NCBI GenBank assembly: GCA_902765625.1
Contig: CACXAO010000013.1
Location: forward strand, 1-44,775
Length of the DNA stretch: 44,775 nt
DNA from: an uncultured Ruminococcus sp.
GTDB lineage: Bacteria; Bacillota; Clostridia; Oscillospirales; Acutalibacteraceae
Direction: 5' to 3'
The number at the start of each line of letters is the position of its first letter. The stretch's first letter is position 1. This document shows, one piece after another, positions 1 through 44,775 of the stretch. The notes beneath the pieces were generated by a model. That model saw nothing but the letters and a program-made list of their open reading frames with translations. It had not been told where the DNA came from and did no database searches. A program made the position numbers and the translations under genes.

Positions 1-24
1 CAGCAATAAATGCTCATAAAGCTA

Positions 25-33
25 TGTTATAAT
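25..33 (+). promoter_or_regulatory. Extended -10 promoter of the excisionase-like gene
   Basis: A TATAAT box at 28-33 is preceded by TG at 25-26, giving an extended -10 element. No convincing -35 is visible within the window. It lies about 40 bases before the start at 71, with an AAAGGAG ribosome site at 55-61 between them. Confidence 0.55.
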
Positions 34-70
34 ATAGTATATCAAATCCAGGCGAAAGGAGTAACAATAT

Positions 71-271
71 ATGGATTTAGTCAATAAAAAATTACTTAAT
101 GTTAAGGAATTAAAGGAATACACCGGTTGGGGTGATACGACTGTAAGGCGTTTGCTGAGAAGAGCCGACAGCCCCTTTACGGTTCACATGGGCAACAGAT
201 TATACGCAGACAAGGATTTGTTTGACAAATACATTGCCGATTGCATTAAGTATCAGATAAATGTATGTTGA
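71..271 (+). CDS. Excisionase-like small DNA-binding protein
   Basis: This 66-residue protein has the size and layout of Tn916-Xis/MerR-like winged-helix excisionases. Residues 9-45 (LLNVKELKEYTGWGDTTVRR) form a helix-turn-helix in which a tyrosine-glycine-tryptophan turn is followed by an arginine-rich recognition helix, then a short wing and a C-terminal helix. It precedes the integrase gene by 67 bases on the same strand, the usual xis-int order in integrative elements. The ATG at 71 has AAAGGAG nine bases upstream. Excisionases bend DNA at attachment sites and bias the integrase toward excision. The rest of the element would lie to the left, outside the window. It could instead be only a regulator of the integrase. 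Confidence 0.75.
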   Translation: MDLVNKKLLNVKELKEYTGWGDTTVRRLLRRADSPFTVHMGNRLYADKDLFDKYIADCIKYQINVC

Positions 272-289
272 AATCATCAAAGTAATATG

Positions 290-318
290 GTAAAATGATT
301 ATGTACTAATCATTTTAC
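290..318 (+). promoter_or_regulatory. 11-bp inverted repeat upstream of the integrase
   Basis: GTAAAATGATT (290-300) and its exact reverse complement (308-318) are separated by 7 bases, just before the integrase ribosome site. It lacks the GC content of a terminator, so an operator or recombinase/excisionase binding site is more likely. A related sequence lies past the integrase at about 1716. Confidence 0.5.
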
Positions 319-338
319 ACGCTAAGGAGTGAAATGAT

Positions 339-1538
339 TTGGGCAAAGATTTACATGGTAAATCCTTAGGCAAAGGTATAAGCCAGAGAAAAGACGGTCG
401 ATACGAGGCAAGGGCTATTATCCACGGAACTAAGATTCATTTGTATAATATGAGCCTTACTCAGATTCGAAAGGATTTTGAAACAGAAAAAGCCAAGGTG
501 ATAAGAAACGAAACAAACAATTGGTCAAATACTACATTGAACGAATGGTTTGATGAATGGTTCAAAGCATATAAGGAGCCAAAGCTAAAAGGCGGAGAGT
601 CTACCCAGATATATTTGAGAAAGATTAAAAACACCTACATAAGGATTTTGGGTCGAAAGAAGGTTGAACTTGTTTCATCAATCAATGTTCAAACTGCTAC
701 TAATCAGCTTATAGAGGAAGAATACGGATATCGAAGCATTCGAGAGGCATTGTCGGTTCTCAGGGATTGCTTTGAAGCGGCGCTCATGAACCGCATGATC
801 CAAGTCAATCCCTGTAAGGATATTTATATTCAACAGGCTGATATAGCGCCAAAAGAAAAACGTGTTTTGGATAAATGGGAACAAGATTTATTCTTGAAGT
901 TAACCGAAAATGATATCTATCATGATTTATATATCTTCATGCTTTTAACCGGTATAAGAATCGGAGAATTATCAGCTTTAACTTGGGAGGATATTGATTT
1001 TTATAAAAAGGAAATCAGTATTTCCAAATCAATGAAAATTTACTATGTGAATAAGGTAAAGTATCAAGTTGTCAAGGCACCAAAGACATTGACCGGATAC
1101 AGAATCATCCCGTTTTTTCACGGAGTAGAAGAAGCATTGAAAAGTTGGGCTAAGATTCAGCATGAACTCAAACAGAGCGCCGGAGCGAACTGGCAACCGA
1201 TTGAGGAATACGGTAACTTGGTTTTCACAACCTCCAAAGGCACGCCCATTACCAGGTATAATCTTTCGCATGACATAAAAAAGGTAGAAAAAGATATGAT
1301 TATCTATGAAACGCAGACTGCCTTTAGCGAGAAGAGAGTACCGCGGCAAATCAGAAGCATTCATCCGCATGTTTTCAGACACACTTTTGCGACTAATTGT
1401 TTTAAAAAGAAACTGGATCCCGTTTTTGTTCAGAGGATTATGGGACACGCAAGCTATGAAACAACATTGTATTATACACACCTGGTAGGCGAAGTAGTTG
1501 AGAAAGAGATTCAAAAAACGGTCAATTTCCTGGATTGA
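339..1538 (+). CDS. int: Tyrosine recombinase/integrase of an integrative element
   Basis: At 399 residues this is a full-length phage/ICE-type tyrosine integrase. It has a short N-terminal arm-binding region (roughly residues 1-55), a SAM-like core-binding domain (about 65-165) and a C-terminal catalytic domain. Catalytic signatures are visible: the first arginine in TGIRIGELSALTWEDI, the HPHVFRHTFATN box with His-x-x-Arg, and GHASYETTLYYTH ending in the nucleophilic tyrosine. Translation must start at the TTG at 339. AAGGAG at 324-329 is spaced for it, and the nearby ATG at 334 is in another frame. The enzyme would catalyse site-specific integration and excision with the excisionase-like protein upstream. 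As the last gene of the element it probably lies near one attachment site. Confidence 0.93.
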   Translation: MGKDLHGKSLGKGISQRKDGRYEARAIIHGTKIHLYNMSLTQIRKDFETEKAKVIRNETNNWSNTTLNEWFDEWFKAYKEPKLKGGESTQIYLRKIKNTYIRILGRKKVELVSSINVQTATNQLIEEEYGYRSIREALSVLRDCFEAALMNRMIQVNPCKDIYIQQADIAPKEKRVLDKWEQDLFLKLTENDIYHDLYIFMLLTGIRIGELSALTWEDIDFYKKEISISKSMKIYYVNKVKYQVVKAPKTLTGYRIIPFFHGVEEALKSWAKIQHELKQSAGANWQPIEEYGNLVFTTSKGTPITRYNLSHDIKKVEKDMIIYETQTAFSEKRVPRQIRSIHPHVFRHTFATNCFKKKLDPVFVQRIMGHASYETTLYYTHLVGEVVEKEIQKTVNFLD

Positions 1539-1715
1539 GAAAAATGCGTAAAATAAGTTTATCTGTTTGAGTTTTGCGTATAATATCAGAGTTGCGCACC
1601 GCTTTTCGATACAGCCTTTTGACAAAACAATTTTTTGCTTACAAATTGCTTAAATGTTTTTTGCGCAGGCTGAATTGTTTAGAGTACAAGCCAAAAATGA
1701 AATCACTTCGCATTT

Positions 1716-1740
1716 ATGGTAAAATAATTTGACCTAATCA
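1716..1740 (+). repeat. Near-copy of the pre-integrase sequence (candidate att or arm site)
   Basis: ATGGTAAAAT at 1716-1725 repeats 287-296 exactly, and the following bases (A/G, ATT, then TAATCA) stay closely similar for about 25 bases. The two copies bracket the integrase gene. The rest of the 321-base gap between 1538 and 1860 is AT-rich and holds only this repeat and a terminator. Confidence 0.4.
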
Positions 1741-1770
1741 GAGCCTTCCGTTTTGGGAGGCTCTTTTTTC
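1740..1770 (+). terminator. Rho-independent terminator downstream of the integrase
   Basis: AGAGCCTTCC and GGGAGGCTCT form a 10-bp stem with one G-U pair around a GTTTT loop, followed by a run of T. It separates the mobile-element genes from the LytTR gene. Confidence 0.8.
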
Positions 1771-1859
1771 ATGCTGCTCTTGCATTATTTGATGAAAAGC
1801 TTTATAATGCTGTAAGACGATGATTTTTACTAACGAGGGAACTATTCCGAGGACAGAGA

Positions 1860-2306
1860 ATGCGAACTAAAGTCACAATTATAGACCGCAGCAATCCTGA
1901 GCTGCTTGAAATTCAGTGCCATCAAATCAGCGACGAAGTGCGCGAGATAGTTGCCTTTGTTAAATCCCGGCAGGGACAGCTTACAGCCACCGCCGACGAA
2001 AGGCAGTACGAGGTTGCCGTAACCGATATTTTTTATATAGAAGCGGTGGACAACAAGGTTTTTCTCTACACAAAAAACAAGGTGTATGAGACAAGACAGA
2101 GACTGTACGAGCTTGAGGAGGTGCTGAGGAAAAAGCATTTTTTGAGGGTATCAAAATCCACGCTGCTGAACCTGATGAAGGTAAGCTCGATAAAGCCTGC
2201 GCTGAACAGCCGTTTTACGGCGGTGCTTCCGTCGGGAGAGCAGGTTGTGATAACCCGAAAATACGTACCTGAGCTTAAGAAAGCGCTTAAAGGAGAAACC
2301 ACGTAG
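1860..2306 (+). CDS. LytTR-domain DNA-binding protein
   Basis: This 148-residue protein has no receiver domain. Residues 1-45 are a short lead and about 48-145 match a LytTR DNA-binding domain: ATADERQYEVAVTDIFYIEAVDNKVFLYT, then a RVSKSTLLNL segment and the C-terminal VVITRKYVPELKKAL strand-helix. Stand-alone LytTR proteins of this size are usually encoded with a DUF3021 membrane partner. Here none follows, and the next gene is a tRNA. The ATG at 1860 has GAGGA six bases upstream. A better-organised relative with its DUF3021 partner is at 18208. It probably controls its own promoter or a nearby operon; the target is unknown. Confidence 0.85.
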   Translation: MRTKVTIIDRSNPELLEIQCHQISDEVREIVAFVKSRQGQLTATADERQYEVAVTDIFYIEAVDNKVFLYTKNKVYETRQRLYELEEVLRKKHFLRVSKSTLLNLMKVSSIKPALNSRFTAVLPSGEQVVITRKYVPELKKALKGETT

Positions 2307-2359
2307 CGCGGAATAAAAATGATATCGCGCCTGCTTTTGAAAAAAGTAAGTCAATACAC

Positions 2360-2388
2360 TTGACAATCCGGCTGAAAAAAGGTAAAAT
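2360..2388 (+). promoter_or_regulatory. tRNA-Ser promoter
   Basis: TTGACA at 2360-2365 and TAAAAT at 2383-2388 are separated by exactly 17 bases and lie 16 bases before the tRNA 5' end. Confidence 0.8.
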
Positions 2389-2404
2389 AGTTAAAGTTGA
2401 ATAC

Positions 2405-2493
2405 GGAGACGTATCGAAGTGGTCATAACGGGGCTGACTCGAAATCAGTTAGGGAGCAATCCCCCGCGGGTTCGAATCCCGCCGTCTCCGCCA
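2405..2493 (+). tRNA. tRNA-Ser (anticodon CGA), CCA encoded
   Basis: The acceptor stem GGAGACG (2405-2411) pairs perfectly with CGTCTCC. The anticodon loop CTCGAAA (2438-2444) carries CGA at 2440-2442, reading UCG. A long variable arm follows, as expected for a class II tRNA, and then a perfect T arm (GCGGG, TTCGAAT, CCCGC). The CCA end is encoded at 2491-2493. tRNA-Ser genes are frequent integration targets, but the integrase here is about 870 bases away with a gene between. Confidence 0.95.
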
Positions 2494-2533
2494 AAGCGAA
2501 AATCCTGTCACGCTGTGGCAGGATTTTCGCTTT
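2493..2533 (+). terminator. Terminator of the tRNA-Ser transcript
   Basis: A perfect 15-bp inverted repeat (2493-2507 with 2519-2533) has an 11-base loop. T-rich tracts lie within and after the 3' arm. It begins directly at the tRNA CCA end. Confidence 0.8.
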
Positions 2534-2678
2534 GTATTATTAATTTTTCAGTATTCAGTATTCATTATTCAGTCCGGGCAGGATTTTCTAAATTAATACT
2601 GAAAACTTAAGACTTAAGAATGAAAAATGATTATTGTAGCAAAGAACCGATTTTGATATAATATACTTGGTGATAAAA

Positions 2679-3032
2679 GTGAAACAAAATATTTTGATTG
2701 ATAAATCTATTGACTTTGGCGCAAGGATAGTAAAGCTGCACCGGTACTTGTCAAAAGAAAAGCACGAAAACGTTTTATCTAAGCAAATTTTACGTAGCGG
2801 TACTTCTATCGGCGCGAATATTAACGAAGCGCAGTATGGAAACAGCAAGGCGGATTTTATTTCGAAGCTGCATATCGCCTTAAAAGAAACGGCAGAAACC
2901 GAATACTGGCTGCATATTCTGTTAAAATCCGATTATCTGGATAATAAACTGGCGTCCTCGCTGTTGGCTGACTGTTTAGAGATCAAGCGAATTTTGATTG
3001 CGTCCATCAATACGGCAAAAGAAACCACTTGA
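2679..3032 (+). CDS. Four-helix-bundle protein (23S rRNA intervening-sequence/Avd-like family)
   Basis: The protein has about 117 residues with the conserved features of this family: an N-terminal DKSIDFGARIVKLHRYL helix, the LSKQILRSGTSIGANINEAQ turn, and the FISKLHIALKETAETEYWL helix. These all-helical proteins form small oligomeric bundles and often occur as solitary genes or within rRNA insertions. Their cellular role is poorly defined. I chose the GTG at 2679 because homologues typically begin with M-K-Q-N and GGTGA at 2669-2673 is well spaced. An upstream TTG at 2667 is possible. A TTGTAG-17-TATAAT promoter-like pair (2634-2662) would give a very short leader. No operon partner is visible. 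Confidence 0.8.
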   Translation: MKQNILIDKSIDFGARIVKLHRYLSKEKHENVLSKQILRSGTSIGANINEAQYGNSKADFISKLHIALKETAETEYWLHILLKSDYLDNKLASSLLADCLEIKRILIASINTAKETT

Positions 3033-3042
3033 TTTATCCCGA

Positions 3043-3071
3043 TTGACTTATTGCGTTTTAGATGTTAGTAT
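3043..3071 (+). promoter_or_regulatory. Promoter of the ltrA-like gene
   Basis: TTGACT (3043-3048), 17 bases, TAGTAT (3066-3071), about 44 bases upstream of the original start codon at 3115. Confidence 0.55.
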
Positions 3072-3114
3072 ATAAACAGATAATCCCACATCACACAGAA
3101 ATTAAGGTGAGACA

Positions 3115-4420
3115 ATGGTTGAGCTTAAAAAAGAAAAAAAGGGAGGCTTCACTAGAAAGTGTGGGTAACCTTAATCCGCGTTTATGCCGCGAAAGCTATT
3201 GACAATGAGTATGCATATGGTAGGCTAAATGCCGGGCAGCAATTTACAGATTTATCAGTTTTTTTCTACTATACTGCAAATTCTAACCCACTGGTTCTAG
3301 GGAAGAGCCAAAAAAGGTCGAATATCTTGAGCTGATATACGACCTAATATTTGTTTATATCATCGGGCGGAATAATTCGCTTTTGCACCATGTTCAGGAC
3401 GGCTTTGTCACCCAGAGCAATTTCTTTGCATACGTGCTCTGTACTCTCGCCGTTATTCAGATCTGGAACTTCACCACGTTTTATATCAATATCTACGGCA
3501 GAAACGGCGTTCGCGACCATGTGTTTCTGTTTATCAATATGTACCTGCTCTACCATATGGCGGACGGTATCTCCGTCGGATGGGAAAGCTCGTTTTACCG
3601 CTTCAATATCGCGTGGGCGCTGATTCTTGTCAATATCGGCGTTCAGCACCTTATTGAGCTGCGAAATCAGAAGGACGCTCCTTGGGAGTCTTTGCAGCTG
3701 CGGCGCAAGGCTGACATAATATTTGCGGAAGCCGCTCTGGTTTTCGTTCATATGGCGGTTTATACGCTGACGGGCGTTTCGGTTGCGTATATTCCGATCC
3801 TGTTCGGCATTGTCGCAACTATTCTTTCGGGCAGCCTAAACCGTATGGTTCCCGTCGATTTCGCGCACCTTTCCGAACGCGCAATGCTTTACGTAGTGTT
3901 CACCTTCGGCGAGATGATAATTTCGATTTCCTCGTATTTTACGGGCGATATAACATACAGCGGTATTTATTTCTCCACCATGGGATTTTTGATTGTCGTC
4001 GGGCTGCTGATGTCTTACGGAGTGCTTTACAACAGGATCATCGACCGCGAGACGATAACCCACGGCACAGGTTATATGATGATTCACGTCTTTATGATTT
4101 TCGCGCTGAATAATATTTCGGTTGCGCTCGGGTTTATGCGCGACGGGGAAGTGGATCTGCTCCAAAAAACGGTTCTTCTCGTCGGTTCCATGCTGCTTTA
4201 TTTCACTTTCATGTTTCTCACTGAGAGGTACGCCAAGCGCAAATGCGCCTTTACACGCAAGTCTGCGCTGATACTCTGCGGAATCGGAGTGAGCTTTGCG
4301 GCGCTAATGCTGCTATTCCGCGAGCTGATGTACGTTAACATCGCCATTACCGTAGTCTATGTATACGCCGTGTTCTTTATGCTGTACAGGCAGGCTAAGT
4401 CCGCGGAAACGACGCTCTGA
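3115..4420 (+). pseudogene. LtrA-family (low temperature requirement A) membrane protein, disrupted by insertion
   Basis: The body matches the LtrA family, multi-pass membrane proteins of uncertain function. The diagnostic N-terminal block KKVEYLELIYDLIFVYIIGRNN sits at 3311-3376 and is followed by seven to nine hydrophobic segments. This block has no usable start codon, since a TAA at 3284 closes its frame upstream. A good start does exist at 3115 (ATG, with AAGGTGAG just before), but it runs into TAA at 3166. Removing 145 bases between two CTAG copies (3152 and 3297) joins MVELKKEKKGGFTR directly and in frame to EEPKKVEYLELIYD. The gene was therefore interrupted by an insertion. A TTG at 3383 could give a protein lacking the first helix, but it has no ribosome site. 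Confidence 0.85.
3152..3300 (+). mobile_element. 141-bp MITE-like insertion with CTAG target-site duplication
   Basis: CTAG occurs at 3152-3155 and 3297-3300, and the 141 bases between (3156-3296) have imperfect terminal inverted repeats. Reading inward from each end, both show AA, three variable bases, then GTGGGT, a variable base and A. The element is non-coding and introduces stop codons. A 4-bp CTAG duplication fits the YTAR preference of IS5-like transposases, but the termini are too divergent to assign a family. Confidence 0.75.
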
Positions 4421-5164
4421 TTACCGCTCAAACAGTCCGCGGTTCGTCACAAAGCGTATGCCGTTTGCGCGTGATACGGCTTTGAACAGACCTTCAAGGT
4501 GCTCAAAGCAGCCAAGACGGGTGCCGTAGTCAAGCTCGTAGCTGTGACCCCACAGGACGAAAACCATATCGTCGCTGCCTGCGGGCGTTTCTATAAATTC
4601 TCTGAGCAGCTCGTCGGAAAACTCGTCGGTGTGGCGGCAGGTGGGCGTCAGCAGAAGGCTGCTGCGGTCAAACGAGAAGTCCTTCGGCTTTCCTCGGGAC
4701 ACCTTTCTCGCGTAATAAGCGCCGTTTTTGCGAAGGGCTTCGATCACGTTTGAGTTGTATGTGCCTTTAGGAAAGGCGTGCCCGACGATTTTGTACCCGA
4801 ACAGCTTTGAAAGCTCCGTGAAATCGCGGGTTATCTCCTCCTCAGCCTGCTGTGCTGTCAGCTCCGTCTGAACAAGATGATGCGTTCCGTGACTCGCGAC
4901 CTCAACGTTTGGCTTTGAATAAACCCTCAGCGCGGTCTCCTTGTCGAGAATAAAATGATTTACATACAGCTCGGGATGAAGCGGATCGATTGCAGCCGCG
5001 GTTTTGCCCGAGCTTCCGTCGTATCTGATGTAGGTTTTACGCCCGAAAATTCCGCTGCTGAGGTTGAATGTGCCTTTGATGCCGTATGCTTTCATAAGCT
5101 CGATCAGACGGACGTCCTGTTCGGTGCCGTCGTCAAAGGATACAGTAAAGAATTTTTCACCCAT
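4421..5164 (-). CDS. Polysaccharide deacetylase (NodB-homology) family protein
   Basis: The protein is 247 residues long. The NodB motif 1 is near the N terminus (TVSFDDGTEQD, with Asp11 and Asp12 as catalytic base and metal ligand). SHGTHH at residues 91-96 supplies the His-x-x-x-His metal ligands, and GHAFPKGTYN corresponds to motif 3. These enzymes are metal-dependent carbohydrate esterases that remove N- or O-acetyl groups from glycans. There is no signal peptide, so a cytoplasmic substrate or a non-glycan role is possible. Its stop codon abuts that of the convergent ltrA-like gene without a base between. The ATG at 5164 opens directly into the family fold. Confidence 0.88.
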   Translation of the reverse strand: MGEKFFTVSFDDGTEQDVRLIELMKAYGIKGTFNLSSGIFGRKTYIRYDGSSGKTAAAIDPLHPELYVNHFILDKETALRVYSKPNVEVASHGTHHLVQTELTAQQAEEEITRDFTELSKLFGYKIVGHAFPKGTYNSNVIEALRKNGAYYARKVSRGKPKDFSFDRSSLLLTPTCRHTDEFSDELLREFIETPAGSDDMVFVLWGHSYELDYGTRLGCFEHLEGLFKAVSRANGIRFVTNRGLFER

Positions 5165-5227
5165 GATTTATGTCAGTCCTGTCTTAAGTGTTATTATCAT
5201 TCTAGACCGAACGCCGGTTTATGTCAA

Positions 5228-5266
5228 TAAAAAACTGTGTCCTGCACAAATCGCACAGGACACAGT
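5228..5266 (-). terminator. Terminator of the AraC-family gene
   Basis: ACTGTGTCCTG (5234-5244) pairs perfectly with 5256-5266 around an 11-base loop. On the minus strand the stem is followed by six T, placing it just after the AraC gene. Confidence 0.85.
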
Positions 5267-5294
5267 GTCAGCGTATAGGAGTCAAAAATGCGTG

Positions 5295-6299
5295 TTACTC
5301 ATGGTTAGATGTGAGCTTTGTTTTGCGGCGGTACTCGAGCGGATTTACGCCGTAATATTTTTTGAAGCAGATCCCGAATTTGGTCTGGCTTCTGAAGCCC
5401 ACTTTAAGCGATATTTCGAGCACCTTCAGCGTGGTGTTCTCCAAAAGCTCCGCGGCTTTTTCCATGCGGATATTGTTTTGATACTCGTGGTAGCCCACGC
5501 CGAAATATCCGCGGAAATAGCTCTTCAGGCTTGTCTCGCTTATTCCGAAGCGCTGCGCAAGCTCCTTGGCGGAGTAGCGTACGCTCAGATCCTCGCAGAG
5601 GATATCGCGTGTTTTTCTGGCGATTTCCATCTGGGTGTTGGTGTAGTATTTGCGCTCGAGGCTCGAGGCGTTTGCGCCGTCGTTGGCGATAAGAATCGAA
5701 AGCTCCATCGCTTTAACGGAAATCATGTCGAACTTCATTTCGTCGGCGTATTCCATAATCTCCTTGGCGATTTCGCTCATTTTACGGTCAGCCTTGATTA
5801 TCCTCGGTTCGCTGCTGTTTTTGTAAATGTGGTAGAGCTTTTCGGGTGCCGACTCGGAATCGCTGAAATCCTTCATTTTGCCGAGCCACTTTGAGTTAAG
5901 AAAAACATAGAACTGAAAGCCCTCGAAATCTCCGCCGAAAATATGAATCGCCTTTGAGGGGTGGTCGCAGTTTATAGAGATCTCGCCGCCGGAAATATAA
6001 TGCCGGTGGTTATCGGGCGTAGTGGTTTCACATCTGCCTTTGGCGCAGTAGGTGATTTTAAGCCTTTCGAGCGGAACGGTTGAAAACATATCCGAAGCGG
6101 AAGCCAAATTGAAATCCTTGTTTGCGGAAAAAGCAAATTTGTCAAATACAAATCCGGTGTCGATAACGTAAAAAAGTATACTGCCGTTTTGCTTGCCGTT
6201 ACCATCGATGAATTTAACTGTGCCGAGATGATTTTTTTCGTCGAACTCCGTCACGGAATTCGGAATGTTACTGCAAAACTGCATAACCAGATTTTTCAT
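5295..6299 (-). CDS. AraC-family transcriptional regulator
   Basis: This 334-residue protein has an unassigned N-terminal sensing region of about 225 residues and a C-terminal AraC/XylS double helix-turn-helix. The first recognition unit is YSAKELAQRFGISETSLKSYFRGYFG. The second is TTLKVLEISLKVGFRSQTKFGICFKKYYGVNPLEYRRK, with the typical GFxSQxKF and GxxPLEYR signatures. The N-terminal region does not obviously resemble the AraC cupin. The start at 6299 follows AAGGGGG. The gene is divergent from the secreted beta-helix gene at 6739 across a 439-base AT-rich gap, so regulation of that gene is plausible but unproven. Confidence 0.9.
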   Translation of the reverse strand: MKNLVMQFCSNIPNSVTEFDEKNHLGTVKFIDGNGKQNGSILFYVIDTGFVFDKFAFSANKDFNLASASDMFSTVPLERLKITYCAKGRCETTTPDNHRHYISGGEISINCDHPSKAIHIFGGDFEGFQFYVFLNSKWLGKMKDFSDSESAPEKLYHIYKNSSEPRIIKADRKMSEIAKEIMEYADEMKFDMISVKAMELSILIANDGANASSLERKYYTNTQMEIARKTRDILCEDLSVRYSAKELAQRFGISETSLKSYFRGYFGVGYHEYQNNIRMEKAAELLENTTLKVLEISLKVGFRSQTKFGICFKKYYGVNPLEYRRKTKLTSNHE

Positions 6300-6738
6300 T
6301 ACTACCCCCTTGGTTGTTTAAACCCGTATCCCCAAAATATACTTTATATATACTTCGACTTTATTATACATAATAAGAAAGAATTTGTCGCCTAACAAAC
6401 AAAAAAATTCTCCCAAATAGCAACGAACTGAAAACGAAAATTGTCAATTCAGACAAAAATAAGATTGACGATTTATGCAAAAAGAACAATAAATTATTTA
6501 ATCCGGTTTTGAATTATTTAGTATTCATTACTCCGAATTAAAACTGCCGTCAAGAATCATGAATCGGAAAATAACTGTGACCTAATTTTATTGATTTTTG
6601 CAGAATTTTTCTGTGTTTTTCGAGGTTCTGCTTCTTTGCGGACGAAAAGTGCAATTTGATTTTAAAAAGAATATTTATTTAAGCTTTTTTTAATATTCGC
6701 GGTTTATAATGTGGTAAAACATAAAGGAGGTAAGCGTT
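6300..6738. other. AT-rich divergent intergenic region
   Basis: No coding region is apparent. The left part must hold the leftward AraC promoter (a minus-strand TATAAT lies near 6362-6367). The right part holds the promoter of the beta-helix gene, with TATAAT at 6705-6710 and AAAGGAGGT at 6723-6731. Long A and T tracts suggest intrinsic curvature. Confidence 0.5.
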
Positions 6739-8184
6739 ATGAAAGCAAAAGTAAGCAAAACCTATATGATAATTTTCTCCATTTTGACATCTGTTGCAAC
6801 GGCGATTTCAGTCAGCGGCTGCGGCGAACAGCTCTCGTCTGTAACAGAGAGCACGGCGGCTGTGACTTCCGCGACCGAAGCTGAGCAGACCACTCCGGCT
6901 GCCGTGACAACTCAGGCTTCGACCGAAGCGGCAAAGTCAAAGCGTCTCTCGGAGGGCGACGTCACGGTAAACGAGACGATATCCGACAGCACGGACGGCG
7001 GTCACGCGATCACAGCCGACGGTGAAGAAGCGAGCTACAGCAACGTCCTTGTCACCAAAACAGGCGAAGCCGACGGCGACGAGGCAGACTTCTACGGCGA
7101 GAACGCGGCGATATTTGCCACGAACGGCGGAACGCTTAATCTCAGCGACATGGTTGTCAAGACCGACGGCAAGCACGCCAACGCGGTATTCAGCTACGGC
7201 GACGGCACCACCGTGAACATCTCGAATTCCTACATCAACACCACCGGCAACTGTTCGGGCGGCTTGATGACAACGGGCGGCGGCACAATGAACGCCCAAA
7301 ACCTCACGATCGAGACCTCCGGAAATTCATCGGCGGCGATACGCTCTGACAGAGGCGGCGGTACGGTCAACGTGAGCGGCGGCTATTACTCCACAAGCGG
7401 CACGGGTTCTCCGGTTATTTACTCCACAGCCGACATCACCGTCAGCGACGCCGAGATGGTTTCGACCGCTTCTCAGGGCGTTGTGGTTGAGGGTAAAAAC
7501 TCGGTTACGCTCAACAACGTGAACCTCACCGCCGACAACAACAAAAAGAACAGCAACAAGTCGAGCTACTATCAGGCGGTAATGATTTACCAGTCGATGT
7601 CAGGCGACGCCGCGCAGGGTCTGTCGACCTTTGCGATGAACGGCGGCACCCTTGTCAACAAGAACGGCGATATATTCTTCGTCAACAACACCACGACCCA
7701 AATCAGCCTTGACAACGCCTCCATCACCAACGAGGGCGACGGAGTATTTCTCAGGGCGGCAGCCGCAGGCTGGGGAAACGAAGGCTCAAACGGCGGTCAG
7801 GTGACGCTGAACGCGACGAACCAGACAATCAACGGAGACATGCTCGTAGACAGCGTTTCAACCCTCAACCTCTACCTCAAGAGCGGCTCTGCATTTAACG
7901 GAGCGATCAATCCCGACGGCGACGAGGGAAGCGTTTACGTTGAAATCGAGGACGGCTCCACTTGGACTCTCACATCAGATTCCTACGTCAGCTCGCTCAC
8001 CTGCAGCGCGGACTCGATCAAGCTCAACGGTCACAAGCTCTATGTGAACGGAGTTGAATATACCGAGGGCACTGCTTCTCAGGGAGAGGCGATAGAGGTT
8101 ACGGTATCTTCATCCTCGGGCGGTCACGGCGGTTCACACGGCGGCGGTCATGACGGCGGAACTCCTCCCGACAAGCCCGACTGA
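6739..8184 (+). CDS. Secreted beta-helix-like lipoprotein with Gly/His-rich tail
   Basis: The 481-residue product starts with a lipoprotein signal: KTYMIIFSILTSVATAISVSGC, with a VSGC lipobox and the acylated Cys near residue 28. A Thr/Ser/Ala-rich linker follows to about residue 70. Residues 75-430 consist of repeated strands with regularly spaced Gly, Asn, Thr and Val (patterns such as GGTLNLSDMVV, GGTVNVSGGYY, NSVTLNNVNLT), typical of right-handed parallel beta-helices. The last 20 or so residues are a Gly/His-rich tail containing GGHGG, SHGGGH and PPDKPD, which could bind metal ions. No sortase motif is seen. The ATG has a strong AAAGGAGGT site. Likely a surface adhesin or glycan-contacting protein; the ligand is unknown. 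Confidence 0.75.
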   Translation: MKAKVSKTYMIIFSILTSVATAISVSGCGEQLSSVTESTAAVTSATEAEQTTPAAVTTQASTEAAKSKRLSEGDVTVNETISDSTDGGHAITADGEEASYSNVLVTKTGEADGDEADFYGENAAIFATNGGTLNLSDMVVKTDGKHANAVFSYGDGTTVNISNSYINTTGNCSGGLMTTGGGTMNAQNLTIETSGNSSAAIRSDRGGGTVNVSGGYYSTSGTGSPVIYSTADITVSDAEMVSTASQGVVVEGKNSVTLNNVNLTADNNKKNSNKSSYYQAVMIYQSMSGDAAQGLSTFAMNGGTLVNKNGDIFFVNNTTTQISLDNASITNEGDGVFLRAAAAGWGNEGSNGGQVTLNATNQTINGDMLVDSVSTLNLYLKSGSAFNGAINPDGDEGSVYVEIEDGSTWTLTSDSYVSSLTCSADSIKLNGHKLYVNGVEYTEGTASQGEAIEVTVSSSSGGHGGSHGGGHDGGTPPDKPD

Positions 8185-8206
8185 TAAAACCGAATATTAC
8201 AACACG

Positions 8207-8233
8207 ACCGCAGTCCAAATGGGCTGCGGTTTT
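8207..8233 (+). terminator. Terminator of the beta-helix gene
   Basis: ACCGCAGTCC and GGGCTGCGGT form a 10-bp stem with one G-U pair around AAAT, followed by TTTT. Confidence 0.85.
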
Positions 8234-8251
8234 GCATTTGTATTAAATTAA

Positions 8252-8280
8252 TTGACTTTGCAAAAATGTGATGTTATACT
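8252..8280 (+). promoter_or_regulatory. Promoter of the HEAT-like/GNAT pair
   Basis: TTGACT (8252-8257), a 17-base spacer and TATACT (8275-8280), 50 bases before the start at 8330. Confidence 0.75.
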
Positions 8281-8329
8281 GAATTACGTTACAGAAGGGT
8301 TATTGATTTAAAAAATATTGGGGGTAAAC

Positions 8330-8851
8330 ATGGACGCGTTTGAAATACTTAAAGACAAAGCCGTTAAAAAGCTCGAGGCGAGAAAGCTTATTGCGGACGC
8401 AATATCTGACGGCAGCTTTTCGCTTGACGATTTTTGCAGCAAAGCAGGCGGTCTGAACGACAAGCAGATCGCGACCTTTCTGGAAGCGGTCGAGAGCGTT
8501 TCGGGTCAGAAGGGAAGCTGCCTCGGCGTTGATTATCTGAGGTTTGCGGGACGCTACATCTTGTCCGAAAACAACTCCTGCAAGCGCGAAGCGTCGCGAA
8601 TCGCAGGCAACATGGCGGCTGATTATCCGGACGAGGTTGAATCTCTTATTGAACCTTTGCTGCAGAACACCAAAAACAGCGGTACCGTGGTTCGCTGGGG
8701 AAGCGCGTACGCGTTGTCGAGAATAATCGTTCTTGATCGGTACAAAACCGGAGGACTTGTCGGTACCGTCAAAGAAATATACGAAGCCGAGCAGGAAAAC
8801 GGCGTTAAAAACCAGTACGCAAAGGCGCTTAAAAAAATAAAGCGTTTATAA
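8330..8851 (+). CDS. HEAT-like helical repeat protein, function unknown
   Basis: This 173-residue soluble protein is predicted to be almost entirely alpha-helical. Its segments resemble degenerate HEAT/Armadillo repeats, for example CKREASRIAGNMAADYPDEVESLIEPLL and SGTVVRWGSAYALSRIIVL. Proteins of this shape serve as scaffolds, and some relatives are DNA glycosylases, but no catalytic residue pattern is apparent here. I chose the ATG at 8330 because GGGGGT at 8320-8325 is well placed; an in-frame TTG at 8318 lacks a ribosome site. The acetyltransferase gene follows after 17 bases, so the two are probably co-transcribed. Confidence 0.6.
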   Translation: MDAFEILKDKAVKKLEARKLIADAISDGSFSLDDFCSKAGGLNDKQIATFLEAVESVSGQKGSCLGVDYLRFAGRYILSENNSCKREASRIAGNMAADYPDEVESLIEPLLQNTKNSGTVVRWGSAYALSRIIVLDRYKTGGLVGTVKEIYEAEQENGVKNQYAKALKKIKRL

Positions 8852-8868
8852 TATAAGGAGTGACACTA

Positions 8869-9345
8869 ATGCAGCTTACCGTAAGAAGGGCGACAGAAAA
8901 AGATATCCCGAAAATACTCGATCTGCTTGTACAGGTCGATATGGTTCATCACCTCGGCAGACCCGATATCTTCATGGGACCGGCTACAAAGTACAACGAA
9001 GCGCAGCTGAAGGAGATAATCAAAAACGACCTTACTCCCGTTTTCGTCTGTGTTGATGAGAGCGACGTTCCGCTGGGTCATGCCTTTTGCATTCACAGGA
9101 GAATTGTGGGCGATTCGGTGCTTACCGATATCAAAACGCTTTATATCGACGACATCTGTGTTGACAGGGACGCGCGCGGCAGGCACGTCGGCAAAACGCT
9201 CTACGATGCGGTTATCGGCTATGCGCGCTCACAGAATTTTTATAACGTGACCCTCAACGTCTGGTCGTGCAATGAGTCGGCACTGAGGTTTTACGAGGCG
9301 ATGGGTCTTGTCCCTCAGAAAATCGGCATGGAAAAAATTCTTTGA
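8869..9345 (+). CDS. GNAT-family N-acetyltransferase
   Basis: The protein has 158 residues and a single GNAT fold. It begins with the typical LTVRRATEKDIPKILDLL strand-helix. The acetyl-CoA pyrophosphate loop is in DDICVDRDARGRHVGKTLYDAVIGYA (Arg-Gly-x-x-Val-Gly), and the C-terminal NVWSCNESALRFYEAMGLVPQKIGMEK carries the conserved Asn and Tyr region. It would transfer acetyl from acetyl-CoA to an amine; the substrate cannot be told from sequence. The ATG at 8869 follows TAAGGAG (8854-8860). The in-frame GTG at 8860 overlaps that site and is unlikely. Confidence 0.88.
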   Translation: MQLTVRRATEKDIPKILDLLVQVDMVHHLGRPDIFMGPATKYNEAQLKEIIKNDLTPVFVCVDESDVPLGHAFCIHRRIVGDSVLTDIKTLYIDDICVDRDARGRHVGKTLYDAVIGYARSQNFYNVTLNVWSCNESALRFYEAMGLVPQKIGMEKIL

Positions 9346-9355
9346 TTACTCAAGG

Positions 9356-9385
9356 CTCCGTGTTGCTTGCGCAGCGCGGAGTTTT
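9356..9385 (+). terminator. Terminator after the acetyltransferase gene
   Basis: CTCCGTG (9356-9362) pairs with CGCGGAG (9375-9381) with one G-U pair, followed by TTTT. Confidence 0.65.
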
Positions 9386-9420
9386 CGCAAAGCTCCCGGA
9401 AAACAGAAAAGGAGAGGCTT

Positions 9421-10338
9421 ATGTATTATCTGATAAAAGACACCCTTACCGAGGCGGGAAGGGATGAGATTAAAACCGGCGAATATCAGTTTGCGGCAGT
9501 GCTGACCTCGGCTGAGTGGGAGGCGCAAAAGGACAGCTTTGACATGGGTATCGATATCGAACCCGACCCGTCGGATATTCACTCAATTAAGGCTGAGGTC
9601 AACTACGATTCTCTGACGGGCAGTTTCTTTATTCCCGACAGGAATAATCTTTCGGGTGAAAGCGAAAAATTCACCTTTGCTCTCGACGAAAAGGGTATTG
9701 TATTTATCGACGACAGCGGTGCGGCTGAAAAAATAATCGCTCAGGTAAGAAGGTCAAAAAAATGGAGACTTCCGAGTCTCGAGAGATTCTTGTATGATTT
9801 TCTGGAGCAGATTGTCCGAAACGACCGCGAGCTGCTTGAGCAATACGACCGCGAGCTTGACGAAATAGAGCTTGGCATAATCAGCGAGAACGCCGGCGCT
9901 GATACAAACAGGGTAAACGAGATCCGCAGCGAGATCCGCGATCTGAGGGTTCACTACGAGCAACTTCTCGATTTCAGTCAGGAGCTTGAGGAGAACGAGA
10001 ACAGCTTCTTTAAGCACGAAAACCTCCGTTATTTCAGGCTGTTTTCAAACCGCATCGAGCGTCTGCGCGACACGACCGTGGCTATAGGCGACCACGCGGC
10101 TCAGATCCGCGATATCTACAAATCGCAGCTCGACATTAAGCAGAACAGGATAATGACGGTGCTGACGATCGTAACGACGGTATTTATGCCTCTCACGCTG
10201 ATAGCCGGATGGTACGGAATGAATTTTAAATTTATGCCGGAGCTGGATTCGCAGTGGGGTTACCCGGTTGTTATTATCGCGAGCGTGGTGATCGTGGCAG
10301 GCAGCCTGCTGTTTTTCAAAAAGAAGAAATGGCTGTGA
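9421..10338 (+). CDS. corA: CorA-family divalent cation transporter
   Basis: This 305-residue protein has the CorA layout. A large cytoplasmic alpha/beta and coiled-coil domain (about residues 1-240, with long charged helices such as DRELLEQYDRELDEIELGI) is followed by two C-terminal membrane helices. The signature GMN motif is present at the end of the first helix in LIAGWYGMNFKFMPEL, and the second helix ends in a basic tail. The family forms pentamers that conduct Mg2+ and sometimes Co2+, Ni2+ or Zn2+. The ATG at 9421 follows AAAGGAG; an upstream in-frame extension to 9367 overlaps the terminator and is not used. Confidence 0.92.
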   Translation: MYYLIKDTLTEAGRDEIKTGEYQFAAVLTSAEWEAQKDSFDMGIDIEPDPSDIHSIKAEVNYDSLTGSFFIPDRNNLSGESEKFTFALDEKGIVFIDDSGAAEKIIAQVRRSKKWRLPSLERFLYDFLEQIVRNDRELLEQYDRELDEIELGIISENAGADTNRVNEIRSEIRDLRVHYEQLLDFSQELEENENSFFKHENLRYFRLFSNRIERLRDTTVAIGDHAAQIRDIYKSQLDIKQNRIMTVLTIVTTVFMPLTLIAGWYGMNFKFMPELDSQWGYPVVIIASVVIVAGSLLFFKKKKWL

Positions 10339-10419
10339 TAATTATCCCTTTCAGCCAAGCGTTGTGTGAATATTGCATAACACGGTTCCTGTTTATAAAA
10401 ATTTGCATTGCGCAGCGTA

Positions 10420-10448
10420 TTGAGTTTTTGAGCAAACTGTTTTATAAT
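10420..10448 (+). promoter_or_regulatory. Promoter of the hemolysin III-family gene
   Basis: TTGAGT (10420-10425), a 17-base spacer and TATAAT (10443-10448), about 42 bases before the start. Confidence 0.75.
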
Positions 10449-10489
10449 AGTGTTAAAATATAATTTCCGAACTGAAAGAAAGGTTTTCT

Positions 10490-11140
10490 ATGGCTCAAAA
10501 AACAACTAAACGATATACGCTCGGCGAGGAGATTTTCAGCTCCGTGACCCACGGCGTAGGCGGCTTGCTCTCTATCGGCGGGACGGCGGTTCTGATCGTG
10601 TTGGCGGCAATCTACAGCGACGCGTGGTCTGTGGTCGGCTGCGCGATTTTCGGCGCCAGTCTGATTATCCTCTACTGCATGAGCACGCTCTACCACGCGA
10701 TCACCAATCCGAAGGCAAAGAGCTTTTTCAGAATAATGGATCACAACACGATCTTCTTTCTGATAGCAGGAACCTACACGCCGATTACGATCTCGATTCT
10801 ACGCGGCGCGATCGGCTGGGTGCTGTTCGGCGTTGTGTGGGGTGCGGCGGTGATCGGAATCGTGCTCAACTCCATTGACCTCGAAAAATTCCGCAAGCCG
10901 TCGGTTGTCTGCTACATTGCAATGGGATGGGTAATAATCTTCGCTATCCATCCTCTGCTGAAGGTTATGAACGCATGGAGCCTGTGGCTTCTGGTCGGCG
11001 GAGGAGTGTTCTACACGGTAGGCGTGATTTTTTACGCGATTAAAAAGATCAGGTATTTTCACTCGATCTGGCACATCTTCACCGTAGCCGGCAGCGTATG
11101 CCACTACTTCTCGGTTCTTATAGCCGTAATTAACAGATAA
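10490..11140 (+). CDS. Hemolysin III (YqfA/PAQR-like) family membrane protein
   Basis: The protein has 216 residues and seven hydrophobic helices. Conserved family residues are visible: EEIFSSVTHGVGG at the N terminus, STLYHAI after the second helix, RIMDHNTIFFLIAGTYTP (the Asp-His motif), and the C-terminal HSIWHIFTVAGSVCHYFS with paired histidines. In PAQR-type folds the His and Asp residues bind zinc and may form a hydrolase site within the membrane. Haemolytic activity is only established for a few members, so the name is historical. The gene is monocistronic, with its own promoter and terminator. Confidence 0.92.
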   Translation: MAQKTTKRYTLGEEIFSSVTHGVGGLLSIGGTAVLIVLAAIYSDAWSVVGCAIFGASLIILYCMSTLYHAITNPKAKSFFRIMDHNTIFFLIAGTYTPITISILRGAIGWVLFGVVWGAAVIGIVLNSIDLEKFRKPSVVCYIAMGWVIIFAIHPLLKVMNAWSLWLLVGGGVFYTVGVIFYAIKKIRYFHSIWHIFTVAGSVCHYFSVLIAVINR

Positions 11141-11152
11141 ACGAAAATAACA

Positions 11153-11178
11153 AAGGAGCTGTCGTTTGGCAGCTCCTT
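11153..11178 (+). terminator. Hairpin between convergent genes
   Basis: AAGGAGCTG (11153-11161) and CAGCTCCTT (11170-11178) pair perfectly around an 8-base loop. The T content after it is modest. It lies between the hemolysin III gene and the convergent amidohydrolase gene. Confidence 0.7.
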
Positions 11179-11198
11179 GTCGTTTATTTGCGTGCGGC

Positions 11199-13154
11199 TC
11201 ATTCGAAGTCGAGCTTCTTGAGCTGCCACATTACTTTTTCCTTATTGCCTTTTTTCTCGCCGCTCTGAACAAGCATACCGGTTTCTTTGTCGACCCAGTA
11301 AATACCCGTCCATGCCCACGAGAACATCGTCAGCACCATGCTGAGCTTTGTGCATGAGTAGGTTTTGCCGTTTACGGTGATATCCTCTGCGCCGACCTTC
11401 TTTGCGCCGAACTCGCCGAGCGACATAGCGCCCATGTTGTTGCCGGTGCCGATTGAGTAGAACAGGATTTCGTCGAGCTTAGACGCCGCGAACGCCGGCA
11501 GGCACATATCCATCATCTGGTACCACAAGCCTTCGCTGATGCTGAAGCTCTTGTCCTGCTCCTTGCCTTTGAAGGTGCCGGTCAGGGTGATCGTGTCGTT
11601 TTCTCTTACCGAGGTCACGTCAGTGTTGTCAGACGGACGGAGATAATGCCACTTTGTCGCGGATAAATTGCGGTCTGCGGTGAAGGTTTCCTCAGACCAC
11701 TTTTCTCCGCCGTGGGTGGTGGTCTGGGTAATTACAAATTCGTTTTCCGCGTTCGAATAGTTTATGGTGCGGCTCTCCTTGCCGTCGGCGCTTACGTACT
11801 CGGCTGAGGTCAGACCCTCGGGATAGGTGAAATCGGGGATCTCAAAGGACTGAATGACCTTCTGCGAATATACGAGCTTGCCCTTGAGGAATACCTTGTC
11901 TATCAGGCTGATGTTTGCGATATTTTCGGCGGGATTCTTGTCGAGCAGAATCAGATCAGCCTCCATGCCTTCCTTGACCTGACCCTTTCTGTCGGCAATT
12001 CCGAGGTGCTCGGCGCCGTTTTTGGTTGCGAGTACGATCGCCTGCATCGGGGTGAGTCCTGCCTCTACATAATAACCAAGCTCGGTATGTTCAACCACGC
12101 CGGTCATGGTCTCAAACATATTGTCAGTGCCCATCGCAATCGGAATGCCCGCGTCGTAGATCACCTTGAGGTTGTGCATGCTGTGAACCATTCTGGTCTT
12201 TTCTTTTTCGTAGTTCATAGCGTTGACGGTCGGAACAAAGCGCGCGCCGGATTTCTTCCAGAGCTCAAGAATCGGGTCGTCAGGCTCGATATCCCTGTCG
12301 AGAATACCGTGCTCGATTCCGTAGATACCTGCTTCCAAAAGCTCCTTGACGTCGTCGTACTTGAACACGTGGGCGGTGGAATAAAGTCCGTTTTCTTTGC
12401 CCTCGCGGATGATCTGCTGCATGAGGGACTTGTCGATCTTATTGATTGTGAGCTTGTTGTCGAAATACCAGAAGTCGCCGCCCTGATAGGTGAATTTCAG
12501 GAAGTCAACGCCGGCTTCCTTGAGCTCCTTGATACCTGCCGAAACCTGTTCGGGAGTGGTGACCTCGATCGACATTTCGCTTCTTGCCCACGGGCTGTTG
12601 CTGCCGAGGGTGTTGGCAGGATGTCCGTCGGGAGCGGTGAAGTTGGGACCTACCACAAGCAGCTCGGGACCCGTGATCTCGCCTGTTCTGAGCTTTTCGC
12701 GCAGCTTGTAGATAAAGTGCTTGGGAGCGTCAAGATCCTTGATCGTCGTGATACCGTAGGGGAGAACGCTGTCCTTGAAAATCTGCGGCATTTTCTCGTT
12801 GAGGAAGATGTCGCTCTCTTCTTCGTTGCGGCAGTTGAAGCCGCCCTGAATATGGATGTGGCTGTCGATAAGACCGGGCATGAGGGTCTTGTCGGTGCCG
12901 TCGATGATCTGAACGTTTTTCTTTTCAATCGGAACGTCTGAAATTTCCTCAAGCCTGCCGCCCTTGATGTGGACGTACTGATTAAAAGCCTCGGTTCCGT
13001 CGCCGACGATAATGTGGACGTTGCTGATTATGTACTCGTCCTTCTTGTTTTTCTTGGGACGGGTGAGAAACTTGATTGCGAGAAAAACTAAAATCGAGGC
13101 TCCGAGAACCATCTGAATAAATCCGATAAGCGGAATGCCGAATACACTGGGCAT
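11199..13154 (-). CDS. Membrane-anchored amidohydrolase family protein
   Basis: The 651-residue protein begins with a membrane anchor (residues 7-29, IPLIGFIQMVLGASILVFLAIKF) followed by a basic stretch. An amidohydrolase TIM-barrel follows. The metal-binding GLIDSHIHIQGG carries His99 and His101. Further candidates for metal or catalytic positions are the lysine in FLKFTYQGG, the histidines in STAHVFKYDD and GIEHGILD, and the aspartate in GTDNMFE. Residues from about 430 (PAENIANISLIDKVFLKGKLVYS) restore the composite beta-sandwich, and a C-terminal domain of about 190 residues is unassigned. Closest in layout to imidazolonepropionase/prolidase-type hydrolases. It is the second gene after the AbrB-like regulator and probably co-transcribed with it. 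Confidence 0.85.
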   Translation of the reverse strand: MPSVFGIPLIGFIQMVLGASILVFLAIKFLTRPKKNKKDEYIISNVHIIVGDGTEAFNQYVHIKGGRLEEISDVPIEKKNVQIIDGTDKTLMPGLIDSHIHIQGGFNCRNEEESDIFLNEKMPQIFKDSVLPYGITTIKDLDAPKHFIYKLREKLRTGEITGPELLVVGPNFTAPDGHPANTLGSNSPWARSEMSIEVTTPEQVSAGIKELKEAGVDFLKFTYQGGDFWYFDNKLTINKIDKSLMQQIIREGKENGLYSTAHVFKYDDVKELLEAGIYGIEHGILDRDIEPDDPILELWKKSGARFVPTVNAMNYEKEKTRMVHSMHNLKVIYDAGIPIAMGTDNMFETMTGVVEHTELGYYVEAGLTPMQAIVLATKNGAEHLGIADRKGQVKEGMEADLILLDKNPAENIANISLIDKVFLKGKLVYSQKVIQSFEIPDFTYPEGLTSAEYVSADGKESRTINYSNAENEFVITQTTTHGGEKWSEETFTADRNLSATKWHYLRPSDNTDVTSVRENDTITLTGTFKGKEQDKSFSISEGLWYQMMDMCLPAFAASKLDEILFYSIGTGNNMGAMSLGEFGAKKVGAEDITVNGKTYSCTKLSMVLTMFSWAWTGIYWVDKETGMLVQSGEKKGNKEKVMWQLKKLDFE

Positions 13155-13172
13155 TGCAAATACACTCCTTTG

Positions 13173-13373
13173 CTAATTTTCAAATATTTTGCCAATAAAA
13201 TCGGAGAATTGGGCTTTGGGAGGTATCGCCATTCCCTTTGTCCTGTCGGCCAGAATAATCAGGGAGTCGCCGGGATTGATGTCAAAAACCTCTCGTGCTT
13301 CCTTTGGCAGAACAATCTGCCCTTTTGTACCCACGGTAACAGTCCATGCGTACTTTCCTTCAGGCTTCGCCAT
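13173..13373 (-). CDS. AbrB/MazE/SpoVT-type DNA-binding protein
   Basis: This 66-residue protein carries a swapped-hairpin AbrB domain (YAWTVTVGTKGQIVLPKEAREVFDINPGDSLIILAD), the family hallmark being the GQIVLPKEAR turn followed by the GD loop. These proteins dimerise to bind DNA as transition-state regulators or antitoxins. No toxin gene is adjacent, so a transcription regulator is favoured. The start at 13373 (M-A-K-P-E-G) follows AAAGG on the minus strand; upstream in-frame ATGs are poorly placed. The amidohydrolase gene starts 18 bases after its stop, suggesting an operon. Confidence 0.88.
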   Translation of the reverse strand: MAKPEGKYAWTVTVGTKGQIVLPKEAREVFDINPGDSLIILADRTKGMAIPPKAQFSDFIGKIFEN

Positions 13374-13404
13374 TTCTGTCATCCTTTCCGAAAAGTTATA
13401 CAAA

Positions 13405-13450
13405 TCATACTTTTCATACTTATTCTACCGTGTAGATTCACGCTTGTCAA
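13405..13450 (-). promoter_or_regulatory. Promoter with a direct-repeat operator for the AbrB-amidohydrolase operon
   Basis: On the minus strand TTGACA (13450-13445) and TAGAAT (13427-13422) are 17 bases apart, close to consensus. Just downstream, over the expected start site, a 7-base sequence (plus strand TCATACT) occurs twice, at 13405-13411 and 13414-13420. This is a good candidate site for autoregulation by the AbrB-like protein. Confidence 0.75.
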
Positions 13451-13588
13451 TATATTTTCAAAAAATTTTTGTTTTTTAAAATTGTTAAGGTTTTTTTAAG
13501 GATAAGGGTTTAAATTACAGTCAAACAAAGATAATTACTCAGATAACTCCTAAATGTTTTTTTCATAAATTCTCTCCTTTTTGAAAAG

Positions 13589-13614
13589 TGCGGCTGTGGT
13601 TGAGCCGCATTTTT
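13589..13614. terminator. Isolated hairpin terminator
   Basis: TGCGGCT (13589-13595) and AGCCGCA (13603-13609) form a 7-bp stem followed by T5. No gene ends just upstream on the plus strand. It may end a small transcript from the 13451-13588 gap or block read-through. The rest of that gap is AT-rich without features. Confidence 0.55.
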
Positions 13615-13650
13615 CATTTTAAACCGTCTTTATACCCCGTCAAAACGCTA

Positions 13651-13679
13651 GTGACTTTTTGCGCAGGTTGTGATATAAT
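13651..13679 (+). promoter_or_regulatory. Promoter of the first two-component pair
   Basis: GTGACT (13651-13656), a 17-base spacer and TATAAT (13674-13679), with TG at 13671-13672 giving an extended -10. Confidence 0.7.
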
Positions 13680-13701
13680 CATACCAAAGAGGTGAGAGAC
13701 T

Positions 13702-15116
13702 GTGACGGAACTGATAGAACGAGTCGGACTGCCGATGTTTATCCAGCTGATAATTGAAGTCTGGAACGAGCTGATTTTGCTTATGCTGACCGGCGTAATG
13801 CTGGTAGGTAAATCGCAGGATAAGCACAACGAGCTTATGAGCAAAACGAAGATACCGCTTACAAACGAGCTGATAATTTTCTATCTGGCAGCGTTTTTTA
13901 TAATATGTTTGACATTATCACCCGCAGTTTAGGCAACGTTCCCTCGTCTGAATATTTGTACAAAACGTGTGTTTTTATGTACTACGCGGTCGGAGGCTTT
14001 CAGACGCTGTTGCTTCTTGAGGTAATAAAAAAGTATGTCGCCGAAAAAGCTCACAATGAATTGCTGAAAAAATGTATTATCGGGGTTCAGCTTCTGAATA
14101 TCGCAAATTATCTTTTGCTTATCGCTACTCCGTTCACCGAAACGATTTACTCTATTGACGAAAACAATACATATGTCCGTGCGTGGGGCTATTATATCTG
14201 GCAGGGAGTTACCATAGCGTCGTTTGTATTCATTCTCGTTGTTCTGCTTGCTCAGCGGAAGAACGTGGATAAATATATCAAACACGTTTTTATAGTTGCG
14301 GCGATTGTTCCCGTATTCGGAATCACCGGCGGTTTGTTTGTGTCTAAGGTCAGTCTCAATAATATCATGGTAACCCTTTCGGCGCTTCTGATATACATGA
14401 TTTACGAGAGAAACAAGACCGAGATTACCGTTCAAAACGCCTACGAGCTTGAAAAAACGCGGGTTGAGCTGATAGAAAAGCAGCTTGTCATCGAGCAGAA
14501 CAAGCAGGAGCTGCAGGAAAATAAAATCAGACTGCTCGTAGCGCAGATACAGCCGCACTTTATCTTTAATTCGCTTATGGCGCTGCAGGCAAAATGCACC
14601 GATAATCCGGAGCTGTACAACGGCATAAACAGCTTTGGCAAATACCTCCGAGCCAATTTTGAGGCGATGACGGACAATGATCTTATTCCGTTCACCGACG
14701 AGCTGAAAAACATCAAGGCGTACGTCCAGCTTGAGATGATGAACTACGGCGACAAGCTGCGCGTCGAATACGATATTGAGCTTGACCAGTTTATGCTGCC
14801 TGCGTTCTGTGTTGAGCCTTTGGTGGAGAACGCCATCCGCTACGGAGTGGGAACATACGAAAAGGGCGGTTTGGTTCAGATAATGGTGCGCGACGAACCC
14901 GACTGCATTCAGATCGAGGTCAAGGACGACGGCTCAGGAGGCAACAGGCTGACCGACGCGCAGGAGGGCCGCAAAAGCATCGGATTGGAGAACGTGCGGC
15001 TCAGGCTGAAAGCTCTCGATATGGGCGAGCTGAGCGTTTCGCAGGACGAAAGCGGAACAAGCGCGGTGATCCGACTGAAATACATGGAGGAAAACAGTGA
15101 GAACGATTACGATTGA
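13702..15116 (+). pseudogene. LytS-like sensor histidine kinase, interrupted by a single-base frameshift
   Basis: Two overlapping reading frames together encode one sensor kinase. The first (13702-13932) starts at GTG with AGAGGTGAG upstream and encodes two membrane helices ending in NELIIFYLAAFF. The second (from about 13896) continues YNMFDIITRSLGNV, then five more helices, a coiled coil (14450-14530) and a HisKA_7TM-type kinase. The H box is QIQPHFIFNSL (His near 14556), followed by the ATP-binding boxes VEPLVENAIRYGVG, VKDDGSGG and GLENVRLRL. The switch falls in the T6 run 13894-13899; a seventh T would give one continuous protein. The ATG at 13905 has no ribosome site, so an independent start is unlikely. 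It overlaps the response regulator by 20 bases. Confidence 0.8.
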
Positions 15117-15804
15117 CGACAATCCCTCAATACTTAATCTGATGAAGTATATTATGAACAAGATCGACCCTTCGGGCAGCCATTTCTTCGTTTCCTCGGC
15201 TGAGGAGGGTTTCGCGCTGATTGAGAAAGAGGATATAAGGATAGTATTTCTCGATATTGAAATGCCGAACGTCTCGGGCGACGAGGCGGCAAAATATCTT
15301 ATAACAAAATACCGTAAAATAGACGTTATTTTCATCACGGGACATATGGAGTACGCGATGACTGCGCACAGGCTTCACTGCAGCAGCTTTATCACGAAGC
15401 CCTTTGACGAGGACGATATCCTTGAGGCGCTCAGATGGCTGAGAAATCCTGCTGAGTCGGGGGCTTTGATCAAGGTAAGGTGCAAAGGGCATTTCGCGAT
15501 TTTCGCGGGCGACAAGCCGTTTCGATTTGACAGAAAGCTCACAACTGAGCTGTTTGCATATCTTGTCTACAAAAACGGCGCGTTTGCCACAAACGGCGAG
15601 ATCATCGCGGTTTTCTGGGACGGCAATATCGAAAAGCAGGCGCTGCTGAGGAAGTACATCAAGGACATGCGCGACTGCTTTTCGAGGATCGGCGCCGAGA
15701 AGGTGCTGATCAAGATGAAGGGCGGCATCGGCGTAAATATGTCTGAAATCGAGCTGGACGGCGACCCCTCGCTGCTCGCCGAGCAGTTCGGATGGCTGGT
15801 GTAG
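15097..15804 (+). CDS. Response regulator, receiver plus winged-helix (SARP-like) output
   Basis: The protein has 235 residues. Residues 1-117 are a receiver domain with the acidic pair Asp7/Asp8, phospho-acceptor Asp53 in FLDIEMP, Thr81 and Lys101. Residues about 125-225 form a winged helix related to OmpR/SARP output domains (IKVRCKGHFAIFAGDKPFRFDRKLTTELFAYLVYKNG...). LytS-type kinases more often pair with LytTR regulators, so this pairing is a distinct subfamily. The ATG lies inside the kinase gene (20-base overlap), so translation is probably coupled. If the kinase upstream is truly broken, this regulator may be driven by another kinase or be inactive. Confidence 0.85.
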   Translation: MRTITIDDNPSILNLMKYIMNKIDPSGSHFFVSSAEEGFALIEKEDIRIVFLDIEMPNVSGDEAAKYLITKYRKIDVIFITGHMEYAMTAHRLHCSSFITKPFDEDDILEALRWLRNPAESGALIKVRCKGHFAIFAGDKPFRFDRKLTTELFAYLVYKNGAFATNGEIIAVFWDGNIEKQALLRKYIKDMRDCFSRIGAEKVLIKMKGGIGVNMSEIELDGDPSLLAEQFGWLV

Positions 15805-15876
15805 TAAAAGCTTTGGCGAGTAAGTTTGGAACAGATAAATTTTTTGCAGTAGTTTTTTGGAGGGAAGTGATCGGAT

Positions 15877-17304
15877 TTGGTATTCACGTCACGGATTAAC
15901 CGTTTTTGGAGCCGACACAAATGGAGCATGCCGGCTTGCTTTATTTTGTCGCTTGCGTATACATGCGGCATTGTTGCTATGTGCTGCTTCCGCGGCTTTT
16001 CGGGAATGCAGGTGACCACGGGCTTCAGTCTGGGTGCGGATGTGGTCAGTCTCGCGGTATGCACGGCGCTGCTGTACAGTATCGCGCAGGACAAGGACGG
16101 CTTGAGCGCCTACACGCGAACCTTTGCATGGCTGATTTTTATGACCGCCTCGGTGCTGTTTACCGACGCTTCGTGGTGGATAGTCGACGGCATTAAGGAG
16201 CTGAGAGTCTGGAACGTGATAATAAACGTCCTCAATTTCTCGGTTACAACGCTGCTTGTCTTTTTCTTCTGGAGGTATGTGGTCACTTCGCTCAGGCTTA
16301 AAGGAAAATTCAAAAGGGTCGCAAATACTATTATGAACGTCCTGCTGATTCCTTCGGTCGCCGCCTGTCTTGCCAATTTATTTTTTGCGCTGTATTTTAA
16401 CGTCGACGCAGACGGCTTCTATCACCGCCGGCCTTTGTTTATGTGGAGTCAGGCGTATTTTGTTGTCGGTCTTGTCATAGTGATAATCGGCTTTATAATC
16501 TCAAAAACCTCGGTAAAGGAGAGGCTCATCACCGCCTCGTTTGTACTGATACCGATTGCGAATCAGATAATTACCTTTTATTCGTTCGAGCTGTCAACGG
16601 AGTACCCGGCAATGCTCGTTTCAATCGTGCTTGTATTCGGCGTTCTTGTCACAAAGCGCGAAAAAGACCTCATCGCTACCGAAAAGAAGCTTTACGAGGC
16701 AAAGGTCAGCGTTATGGTCAGTCAGATACAGCCGCATTTTATGTACAACGCGCTGACGTCGATCGCGATGATGTGCACCATCGATCCCGACACCGCTCAG
16801 GAGGCTACGGTCACCTTTGCAAAGTACCTTCGCGGCAACATGGATTCGCTCAAGCAAACCGCGCCGATCCCGTTTGAGCAGGAGCTTGAGCACCTGAAAA
16901 AATACCTGTATATAGAAAAGCTGCGCTTCGCAGATCTGCTCAATATCGAGTACGATATCCGGACGACAGACTTTGTTTTGCCGCAGCTGAGCATTCAGCC
17001 GCTTGTTGAGAACGCCGTCAAGCACGGCGTGGGAATGGCTGAGGACGGCGGCACGGTCAAAATCACAGCGCGCGAAACCGAAACCGCCTATGAGGTGATA
17101 ATCTCGGACGACGGCGTGGGCTTCGACACAAAAGCCAAAAGACCAAACGACGGACGTTCGCACGTAGGCATGGAAAATACCCGCAGGCGCATCAAGGAGA
17201 TGTGCGGCGGAGAGATAAAAATAGAAAGCGCGGTTGGCAAGGGCACAACCGCAACGGTCATTTTACCAAAGGAGGGACAGCGCAATGAAAATACTATGTC
17301 TTGA
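15877..17304 (+). CDS. LytS-like sensor histidine kinase (second of three)
   Basis: This 475-residue kinase has seven or eight N-terminal membrane helices (residues about 15-260) without a large extracellular domain, then a linker and a HisKA_7TM/HATPase module. The H box is SQIQPHFMYNALTSIAMMCTID. ATP-binding boxes are QPLVENAVKHGVG, SDDGVGF and GMENTRRRI. The catalytic half is strikingly similar to that of the third kinase at 19286, whereas the membrane halves differ. The start is a TTG at 15877 with GGAGGG at 15859-15864; no ATG or GTG in frame fits better. It overlaps the following response regulator by 20 bases. Confidence 0.87.
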   Translation: MVFTSRINRFWSRHKWSMPACFILSLAYTCGIVAMCCFRGFSGMQVTTGFSLGADVVSLAVCTALLYSIAQDKDGLSAYTRTFAWLIFMTASVLFTDASWWIVDGIKELRVWNVIINVLNFSVTTLLVFFFWRYVVTSLRLKGKFKRVANTIMNVLLIPSVAACLANLFFALYFNVDADGFYHRRPLFMWSQAYFVVGLVIVIIGFIISKTSVKERLITASFVLIPIANQIITFYSFELSTEYPAMLVSIVLVFGVLVTKREKDLIATEKKLYEAKVSVMVSQIQPHFMYNALTSIAMMCTIDPDTAQEATVTFAKYLRGNMDSLKQTAPIPFEQELEHLKKYLYIEKLRFADLLNIEYDIRTTDFVLPQLSIQPLVENAVKHGVGMAEDGGTVKITARETETAYEVIISDDGVGFDTKAKRPNDGRSHVGMENTRRRIKEMCGGEIKIESAVGKGTTATVILPKEGQRNENTMS

Positions 17305-18058
17305 TGACGAGCCTTTAGCGCTGAAAATGCTTCAAATATCGGTTGAAAAGGTAAAGCCAGACGCGGCTGTAAAAGCCTTTACAAAGCAAAAAGAGCTGCT
17401 CGCCGAGGCTGAGGCAAACGGCTGCGACGTAGCCTTTCTCGACATTCATATGCGCGGTATGACGGGAGTGGAGGTTGCCAAAAAGCTCAAGGAGATCAAT
17501 CCCAAGATGAACATCATCTTCGTCACGGGCTTCTCGGAGTACAAGGCGGACGCAATGGATATGAAGGCTTCGGGATATATTATGAAGCCCGTTACAAAGG
17601 AAGAGGTAGCCCGCGAGCTCGAGGAGCTTCGTTTTCCGATAATTCCGAAGAGCAACGCGCTGCTGAGGGTTCAGTGCTTCGGAAATTTTGACGTATTCAC
17701 TCCCGACGGCAAACCCGTTCACTTCGAAAGAAGCCGCTCAAAGGAGATTTTCGCCTATCTTGTTCACCGCCACGGAAGCAGCTGTACCACAAGGGAAATC
17801 GCAGCTGCGCTCTTTGAGGACGAGCCTTACGACAAAAAGCAGCAGGGATATCTGCAAACTCTCGTTTCGGCGATGATCAAGAGCCTTAAAAAAATCGGAG
17901 CTGAAAAGGCCGTGTATAAAAGCTACAACGCCCTCGCAGTAAACGTCGACGCGATCGACTGCGACTACTACCGCTTTCAGGAGCTTGACGCCGGCGCGGT
18001 AAACGCCTATCAGAACGAGTATATGAGCCAGTATTACTGGGCTGATTTTATGTATTAA
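17285..18058 (+). CDS. Response regulator, receiver plus winged-helix (SARP-like) output (second)
   Basis: The protein has 257 residues. The receiver (1-118) has Asp7/Asp8, phospho-acceptor Asp53 in FLDIHMRG, Thr81 and Lys101. The output domain (about 128-225) contains LRVQCFGNFDVFTPDGKPVHFERSRSKEIFAYLVHRHG and a helix-turn-helix-like CTTREIAAALFED. It ends in a tail rich in Tyr and Glu (YQNEYMSQYYWADF) that is also conserved in the third regulator. The ATG at 17285 is inside the kinase gene with GGAGGGAC just before it. It is strongly similar to the frameshifted regulator at 21054. Confidence 0.87.
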   Translation: MKILCLDDEPLALKMLQISVEKVKPDAAVKAFTKQKELLAEAEANGCDVAFLDIHMRGMTGVEVAKKLKEINPKMNIIFVTGFSEYKADAMDMKASGYIMKPVTKEEVARELEELRFPIIPKSNALLRVQCFGNFDVFTPDGKPVHFERSRSKEIFAYLVHRHGSSCTTREIAAALFEDEPYDKKQQGYLQTLVSAMIKSLKKIGAEKAVYKSYNALAVNVDAIDCDYYRFQELDAGAVNAYQNEYMSQYYWADFMY

Positions 18059-18079
18059 CAGAGAACAGAATGTTTTTTG

Positions 18080-18113
18080 CGCCTTCCGCCTGACGCGCGG
18101 AGGGCGTTTTTTT
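18080..18113 (+). terminator. Terminator of the second two-component pair
   Basis: CGCCTTCCGC (18080-18089) and GCGGAGGGCG (18097-18106) form a 10-bp stem with one G-U pair, followed by seven T. Confidence 0.9.
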
Positions 18114-18180
18114 GCAAAAATACCGTTTGCCGCCGAAAAAATACCGATGACCTGATTTTTAAACACAAAAGAATTTTCTG

Positions 18181-18189
18181 TGCTATAAT
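18181..18189 (+). promoter_or_regulatory. Extended -10 promoter of the LytTR-DUF3021 operon
   Basis: TATAAT at 18184-18189 is preceded by TG at 18181-18182. No clear -35 hexamer is seen, which is common for extended -10 promoters. An AGGAGGTG ribosome site follows at 18198-18205. Confidence 0.6.
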
Positions 18190-18207
18190 ACAACCATAGG
18201 AGGTGCG

Positions 18208-18648
18208 ATGATGAAATTCAAACTGAACATCGACAAAAATAAAGAGGAGCTTGTTGAGGCTACGCTTCACGCGGAGGGCGATTTTTCGTACAGGCTCGAG
18301 GAGCTTGTGCTCAGCTACAGCGGAGAGGACAGCATTACGGCTTACACCGAGGACGACATAAAAACGCTGAAATTCAGCGAAATCGAGTGCGTTACGGTGG
18401 ACGACTCAAAAACCTACGCTATAGATACCTCCGGAGTGCGCTACAGGCTCAAAATGAGACTTTACGAGATCAGCGAGATCCTGCCGAACTATTTTATCAG
18501 GATAAATAAATCCTCGCTTGCCAACAGAAAACAGATAGAAAGGTTCTCGGCGGCGTTTTCAGGCTCGGTAGACGTGATTTTCAAAAGCGGCTACAGGGAC
18601 TACGTTTCGAGAAGATGCTTTGCAGAAATCAAAAAGGAGTTGAAGTAA
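18208..18648 (+). CDS. LytTR-domain transcriptional regulator
   Basis: This 146-residue stand-alone LytTR protein has a short N-terminal strand-rich lead (MMKFKLNIDKNKEELVEATLHAE), then the LytTR domain (about residues 45-146) with FSEIECVTVDDSKTYAIDTSGVRYRLKMRLYEI, FIRINKSSLANRKQIERF and the final SGYRDYVSRRCFAEIKKEL strand-helix. It lies 1 base before a DUF3021 membrane protein gene, the standard two-gene arrangement in Firmicutes. In characterised members of this type the membrane protein inhibits the LytTR regulator. The target promoter is probably its own and perhaps neighbouring kinase genes. Confidence 0.9.
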   Translation: MMKFKLNIDKNKEELVEATLHAEGDFSYRLEELVLSYSGEDSITAYTEDDIKTLKFSEIECVTVDDSKTYAIDTSGVRYRLKMRLYEISEILPNYFIRINKSSLANRKQIERFSAAFSGSVDVIFKSGYRDYVSRRCFAEIKKELK

Positions 18649-18649
18649 A

Positions 18650-19066
18650 ATGAAAAAATTTATTGTTACATTCTTAAAGAGAGGCGCGCTCTTTGCCGCG
18701 CTCGGCCCGGTAATCCTCGCGATTGTCTATTTTTTCCTCAATATCAACGGAGTTGTGGAATCAGTACCGGTTTCCAAAATGATCACCGAAATCCTCACCG
18801 CAACGCTTATGGCGTTCATAGCCGCAGGAATCAGCGCGATTTATAAGGTCGAAAAAATCCAAATCGGTATAGCCTCGCTCATTCAGGGTTCTGTGCTGTT
18901 TCTCGACTACATTATTATTTATCTCATAAACGGATGGCTGAGGTTTGAGTGGTACGCTATCGTAATTTTCACGGTGATTTTTATCGCGGGCTTCGCCCTT
19001 ATCTGGCTGATCATTTATCTTTCGATCAGAAATAATATCAAAAAAATGAACGAAAAGCTTAATTAA
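18650..19066 (+). CDS. DUF3021 family membrane protein
   Basis: The 138-residue protein has four hydrophobic helices (residues about 11-31, 43-62, 75-95, 102-126) and short basic ends, matching DUF3021. These proteins are almost always encoded next to a LytTR regulator and are thought to hold it inactive at the membrane; that role is known for a few LytTR regulatory systems and is inferred here. It starts 1 base after the stop of the LytTR gene, so the pair is translationally coupled. Confidence 0.87.
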   Translation: MKKFIVTFLKRGALFAALGPVILAIVYFFLNINGVVESVPVSKMITEILTATLMAFIAAGISAIYKVEKIQIGIASLIQGSVLFLDYIIIYLINGWLRFEWYAIVIFTVIFIAGFALIWLIIYLSIRNNIKKMNEKLN

Positions 19067-19072
19067 AAAACG

Positions 19073-19106
19073 ACGGACGGAAATGATCTGCATCATCTCC
19101 GTCCGT
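19073..19106 (+). terminator. Hairpin after the LytTR-DUF3021 operon
   Basis: ACGGACGGA (19073-19081) pairs perfectly with TCCGTCCGT (19098-19106), and the loop side can extend the stem further. The T run after it is short, so termination strength is uncertain. Confidence 0.65.
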
Positions 19107-19224
19107 TTCCGCGTGAAGTCCCGTGAGAAAGCACTGAACCGCAAGCTCTTTTTCGGTATCGTCGTTGTCCTGAGGCATCGACATAATCAGCCGATTACAT
19201 TGTGACCAAAATAATCATATTATG

Positions 19225-19254
19225 TTGAAATTATCTGAGAATGTATGTTATAAT
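19225..19254 (+). promoter_or_regulatory. Promoter of the third two-component pair
   Basis: TTGAAA (19225-19230), an 18-base spacer and TATAAT (19249-19254), with TG at 19246-19247 as an extended -10. Confidence 0.75.
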
Positions 19255-19285
19255 AAGGCTAAAAGATATGTTTGGGGGTGGAAAA

Positions 19286-21073
19286 ATGAAGCGGAAGATA
19301 ATAACCGTAACCGCGCTTTTCCTTGTTTTTGCTTCCGTAGTAACGCTGTTCGCTGTAATAATCGCGCAGAAGCCGGAATTCAAGAACAAAAGCGCGCAAA
19401 AGGTATACATAGACGGCGTGTGTTCCGTCGAGGGCGGAGAATGGGAGAAAACGATTCCAGAAAAGATGACTGACGTCCGTTTTCATAACGCAACCATCCG
19501 CGGAAGCTTGTCTGAACCGATTAAACAGGGTCAAAAGCTTGTGATAATCTCAACCAACATTTGGTACAAGCTTGAGTCGGACGGTTTCAGCGACTCCAAC
19601 AGACGGCAGGATGACGGTTCGCCGCTGAAAGACACTCCCGGAACTTCGATCAAATATTTTGACCCTGAAAGCTTGGGCGACGAAGTAACCCTTGAGCTTT
19701 ATTATCCGTACACTCCTTTTTCGAACCGCGATTTGTCCGACCTGATAAATATTTATATTGCCGACGACAACGGCGTTTACGCTTTAATAATCAATAACCT
19801 GTTCTTACTGTTGATTACAGCGATTATTATCAGCTCGTTCGGATTGTTTGTATTCCCGATCGAGGGCGTGGTGCTGGGCGGAATAAACATGAGGTATTTC
19901 GCTTTTTCGGTGCTGAGCTTTGTCACGGGTATTCATCTTATATTCAAGATCCTTTATCCGTATCTGCCGCTTTGGATTGATGACCCTGTGCTGTGCATGA
20001 CGCTGGGAGAGTCGACGATTCATATTTTCTGCCTTTGCGTATTGCTGTTCATAAAGGCAACGCTGAAAAATCCAAAGCACGGTTTTATCAGCGATATTGT
20101 GCTTGCCGGATACACCTTTGTAGTCGCCCTTATTATTGTGTTCAGCTTAATCGGATTTCAGGATATGTATTCCTGCAAGCCTATTTCACACGCCGCTTTC
20201 ACAATCGGCTCGGTAATACTCTGCGTCTGTATGTCGAGGGAAATCAAGACCAACAAGGACGCAAAGCACGCGCTCTTTACGCTGATTCCTATAACGGCGG
20301 CGCTTGTGTTTGACGCGCTGAACGCTTATATCGGTTTTGCAAACTTCACCCTGCTTGAGCTTGGCACAGTTTTGGCGCTTGTTTATCAGATAGTAAATCT
20401 GGTTATCGACATGAGGCGGCAGTACAAAGAAGCGATACACTATCAGCAGATTCAAAAGGAGCTTTACGAGTCACGCGTAGCGATAATGGTCAGCCAGATT
20501 CAGCCGCATTTTCTCTATAATTCGCTGTCGTCGATCGCGATGATGTGCACCATCGACCCCGAAACGGCTCAGGAGGCTACTGTGACCTTTGCGGATTATC
20601 TGCGCGGCAACATGGATTCGCTCAAGCAAAAAACTCCCGTTCCTTTTGAAAAAGAGCTGGAGCATCTGAAAAAATATCTGTATATCGAAAAGCTTCGCTT
20701 CGGCAAGAAGCTCAATATCGTTTATGACATCCAAACCGATAAGTTTGTACTTCCGCAGCTCTCGGTTCAGCCGCTTGTTGAGAACGCCGTCAAGCACGGC
20801 ATCAGCAGAAAACGCGGAGGCGGCACACTGACAATCGCTACCCGTGAGACGGAGGACAGCTTCGAGGTCATCGTTTCGGACGACGGAAACGGATTTGATA
20901 CAAACGAGGTGAAGAATGACGGCAGGTCGCATATCGGCATGGATAACGTGCGCAGGCGCATAAAAGAGATGTGCGGCGGCACGGTGAAGATAGAAAGTAA
21001 AATCGGCGAGGGAACCGTCGCGACGGTAACTTTGCCAAAGGAGGGACAGAATAATGAGGATCCTGTGCGTTGA
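19286..21073 (+). CDS. LytS-like sensor histidine kinase with extracellular domain (third of three)
   Basis: The protein has about 595 residues. An N-terminal helix (KIITVTALFLVFASVVTLFAVII) leads to an extracellular region of about 140 residues, probably a jelly-roll of the 7TMR-DISM-extracellular type. Seven membrane helices follow (about 165-385), then a linker and kinase core with the H box SQIQPHFLYNSLSSIAMMCTID and ATP boxes QPLVENAVKHGIS, SDDGNGF and GMDNVRRRI. The C-terminal 230 residues are nearly the same as in the second kinase, while the sensor is entirely different. The ATG at 19286 has GGGGGTGG just upstream; an ATG at 19268 overlaps that site. It overlaps the next gene by 20 bases. 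Confidence 0.88.
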   Translation: MKRKIITVTALFLVFASVVTLFAVIIAQKPEFKNKSAQKVYIDGVCSVEGGEWEKTIPEKMTDVRFHNATIRGSLSEPIKQGQKLVIISTNIWYKLESDGFSDSNRRQDDGSPLKDTPGTSIKYFDPESLGDEVTLELYYPYTPFSNRDLSDLINIYIADDNGVYALIINNLFLLLITAIIISSFGLFVFPIEGVVLGGINMRYFAFSVLSFVTGIHLIFKILYPYLPLWIDDPVLCMTLGESTIHIFCLCVLLFIKATLKNPKHGFISDIVLAGYTFVVALIIVFSLIGFQDMYSCKPISHAAFTIGSVILCVCMSREIKTNKDAKHALFTLIPITAALVFDALNAYIGFANFTLLELGTVLALVYQIVNLVIDMRRQYKEAIHYQQIQKELYESRVAIMVSQIQPHFLYNSLSSIAMMCTIDPETAQEATVTFADYLRGNMDSLKQKTPVPFEKELEHLKKYLYIEKLRFGKKLNIVYDIQTDKFVLPQLSVQPLVENAVKHGISRKRGGGTLTIATRETEDSFEVIVSDDGNGFDTNEVKNDGRSHIGMDNVRRRIKEMCGGTVKIESKIGEGTVATVTLPKEGQNNEDPVR

Positions 21074-21823
21074 CGACGAACCGCTTGCTCTGCAAATGCT
21101 GATGATATCCATTCAAAAAGCCAAGCCCGACGCCGAGGTCGACGGCTTTGAGGAGCCGGAGGATCTGATTGAGGAGGCGGAGAAGAACGGCTGCGACATC
21201 GCGTTTCTCGACATCCACATGAGCGGAATGGACGGCGTAGAGGCGGCGAAGAAGCTGAAAGAGATAAACCCGAAGATGACATTATTTTTGTGACGGGCTA
21301 CTCCGAATACGCGGGCGAGGCGATGCGGCTGCACGCGAGCGGCTATATTATGAAGCCGGTGAACAAAGAAAAGGTTGCCGCAGAGCTTGAGGATTTGCGT
21401 TTCCCGATAGTTCCAAAGCAAAACGCGCTGCTCAGGGTGCAGTGCTTCGGAAACTTCGACGTGTTCACTCCCGACGGCAAGCCGGTTCATTTTGAGCGAA
21501 GCAGAGCGAAGGAGGTATTCGCCTATCTTGTGCACCGCCACGGAAGCTCCTGCACCAAAAAAGAGCTTGCGGCAGCTTTGTTTGAGGATATGCCTTACGA
21601 TAACAAGCAGCAGATCCATCTACAGAAGATCATATCCGCGATGATGAAGGCATTCAGAGAGGCAGGCGCAGAGAAGGTGATTCATAAGTCGTATAACAGC
21701 ATGTCTGTCAACGTAGACCTTATCGACTGCGACTACTACCGCTTTGAAGAGCTGGACGCCGGAGCTGTCAACGCCTATCAGAACGAGTACATGAGTCAGT
21801 ATTACTGGGCTGAATTTTTCTGA
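21054..21823 (+). pseudogene. Response regulator, receiver plus SARP-like output, frameshifted (third)
   Basis: The first frame (21054-21293) encodes the receiver up to INPKM, including Asp7/Asp8 and phospho-acceptor Asp53 in FLDIHMSG, then ends in TLFL-stop. The second frame resumes with FVTGYSEYAGEA and runs through the conserved Lys and the whole output domain to 21823. Alignment with the intact paralogue (INPKMNIIFVTG) shows that one A is missing after the ATG codon at 21276-21278; restoring it gives NIIFVTG and one continuous 257-residue protein. As it stands the receiver is truncated and the output domain lacks a ribosome site. Either true decay or a consensus error. Confidence 0.88.
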
Positions 21824-21907
21824 ATATACATTAGCAAGGTCATGTTGAGAACGCGACGGAAATATAATTCAAATTTAGAATTAAGTATAACAATATAAGG
21901 CTTTTTA

Positions 21908-21949
21908 CCTCCGGAGAGACGCGAAATGCTTATCCGGGGGTTTTGTTTT
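21908..21949 (+). terminator. Terminator of the third two-component pair
   Basis: CCTCCGGA (21908-21915) and TCCGGGGG (21933-21940) form an 8-bp stem with one G-U pair, followed by TTTTGTTTT. Confidence 0.85.
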
Positions 21950-22016
21950 GTAAGTTGATTTGTCGCCTTAAAACCTGCTGATCAGGAGAAAAATGTCTGT
22001 ATTCATTATTTTTGTA

Positions 22017-22045
22017 TTGCAAAACAAATAGTAATAATGTATAAT
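22017..22045 (+). promoter_or_regulatory. Promoter of the STAS-NRPS operon
   Basis: TTGCAA (22017-22022), a 17-base spacer and TATAAT (22040-22045). The STAS start is at 22087 with AAAGGAGA before it. No other promoter is evident until after 30408, so the five-gene unit is probably one transcript. Confidence 0.7.
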
Positions 22046-22086
22046 TAATATGAAAAATTATATATTTTAATTAAAGGAGAGATAAT

Positions 22087-22386
22087 ATGAATCTTACAGT
22101 TACATCTGAAAACAAGGTTTACACAATCGCCATAACAGGCAGAATCGATACACTTACTGCGCCCGAGCTTGAGAGCAAGTTCCGCGAAATCGAGAAAAAC
22201 GCCGAGAAGCTTATTTTTGATATGCGTGAGGTCGAGTACATTTCATCAGCGGGAATGAGAGTTATCGTCGCGGCACACAGAGCAATGCTGCCGAAGGACG
22301 GACTTGTTCTCAGAGGACTGACCAAAAACGTCCGCACAATCATAAATCTGACAGGCTTTAATAATATTCTGAATATTGAGGAATAA
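22087..22386 (+). CDS. STAS-domain anti-sigma-factor antagonist (SpoIIAA/RsbV-like)
   Basis: This 99-residue protein is a single STAS domain of the SpoIIAA/RsbV type: LTVTSENKVYTIAITGRIDTLTAPELESKF, the strand KLIFDMREVEYISSAGMRVIV and a C-terminal NLTGFNNIL helix. The serine pair in YISSAGMR is at the position phosphorylated by RsbW/SpoIIAB kinases and dephosphorylated by RsbU/SpoIIE phosphatases. It is the first gene of the operon, 3 bases before the NRPS, and the operon also encodes two RsbW-like domains and one PP2C-type phosphatase. No sigma factor is encoded, so the final target may be elsewhere or not a sigma factor. Confidence 0.93.
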   Translation: MNLTVTSENKVYTIAITGRIDTLTAPELESKFREIEKNAEKLIFDMREVEYISSAGMRVIVAAHRAMLPKDGLVLRGLTKNVRTIINLTGFNNILNIEE

Positions 22387-22389
22387 GAG

Positions 22390-25300
22390 ATGAAAAAATA
22401 CCCGCTATCAAAAACCGAGTACGGGATTTATATCGAGCAGACAACGCGCGGCGACTGCGCCTATAATCTTCCGTTAATAATCGGTTTGCCCGAAGATGTT
22501 GATACAGACAAATTCGAAAATGCCGTTGACGCTGTTGTTCAGAACCGTCAGACGCTGCTGACGTCGTTTGGCGTTGACGAAAAAGGAGAAGTATATAAAT
22601 ATCATCGTTTCGACACAGTACAGATCAAGCATATCAACGCGGACGATTTTGAGCCGTATGACTTTGTCGCGCCCTTTGATTTGCATAACGACTGTCTGTG
22701 CCGTTTTTTTATTGTAACTACGTCAAGCGGAAAGTACTTTTTCTTCGATATCCATCATATCGTTTTTGACGGTACCTCATGCCAGGTTTTCCTTTCCGAG
22801 ATCGACCGTGCGTATAACGGAGGAGAGCTTAATGCCGAGACATTCACAGCCGACGACTTTGCTTTGGATGAAAAGCAGCGCATAAACAGCGAGGAATATG
22901 TCAAGGCAAAAGAGTATTATCAGAGCGTGTTTGACGGAGTAGACGCCGACGCCTCGTTATTTACAGACAAGAATGAGCGTAAGTCAGGCTCAGTGGAGAT
23001 GGTTCATTCCTTTGAGACGGTCGATTCAGGCTCGCTTAAAGCGCTCTCAAAAAAGTATGGGGTAAAGCTCAGCACGGTATTCAACGCGGCGTTCTCGTTT
23101 TTGCTCGGTAAATACACCAACAGTACGCAGGTTCTCTATTCCACCGTACATCACGGAAGGGACGAAAGAGTAAAAAACGCGGTCGGAATGTTCGTAAAGA
23201 CATATCCCGTTTACGCCGAGATTTCTGACGATAAGGAGCTGGGCAGTTTTCTTAAAGAACTGAACGGGCACATCGAATCGAACCGCGGGAACGACCTGTA
23301 TTCATTCGCGGACTTCTGCGCTGATTTCAGGCTCAATCCGTCCGTCCTGTTTGCGTATCAGGGCGATATGATCACGGAGATGGATTTCTGCGGCGGCAGG
23401 CAGAAGGTCAAGCTGCTGCCTATGAAAGACCCGAAGAGCGGTTTTGAGCTGACGGTATGGCGTGAGAACGGCAGATTCACAGCGCACGCCGAGTATGATC
23501 CGAGTCTTTATAATGATGAAATAATCCGTACGATGCTCGAGAGCTTTGATAAGATACTCTCCGATATGCTGCACGCTGAAAAGCTCGCTGATATCGATAT
23601 GCTGACCGAAAAGCAGCGCGGTAAGATTGAAAACAACAATAAGAACGAAACTGAGTATGAGATAACCGACGTTGTGACCATGTTCCGGCGTCAGGCGGAG
23701 AAAACCCCGGATAATATCGCGGCAGTGTATCTCGATAAGGAGTATACCTACAGAGAGCTTGACCGTGTTTCCGAGAATATCGCGGGTTATCTGAAGTCAA
23801 AGGGGATCGGCAGAGGAGACGTTGCGTCCGTACTCATTCCGAGGTCTGAATATATGCCGACAGCGTCTCTCGGCATCCTCAAAACGGGCGCAGGCTATCA
23901 GCCTCTTGACCCGAGCTATCCCGTTGAGCGCCTTGAATTTATGATCGGAGACGCGGACGCGAAGTTCCTTGTAGCCGACAGAAACCTGATGGACAGGCTT
24001 CCGAATTACGACGGCCCCGTATTGTTTACCGACGAGATCGCTAAGCTTCCCGACGCGGAAAATATTTCCGAAAAACCTCAGCCCGACGATCTGTTCATCA
24101 TGCTCTACACCTCCGGTTCAACAGGCGTTCCCAAGGGCGTTATGCTTGAGCACCGCAACCTGTGCTGCTTCTGCGAGTGGTACAGGAGCTTTTATCAGCT
24201 TGACGAAACGAGCAGGGTCGCGGCGTACGCCAGCTACGGCTTTGACGCGAATATGATGGATATGTATCCTGCGCTTACAAGCGGAGCGGCGGTTCATATC
24301 ATCGCCGAGGATATCCGTCTTGATCTTCTCGCGATCAGGGATTATTTTGAGCGGAATAAAAACACCCACAGCTTTATGACAACTCAGGTCGGACGGCAGT
24401 ACGCAGACCTTTTCCCGGACGCAGAATATCCGCGTCATCTCTCGGTAGGCGGAGAAAAGCTTGTTCCGGTCGTTCCGCCTGCGGGCTATAATTTCTATAA
24501 CGGCTACGGTCCTACTGAGTGCACGATTTTTACGAATGTTTACAAGGTCGACAGGCTCTGCGAGCGCGTGCCGATAGGCAGACCCCTCAATAACCTAAAG
24601 CAGTATGTCGTTGATAAAAGCATGTGGATTTTACCCTTCGGCGTACCGGGCGAGCTTATTGTCGCAGGACATCAGGTCGGCAGAGGCTATCTCAACCGTC
24701 CCGAACAAAAGGCGTTTATCAAAAATCCGTTTACCGATGAAGCAGGCTATGAGAGAGCGTACCGCACAGGCGATATCGTGCGTATGCTTCCCGACGGAAC
24801 GATAGACTTTGTCGGCAGAAACGACGGTCAGGTCAAAATCCGCGGCTTCCGCATCGAGCTTTCGGAGGTTGAGCAGATCATCCGCCGGTTCGAGGGCATT
24901 AAGGACGCAACGGTACAGGCGTTTGACGAAGCAGGCGGCGGAAAATTTATTGCGGCATATGTCGTGTCCGACAACAAGGTCGATATCGGGGCGATGAACG
25001 ATTTTATCAGAGCGAACAAGCCTCCGTATATGGTGCCTGCCGTTACGATGCAGATCGACTGCATTCCGCTCAACCAGAACCAGAAGGTCAACAAGCGCGC
25101 TCTGCCTGTTCCCGAAAAGGAAGCGGACGAGATCACAGCGCCCGAAAACGAAACTCAGCAGAAGATATTTGACAGTGTGTCTGAGGTTATCGGCACAAAG
25201 AATTTCGGTACCACGACCGATATTTTTGACGCGGGTCTTACATCCATCGGAGCCATCAAGCTCAATGTGCTTTTGTCGTCGGCGTTTAACGTACCCGTTT

Positions 25301-25719
25301 CGATTCAGGATCTGCGCAAAAACAGCACTATCCTTGCTCTTGAAAAATTCCTTGCGGAAGCCGACGGCGCAAAGACATATGAAATCAAATCCGATTATCC
25401 GATCACCCGGACGCAGAACGGCATATTTGTCGCGTGCATCGCGAGTCCCGACACCACGATGTACAACATTCCGTTCCTTGTATCGCTGGGCGGCGGAGTA
25501 GATATACCGCGTCTTGAAAAGGCGGTCAACAATTGGCTCATAACGTCAGCAAATACGTTGACGAGATCCACGAAGTCGATACAGGCGACGTCCTGCTCAC
25601 GGGAAGCACAGGCTTCCTCGGCGCTCATGTGCTCAGACATCTTATCGAAAAAACCGATAAAAAAATCTACTGTCTGCTGCGCGGCAGCGATATGGACGAC
25701 CGCCTCAAGAGCATTTTGA
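22390..25719 (+). CDS. Non-ribosomal peptide synthetase, C-A-T plus truncated second C domain
   Basis: Domains in order: condensation (about 1-415; active-site HHIVFDG, His122/His123), adenylation (about 425-910; A3 YTSGSTGVPKG near 572, A5 NGYGPTE near 703, A7 YRTGDI, A10 NQNQKVNKRALP), a carrier domain (about 925-995; pantetheine serine in DAGLTSIGAI near 950), and the first 45 or so residues of a second condensation domain (YPITRTQNGIF...IPRLEKAVN). After that the frame leaves the family and the last 60 or so residues are nonsense. The next meaningful sequence is a reductase domain in another frame. A starting C domain suggests N-acylation of the first residue. The gene begins 3 bases after the STAS gene. 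The ancestral enzyme probably had a second C-A-T module and a reductase, now deleted or shifted. Confidence 0.88.
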   Translation: MKKYPLSKTEYGIYIEQTTRGDCAYNLPLIIGLPEDVDTDKFENAVDAVVQNRQTLLTSFGVDEKGEVYKYHRFDTVQIKHINADDFEPYDFVAPFDLHNDCLCRFFIVTTSSGKYFFFDIHHIVFDGTSCQVFLSEIDRAYNGGELNAETFTADDFALDEKQRINSEEYVKAKEYYQSVFDGVDADASLFTDKNERKSGSVEMVHSFETVDSGSLKALSKKYGVKLSTVFNAAFSFLLGKYTNSTQVLYSTVHHGRDERVKNAVGMFVKTYPVYAEISDDKELGSFLKELNGHIESNRGNDLYSFADFCADFRLNPSVLFAYQGDMITEMDFCGGRQKVKLLPMKDPKSGFELTVWRENGRFTAHAEYDPSLYNDEIIRTMLESFDKILSDMLHAEKLADIDMLTEKQRGKIENNNKNETEYEITDVVTMFRRQAEKTPDNIAAVYLDKEYTYRELDRVSENIAGYLKSKGIGRGDVASVLIPRSEYMPTASLGILKTGAGYQPLDPSYPVERLEFMIGDADAKFLVADRNLMDRLPNYDGPVLFTDEIAKLPDAENISEKPQPDDLFIMLYTSGSTGVPKGVMLEHRNLCCFCEWYRSFYQLDETSRVAAYASYGFDANMMDMYPALTSGAAVHIIAEDIRLDLLAIRDYFERNKNTHSFMTTQVGRQYADLFPDAEYPRHLSVGGEKLVPVVPPAGYNFYNGYGPTECTIFTNVYKVDRLCERVPIGRPLNNLKQYVVDKSMWILPFGVPGELIVAGHQVGRGYLNRPEQKAFIKNPFTDEAGYERAYRTGDIVRMLPDGTIDFVGRNDGQVKIRGFRIELSEVEQIIRRFEGIKDATVQAFDEAGGGKFIAAYVVSDNKVDIGAMNDFIRANKPPYMVPAVTMQIDCIPLNQNQKVNKRALPVPEKEADEITAPENETQQKIFDSVSEVIGTKNFGTTTDIFDAGLTSIGAIKLNVLLSSAFNVPVSIQDLRKNSTILALEKFLAEADGAKTYEIKSDYPITRTQNGIFVACIASPDTTMYNIPFLVSLGGGVDIPRLEKAVNNWLITSANTLTRSTKSIQATSCSREAQASSALMCSDILSKKPIKKSTVCCAAAIWTTASRAF

Positions 25720-26682
25720 TGTACTACTTCGAGACTCCCTGCGAGGAGCTTTTCGGCAGCCGGATATTTACCGTCAGCGGCGATATTACCGACCGCGAAA
25801 CGGTGATGAAGCTATCCGAAATCAACTTCGGCACCGTATTCAACTGCGCCGCCTGCGTAAAGCACTTTGTCAGGGACGATTTGCTCGACCGCATCAACTG
25901 GCACGGCGTTGAAAACCTCATTGACCTATGCGTTGAAAGCGGCCGCAGACTCGTTCAGGTTTCAACCGTGAGCGTCGCAGGCTCAAGCGTAAACGGCGCG
26001 TTCAGCGTAGACAGGAAAATCCGTGAGAACGAGCTTTACTTCGGTCAGAATCTCGACAATAAATACGTTTACACAAAGTTCAAGGCAGAGGAGGCGCTGC
26101 TCAAGGCGGTTGACGAGAGAGGTCTCGACGGCAGGATCGTCCGCGTCGGCAACCTCATGAGCCGTTACAGCGACGGCCTTTTCCAGATAAACTCAGTCAC
26201 CAACGGCTTTATGCGCGGACTCAGGGCATAAAGCCGCGCTCGGCATGGTTTCCGTATCGGCGCTTGACGAGATGGTCGAGTTCTCGCCGATAGACTGCAC
26301 GGCAGCGGCTGTTGTAACGCTCGGCGGCGCAGACAGCAGCTTCACCGTGTTCCACGCTACAAACGGACACAGAGTCCAGATGGGCGATATTATTGAGGCG
26401 ATGAACCAAACAGGTATTCCGGTAAAAATCGTTTCCGTGAAGGAGTTCACTGAGGTATTCAATAAAGCGCTTGCCGACGAAAAGCTCAGCGAGTATATTT
26501 CGCCGCTGATCTCATATCAGGCATCAGATATGAATACCATTGAGTTCTTTATCGACTACGACAACACCTTTACCACAAAGGCGCTGTACCGTCTCGGCTT
26601 CAAGTGGCCGATCATAAACGAAAAGTATCTTGAAAACGTCTTTGAGTCGCTTTCGGCGCTCGCGTTCTTTGATGAGGTTTGA
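25530..26682 (+). pseudogene. Thioester reductase (terminal release) domain of the NRPS, frameshifted
   Basis: Two frames encode one NAD(P)H-dependent thioester reductase domain. The first (25533-26231) has the Rossmann loop DVLLTGSTGFLGAHVL, NCAACVKH, STVSVAG and the catalytic Tyr-x-x-x-Lys in YVYTKFKAEEA. It ends shortly after NSVTNGFMRGLRA. The second (from about 26233 to 26682) continues ALGMVSVSALDEMVEFSPIDCTAAAVV and the C-terminal substrate-binding part. Near 26231 two bases seem to be missing (or one added). Such domains release the tethered peptide as an aldehyde or alcohol. No ribosome site precedes 25533, confirming that it was once the C-terminal part of the NRPS. Confidence 0.85.
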
Positions 26683-26683
26683 T

Positions 26684-28438
26684 ATGCAGAGAAACGATTA
26701 TCTGATCAAACGCAAGTTCAACAGTTATCTCATACCGGGCGTGCTGATGGTCATGGCTATGCAGCTCGGAAATATCGTTGACAGTATACTCGTCAGCGGC
26801 ATAATTGATATCGACGGCATGACGGCGATTTCTCTGAGCCTGCCCGTGCTGTACTTTGCCCAGATCATCGGCTTTGCGATCGGCGTTGGCGGAGCTGTAA
26901 CTATTTCCGTTATGCTGGGAAAACGGCAGATAAAAGAAGCCTCGGGAGTGTTCTCGGTATGTATGATCGCGGACGTCGCTTTGTCGCTGATATTCTCGGC
27001 GCTTGCACCCGTGGTTTCCTCGCCGCTCGCGCATTTTTTGGCGCAGACTCCGCGGCTTGAGGAACTGCTGATGCCGTACATTTATATGTACCTGCTGTTT
27101 ACTCCGCTTATCAACGTTTGCATTCTGGTATCAAACGTTGTGACGATAGATAACTGTCCTAAGCTCGGCGCGTCATGCCTTGTTATCGCGACTGTTGTCA
27201 ATCTCGGGCTTGATTACTTCTTCCTGAAATATACCTCGCTCGGGATGTACGGCGCAGGACTCTCAACTGTGATCGGCTACGGCGTAGGAAATTTTGTACT
27301 TATTCCATACTTCCTTTCAAAAAAGCGCATGCTGACGTTAAATCTCAAAGAGGGACTCCGTCAGTTGCGCACCCTCTGGAAGGTAGTAAAAGCGGGCGCG
27401 TCTCAGGTGTCATTCCTTATGATGATAATTCTGCAGTATTTTGTGCTCAACACGTTTATCCAGAGTACGCTCGGCCCCGACAATACGGCTGTATATTCCG
27501 TGTGCATGAATTCCGTAGAGATCATAAAGCTCTTTATCGAGGGTATTATCGGGGTGATCCAGACAATCGCGGGCGTGCTGTACGGCGAAAAGGATTATTA
27601 CGGGATCAGGCGGCTTGTGCGACGCACGGTTATCATCGTTTCCTTTGTCGTAGCGGCGCTCATGGCGGTGTTTATTGTATTCCCGGACGCTGTTTTGACG
27701 GTATTCTCGTTCAATAAGTACGAGATTTACGACGCGGCAAGGCTTTGCGTGCAGCTGTTCAGCCTGACGTTTATCTTCTTCGCCGCAAACCGCATTACTC
27801 AGGTCTATTACCAGACCACGCTTAAAACCTCGCTTTCCACAATCAACACAGTTCTGCAGGGGTTTGTGTATCTGCTGCCGCTGTCCGTTCTCTTTATCGG
27901 AACGATTGGAATAATGGGCGTCAGCGTTGCCGCCGCGCTCACCGAGGCGCTGGCGTTCTTTACGGTGTTTGTGTTCCGGATCATTCAGCAAAAGCGCAGC
28001 AAGCTGCCTCAGAAGGGCTTCCTTATGATACCCGACAAGGACGGCGACAGCCTGTGCGATATTACGATAAAGAGCACTGAACAGGACGCTGTCGAGGTTT
28101 CGAAGAAGCTTATCGAATCTTGCGGGGAAAACGGAGTTCCGTCCGAGACCTCCGGCATAATAGGAGTAGCGGCAGAGGAGCTCGCGGTCAATATCTCGCG
28201 TTACGGATACAAAAAGCCCGGTCTGAGCTATGTCGACATCAATCTTTCCAGAGTGGACGACAAGCTTATCCTGCGCTTGCGCGACGACGGAGTCCCGTTC
28301 AATCCGACTGAATACAAGTCAGACGAGGACGACGAATTTCTAATGACGGGCATTGAAATGGTGCGCCGCATTACCGATAAGCTCAGCTATACGCGGGTTC
28401 TGAATATGAACAACACGGTGATAGAGGTTTCCTTATGA
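26684..28438 (+). CDS. MATE-family efflux transporter fused to an RsbW-like ATPase domain
   Basis: The 584-residue protein joins two unrelated parts. Residues 1-450 are a MATE-type transporter with about twelve membrane helices (for example MAMQLGNIVDSILVSGIIDIDGMTAISLSLPV at the first helices). Residues about 455-584 are a cytoplasmic GHKL/HATPase_c_2 domain of the anti-sigma-kinase type: EELAVNISRYGY as N box, RDDGVPFNPTEY as G1 box, and GIEMVRRITDKLSY near the end. The kinase part would be expected to phosphorylate or bind the STAS protein encoded by the operon, linking it to a membrane exporter. The ATG at 26684 follows GAGGTT and lies 1 base after the reductase stop. The MATE part probably exports the NRPS product. 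Confidence 0.88.
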   Translation: MQRNDYLIKRKFNSYLIPGVLMVMAMQLGNIVDSILVSGIIDIDGMTAISLSLPVLYFAQIIGFAIGVGGAVTISVMLGKRQIKEASGVFSVCMIADVALSLIFSALAPVVSSPLAHFLAQTPRLEELLMPYIYMYLLFTPLINVCILVSNVVTIDNCPKLGASCLVIATVVNLGLDYFFLKYTSLGMYGAGLSTVIGYGVGNFVLIPYFLSKKRMLTLNLKEGLRQLRTLWKVVKAGASQVSFLMMIILQYFVLNTFIQSTLGPDNTAVYSVCMNSVEIIKLFIEGIIGVIQTIAGVLYGEKDYYGIRRLVRRTVIIVSFVVAALMAVFIVFPDAVLTVFSFNKYEIYDAARLCVQLFSLTFIFFAANRITQVYYQTTLKTSLSTINTVLQGFVYLLPLSVLFIGTIGIMGVSVAAALTEALAFFTVFVFRIIQQKRSKLPQKGFLMIPDKDGDSLCDITIKSTEQDAVEVSKKLIESCGENGVPSETSGIIGVAAEELAVNISRYGYKKPGLSYVDINLSRVDDKLILRLRDDGVPFNPTEYKSDEDDEFLMTGIEMVRRITDKLSYTRVLNMNNTVIEVSL

Positions 28439-30408
28439 GAAAATCCGTATTTTTTAAGCTGGCGCTGCTGATTTTGCCGATCGTGCTGGCGTATGAGGTC
28501 GCACAGCTGTATTTGGAATACTTGTCGATCTACAACGCGACGCTTGATTCGGTCACAAAAATAACGCAGAGCACAGCGCAGACGGCAGCGAGTGAGTTTA
28601 TGTTTTTCGATCCTGACAATCCCGATGATGCAGAGCTCTTCAGCACTCAGTTCGGCGATCTGTGCGAGCGGTTGGGCGTCACCTATCTTTATGCCGAGGA
28701 GATCGACTTGGACGCACAATCGGAGAAGTATCTCGCCATCGGTTTCGGTGATGACGCTTCCGATATAGTCAAAGAGAAACGTCATCCGGGCGTGACGGTA
28801 GAAGGCTTTCTCAACGAGGCGCAGTTGAAGGTCAGCTCGGGAGAAGAGGAAAGTATGGTTTCGCATCAGAAAACCATGCTCGATGACACGCTGATCTGTT
28901 TCCGGAGGATAGATACTTTTTTGGACGCCGGCAGCGGAAAAATCATCAAGCATGAAAAGCCCGTTCTGATCGGCGCCGAAGTATCCTTTTCGTCCCTGAT
29001 GAAACGGCTTCTGAGGCAATTTAACGGAACGGCTGCTTACGACCTGATGTTTACATTTCTGCTGACAGTTCTGATTTTTGCGATATTTTATTTCAAGGTA
29101 AACGGACCGATAAAGAAAATCAGCAAAAGAATGGAGAACTTTGTCAATGACCGCGGCAAGGACGTGGAAAAGCTGCAGGTAAAGGGCAATGACGAGCTTG
29201 CCGAAATGTCGCGTTCGTTTAATCTCATGACCGAGGAAATCGACAAATACATTGAGGATATCGACGCTCTCAACAAGGAAAAGCACACTCAGGCGGCGGA
29301 GCTTGAGATCGCGAGAAATATCCAGACGGGTCTGTTAAAGCCCTCTGACTATGAGAACGGCAGCGTGTGTATCAGCGCTATGATGCGCGCGGCAAAGAAC
29401 GTCGGCGGCGATTTATACGATTATCAGGTGCTTGAGAACGGCAAGGTATTCATAGCCGCAGCCGACGTATCGGGCAAGGGCATTTCCGCGGCGCTGTTTA
29501 TGTCGCGCGCAATAACTCTTCTGCACCAGTATGCCCTTCTCGGATATTCACCTGCCAAAATGCTCGGCGAATACAACAATACGCTTGCCGAATCAAACCC
29601 GAACGGTCTGTTCATCACTACGTTTGTAGCGGTCTTTGACCCCAAAACGGGCGAGCTGACTTACTCAAACGCCGGTCATAACCGTCCGTATGTAATCTCG
29701 GACAGTCTGATAACGCTCGACGGAGCGGCAGGAATGGCTGCGGGTATTTTTGCAGGTTTTGAGTATGAGCAGGAAACGGTTGCGCTCAAGCAAAACGACG
29801 TTGTATTCCTTTATACAGACGGAGTAAACGAGGCAGAAAGCACCTCGGGTGAGCAGTTCGGCACAGAAGCGCTCGAAAACAGGCTCGAGGAACATATCGG
29901 GTTACAAAGCGATAATGTTTCCGGCGATATTTTCAAAACGATTGAGGAATTTTCGGACGGAGCGGTTCAGAGCGACGACATCACGATACTTACGCTAAAG
30001 GTGAAGCAGCTGCCCTCGTACAGGGAGATCACCGTCAGGAATCACCCCGAAAATCTCACTGAGCTCAACGATATGATAAACGGCGAGCTGCGAATTTCCG
30101 ACGAGATAAAAGCACAGCTTTTGCTTATCGCGGAGGAGTTGTTTGTAAATATTTGTTCATACGCTTACGGAGGGAAAGAGGGAGACATTACCGTCGCGTT
30201 TGAAACGGACGCCGAAAACGTCACGCTGACCTTTACCGATTCGGGCAAACCGTTTGACCCTACGGCGAATGTTGTTGATATTAATGATTACGACCATGAA
30301 AACAGCATAGGCGGACTGGGATGTTTTCTTGCGTTTGAGCTTAGCGACGTGTATTCTTACTCATATCTGGACGGAAAGAATATCCTTAAAATTACAAAGC
30401 GTCTTTAA
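28435..30408 (+). CDS. Membrane PP2C/SpoIIE-type phosphatase with HAMP and RsbW-like domains
   Basis: The protein has 657 residues. A membrane helix (7-27), an extracellular sensor of about 170 residues, a second helix (about 203-225) and a HAMP linker precede a PP2C-type serine phosphatase (about 290-520) with GGDLYDY, AADVSGKGISAALFMS and the acidic DDITILTL. A C-terminal HATPase_c_2 domain (about 530-657) has LLIAEELFVNICSYAYGG, TDSGKPFDP and GGLGCFLAFELSD. It is an RsbU/SpoIIE-like phosphatase expected to dephosphorylate the STAS protein in response to an external signal; the extra RsbW-like domain could oppose it. Start and upstream stop overlap as ATGA, so translation is coupled to the MATE fusion. 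Confidence 0.9.
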   Translation: MRKSVFFKLALLILPIVLAYEVAQLYLEYLSIYNATLDSVTKITQSTAQTAASEFMFFDPDNPDDAELFSTQFGDLCERLGVTYLYAEEIDLDAQSEKYLAIGFGDDASDIVKEKRHPGVTVEGFLNEAQLKVSSGEEESMVSHQKTMLDDTLICFRRIDTFLDAGSGKIIKHEKPVLIGAEVSFSSLMKRLLRQFNGTAAYDLMFTFLLTVLIFAIFYFKVNGPIKKISKRMENFVNDRGKDVEKLQVKGNDELAEMSRSFNLMTEEIDKYIEDIDALNKEKHTQAAELEIARNIQTGLLKPSDYENGSVCISAMMRAAKNVGGDLYDYQVLENGKVFIAAADVSGKGISAALFMSRAITLLHQYALLGYSPAKMLGEYNNTLAESNPNGLFITTFVAVFDPKTGELTYSNAGHNRPYVISDSLITLDGAAGMAAGIFAGFEYEQETVALKQNDVVFLYTDGVNEAESTSGEQFGTEALENRLEEHIGLQSDNVSGDIFKTIEEFSDGAVQSDDITILTLKVKQLPSYREITVRNHPENLTELNDMINGELRISDEIKAQLLLIAEELFVNICSYAYGGKEGDITVAFETDAENVTLTFTDSGKPFDPTANVVDINDYDHENSIGGLGCFLAFELSDVYSYSYLDGKNILKITKRL

Positions 30409-30639
30409 TACTGTTTTTGATTAAATCGCTTTAAACAGGTGTTAGCGGAAAAACAAAAATCCTGCAGGATAACAAGGAGTTGCTATAGGTTCGATATCGA
30501 ATCTATAGCAATTCTGCTTATTTCAAGTATATCTAATACTTGGCGGATAAAAAACCGGCACTGCGGAATTGGTTGTCTGCCTGCGGTGCGTAACTTTTTG
30601 CTCAAATATTGATAAAATAAAATGGGGTATATTTTGAGA
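30409..30639 (+). other. Intergenic region after the phosphatase gene
   Basis: It holds a perfect 12-base palindrome (30459-30470, centred on CCTGCAGG) and a long stem-loop (30477-30514, separate entry). No open frame with coding character and no clear promoter are seen. Confidence 0.5.
30477..30514. repeat. 38-bp near-perfect palindrome
   Basis: Nineteen-base arms (30477-30495 and 30496-30514) pair throughout with two G-U pairs and essentially no loop, centred on CGATATCG. There is no T run after it. It could be a weak terminator of the preceding operon or a binding site. Confidence 0.6.
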
Positions 30640-31040
30640 AAAATACCCCGTCATAACCAATGTCAAGAGCACAATCAGCGGCAGCGGCGCACACGCTGCA
30701 GGTCTGGTTGGTCAGTGCTGGGGTGTAGTGAACGTTGAAAACTGCACGATGGATATCGACATTGATACCGATAAGGAATATTCTGCGGGATTTGTCGGCA
30801 AGAACAGCGGAAGGTTGAGCTTTTCCGGCTGCACTGTCGAAGGTAACGTCTATACCTCAGCGAAGTACGCGGCAGGATTTGTGGCAGAGACAAGCGCTTC
30901 ATGTAATTTATCAGCGGTACATTCGACGGACGGGACTGCCGGGATTCCAAAGCACCGGTTTCAAGCTCTTACCTGAGAGCGGCGGGGAAAATTACCTTGA
31001 CGATACGATCATAAAGGCAAGAAAAGCATTGATAAAATGA
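30640..31040 (+). pseudogene. Remnant of a GLUG-repeat surface protein
   Basis: A frame opening after a TGA near 30636 reads PVITNVKSTISGSGAHAAGLVGQCWGVVNVENC and YSAGFVGKNSGRLSFSGCTVEGNV, then AAGFVAET. These are the repeating AGLVG/AGFVG units of GLUG-type surface proteins. There is no signal peptide or real start. Near 30910-30930 the coding sense shifts to another frame (GFQSTGFKLLPESGGENYLDD...) ending in TGA at 31038-31040. This is the 3' end of a larger gene whose 5' part has been lost. Confidence 0.7.
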
Positions 31041-31062
31041 ATCATATCTGTTCCTGACTGCG

Positions 31063-31091
31063 CCTATTACGTGCAATAGGAAATACCTATT
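31063..31091. promoter_or_regulatory. CCTATT/AATAGG operator cluster upstream of cysK
   Basis: Half-sites CCTATT (31063-31068), AATAGG (31075-31080) and CCTATT (31086-31091) form two overlapping palindromes ending 10 bases before the cysK -35 box. The AATAGG-N5-CCTATT unit recurs at 36606-36622. Likely bound by a sulfur regulator, possibly of the Rrf2/CymR type (inferred). Confidence 0.65.
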
Positions 31092-31101
31092 AGCAGAGGT
31101 C

Positions 31102-31130
31102 TTGACAAATTCATAGAATAATGTGATAAT
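31102..31130 (+). promoter_or_regulatory. cysK promoter
   Basis: TTGACA (31102-31107), a 17-base spacer and GATAAT (31125-31130). The 5' leader contains a small hairpin, CCTAC with GTAGG around 31146-31162. Confidence 0.85.
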
Positions 31131-31204
31131 AGTATTGCAATAAAACCTACTAAACAAGTAGGAGAACTAAGCGATACAATTCCGCCAAGTAAGGAGCAGA
31201 ATAA

Positions 31205-32134
31205 ATGAAAACATATAAAAAGATTACCGACCTGATCGGAAACACACCTTTGTTAGAGCTTGAGAACTACGGAGAATATCAAAATCTCAGCGCGACGATA
31301 TTCGGAAAGCTGGAATATTTCAATCCTGCCGGCAGCGTAAAGGACAGAATCGCCAAGGCGATGATAGACGACGCAGAGGCAAAGGGAGTGTTAAAGCCCG
31401 ATTCAGTCATTATCGAGCCGACGAGCGGCAACACTGGCATAGGCCTTGCTGCTGTCGCGGCTGCGAGGGGATATAAGGTCATCCTGACAATGCCCGAGAC
31501 CATGAGCGTCGAGAGAAGAAATCTTCTCAAGGCTTACGGAGCGCAGGTTGTTCTGACCCCGGGCGTGAACGGCATGAAAGGTGCGATTCAAAAGGCGCAG
31601 GAGCTTGCGGCGGAGAATGAGAACAGCTTTATTCCGAGCCAGTTCACCAATGCGGCAAATCCGAGCGCGCACCGCAGCACCACAGGTCCCGAAATCTGGA
31701 ACGACACCGACGGCAAGGTGGATATCTTCGTCGCGGGCGTCGGAACAGGCGGAACAGTTTCGGGCGTCGGCGAATATCTGAAAAGCCAAAATCCCAATGT
31801 CAAGGTTGTCGCGGTAGAGCCTGCAGGTTCGCCTGTTCTTTCGGGCGAGAAGCCGGGTCCGCACAAGATTCAGGGAATCGGCGCAGGCTTCGTTCCCGAA
31901 ACACTTAATACCGAGGTTTACGACGAGATTATCAGAGTCGAGAATGAGGACGCCTTCAAAACAGGCAGGATCCTCGCAAAAAAAGAAGGCTTGCTCGTCG
32001 GCATTTCATCAGGCGCGGCGGTATGGGCAGCGGCTCAGCTCGCCAAGCGTCCCGAAAATAAAGGCAAAATCATTGTAGCGCTGCTTCCCGACACGGGCGA
32101 ACGCTATCTTTCCACACCGATGTTTACAGAATAA
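31205..32134 (+). CDS. cysK: Cysteine synthase A (O-acetylserine sulfhydrylase)
   Basis: The 309-residue protein is a typical fold-type II PLP enzyme. It has [10 protein letters not shown] near the N terminus, the PLP-binding Lys46 in GSVKDRIA, the TSGNTG substrate loop (73-78), [14 protein letters not shown] for the PLP phosphate, and [10 protein letters not shown] near the C terminus. It makes L-cysteine and acetate from O-acetyl-L-serine and sulfide. It differs clearly from the second homologue at 34898, which has ATAGNTG and fits the cystathionine-forming type. The ATG follows AAGGAG with good spacing. Its own promoter and operators lie upstream, and a Cys-rich leader peptide gene starts 12 bases after its stop. 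Confidence 0.95.
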
Positions 32135-32146
32135 GAGGTTATCAAA

Positions 32147-32278
32147 ATGTTTCATCTCAGCAACGCAAAACTGAATCGCTTTTCAGCCGAAATCGCCGCT
32201 GCGCGCTTCGGCAGCGTTGCTATGCCCATGTGCTGTTGTGTTTGTATGGTGCATACAGGCGGCATAGCGCGATGTTGA
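32147..32278 (+). CDS. Cys-rich leader peptide, candidate cysteine attenuator
   Basis: This 43-codon frame begins with an ATG preceded by AAGAGG at 8 bases, better than many real genes here. Its middle holds MCCCVCMVHTGG, with Cys codons at 32231, 32234, 32237 and 32243, and the last residue is also Cys. No homologue is recognised and no folded domain is likely. Consecutive codons for the regulated amino acid next to alternative hairpins are the hallmark of ribosome-mediated attenuation. It sits between cysK and the transsulfuration genes, so ribosome stalling when Cys-tRNA is scarce could switch on the downstream operon. Confidence 0.65.
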   Translation: MFHLSNAKLNRFSAEIAAARFGSVAMPMCCCVCMVHTGGIARC

Positions 32279-32341
32279 GACATCATATACAGCTATCATT
32301 TCACCGCCTGTCTGCGTTTTGACGTAAGCAGGCGGTATTTT
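32256..32341 (+). promoter_or_regulatory. Alternative hairpins of the transsulfuration attenuator
   Basis: ACCGCCTG (32303-32310) can pair either with CAGGCGGT at 32329-32336, followed by ATTTTA (terminator form), or with CAGGCGG at 32256-32262 inside the leader peptide frame, just past the Cys codons (antiterminator form). The two structures exclude each other. Another 8-bp pairing, 32159-32166 with 32214-32221, brackets the region before the Cys codons. Confidence 0.65.
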
Positions 32342-32362
32342 ATGTTTAAAAGAGGGTTGAAT

Positions 32363-33274
32363 ATGACTGAAACAAGAGAAAGCACCACTGCAAAGCTTTG
32401 CTCCTTTGCGCGCGCCTACCATTCCAATACAGGCAGACAAAAGATTTTTGACGATTATCTCGCCTATGATCTGATGGGCAAGGAGGAGTATGAGGAAATC
32501 GGTCAGCTGATTGAAAATGACTTTGAATCGGAGCATCGGAGCATCAACTATTCGTTCAGCTCAAAGAGAATTATCGACAAGCTGAACCGCTATATCACGC
32601 CGATACCGCTGTCGCGCATAGCTTTTGCGGAGAACAAGCTGCATAAATTTGCAAAGAAGCACGGAAAATGCCAGTACGTCGTCTGCGGCGCAGGTATGGA
32701 CACATTTGCGTTCCGCAACGGCAATCCCGATATTCATGTTTTTGAGCTTGATCATCCAAACACAGGCAGATACAAGCGCGAGCGTGTTAAGCAGCTCGAG
32801 TGGAACATTCCCGACAATCTGACCTTCGTACCGATCGATTTTTCTACCGATAGTATGACGCAGACGCTTCTGAATGCCGGTTTTCAGCCCGATGTGCCGT
32901 CTTTTTTTGCAATCCTCGGCGTGTCCTATTACCTGACGCTTTCGGTGTTCGCGCAGACGATAGGCGAAATCAGCGGACTTTGCACCGCGGAGAGCCAGAT
33001 CGTCTTTGACTATCCCGACGAAACCACGCTGAGCGGTTCAGGTGCGGAGCGCGTCCACACACTTGCGGAAATCACCGAAAAGCTCGGTGAAAAAATGCTG
33101 CACGGCTATTCGTTTCGCGAAATCAGCGAAACGCTGGAGCGCTACAGCTATGAGATAGAGGATCACGAAACGCCGCAGATGATCGAGCGGCAGTATTTTG
33201 AAAACAGGACGGACGGAATCACGGCGTTTGAAAACATCCATTTCATTTTAGCGGACAGGGAGGAGAGCGCATGA
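32363..33274 (+). CDS. SAM-dependent methyltransferase, LCM/O-methyltransferase-like family
   Basis: The protein has about 303 residues. The SAM-binding core is YVVCGAGMDTFAFRNG (motif I), followed by an acidic strand end VFELDHPNTGRYKRER and the FVPIDFS segment, as in the leucine carboxyl methyltransferase/Ppm family and related antibiotic or polyketide methyltransferases. The substrate is not evident. In Bacillus subtilis the mccA-mccB operon also starts with a SAM methyltransferase gene (yrrT, a different family), so producing S-adenosylhomocysteine for LuxS is a reasonable idea. The ATG at 32363 follows AGAGGG; an in-frame ATG at 32342 abuts the attenuator hairpin. It overlaps luxS by 4 bases. 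Confidence 0.82.
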   Translation: MTETRESTTAKLCSFARAYHSNTGRQKIFDDYLAYDLMGKEEYEEIGQLIENDFESEHRSINYSFSSKRIIDKLNRYITPIPLSRIAFAENKLHKFAKKHGKCQYVVCGAGMDTFAFRNGNPDIHVFELDHPNTGRYKRERVKQLEWNIPDNLTFVPIDFSTDSMTQTLLNAGFQPDVPSFFAILGVSYYLTLSVFAQTIGEISGLCTAESQIVFDYPDETTLSGSGAERVHTLAEITEKLGEKMLHGYSFREISETLERYSYEIEDHETPQMIERQYFENRTDGITAFENIHFILADREESA

Positions 33275-33732
33275 ATAAAATCGCAAGCTTCACCGTCAAC
33301 CACGACAAGCTCGAAAAGGGAATGTATCTGTCGCGGACGGACGGCGACGTCATCACCTACGATATTCGCATGAAAAAGCCGAACGGCGGCGATTATCTCG
33401 GCAACGGCGCGCTGCATACCTTCGAGCATCTATTCGCGACCTACGCGCGCAACAGTGCGCTTTCCGACAGCGTAATTTATGTAGGACCGATGGGCTGCCG
33501 AACGGGATTTTATTTTCTTGTACGGAATAATATTTCTCACTCACAGGCAATCGCTCTTGTGAAAAAGAGCTTTGAATATATCGCGCGGTTCAGCGGTGAA
33601 ATACCCGGAGCCAAACGGGAGGAATGCGGCAACTACCGCGAACAGGATCTGAACGGCGCAAAGGAAACGGCAAAAGATATGCTTTCCGTTTTGCAGAACT
33701 GGCAAACGGAAGATTTGAAATATAAGGAGTAA
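33271..33732 (+). CDS. luxS: S-ribosylhomocysteine lyase
   Basis: The 153-residue protein shows all LuxS hallmarks: GALHTFEHLFATYAR with metal ligands His49 and His53 and catalytic Glu52, GPMGCRTGFYF with the active-site Cys76, and REECGNYREQDL with the third metal ligand Cys119. It cleaves S-ribosyl-L-homocysteine to L-homocysteine and DPD, the precursor of autoinducer-2. In this operon its main role is likely metabolic, supplying homocysteine to the MccA/MccB pair. The start overlaps the methyltransferase stop (ATGA). Confidence 0.97.
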   Translation: MNKIASFTVNHDKLEKGMYLSRTDGDVITYDIRMKKPNGGDYLGNGALHTFEHLFATYARNSALSDSVIYVGPMGCRTGFYFLVRNNISHSQAIALVKKSFEYIARFSGEIPGAKREECGNYREQDLNGAKETAKDMLSVLQNWQTEDLKYKE

Positions 33733-33737
33733 TCATC

Positions 33738-34895
33738 ATGGCTAATTACAAAAATATCGAGTCCGCACTGATTCACGGCGGCGTCTCAACAGACGAATTC
33801 ACCGGGGCGGTCAACGTTCCAATCTATCAGACCTCGACATATCAGCAGACCGGCTTGGGCGAGGAACCGAAGTGGGAGTATTCGCGCACAGGCAATCCTA
33901 CGCGCGCGGCGTTGGAAGCGCTTATCGCCGAGCTGGAGCACGGCAAGGCAGGCTTTGCCTTCGGTTCCGGCATGGCGGCAATCACGGCGGTGCTCAGTCT
34001 GTTTGAAGCAGGCGACAAGGTGCTTATTTCAAGCAACGTCTACGGCGGCACCTTCCGCGTGCTCGACAAGGTTTTCAACCACTTCAATATCGGCTATTCA
34101 ATCGAGGACACTACGGATTTGGAGGCGCTTGAGAAGAAAATCACAAGCGACGTCAAGGCGATCCTCGTCGAAAGTCCTGCTAATCCGCTGCTGACCATTA
34201 CCGACCTCGCGGCGGTTGCGGCGCTTGCCAAAAAGCACGGGATCCTCTCGATTGTCGATAATACCTTCATGACTCCGTACCTGCAAAGACCGATTGAACT
34301 GGGCGTAGATATCGTCGTCCACAGCGCGACAAAGTACCTCGGCGGTCACAGCGACGTAGTGTCGGGACTGGTGGTTGTCAATGACGACGAGCTTGCTCAA
34401 AGACTCGCATTTATCCAGAATTCCACCGGCGGCGTGCTCGGACCCTTCGACAGCTTTTTGCTGATAAGAGGTATCAAAACCCTCGGCGTGCGCCTTGACC
34501 GTCACGTTGAAAACGCCGAAAAAGCGGCGGCGTTTCTTCAAAACCACAAGGCGGTGAAGAAGGTCTACTATCCCGGCTTGCCCGACGCGCAGGGCTACGA
34601 GATCAACAAGCGTCAGGCGAAAAACGGCGGCGCGATGATTTCCTTTGAGCTTTACGAAAACTATAACATCAAGAAATTTTTCAAGTCCTTGAAGCTCGTC
34701 GCGCTCGCGGAAAGTCTCGGCGGCGTCGAGAGCCTTGTCTGCCATCCGGCAAGCATGACGCACGCCTCCATCCCCTACGAGGTGCGTCAGAAGGTCGGAA
34801 TCACCGACGGTCTGATAAGACTGTCCATCGGCATTGAAAGCATCGACGACATTCTCGCCGATCTGGAGCAGGCAATTGCGGAAAGCGAGGAATAA
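33738..34895 (+). CDS. mccB: Cystathionine gamma-lyase/gamma-synthase family PLP enzyme
   Basis: This 385-residue Cys/Met-metabolism PLP enzyme has YSRTGNPTRAALE near residue 48, the catalytic tyrosine in SSNVYGGTFR, SIVDNTFMTPYLQRP, the PLP-binding Lys199 in SATKYLGGHSD, and LSIGIESIDDILADL at the C terminus. The family contains cystathionine gamma-synthase (MetB), gamma-lyase (MccB) and homocysteine gamma-lyase, which sequence alone separates poorly. Its place between luxS and the MccA-like gene favours the lyase, splitting cystathionine to cysteine, 2-oxobutyrate and ammonia. It starts 5 bases after luxS. Confidence 0.85.
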   Translation: MANYKNIESALIHGGVSTDEFTGAVNVPIYQTSTYQQTGLGEEPKWEYSRTGNPTRAALEALIAELEHGKAGFAFGSGMAAITAVLSLFEAGDKVLISSNVYGGTFRVLDKVFNHFNIGYSIEDTTDLEALEKKITSDVKAILVESPANPLLTITDLAAVAALAKKHGILSIVDNTFMTPYLQRPIELGVDIVVHSATKYLGGHSDVVSGLVVVNDDELAQRLAFIQNSTGGVLGPFDSFLLIRGIKTLGVRLDRHVENAEKAAAFLQNHKAVKKVYYPGLPDAQGYEINKRQAKNGGAMISFELYENYNIKKFFKSLKLVALAESLGGVESLVCHPASMTHASIPYEVRQKVGITDGLIRLSIGIESIDDILADLEQAIAESEE

Positions 34896-34897
34896 TC

Positions 34898-35821
34898 ATG
34901 GCACTCTACAACGATATGCAGGAGCTTATCGGCAACACGCCGCTGGTAAAGCTGAATCACCTCGATCTCCCCGACGGCGTAAATCTCTACGCGAAGCTTG
35001 AGCTGTTCAATCCCTCGGGCAGCGTCAAGGACAGGATCGGAAAATATATGATAGCCGACGCGGAGCAGCGCGGTATTCTCAAAAAGGGCGGCACGATAGT
35101 TGAGGCGACGGCAGGCAATACAGGTCTCGGTATCGCTTTTGCCGCGCTGAATAAGGGTTACAAAATCATATTTGTGGTGCCGACAAAGTTTTCTCAGGAA
35201 AAGCAGACGCTTCTCCGTGCGCTCGGTGCGGAAATCATCAATACACCGCGCGAGGGCGGAATGCTCGGTGCGTGGGATAAGGCTGAGGAAATCCGCCGTT
35301 CCATTCCGGGTGCAGTTACGCTCGAGCAGTTCAAGAATCAGGCGAATCCGCAGGCTCACTATGAAACAACAGGCAGAGAGATATATGAGGATCTGAACGG
35401 TCAGATAGATTATCTCGTCGCGGGCGCAGGCAGCGGCGGCACCTATTCGGGTGTAGTTAAATTTCTGAAAGAGAAAAATAAAAATATCATCGGAGTGCTT
35501 GCCGACCCCGAAGGCTCGACAATGGGCGGCGGCGAACACGGCGATTACAATATCGAGGGCATCGGCAACGACTTCATAGCAGCTACAATGGATATGTCGC
35601 TTGTCGATAAGGTTGTAAAGATGAATGACGACGAAGCCTTTGACGGAGCAAGAGAGCTTGCCAAAAAAGAGGGAATCTTTGCAGGTTCCTCGTCGGGAGC
35701 GGCGCTTGCTGCGGCGAAAAAGCTGATTGAAAGCGGCGCACGCGGCAATATCGTTATCATACTGCCCGACCGAGGCGACCGTTATTTCACAAAGCATTTG
35801 TATGACAAAAACTGGGAGTAA
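34898..35821 (+). CDS. mccA: Cystathionine beta-synthase of the MccA type (O-acetylserine-dependent)
   Basis: The 307-residue fold-type II PLP enzyme resembles B. subtilis MccA more than CysK. It has PLP-binding Lys44 in GSVKDRIG, EATAGNTGLGIAF in place of the CysK TSGNTG loop, AGAGSGGTYSGVVKFLK, and the MccA-type segment GGGEHGDYNIEGIGNDFIAATMD. The expected reaction joins O-acetylserine and homocysteine into cystathionine, which the neighbouring lyase would convert to cysteine, giving reverse transsulfuration. It starts 2 bases after mccB. A role as a second cysteine synthase cannot be excluded. Confidence 0.88.
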   Translation: MALYNDMQELIGNTPLVKLNHLDLPDGVNLYAKLELFNPSGSVKDRIGKYMIADAEQRGILKKGGTIVEATAGNTGLGIAFAALNKGYKIIFVVPTKFSQEKQTLLRALGAEIINTPREGGMLGAWDKAEEIRRSIPGAVTLEQFKNQANPQAHYETTGREIYEDLNGQIDYLVAGAGSGGTYSGVVKFLKEKNKNIIGVLADPEGSTMGGGEHGDYNIEGIGNDFIAATMDMSLVDKVVKMNDDEAFDGARELAKKEGIFAGSSSGAALAAAKKLIESGARGNIVIILPDRGDRYFTKHLYDKNWE

Positions 35822-35824
35822 GAA

Positions 35825-36607
35825 ATGCCGATTATTGATTTTCACGCGCACATATATCCGAATAAAATAGCCGAAAAGGCGACGAACGCCACCGCGGACT
35901 TTTACGGCATTTCGCCTGCCTGCATCGGCACAGGCGACGAGCTGTTGAGGGAGGGCAGAAGAGCCGGTATAGATGAATTTGTCCTCCTGCCCGTTGCGAC
36001 AAAGCCCGAGCAGGTGCGCCATGTCAACGAGTTTATTCTCGGCGAAACTGCCGCGCACAAGGAATTTCACGGCTTCGGCACGCTTCATCCCGATTGCGAA
36101 AACATCACGGAAGAAGCGGAATTTATTCTGAATTCAGGATTGATGGGCGTCAAGCTGCACCCCGATACACAGCGTTTCAATACGGACGACAAGAGATTGT
36201 TCGAGGTCTATGACGCGGTTCAGGGCAGGCTGCCGCTGCTTGTGCACTGCGGCGACAAGAGGTTTGACTATTCCCATCCTGCCCGTCTGAAACGGGTAAT
36301 TGACAATTTCCCGAAGCTTCAGGTCATTGCCGCCCATCTGGGCGGCTGGTCGCTGTTCGAGGAAGCCTTTGCCATTCTGCGCCACACGGACTGCTTTCTT
36401 GATATTTCGAGCTGCACAATGTTTTTACCGCCCGAAACGGTGGTGCGGTACATCGGCGGTTACGGCGCTGACAGGATTTTGTTCGGCACTGATTTTCCTC
36501 TCTGGAGCCCGAAAACAGAGGTAGAAGCCTTTCAAAGGCTGCCTCTCGGCGCAGAGGATTATGATAAAATCGCGTACAAAAACGCGCTTCGTATCTTAAA
36601 AAACTAA
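35825..36607 (+). CDS. Amidohydrolase-2 family metal-dependent hydrolase/decarboxylase
   Basis: The protein has 260 residues and a TIM-barrel of the amidohydrolase-2 (ACMSD-like) type: IIDFHAHIYPN with the His-x-His pair, GVKLHPDTQRF, LVHCGDKR, VIAAHLGGWSLFEEA, and RILFGTDFPLWSP with the final metal-ligand aspartate. Members hydrolyse or decarboxylate small carboxylic acids; the substrate is unknown. It begins 3 bases after mccA and is probably the last gene of that transcript. Its TAA stop (36605-36607) overlaps the operator of the next operon. Confidence 0.85.
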   Translation: MPIIDFHAHIYPNKIAEKATNATADFYGISPACIGTGDELLREGRRAGIDEFVLLPVATKPEQVRHVNEFILGETAAHKEFHGFGTLHPDCENITEEAEFILNSGLMGVKLHPDTQRFNTDDKRLFEVYDAVQGRLPLLVHCGDKRFDYSHPARLKRVIDNFPKLQVIAAHLGGWSLFEEAFAILRHTDCFLDISSCTMFLPPETVVRYIGGYGADRILFGTDFPLWSPKTEVEAFQRLPLGAEDYDKIAYKNALRILKN

Positions 36608-36638
36608 TAGGCAAAACCTATTACCTACTATACCTATC
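36606..36638. promoter_or_regulatory. Second AATAGG-N5-CCTATT operator
   Basis: AATAGG (36606-36611) and CCTATT (36617-36622) have the same spacing as at 31075-31091, and a degenerate half-site CCTATC follows at 36633-36638. The site lies 22 bases before the -35 box of the downstream operon. Confidence 0.65.
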
Positions 36639-36644
36639 GGATAT

Positions 36645-36673
36645 TAGACATTTAACGAAAACCATGATAAAAT
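36645..36673 (+). promoter_or_regulatory. Promoter of the ABC transporter-oxidoreductase operon
   Basis: TAGACA (36645-36650), a 17-base spacer and TAAAAT (36668-36673). Transcription should begin near 36680, just before the leader peptide ribosome site AAAGGAG (36689-36695). Confidence 0.7.
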
Positions 36674-36703
36674 ATAATCACTGAAACGAAAGGAGAGAGC
36701 ACC

Positions 36704-36799
36704 ATGACCACACGAAACGCAATGTGTTGTAATACTTTTATGTGTACGATGCAAAAGGGATACTTCTGTGTTGTGGCATGCTGCGCGCTCCGAATGTGA
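36704..36799 (+). CDS. Second Cys-rich leader peptide
   Basis: This 31-codon frame begins with ATG at 8 bases from AAAGGAG. It contains six Cys codons, arranged as two Cys-Cys pairs (36725-36730 and 36779-36784) and two single residues (36743, 36767). It lies directly after the promoter and is followed by two terminator-like hairpins before the first conventional gene. No homologue is recognised. Its composition, position and strong ribosome site match a cysteine-sensing leader peptide, like the one at 32147, though the amino acid sequences are not similar beyond the Cys clusters. Confidence 0.65.
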   Translation: MTTRNAMCCNTFMCTMQKGYFCVVACCALRM

Positions 36800-36826
36800 A
36801 GGGCAATTCTGCGTTTTTACGAGAAT

Positions 36827-36858
36827 GCCGGCGAGGGTGTGCCCACCGGCGATTTTTT
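36827..36858 (+). terminator. First leader terminator (candidate attenuator)
   Basis: GCCGG (36827-36831) pairs with CCGGC (36846-36850), with an inner GGG/CCC pairing around TGTG, followed by GATTTTTT. It comes 27 bases after the leader peptide stop. GGCAT within the leader (36775-36779) could weakly compete for ATGCC (36825-36829). Confidence 0.7.
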
Positions 36859-36879
36859 ATGCCCGATATTAAACTTGAA

Positions 36880-36952
36880 TCCCGCCGTTGATGAACGTGC
36901 AGAATCGAAAACATGTTGAAATAGGCGGGAGACGGTGCCCACCGGCACTTTT
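36880..36952 (+). terminator. Second leader hairpin set (candidate attenuator)
   Basis: TCCCGCC (36880-36886) can pair with GGCGGGA (36924-36930). Right after it, GTGCC (36935-36939) pairs with GGCAC (36944-36948), followed by TTTT. A 12-base stretch, GTGCCCACCGGC, is shared exactly with the first terminator (36839-36850 and 36935-36946), so the two may derive from a duplication. Confidence 0.55.
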
Positions 36953-36984
36953 AAGCCAAAAACGGGCAGAAAGGGAGTAATCAA

Positions 36985-37221
36985 ATGAAAAAAGTATTAA
37001 TCGTCTGTATCATCGCGCTTGTCGCCGCATTCAGTGTGACAGGCTGCGCGTCGACAAACGCATCAAGCGAGAGCAGTCACAGCGAAAGCACAACGCATGA
37101 CTGCTGCAAGGACAAAGAAGCGACTGCCTCCGAGGTTCCGGACTGCTGCAAGAACAAGGAACACGCGGATAACGATACATCAAAGACCTCAGACGTTCCC
37201 GACTGCTGTGCGGGAGACTGA
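36985..37221 (+). CDS. Small lipoprotein with repeated Asp-Cys-Cys motifs
   Basis: This 78-residue protein has a lipoprotein signal (KKVLIVCIIALVAAFSVTGC, lipobox VTGC) and a mature part of about 58 residues rich in Ser, Thr, Asp, Glu and Lys. Three similar units are visible: HDCCKDKEA, PDCCKNKEH and PDCCAGD. Each vicinal Cys pair lies behind an Asp. Such pairs could bind soft metals or thiol compounds outside the membrane. No named family is recognised. AAAGGGAG precedes the ATG. It is the first conventional gene of the ABC operon, 40 bases before the substrate-binding lipoprotein, suggesting a role in capture or protection of the transported compound. Confidence 0.7.
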   Translation: MKKVLIVCIIALVAAFSVTGCASTNASSESSHSESTTHDCCKDKEATASEVPDCCKNKEHADNDTSKTSDVPDCCAGD

Positions 37222-37261
37222 TTTAAAATAATAATCAACACATTTTGAAAGGGTAATAAAA

Positions 37262-38389
37262 ATGAAAAAAAGAATTCTCGCGGCTCTTTTCGCCGCCACA
37301 CTGACATTAACCGCTTTTGCGGGTTGTAATACAGCTTCATCAGATTCTTCTTCCGATACCTCGGCTTCCTCAAGCGATGCCAAGGAGTCCGGAACGGAAG
37401 CAGCAAAGGCGACGCTTGAAAAAACAAGCTTTAACCTCGGACACCTCAACTCCACCGCTCATCTGCTCGGCTTTGTCGCCAAGGAGGAGGGCTATTTTGA
37501 GGAAGAGGGACTCGACGTAACTCTCACGCTGTTTTCATCAGCCGCGGAGCTTTCAAGCGGTCTTGAATCCGAAAAGCTCGACGTTGCCTTTATCGGTTCG
37601 GTTCCGGCGCTGACCTTCCAGAGCAAGGGTCACGACCTGACCATCTTCGGCGGTGAGATGACCAACGGCCACGGCTATGTCATCAAGCCTGAGTACGTTG
37701 AGGGTAAATCCGACTGGGACGTTTCGATTCTCAAGGGCAGAAACGTCGCTTCCGTCAAGAACTCCGTTCAGGACGCGGAGCTGCAGATCCTGTTAAAGGA
37801 TAAAAATATCGAAATCGGCGAGGGAGAGGACAAGGTCAATATCGTCTACTTCGACAGCCAGAAGGACGCCTACAACGCGCTCCAGAACGACACCATTGAC
37901 GCTGCTTCGGCGTATTCACCCTACACCTCGCTTGCCGAGAGTCAGGGCTACAAGATCGTCTACCGCTGCTCCGAGGAAGAGCTCCTCAAGAACCAGCCCT
38001 GCTGCCGTCAGGTCGCCACGACCGAGGCGCTTTCCAAGTATCCCAATTCCTACAACGCGTTTGAGCGCGCGCTGATCAAGGCGTACAAGTTCACGCAGGA
38101 GAACAAGGAGCAGACCGTCAAGGATGTAAAGAAGTACATTGATATCGAAGAAGATTTGATCAACACCGAGGTTTACGGCGGCTACGGCACCTCCGTGCCC
38201 GACCCCGACAAGCAGGGCACCGTCGCTCTCAAAAACTCCATCGTGGAGCTTGGCTACACCGAGGACTACGAAATCGACAAGCTCTATAACACAGATATCT
38301 ACAAGAACGCTCTTGCAAGCCTGATTCAGGAAAACCCCGACGATAAGATCTACGCGGAGCTTCAGGAGCATTTCGACAAATACGAGTAA
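37262..38389 (+). CDS. ABC transporter substrate-binding lipoprotein (SsuA/TauA/NrtA-like)
   Basis: The 375-residue protein has a lipoprotein signal (AALFAATLTLTAFAGC) and a Ser-rich linker. A periplasmic-binding fold of the NMT1/SsuA group follows: FNLGHLNSTAHLLGFVAKEEGYFEEEGLDVTLTLF, SSGLESEKLDVAFIGSVPAL and ASAYSPYTSLAESQGYKIVYRC. The family delivers sulfonates, nitrate, cyanate, pyrimidines or related small compounds. The sulfur-linked leader and operators suggest a sulfur compound such as a sulfonate or a cystine-type compound (inference). A CC pair (NQPCCRQVAT) sits in the second lobe. ATPase and permease follow. Confidence 0.88.
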   Translation: MKKRILAALFAATLTLTAFAGCNTASSDSSSDTSASSSDAKESGTEAAKATLEKTSFNLGHLNSTAHLLGFVAKEEGYFEEEGLDVTLTLFSSAAELSSGLESEKLDVAFIGSVPALTFQSKGHDLTIFGGEMTNGHGYVIKPEYVEGKSDWDVSILKGRNVASVKNSVQDAELQILLKDKNIEIGEGEDKVNIVYFDSQKDAYNALQNDTIDAASAYSPYTSLAESQGYKIVYRCSEEELLKNQPCCRQVATTEALSKYPNSYNAFERALIKAYKFTQENKEQTVKDVKKYIDIEEDLINTEVYGGYGTSVPDPDKQGTVALKNSIVELGYTEDYEIDKLYNTDIYKNALASLIQENPDDKIYAELQEHFDKYE

Positions 38390-38414
38390 TCAATTAATAC
38401 CGGGATGAAGGTTT

Positions 38415-39296
38415 ATGAGTAAGATTGAAATCAAAAATTTAACGGTTGACTACACCGAGAAGAAAAACCGCTTTACCGCTCTGAGGGACGTCAGCTTTTC
38501 GATCGAGGAAGGCGAGTTTGTCAGCATCATCGGCTCAAGCGGCTGCGGAAAGAGCACGCTGCTCAGCATTCTTGAGGGTATCAATTTCCCGACGTCGGGA
38601 GAAATCCTGATCGACGGCGAGCCTATAAAGGGCACGGGAACCGACCGGGGAGTTGTGTTCCAGCACTATTCTCTGTTTCCGTGGATGACCGCGAGGAAGA
38701 ACGTCGCTTTCGGTGTGAAGCAGGTCAATAAGACCGCTTCCAAGGCGGAAAGACTGCAAATCGCCGACGAGTTTCTCGAAAAGGTAGGACTTGAAAACTT
38801 CAAAAACAAATATCCCTCACAGCTTTCCGGCGGAATGCAGCAGCGTGTTGCAATCGCGAGAGCGCTTGCTATGGACACGGACATTCTTCTGATGGATGAA
38901 CCGTTCGGCGCGATCGACGCGAAGAACCGCACCATTCTGCAGGAGCTGCTGCTCGAGCTGTGGGAGGGCGACGGCACAAGCCCGAGAAAGACCGTTGTGT
39001 TTGTCACTCACGATATCGACGAGGCGATTCTGCTTTCGGATAAGATAGTGATGATGACCGCTCATCCCGGTCAGGTATACAAAGAGATAGAGGTTCCCTT
39101 TGACCGCCCGAGGAACCGCGCGCAGCTTGTTCAGACAAAGGAATACAACAAGTTCCGCAACAGGCTGCTCGCGATGTTCTACAGCGACATTGTGAACAAG
39201 ATCGGCGGAGAGGAGCAATCAAAAAACGTTACCTCCGAACTGTGCATTTCCTGTTTATCGCGCTGCTGCTCGTTCAGCTTCTGCCGGATAAACTGA
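38415..39296 (+). CDS. ABC transporter ATPase (SsuB/TauB-like), stop codon lost
   Basis: This is a canonical ABC ATPase: Walker A GSSGCGKST, Q loop VFQHYSLFPWM, signature LSGGMQQR, Walker B ILLMDEP and the switch histidine in FVTHDIDEA. The natural end is near residue 268 (NKIGGEEQ). The present frame continues 25 residues (SKNVTSELCISCLSRCC...) overlapping the permease gene, and this tail has no family character. At 39219-39221 the codon is TCA; a G at 39220 would make it TGA. The same base would create the permease ATG. The extended tail is therefore probably a recent mutation or a base-calling error. Confidence 0.88.
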   Translation: MSKIEIKNLTVDYTEKKNRFTALRDVSFSIEEGEFVSIIGSSGCGKSTLLSILEGINFPTSGEILIDGEPIKGTGTDRGVVFQHYSLFPWMTARKNVAFGVKQVNKTASKAERLQIADEFLEKVGLENFKNKYPSQLSGGMQQRVAIARALAMDTDILLMDEPFGAIDAKNRTILQELLLELWEGDGTSPRKTVVFVTHDIDEAILLSDKIVMMTAHPGQVYKEIEVPFDRPRNRAQLVQTKEYNKFRNRLLAMFYSDIVNKIGGEEQSKNVTSELCISCLSRCCSFSFCRIN

Positions 39297-40132
39297 CAAC
39301 CGAAACCTACGCCGGTTATGTCGTCTGGTTCGCCGTCGGAGTGGAAATTCTGACGCTGATCGTGTCGGCACTTATCAAAAAGCCGCTCGGACTGACCCTC
39401 TTCGCGGATATCGTGAGCTTTATATACGGCTTGCTGATTGCGTGGACGCTGGCGACGGCAAAATTCAATTTGCTGAAACCCTCTTTGTTTCCGCCGCCCG
39501 GAAGAGTTTTCTGGCAGCTGATCGGCGACTACGAAAAGATCATCACAAACATTCTCAGCTCGGTCGGCATAATTTTACAGGGTTATCTGCTGGCAGCCGC
39601 CGCGGCAATCATCCTCGGGCTGCTGCTCGGTTCAAGTGAAAGGCTGGGTAACGTTGCGACTTATATTGCTAAGTTTTTAGGCGCGATCCCTCCGATCGTA
39701 TACATTCCCTACGGAATCGCGCTGCTGCCGACCTTCCGTTCGGTATCGGTTTTCGTAATTTTTCTGGCGACGTTCTGGCCTGTGCTGGCAGGTACAATGA
39801 GCGGCGTGATGAACGTCGACAAAAAGACGCTCGACTCCGCAAGGGTGCTCAACGTCAACCGGTTCACCATGCTGTTTTCCGTAATTCTGCCTGCGTCGCT
39901 GCCGCAGATTTTCATCGGCTGCAACCAGGGACTGACCGTTTCGTTCGTCCTGCTGACCTCGGCGGAGATGATCGGCGCACAGAGCGGACTCGGCTTCTAT
40001 ATCAAAAACTATTCCGATTTCGGCGACTACACACGCACGCTCGTCGGCTTGATCGTGATCGGCATCGTTATCGTCGTCATTTCATTCGGATTCAATAAGA
40101 TTCAAAAATACCTGCTTCGCTGGAAGCACTGA
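39218..40132 (+). CDS. ABC transporter permease (SsuC/TauC-like), start codon altered
   Basis: This binding-protein-dependent permease has about six membrane helices and the EAA-type loop (MSGVMNVDKKTLDSARVLNVNRFTMLFSVILPASLPQIF). The coding sequence extends upstream of the first GTG (39242): IKKRYLRTV is in frame and typical of permease N termini. The expected initiation codon at 39218-39220 reads ATC instead of ATG, with GGAGAGGAG at 39207-39215 just before it. If ATC cannot be used, translation would have to begin at the GTG at 39242, which lacks a ribosome site but leaves the helices intact. The gene starts inside the ATPase frame. Coordinates assume the original start. Confidence 0.8.
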   Translation: MKKRYLRTVHFLFIALLLVQLLPDKLTTETYAGYVVWFAVGVEILTLIVSALIKKPLGLTLFADIVSFIYGLLIAWTLATAKFNLLKPSLFPPPGRVFWQLIGDYEKIITNILSSVGIILQGYLLAAAAAIILGLLLGSSERLGNVATYIAKFLGAIPPIVYIPYGIALLPTFRSVSVFVIFLATFWPVLAGTMSGVMNVDKKTLDSARVLNVNRFTMLFSVILPASLPQIFIGCNQGLTVSFVLLTSAEMIGAQSGLGFYIKNYSDFGDYTRTLVGLIVIGIVIVVISFGFNKIQKYLLRWKH

Positions 40133-40144
40133 GGGGGCGCGAAC

Positions 40145-40666
40145 ATGACAGAAATATTATGGCACGGCAGGGGAGGACAGGGAGCCTTCACCGCCGCAAG
40201 ACTTCTCGGCGACGCGTATTCGCTCAAGGATAACGCGTACGCGTTGGCGTTCCCGTCCTTCGGACCCGAGCGCAGAGGAGCGCCGATCAGGGCGTTCACA
40301 AAGCTCGACCAAAAACCGATCGGCAACCGCAGCGAAATCACCAAATCCAACTACAGCATTTTTCTGGACGACACGCTTTTCAACGCAAAATCATTTCGCG
40401 AGTTGAAACAAAACGGAAAAATACTTTTAAATACAAAGAAGAAGTTCGATGATCCGCGCGTAATTACGCTCGACGGAGACAGTATCGCCGCGCGTATTCT
40501 CGGACTTCCGATCACCAACACTATTTTACTCGGCGCGTTCGCGGCAATATCAAATGAAATTTCTTTAGAAGAAATATACGAGGCTATCCGGCAGACCATG
40601 CCGCGCCGCCTGCATGAAAAGAACATCGCTGCCGTCAAAGCGGCATATGAGGAGGTCGTCGCATGA
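40145..40666 (+). CDS. porG: 2-oxoacid:ferredoxin oxidoreductase, gamma subunit
   Basis: The 173-residue protein is a POR gamma domain: ILWHGRGGQGAFTAARLLGDAY at the N terminus, FPSFGPERRGAPIRAFTKLD, and ITNTILLGAFAAI near the C terminus. In this enzyme family it helps bind coenzyme A. The gene order gamma, delta, alpha, beta with overlapping or near-touching ends matches four-subunit archaeal-type pyruvate or 2-ketoisovalerate oxidoreductases. The actual 2-oxoacid cannot be told from sequence, so the symbol describes the subunit type only. It begins 12 bases after the permease. Confidence 0.88.
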   Translation: MTEILWHGRGGQGAFTAARLLGDAYSLKDNAYALAFPSFGPERRGAPIRAFTKLDQKPIGNRSEITKSNYSIFLDDTLFNAKSFRELKQNGKILLNTKKKFDDPRVITLDGDSIAARILGLPITNTILLGAFAAISNEISLEEIYEAIRQTMPRRLHEKNIAAVKAAYEEVVA

Positions 40667-40953
40667 AGCCGTATCTGAGGGAGTTCGTCCCGACCGCCTT
40701 TGAGGATATTCCCGACGCGACCGCGTATGAAGCAGGCTATCTTGTCACAAAGAACGCGGGCTGGCGCAATGTCCGACCCGTAATCGACTCGAAAAAATGT
40801 GTCGGCTGTCTGAATTGTTATCTGTACTGTCCCGACGGCGTGATATACCGCGAGGGAAACAAGGTGGCGATCGACTACGATTTTTGCAAGGGCTGCGGCA
40901 TTTGCCGCAAAATTTGTAAGCCCGGCGCGATAGAGATGGAGGCGGAAAAGTAA
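40663..40953 (+). CDS. porD: 2-oxoacid:ferredoxin oxidoreductase, delta (ferredoxin) subunit
   Basis: The 96-residue protein carries two [4Fe-4S] motifs, CVGCLNCYLYCPDG and CKGCGICRKICKPG (Cys-x2-Cys-x2-Cys-x3-Cys-Pro), typical of the 2[4Fe-4S] subunit that passes electrons from the thiamine site to external ferredoxin. The N-terminal 55 residues (GWRNVRPVIDSKK) match the Por/Vor delta lead. Its start overlaps the gamma stop by 4 bases and its stop shares a base with the alpha start. Confidence 0.93.
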   Translation: MKPYLREFVPTAFEDIPDATAYEAGYLVTKNAGWRNVRPVIDSKKCVGCLNCYLYCPDGVIYREGNKVAIDYDFCKGCGICRKICKPGAIEMEAEK

Positions 40954-42125
40954 TGGCAAAAGCATTTTTATCAGGCAACGAAGCCTTTGCCTACGGCGTT
41001 CGGCTGGCGCGGCCGCAGGTGATATCCGCCTATCCGATAACGCCGCAGACGATCGTGGTGGAGAAGCTCTCGGAATTTATTGAGGACGGCAGTCTGAAAG
41101 CGGAATTTATTCATGTGGAATCCGAGCATTCGGCGCTGTCCTGTGCGATCGGCGCGTCCTCGGTCGGCGCAAGAGCCTTCACCGCGACATCCTCTCAGGG
41201 CTTGCTCTATATGGCGGAGTGCCTGCCATACGCGGCAGGCGGACGGTTCCCGATCGTGATGATGAACGCGAACCGCTCGACCGCGCTTCCGTGGAATATT
41301 TACGGCGACCAGCGCGATTCGCTCTCACAGCTCGACAGCGGCTGGATCCAGGCGTACGCCGAAAACGCTCAGGAGGCGCTTGACCTCGCGCTGATGAGCT
41401 TTTATATAGCGGAGCACAAAAACGTCAGCACGCCGTATATGGCGAACCTCGACGGCTTTGTGCTCACGCATACCTACGAGGTCGTGGACGTTCCCACAGC
41501 GGAACAGGCGGACGCGTTCCTGCCAAAGTACGCAACAGAGAACAAGCTCGACCTGCAAAATCCGCGAAATCTCGCTTTTTCGGCAGGACCCGACAGCAAC
41601 ACTATTTTCAAATACAAGGAGCACGTCGGTATTTTGAACGCAAAGTCCGTTATCCAAGAAGCCGAGGATAGATTTGAAACCATCTTCGGCAGGCGATACA
41701 GCGGCTTGACCGAGAGCTACAGAACCGAGGACGCGGATTATATTATCATCACGCTAGGCAGTATCGCCGGACTTGTCCGCGAGGTTGTTGACGCGCTCAG
41801 ACTGGAGGGCAGACGCGTCGGTTTGCTGCGGCTGCGCTATCTCCGTCCGTTCCCGAATGAAGAAATCGCAAATGCCGTCAAAAACGCCAAGGCTGTAGCG
41901 GTTCTGGAAAAGGACATCTCCTTCGGCAACGAGGGCACGGTCTATACCAACGTCAATTCCGCGATGCAAAAGGCAGGAATTAATATTCCGAATTCGAATT
42001 ATATCGGCGGACTCGGCGGTAAGAATATTTCCTCAGAAGAAATAAAGGGCATCTTTGACGAGCTTAAATCACAGAAGTCAGCGGTAAGATTTTTAGGGAT
42101 AGGCGGTGAAGCAAATGGCGGTTAA
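40953..42125 (+). CDS. porA: 2-oxoacid:ferredoxin oxidoreductase, alpha subunit
   Basis: The 390-residue alpha subunit contains the pyrimidine-binding region of the thiamine enzyme: SAYPITPQTIVVEKLSEF at the N terminus, HVESEHSALSCAIGASSVGARAFTATSSQGLLYMAE, and the conserved ANRSTALPWNIYGDQRDSLSQLDSGWIQ block. A transketolase C-terminal-like domain (from about residue 255, DYIIITLGSIAGLVREVVDAL) follows. It decarboxylates a 2-oxoacid to an acyl-CoA with reduction of ferredoxin. It starts on the last base of the delta gene and overlaps the beta reading frame by 11 bases. Confidence 0.92.
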   Translation: MAKAFLSGNEAFAYGVRLARPQVISAYPITPQTIVVEKLSEFIEDGSLKAEFIHVESEHSALSCAIGASSVGARAFTATSSQGLLYMAECLPYAAGGRFPIVMMNANRSTALPWNIYGDQRDSLSQLDSGWIQAYAENAQEALDLALMSFYIAEHKNVSTPYMANLDGFVLTHTYEVVDVPTAEQADAFLPKYATENKLDLQNPRNLAFSAGPDSNTIFKYKEHVGILNAKSVIQEAEDRFETIFGRRYSGLTESYRTEDADYIIITLGSIAGLVREVVDALRLEGRRVGLLRLRYLRPFPNEEIANAVKNAKAVAVLEKDISFGNEGTVYTNVNSAMQKAGINIPNSNYIGGLGGKNISSEEIKGIFDELKSQKSAVRFLGIGGEANGG

Positions 42126-43002
42126 CGCGAAGAATCTGAACGAAACGGAGTTCTTTTACGGCCACAAGGCGTGCGCCGGCTGCGGCGGCAGCTTAGCCGT
42201 CAGAATCGCCTTGAAGGTTCTCGGTGAAAACGCGGTTGCCGTTCTTCCGGCAGGCTGTATGTCGGCGGTCGGCTTCAACTTTCCGCAGCTTTGCTTCGGC
42301 AATAACGCAATTATTTCAACCTTTGCAGGAACCGCTTCCATGCTGACAGGCGTTGAAGCAGGACTGAGAGCGCAGGGCATCACAGACTTTCACGCGGTGG
42401 GCTTTGCCGGAGACGGCGGCACGGCGGATATCGGTTTGCAGGCGCTTTCGGGCGCGATTGACCGCAACGACGATATCTTGTATATCTGCTACGACAACGA
42501 AGCCTATATGAATACGGGTATTCAGAAAAGCTCGCTGACGCCATTCGGAGCGAGAACAACGACGACGCCCGCAGGCAAAAACATCCGCGGCAACCTCAGA
42601 CCAAAGAAAAATATGTTTGAGATCGTCGCTGCCCACGGAATCCCGTACGCCGCAACCGCAAGCGTAGGTTACCTCAACGACTTCATGCGCAAGGTGGAGA
42701 AGGCAAAGAGCATCAAGGGTACGAAGTACATTCACATTCTCGCACCCTGTCCCACGGGCTGGGGTGTGAAAACAGATGAAACAGTGGATATCGCCAAAGA
42801 GGTGGTAGACTGCGGCTTGTGGTACCTTGCCGAGTACGAAAACGGCGAATTTACACTGAATCATCAGCCAAAGGAGTTTTCGAGCGTTGAAAGCTACCTG
42901 AGAAAACAAAGCCGTTTCAAGCACTTAACGGCGGAGGATATTGAAATCATCACACAGTCCCGCGACGCGAAGTGGGAGTTTATTCATAAAAATTTTAATT
43001 GA
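42115..43002 (+). CDS. porB: 2-oxoacid:ferredoxin oxidoreductase, beta subunit
   Basis: The 295-residue beta subunit binds thiamine diphosphate. KACAGCGGSLAVRIALKVLG supplies Cys residues of the proximal cluster, and AGDGGTADIGLQALSGAIDRNDDILYICYDNEAYMNTGIQ holds the GDG-to-N thiamine pyrophosphate motif. Further on are ATASVGYLNDFMRKVEKAKS and the fourth cluster-ligand region LAPCPTGWG. I chose the ATG at 42115, which follows GGCGGTGA; an in-frame GTG at 42106 lies within that site. The gene completes the four-subunit enzyme and is followed 20 bases later by an acyl-CoA ligase gene. Confidence 0.93.
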   Translation: MAVNAKNLNETEFFYGHKACAGCGGSLAVRIALKVLGENAVAVLPAGCMSAVGFNFPQLCFGNNAIISTFAGTASMLTGVEAGLRAQGITDFHAVGFAGDGGTADIGLQALSGAIDRNDDILYICYDNEAYMNTGIQKSSLTPFGARTTTTPAGKNIRGNLRPKKNMFEIVAAHGIPYAATASVGYLNDFMRKVEKAKSIKGTKYIHILAPCPTGWGVKTDETVDIAKEVVDCGLWYLAEYENGEFTLNHQPKEFSSVESYLRKQSRFKHLTAEDIEIITQSRDAKWEFIHKNFN

Positions 43003-43022
43003 GTAGTAAGGAGTAATCAGCA

Positions 43023-44363
43023 ATGAGCAGAGATATAAATAATAAGTATTGGGACGAGGAGCTTGAAACCTTACCCCGTGAGGAACTTGAAAAAAGACAG
43101 CTTGCGGATTTGCAGGAGATCGTCAAATTCGCTTATGATAACGCCCCGTATTACAAGCGTTCGTTTGACGAGGCAGGCGTAAAGCCCGAGGACATCAAAA
43201 CCCTCAAGGACATTCAGAAATTTCCCTTTATCAACAAGAAAACCCAGCGTGATACGCAGGGCGTCGGTTCGTTTTTAGGCGAGCTGGCGGCGGTACCCGA
43301 GGAGGACGTTGTATTTATCTCGACCTCGTCCGGCTCCACAGGCGTACCCACCATGAGTCCGTTCACCAAGAAGGACTTCGATGAGTTTCAGGATACCGAA
43401 AGCCGCTGGTTCTGGCAGGTCGGCATCCGACCGACTGACCGCTATGTTCACGCGCTCAACTTCTCGCTCTATGTCGGCGGCCCGGACGTCATCGGCGCGC
43501 AGAACCTCGGAGCGCTTTGCATCTGGGGCGGTACTCTGCCCAGCGAACGCCTGCTTTTCGTTCTGAAAACCTATCAGCCGACGGTAATCTGGACGTCTCC
43601 GTCCTACGCATGGCAGCTCGGCGAAAAGGCGCTCAAGAGCGGCATTGACCCGAAGAAGGATTTGAATATCAAGAAAATCATCGTTGCAGGCGAGCTGGGC
43701 GGCTCCATTGAAGCCACCAGAAAGGCGATTGAGGACATCTGGGGTGCGGAGGTTTACGACTTCTACGGTCTGTCAGACATCTTCGGCGCGTGCGCAGCAA
43801 TGTGTGAAGCGAAGGACGGTCTGCACATCGCCGAGAATCATATTTTAGTTGAAACTATCGACATCCACACAGGCGAGATTCTCGAGCCCGGTCAGGTCGG
43901 AGAGCTTGTATTCACCACGCTGCGCAAGCATGCCCGTCCGCTGATCCGCTTCCGCACGGGCGACATCGGCTGGATCGACAACACCAAGTGCTCCTGCGGA
44001 AGAACGCACGGCAGAATCCATATTCTGGGCAGAAAGGATGATATGTTCATCGTCTCCGCCGTCAACGTATTCCCGAGCGACATCGAGGCGGTTATCCGCG
44101 AGCACGAGGGCATCACCGGCGAGTATCTTATCCGTATCTTTGAGAAGGATTTCACCAATAAATATGCCGTTGAAATCGAGAAGAACGCCGATAATCCCAA
44201 GTCTGACGACGAGGTCGCGGCTGAGGTTACAGCGGCGTTGAAGGCGCGTATCGGTGTAAAGCCCGCGAGAGTAGTGGTTCATCCCGACGGCGGACTTGAC
44301 ACACGCTCTGAGCACAAATCCAGACGCGTTATCGACGAGCGCACCCTTGACTATAACATCTGA
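43023..44363 (+). CDS. Phenylacetate-CoA ligase (PaaK) family AMP-forming acyl-CoA ligase
   Basis: This 446-residue adenylate-forming enzyme has the PaaK layout: YWDEELETLPREELEKRQLADLQEIVKFAYDNAPYYKRSF at the N terminus, the phosphate loop ISTSSGSTGVPT, YDFYGLSDIFGACAAMC, RFRTGDIGWIDNTKCSCGRTHGRIHILGRKDDM, and a C-terminal ACT-like subdomain. PaaK itself activates phenylacetate; relatives act on other aryl or alkyl acids. Next to a 2-oxoacid oxidoreductase and an aminotransferase it could act on acyl-CoA made from an amino acid (transamination, oxidative decarboxylation, then ligase reaction in either direction). Substrate unproven. Confidence 0.88.
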   Translation: MSRDINNKYWDEELETLPREELEKRQLADLQEIVKFAYDNAPYYKRSFDEAGVKPEDIKTLKDIQKFPFINKKTQRDTQGVGSFLGELAAVPEEDVVFISTSSGSTGVPTMSPFTKKDFDEFQDTESRWFWQVGIRPTDRYVHALNFSLYVGGPDVIGAQNLGALCIWGGTLPSERLLFVLKTYQPTVIWTSPSYAWQLGEKALKSGIDPKKDLNIKKIIVAGELGGSIEATRKAIEDIWGAEVYDFYGLSDIFGACAAMCEAKDGLHIAENHILVETIDIHTGEILEPGQVGELVFTTLRKHARPLIRFRTGDIGWIDNTKCSCGRTHGRIHILGRKDDMFIVSAVNVFPSDIEAVIREHEGITGEYLIRIFEKDFTNKYAVEIEKNADNPKSDDEVAAEVTAALKARIGVKPARVVVHPDGGLDTRSEHKSRRVIDERTLDYNI

Positions 44364-44375
44364 TTTGAGTATAAT
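44347..44375 (+). promoter_or_regulatory. Promoter of the aminotransferase gene
   Basis: TTGACT (44347-44352) within the end of the ligase gene, a 17-base spacer and TATAAT (44370-44375). GGAGG at 44398-44402 follows. Confidence 0.7.
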
Positions 44376-44409
44376 AAGCTAAGCAAAAAACAAAGATGGA
44401 GGCAGCCAT

Positions 44410-44775
44410 ATGCCCGCACTATCCAAACGAACCAAAACCTTTACCGACTCGGTCATCAGGCGCATGACGCGAATTTCAAATAAATACGGCGCGGTGAATC
44501 TCTCTCAGGGCTTTCCCGATTTTGAACCGCCGCGCGAGCTGCTTGACAGACTCGCCGAGGTCACAAGGGAGGATTTTCACCAGTATTCAATCACATGGGG
44601 CGCGCAGAATTTCCGTGAAGCGCTCGCGAGAAAGCAGTCGCGTCTGATGGGAGTTGACATTGACCCTAACGAAAACATTGTCGTGACCTGCGGCAGCACC
44701 GAGGCGATGATGGCGGCGATGATGACCGTCACAAATCCCGGGGATAAGGTAATAGTGTTCTCACCGTTCTACGAA
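44410..44775 (+). CDS. Class I/II PLP aminotransferase (5' part, cut by window end)
   Basis: The first 122 codons are present. They match fold-type I aminotransferases of the KAT/methionine aminotransferase-like group: NLSQGFPDFEPPRELLDRL (the substrate-contacting SQGFPDF), HQYSITWGAQNFREALARK, and TCGSTEAMMAAMMTVTNPGDKVIVFSPFYE. The PLP lysine lies beyond the window. The likely role is conversion of an amino acid to the 2-oxoacid used by the oxidoreductase upstream. The gene has its own promoter overlapping the ligase gene end and may also be read from the operon promoter. Confidence 0.88.
   Translation, partial: MPALSKRTKTFTDSVIRRMTRISNKYGAVNLSQGFPDFEPPRELLDRLAEVTREDFHQYSITWGAQNFREALARKQSRLMGVDIDPNENIVVTCGSTEAMMAAMMTVTNPGDKVIVFSPFYE

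Follow-up and report, generated by a model that had tools for sequence, protein, structure and literature searches.

What does a partner-switching module regulate when an NRPS and an exporter stand beside it, and no sigma factor? Nucleotides 22087 to 30408 of the window, which is the whole analysed stretch of 44,775 nucleotides from an uncultured Ruminococcus sp., raise this question. Our preferred reading, held tentatively, is that the output of partner switching is here the exporter, in some lineages also the assembly line, and not a sigma factor.

Gene content and order

The features of the locus are as follows.

22017..22045, + strand: predicted sigma-A-type promoter upstream of STAS (consensus match), TTGCAA at 22017-22022, 17-nt spacer, TATAAT at 22040-22045
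22087..22386, + strand: STAS-only protein (RsbV/SpoIIAA-like), 99 aa, Pfam STAS 53 bits, phosphosite region EYISSAGMR
22390..25719, + strand: N-terminal part of the NRPS, C, A, PCP and the start of a second C domain (about 45 residues), after which the frame is lost
25531..25532, + strand: NRPS junction with 2,929 nt missing (rest of C2, A2, PCP2), from a MAFFT alignment with five orthologues
25533..26231, + strand: main piece of the NRPS reductase (R) domain in a different frame, NAD_binding_4 105 bits
26245..26682, + strand: C-terminal tail of the R domain, first frame regained past the extra nt at 26230, without a separate Pfam match
26684..28438, + strand: MATE transporter with a fused RsbW-like HATPase_c_2 domain, G2 box degenerate
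28088..28405, + strand: HATPase_c_2 of the MATE fusion, 37 to 41.3 bits (Pfam cut-off 27)
28435..30408, + strand: membrane sensor phosphatase, with a helix, a predicted extracellular alpha/beta domain, a second helix, HAMP, PP2C (SpoIIE) and HATPase_c_2
30046..30399, + strand: HATPase_c_2 of the PP2C protein, G2 box GGLG, canonical RsbW-like, 59.9 bits

Pfam matches and coordinates confirm the gene set of the first-pass annotation (STAS, NRPS, MATE-HATPase and PP2C-HATPase, 1-3 nt apart or overlapping). The gap between STAS and NRPS is 3 nt, that between the NRPS stop and the MATE start is 1 nt, and MATE and PP2C overlap in ATGA; the MATE start is the ATG at 26684, while the listed ORF begins at the TTG at 26630. 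No Pfam match to a sigma factor was obtained among the ORFs scanned within the interval, as had been claimed. The synteny check proposed earlier revealed the complete order STAS-NRPS-MATE/HATPase-PP2C/HATPase in five same-genus genomes, and by this recurrence the arrangement exceeds chance. From the spacing and the conserved promoter pattern we infer a single transcript across the STAS-to-PP2C genes.

The NRPS

In the MAFFT alignment with five intact orthologues of 7,227-7,233 nt (L063, L064, L065, L067, and L068), the window NRPS lacks 2,929 nt after 25531, which is most of C2-A2-PCP2, and a further 6 nt after 25694, and it has one extra nt at 26230. Because of these losses and the extra nucleotide, the reductase is split over two other ORFs. 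The five orthologues encode C-A-PCP modules ending in an R domain in one open frame, and the window copy does not. Of the NRPS with reductive release first described, the C-A-PCP and reductase-domain sequences are present and the single open gene is not. The break may be decay or MAG misassembly. Since the window NRPS is broken as assembled, the mechanism proposed below describes the family and not the window copy.

AusA, the aureusimine synthetase, has two modules and reductive release. The window-type NRPS resembles it in both respects and differs in an extra initial C domain; the NRPS of the intact orthologue L063 had its top score with AusA (1145 bits), the AusA cut-off of 2500 not being reached. 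Judged from its domains, the product is probably a reactive short N-acyl dipeptide aldehyde. Dipeptide aldehydes are named as products of the rup pathway of Ruminococcus bromii in the relevant passage of PMC12327764.

Linkage of the exporter with NRPS and switch genes

Apart from the own genome, 149 genomes of the genus were compared, and 87 had a MATE-HATPase match (E <= 1e-33); a single match, in G375, ends before the HATPase part. The 40 same-genus loci compared are an uneven pick from the 128 places listed outside the own genome (32 from the 70 with the best scores, 8 from the remaining 58), made by MATE-HATPase score and not by neighbours. An NRPS adjoins the MATE-HATPase in 36/40 loci, and in 22/22 with both flanks open; STAS is close to it in 27/40. 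The four loci without NRPS (L154, L184, L188, and L189) lie 0.5-1.3 kb from a contig end on one side and have none on the open side. One MATE of the sample (L168) has a split frame, and L151 and L132 share one contig. Unfused MATE controls, drawn from the wider family and not from the same genus, had NRPS or STAS in 0/20. Pooled counts omit L122-L126, which are the same contigs as L063, L068, L067, L065, and L064.

Beyond the genus, the near-constant pairing of MATE-HATPase and NRPS is lost. Of 20 family-level loci (L032-L051, chosen as mostly full-length matches; L019 and L021, with a match to residue 542, were not among the loci fetched with flanks), 10 show an NRPS and 14 at least one switch gene. 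L051, which belongs to the same genus, is among those without NRPS. Outside the family, 11 MATE-HATPase loci have PP2C in 10, STAS in 6 and an adenylation-domain NRPS in only one. It is thus ruled out that MATE-HATPase always comes with NRPS, and these 11 loci indicate that the exporter-switch unit is the core and the NRPS its usual companion in the genus.

The regulatory genes also occur independently of the NRPS. Among 40 loci fetched for their PP2C, 11 hold STAS and PP2C-HATPase without NRPS or MATE-HATPase, several of them on short stretches (L062, L084, L089, and L091), and 9 hold PP2C without STAS, NRPS, or MATE-HATPase. These counts reject the rule that the switch always comes with an NRPS, which the first-pass annotation had put up for checking, and the 11 loci imply that the module has, or had, other outputs. 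Conversely, among the 22 MATE-HATPase loci flanked by at least 6 kb on either side, 6 have no STAS, HATPase, or PP2C within 9 kb; the switch would act in trans or be absent there. In the genomes of L127-L137 (n=11), some PP2C match at E <= 1e-40 was present in 10, the exception being that of L136, whose locus has NRPS and MATE-HATPase. Over the 149 genus genomes, PP2C and MATE occurred together in 46, PP2C only in 1, MATE only in 41, and neither in 61, in counts uncorrected for kinship. A Mantel test on 33 loci found the MATE-HATPase, PP2C, and STAS distances to be correlated (r 0.59-0.75, reached by 0 of 2000 permutations), which supports the proposed module, but the test ignores tree structure, and shared descent also predicts such correlation. 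Against the module counts locus L046, which has STAS, NRPS, and PP2C together with a MATE without recognised HATPase.

STAS protein and its fusion to a condensation domain

The window STAS aligns with RsbV and has the phosphorylatable serine. The phosphosite SS is kept in 69/69 STAS domains scoring above 25 bits at the loci compared. One distant family has STAS and a condensation domain joined in one protein (STAS-C), at 5 loci in 4 of 398 phylum genomes, two of which loci were checked in Pfam. All five adjoin MATE-HATPase, and the genes overlap in three; on the docking reading given below, STAS-C plus MATE-HATPase would form a two-gene unit in this family. Just one of the five (L244) has an A-domain NRPS; at L245 there is a single adenylate-forming ORF some 7.5 kb away, and none was seen at L243, L254, and L255. 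In the window and its five orthologues the two are unfused, but the C domain likewise follows STAS, across the 3-nt gap, and the match of the fusion search runs over the window STAS stop into the NRPS. A point against contact between STAS and the NRPS is that an NRPS lies directly 3' of STAS in just 21/85 cases (4/29 in the 40-locus sample).

These data bear on the view that control ends at the exporter, with STAS opening or closing MATE via the HATPase domain and the NRPS as the cargo-maker usual in this genus, which STAS would not contact. The counts outside the family fit it, as does the family-level difference between NRPS (10/20) and switch genes (14/20), and L073 retains STAS-MATE-PP2C-STAS with no NRPS. 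The five STAS-condensation fusions speak against it, and we regard it as rather unlikely.

Sensor phosphatase and the two ATPase domains

The PP2C domain of the window protein scored 160 bits with SpoIIE. The metal-binding motifs are mostly kept over the loci: with loose patterns, TDG was recognized in 61, DxxGKG in 58, GGD in 53, and DDxT in 51 of 63 PP2C domains. Fold comparison placed Rv1364c, an RsbU-RsbW fusion (PDB 3ke6), at the top for the PP2C-HATPase model (E 1e-18); NCBIfam SiaA gave 48 bits against a cut-off of 700. The MATE part is supported by MatE at 83 bits and by fold matches to MATE structures (E 4e-12). The two AF2 models reach intermediate confidence (pLDDT 76.4 and 77.5; pTM 0.68 and 0.45). 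Assignment of the MATE-linked HATPase rests on Pfam, because a PDB sequence search with it gave chance matches only and the listed fold matches of the MATE-HATPase model are MATE and related flippases.

The two ATPase domains differ in motif conservation. HATPases that are separate or PP2C-linked are of RsbW kinase type (N box 54/54, G1 Asp 53/54, second G2 glycine 53/54), whereas MATE-linked domains have the second G2 glycine in 0/48 and are not canonical RsbW domains. In 51 further MATE-linked tails read by eye, it is lost in all but 3 (L239, L243, and L244). Their N box (E 47/48, N 43/48) and G1 Asp (46/48) are mostly kept, so they may still bind ATP and phosphorylate. The motifs nevertheless point to the PP2C-linked or solo domain as the kinase, and not to the MATE-linked one as first annotated.

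The MATE-HATPase could still be the sensor, a kinase that reads flux or product and phosphorylates STAS, with PP2C reversing this and STAS acting on the NRPS or elsewhere. The retained N and G1 boxes are consistent with such a role, and so are L239, where the MATE-linked GGLG is canonical and no separate HATPase lies in the fetched stretch, and L244 (GIGL), which is alike. Against it stand the loss of the second G2 glycine, another HATPase in 14 of 22 fully flanked loci, and L235 and L241, where the MATE-linked domain is degenerate and no separate HATPase was found. This reading appears unlikely.

Sigma factors and promoter

Of 112 loci, 2 have a sigma gene, and both of these lack MATE-HATPase and NRPS, so that no linked cognate sigma gene was found; the scan covers these 112 loci, the distant loci L235-L256 lying outside it. 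The association of an RsbV/W/U-type module with NRPS and exporter without an adjoining sigma factor, as noted at first, is supported, and the phosphosite is conserved. Upstream of STAS, TTGnnn-17-TATAAT is at the matching place in 7 of 8 regions, the window included; in L063, the eighth, TATTAT replaces TATAAT. As far as this pattern tells, an ordinary promoter of sigma-A type probably drives the operon.

Ordinary partner switching, by which the module would free a sigma factor encoded elsewhere for transcription of the NRPS operon or of other genes, would be in keeping with domains typical of sigma-controlling modules, and the own genome has a SigBFG-type factor on C4 and another beside a HATPase on C1. 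The lack of linked sigma genes, the sigma-A-type pattern in 8/8 regions, and the STAS-C and MATE-HATPase fusions lowered this default reading to one that we consider improbable. Bacterial sigma factors are not known from archaea. The similar gene set in Methanobrevibacter, as the text of PMC2812497 describes it, is a further argument against sigma control.

That the genes have no functional link, being gathered by shared transfer with the window copy as a decaying remnant, would agree with the broken NRPS, with L062 (no NRPS/MATE between STAS and PP2C, STAS frame-broken, HATPase without the G1 stretch) and with L069 (NRPS/MATE shrunk to a short remnant between STAS and PP2C), but is very improbable, since two distinct fusions exist, the motifs are conserved, the genes are tightly spaced, and the set recurs across families.

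Proposed mechanism

In Ruminococcus-type gut bacteria, peptide assembly-line genes travel with an exporter that bears a switch domain otherwise mostly found in transcriptional control, which suggests phospho-control of export and perhaps of synthesis. For the preferred reading of exporter gating, we infer the interactions, the direction of the switch, the signal, and the product as follows. The canonical RsbW-like domain of the PP2C protein would phosphorylate the conserved serine of STAS, and the PP2C domain would strip the phosphate once the extracellular domain has entered its signalling state, so that the sensor protein would carry both enzymes acting on STAS. Unphosphorylated STAS would gate the transporter by binding the RsbW-like domain that MATE carries at its cytoplasmic end, a degenerate domain that is probably not a kinase. 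By touching the first NRPS condensation domain, to which it is covalently fused in the distant family, STAS may dock the assembly line at the exporter, and the reactive short product would be synthesised and exported together. This last part, a clutch in which STAS as adaptor joins the condensation domain to the exporter pseudo-kinase and phosphorylation decides attachment, is more doubtful than the gating itself. Gating of synthesis or export, as first proposed, is supported in part, the MATE-HATPase and STAS-C fusions being in its favour.

Comparison with known systems

Rv1364c serves sigma F; it is like the window phosphatase in having RsbU (PP2C) and RsbW domains in one protein, and unlike it in having no transporter or NRPS. 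SypE of Vibrio fischeri is a response regulator, not a membrane sensor, and its output is biofilm, which sets it apart. Its likeness to the proposed role of the window protein is that SypE alone both phosphorylates and dephosphorylates a single STAS protein, SypA, at serine, and the passages of PMC8256260 on the system leave open the target on which unphosphorylated SypA acts. In SiaABCD of Pseudomonas aeruginosa, SiaA is the phosphatase and SiaB the kinase, and the unphosphorylated STAS-like SiaC binds and activates SiaD; the account drawn on names no sigma factor (PMC8457831). This STAS-like output on an enzyme is a precedent and was counted for the exporter-gating model. SiaABCD differs, in the same account, in its diguanylate cyclase output, its separate kinase and phosphatase, its lack of a transporter or NRPS, and in SiaC being DUF1987 (PMC8457831).

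The most similar gene set is mru0066-mru0071 of Methanobrevibacter ruminantium M1, published in 2010 (PMC2812497). As given there, it has a two-module NRPS with an initial C domain, an anti-sigma factor antagonist, MatE, and two serine phosphatases; the NRPS ends in a reductase domain by the legend of Fig. S8 and in a thioesterase by the main text. The locus studied here has the same kinds of genes (NRPS, STAS, MatE, serine phosphatase) when gene content is compared with the text of the paper only. That a similar set is in print tells against the first-pass view of the locus as the best candidate for an undescribed system. The relevant text proposes control of NRPS expression and mentions no MATE-HATPase or STAS-C fusion (PMC2812497). 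In the open-access literature, no paper was found that joins partner switching with an NRPS, or a STAS domain with both a condensation domain and an NRPS, nor one that combines at least four of MATE family, HATPase, STAS domain, NRPS, and SpoIIE, which is not proof of absence.

NRPS pathways are usually viewed as transcriptionally regulated. Here, the exporter has a physical link to a dedicated signalling module, as does a condensation domain in one family. The targets of several RsbV/W/U-type systems are left open in the part of PMC8256260 that treats them, and the present locus would suggest a role for such orphan modules. If the output is post-translational, gut bacteria could restrict synthesis of a reactive product to times when export is possible, and STAS would be a natural NRPS-to-exporter adaptor.

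Results

Organization of the locus

The source metagenome-assembled genome has 93 contigs, of which the window is contig C13, and a completeness of 88.9%. The genes under study are:

22087-30408, forward strand: STAS protein; NRPS; MATE exporter with C-terminal HATPase_c_2; membrane protein HAMP-SpoIIE(PP2C)-HATPase_c_2

The first-pass annotation had placed these four genes together, 1-3 nt apart or overlapping. All four were located there, with distances of 3 nt (STAS-NRPS) and 1 nt (NRPS-MATE); the MATE and PP2C genes share 4 nt (ATGA). The STAS gene is preceded by a sigma-A-type promoter pattern, TTGCAA-17-TATAAT, the spacing and position of which are kept in all eight STAS upstream regions compared (window included), with the exact TATAAT in seven.

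An NRPS with reductive release had also been predicted. This stands for five same-genus orthologues (L063, L064, L065, L067, and L068), where the NRPS is a single open gene of 7,227-7,233 nt with domain order C-A-PCP-C-A-(PCP)-R, the second PCP of L063 being uncalled by the search used. The gene in the window, however, is broken as assembled: alignment with the five orthologues shows gaps of 2,929 nt after 25531 and of 6 nt after 25694, as well as one surplus nt at 26230. No long repeat was seen in the 30-40 nt inspected on each side of the junction. The break is either a chimera of the assembly or true decay. In L062, which has the closest PP2C (70% identity), PP2C directly follows STAS and the NRPS-MATE block is absent (1590-3955); its STAS is frame-broken in the early part, and its PP2C-linked HATPase is without the G1 stretch. 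Between its STAS and PP2C genes, L069 keeps a short piece similar to the first C domain.

Upstream, at 13905-21823, there are three LytS-type histidine kinases in tandem (13905-15113, 15877-17301, and 19241-21073), at least two of them paired with response regulators. The response-regulator gene adjoining the third (21054-21823) is interrupted by a break of frame near 21290, which, like the NRPS breaks, may be decay or assembly error. A phage-type integrase gene (339-1535) lies close to a tRNA-Ser gene (2405-2493), an arrangement like that at an integrative-element border.

Neighborhood of the MATE-HATPase

The MATE-HATPase was matched at E <= 1e-33 in 88 of 150 genus genomes, own genome included. 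From the 128 places listed in other genomes, 40 were picked by score, blind to neighbors, and an NRPS gene adjoins the exporter in 36 of them. In the other four (L154, L184, L188, and L189) one flank ends within 0.5-1.3 kb, and the open flank is also without NRPS. All 22 loci with both flanks of at least 6 kb have an NRPS, together with STAS in 16, another HATPase in 14, and PP2C in 12; six have none of these three switch genes. Over all 40, STAS was found in 27, HATPase in 19, and PP2C in 19, and gene order is permuted from locus to locus. None of 20 loci of unfused MATEs from the wider family has an NRPS, STAS, HATPase, or PP2C.

Additional genes were observed at some places. In L158, MATE-HATPase is separated from STAS by a triosephosphate-isomerase-like gene (10849-11598), and genes of its size are at the same place in L159, L162, L163, and L167. 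In L178, a gene for a PGA_cap (capsule synthesis) protein (6080-7264) stands between those for PP2C-HATPase and STAS, with genes near this size at the equivalent place in L175, L177, L179, and L180.

The family-level sample comprised 20 loci, mostly full-length matches, several cut short and one being the second copy of the own genome. Within the fetched stretches, an NRPS was found in 10 and at least one switch gene in 14; no HATPase was recognized on the MATE of L046. A search of 398 genomes of the phylum matched the profile to its last positions in seven genomes besides the own one. Eleven loci were fetched (L235-L245), three of which match only to about residue 545. PP2C is present in 10, STAS in six, a STAS-condensation fusion in three (L243, L244, and L245), and an adenylation-domain NRPS adjoining the MATE only in L244. 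Constancy of the NRPS, raised as a check in the first-pass annotation, is thus nearly complete in the genus (36/40) but does not extend to the family sample (10/20) or, for an adenylation-domain NRPS, to the distant loci (1/11). Exporter and switch are accordingly considered the phylum-wide core, which in this genus an NRPS usually accompanies.

The second copy in the own genome (L043, contig C18, 4596-13348) is a different unit, in which no reductase domain was found:

4596-13348: carboxylesterase; A-domain/C-domain NRPS (997 aa); STAS; MATE-HATPase; solo HATPase; SpoIIE

In L041 (10952-12538), a 529-aa protein combining STAS, an APH-type phosphotransferase domain, and a canonical RsbW-like HATPase adjoins the MATE-HATPase, with no NRPS in view. 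STAS+HATPase proteins of about this size are present in L042 and L044.

Two classes of HATPase domain

In 48 MATE-linked HATPases, the N-box Glu is kept in 47, Asn in 43, the G1 Asp in 46, and the first G2 Gly in 46, but the second G2 Gly in none. In 54 separate or PP2C-linked domains, the counts are 51, 54, 53, 53, and 53, respectively. Among 51 more MATE tails compared by eye, the Gly pair occurs only in L239 (GGLG) and L244 (GIGL), and L243 has the second Gly alone. The fetched stretches of these three loci showed no separate HATPase, which is a hint at most, as none was seen in L235 and L241 either, where the MATE-linked domain is degenerate. All 69 STAS domains scoring >25 bits retain the phosphosite SS.

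STAS-condensation fusion

One distant family of the phylum encodes a protein of 530-534 aa in which STAS is fused to a condensation domain (Pfam, two fusions: STAS 42-54 bits, Condensation 136-137 bits). It was found full-length in four of 398 genomes, at five loci. The MATE-HATPase gene is beside it in all five, with an A-PCP-C NRPS gene intervening in L244, and the fusion overlaps the MATE-HATPase start in three. All five retain YHxxxDG and the Ser aligned with the RsbV phosphosite, Ser56 (YIASAG in L255). In the window, the match of the fusion search continues past the stop codon of STAS into the NRPS C domain, which is in the same frame. The fusion makes the condensation domain a possible target of STAS. 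The surroundings of the fusion speak against STAS-NRPS contact as a general rule: no A-domain gene was seen around L243, L254, and L255, and L245 has just a single adenylate-forming ORF, some 7.5 kb off. Also, the next gene after a free STAS is an NRPS in only 21 of 85 cases. The neighborhoods of L245, L254, and L255 contain, among others, genes for RND pumps, DUF6056 proteins, and isopropylmalate synthase.

The sensor pair and sigma factors

The first-pass annotation had treated the regulatory genes and the NRPS as one circuit; 40 genus loci fetched by their PP2C speak against a fixed pairing. NRPS, MATE-HATPase, and switch genes occur together in 15; MATE-HATPase without visible NRPS in four (L073 with open flanks; L074, L083, and L100 cut); NRPS without visible MATE in one (L097); STAS and PP2C only in 11; and PP2C without STAS, NRPS, or MATE-HATPase in nine. 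The sensor pair is separable from the NRPS and MATE-HATPase. Among the 149 genus genomes other than the own one, a strong PP2C (E <= 1e-100) and a MATE-HATPase match occur together in 46, PP2C alone in one, MATE alone in 41, and neither in 61. This co-occurrence would fit action in trans, the counts being raw, with related genomes weighted equally. At E <= 1e-40, a PP2C match was obtained in 10 of the 11 genomes that carry L127-L137, the exception being the L136 genome.

A set of 112 loci, without the distant L235-L256, was searched with five sigma proteins from the own genome. A sigma gene was found in two (L075 and L082), neither with MATE-HATPase or NRPS, in agreement with the earlier remark that no sigma factor accompanies the module. 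In the own genome, a SigBFG-type gene above the cut-off is on C4 and another is beside a HATPase on C1, as in a spoIIA operon.

The predicted PP2C structure, of middling confidence (pLDDT 77.5, pTM 0.45), starts with two long helices on either side of an alpha/beta domain (about 63-184), followed by a HAMP region, a coil, PP2C, and HATPase. By fold, it is closest to the RsbU-RsbW fusion of Rv1364c, followed by RssB and SiaA. A distant PP2C in L243 has a dCache domain.

Discussion

To our knowledge, archaea lack sigma-70 factors. A gene set similar in content to that of the window was published in 2010 for the archaeon M. ruminantium, and regulation of expression was proposed there (PMC2812497). 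Partner switches with an enzyme as output are also known (PMC8457831). A rumen survey of biosynthetic gene clusters counts NRPS clusters and reports archaeal-Firmicutes similarity, with no occurrence of "anti-sigma" or "STAS" in the portion available (PMC8241843). In the open-access literature, no published account was found of the MATE-HATPase fusion as an NRPS companion, the two HATPase classes, or the STAS-condensation fusion, and these are considered the new elements.

From the NRPS domains and the dipeptide aldehydes of R. bromii, the product is predicted to be an N-acyl dipeptide aldehyde or its pyrazinone. A complete locus, for example L063, combines a single STAS with one phosphatase and one canonical kinase domain, and its remaining HATPase is the degenerate one on the exporter; two or three STAS genes occur at other loci. 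In the simplest reading, with all contacts deduced from sequence, the sensor protein would set the phosphorylation state of STAS, and STAS would bind the HATPase domain of the exporter; it may also sit on the condensation domain, as in the fusion. Taken together, the L063-type gene set and the fusion suggest that the switch would act as a phosphate-controlled gate, perhaps an adaptor.
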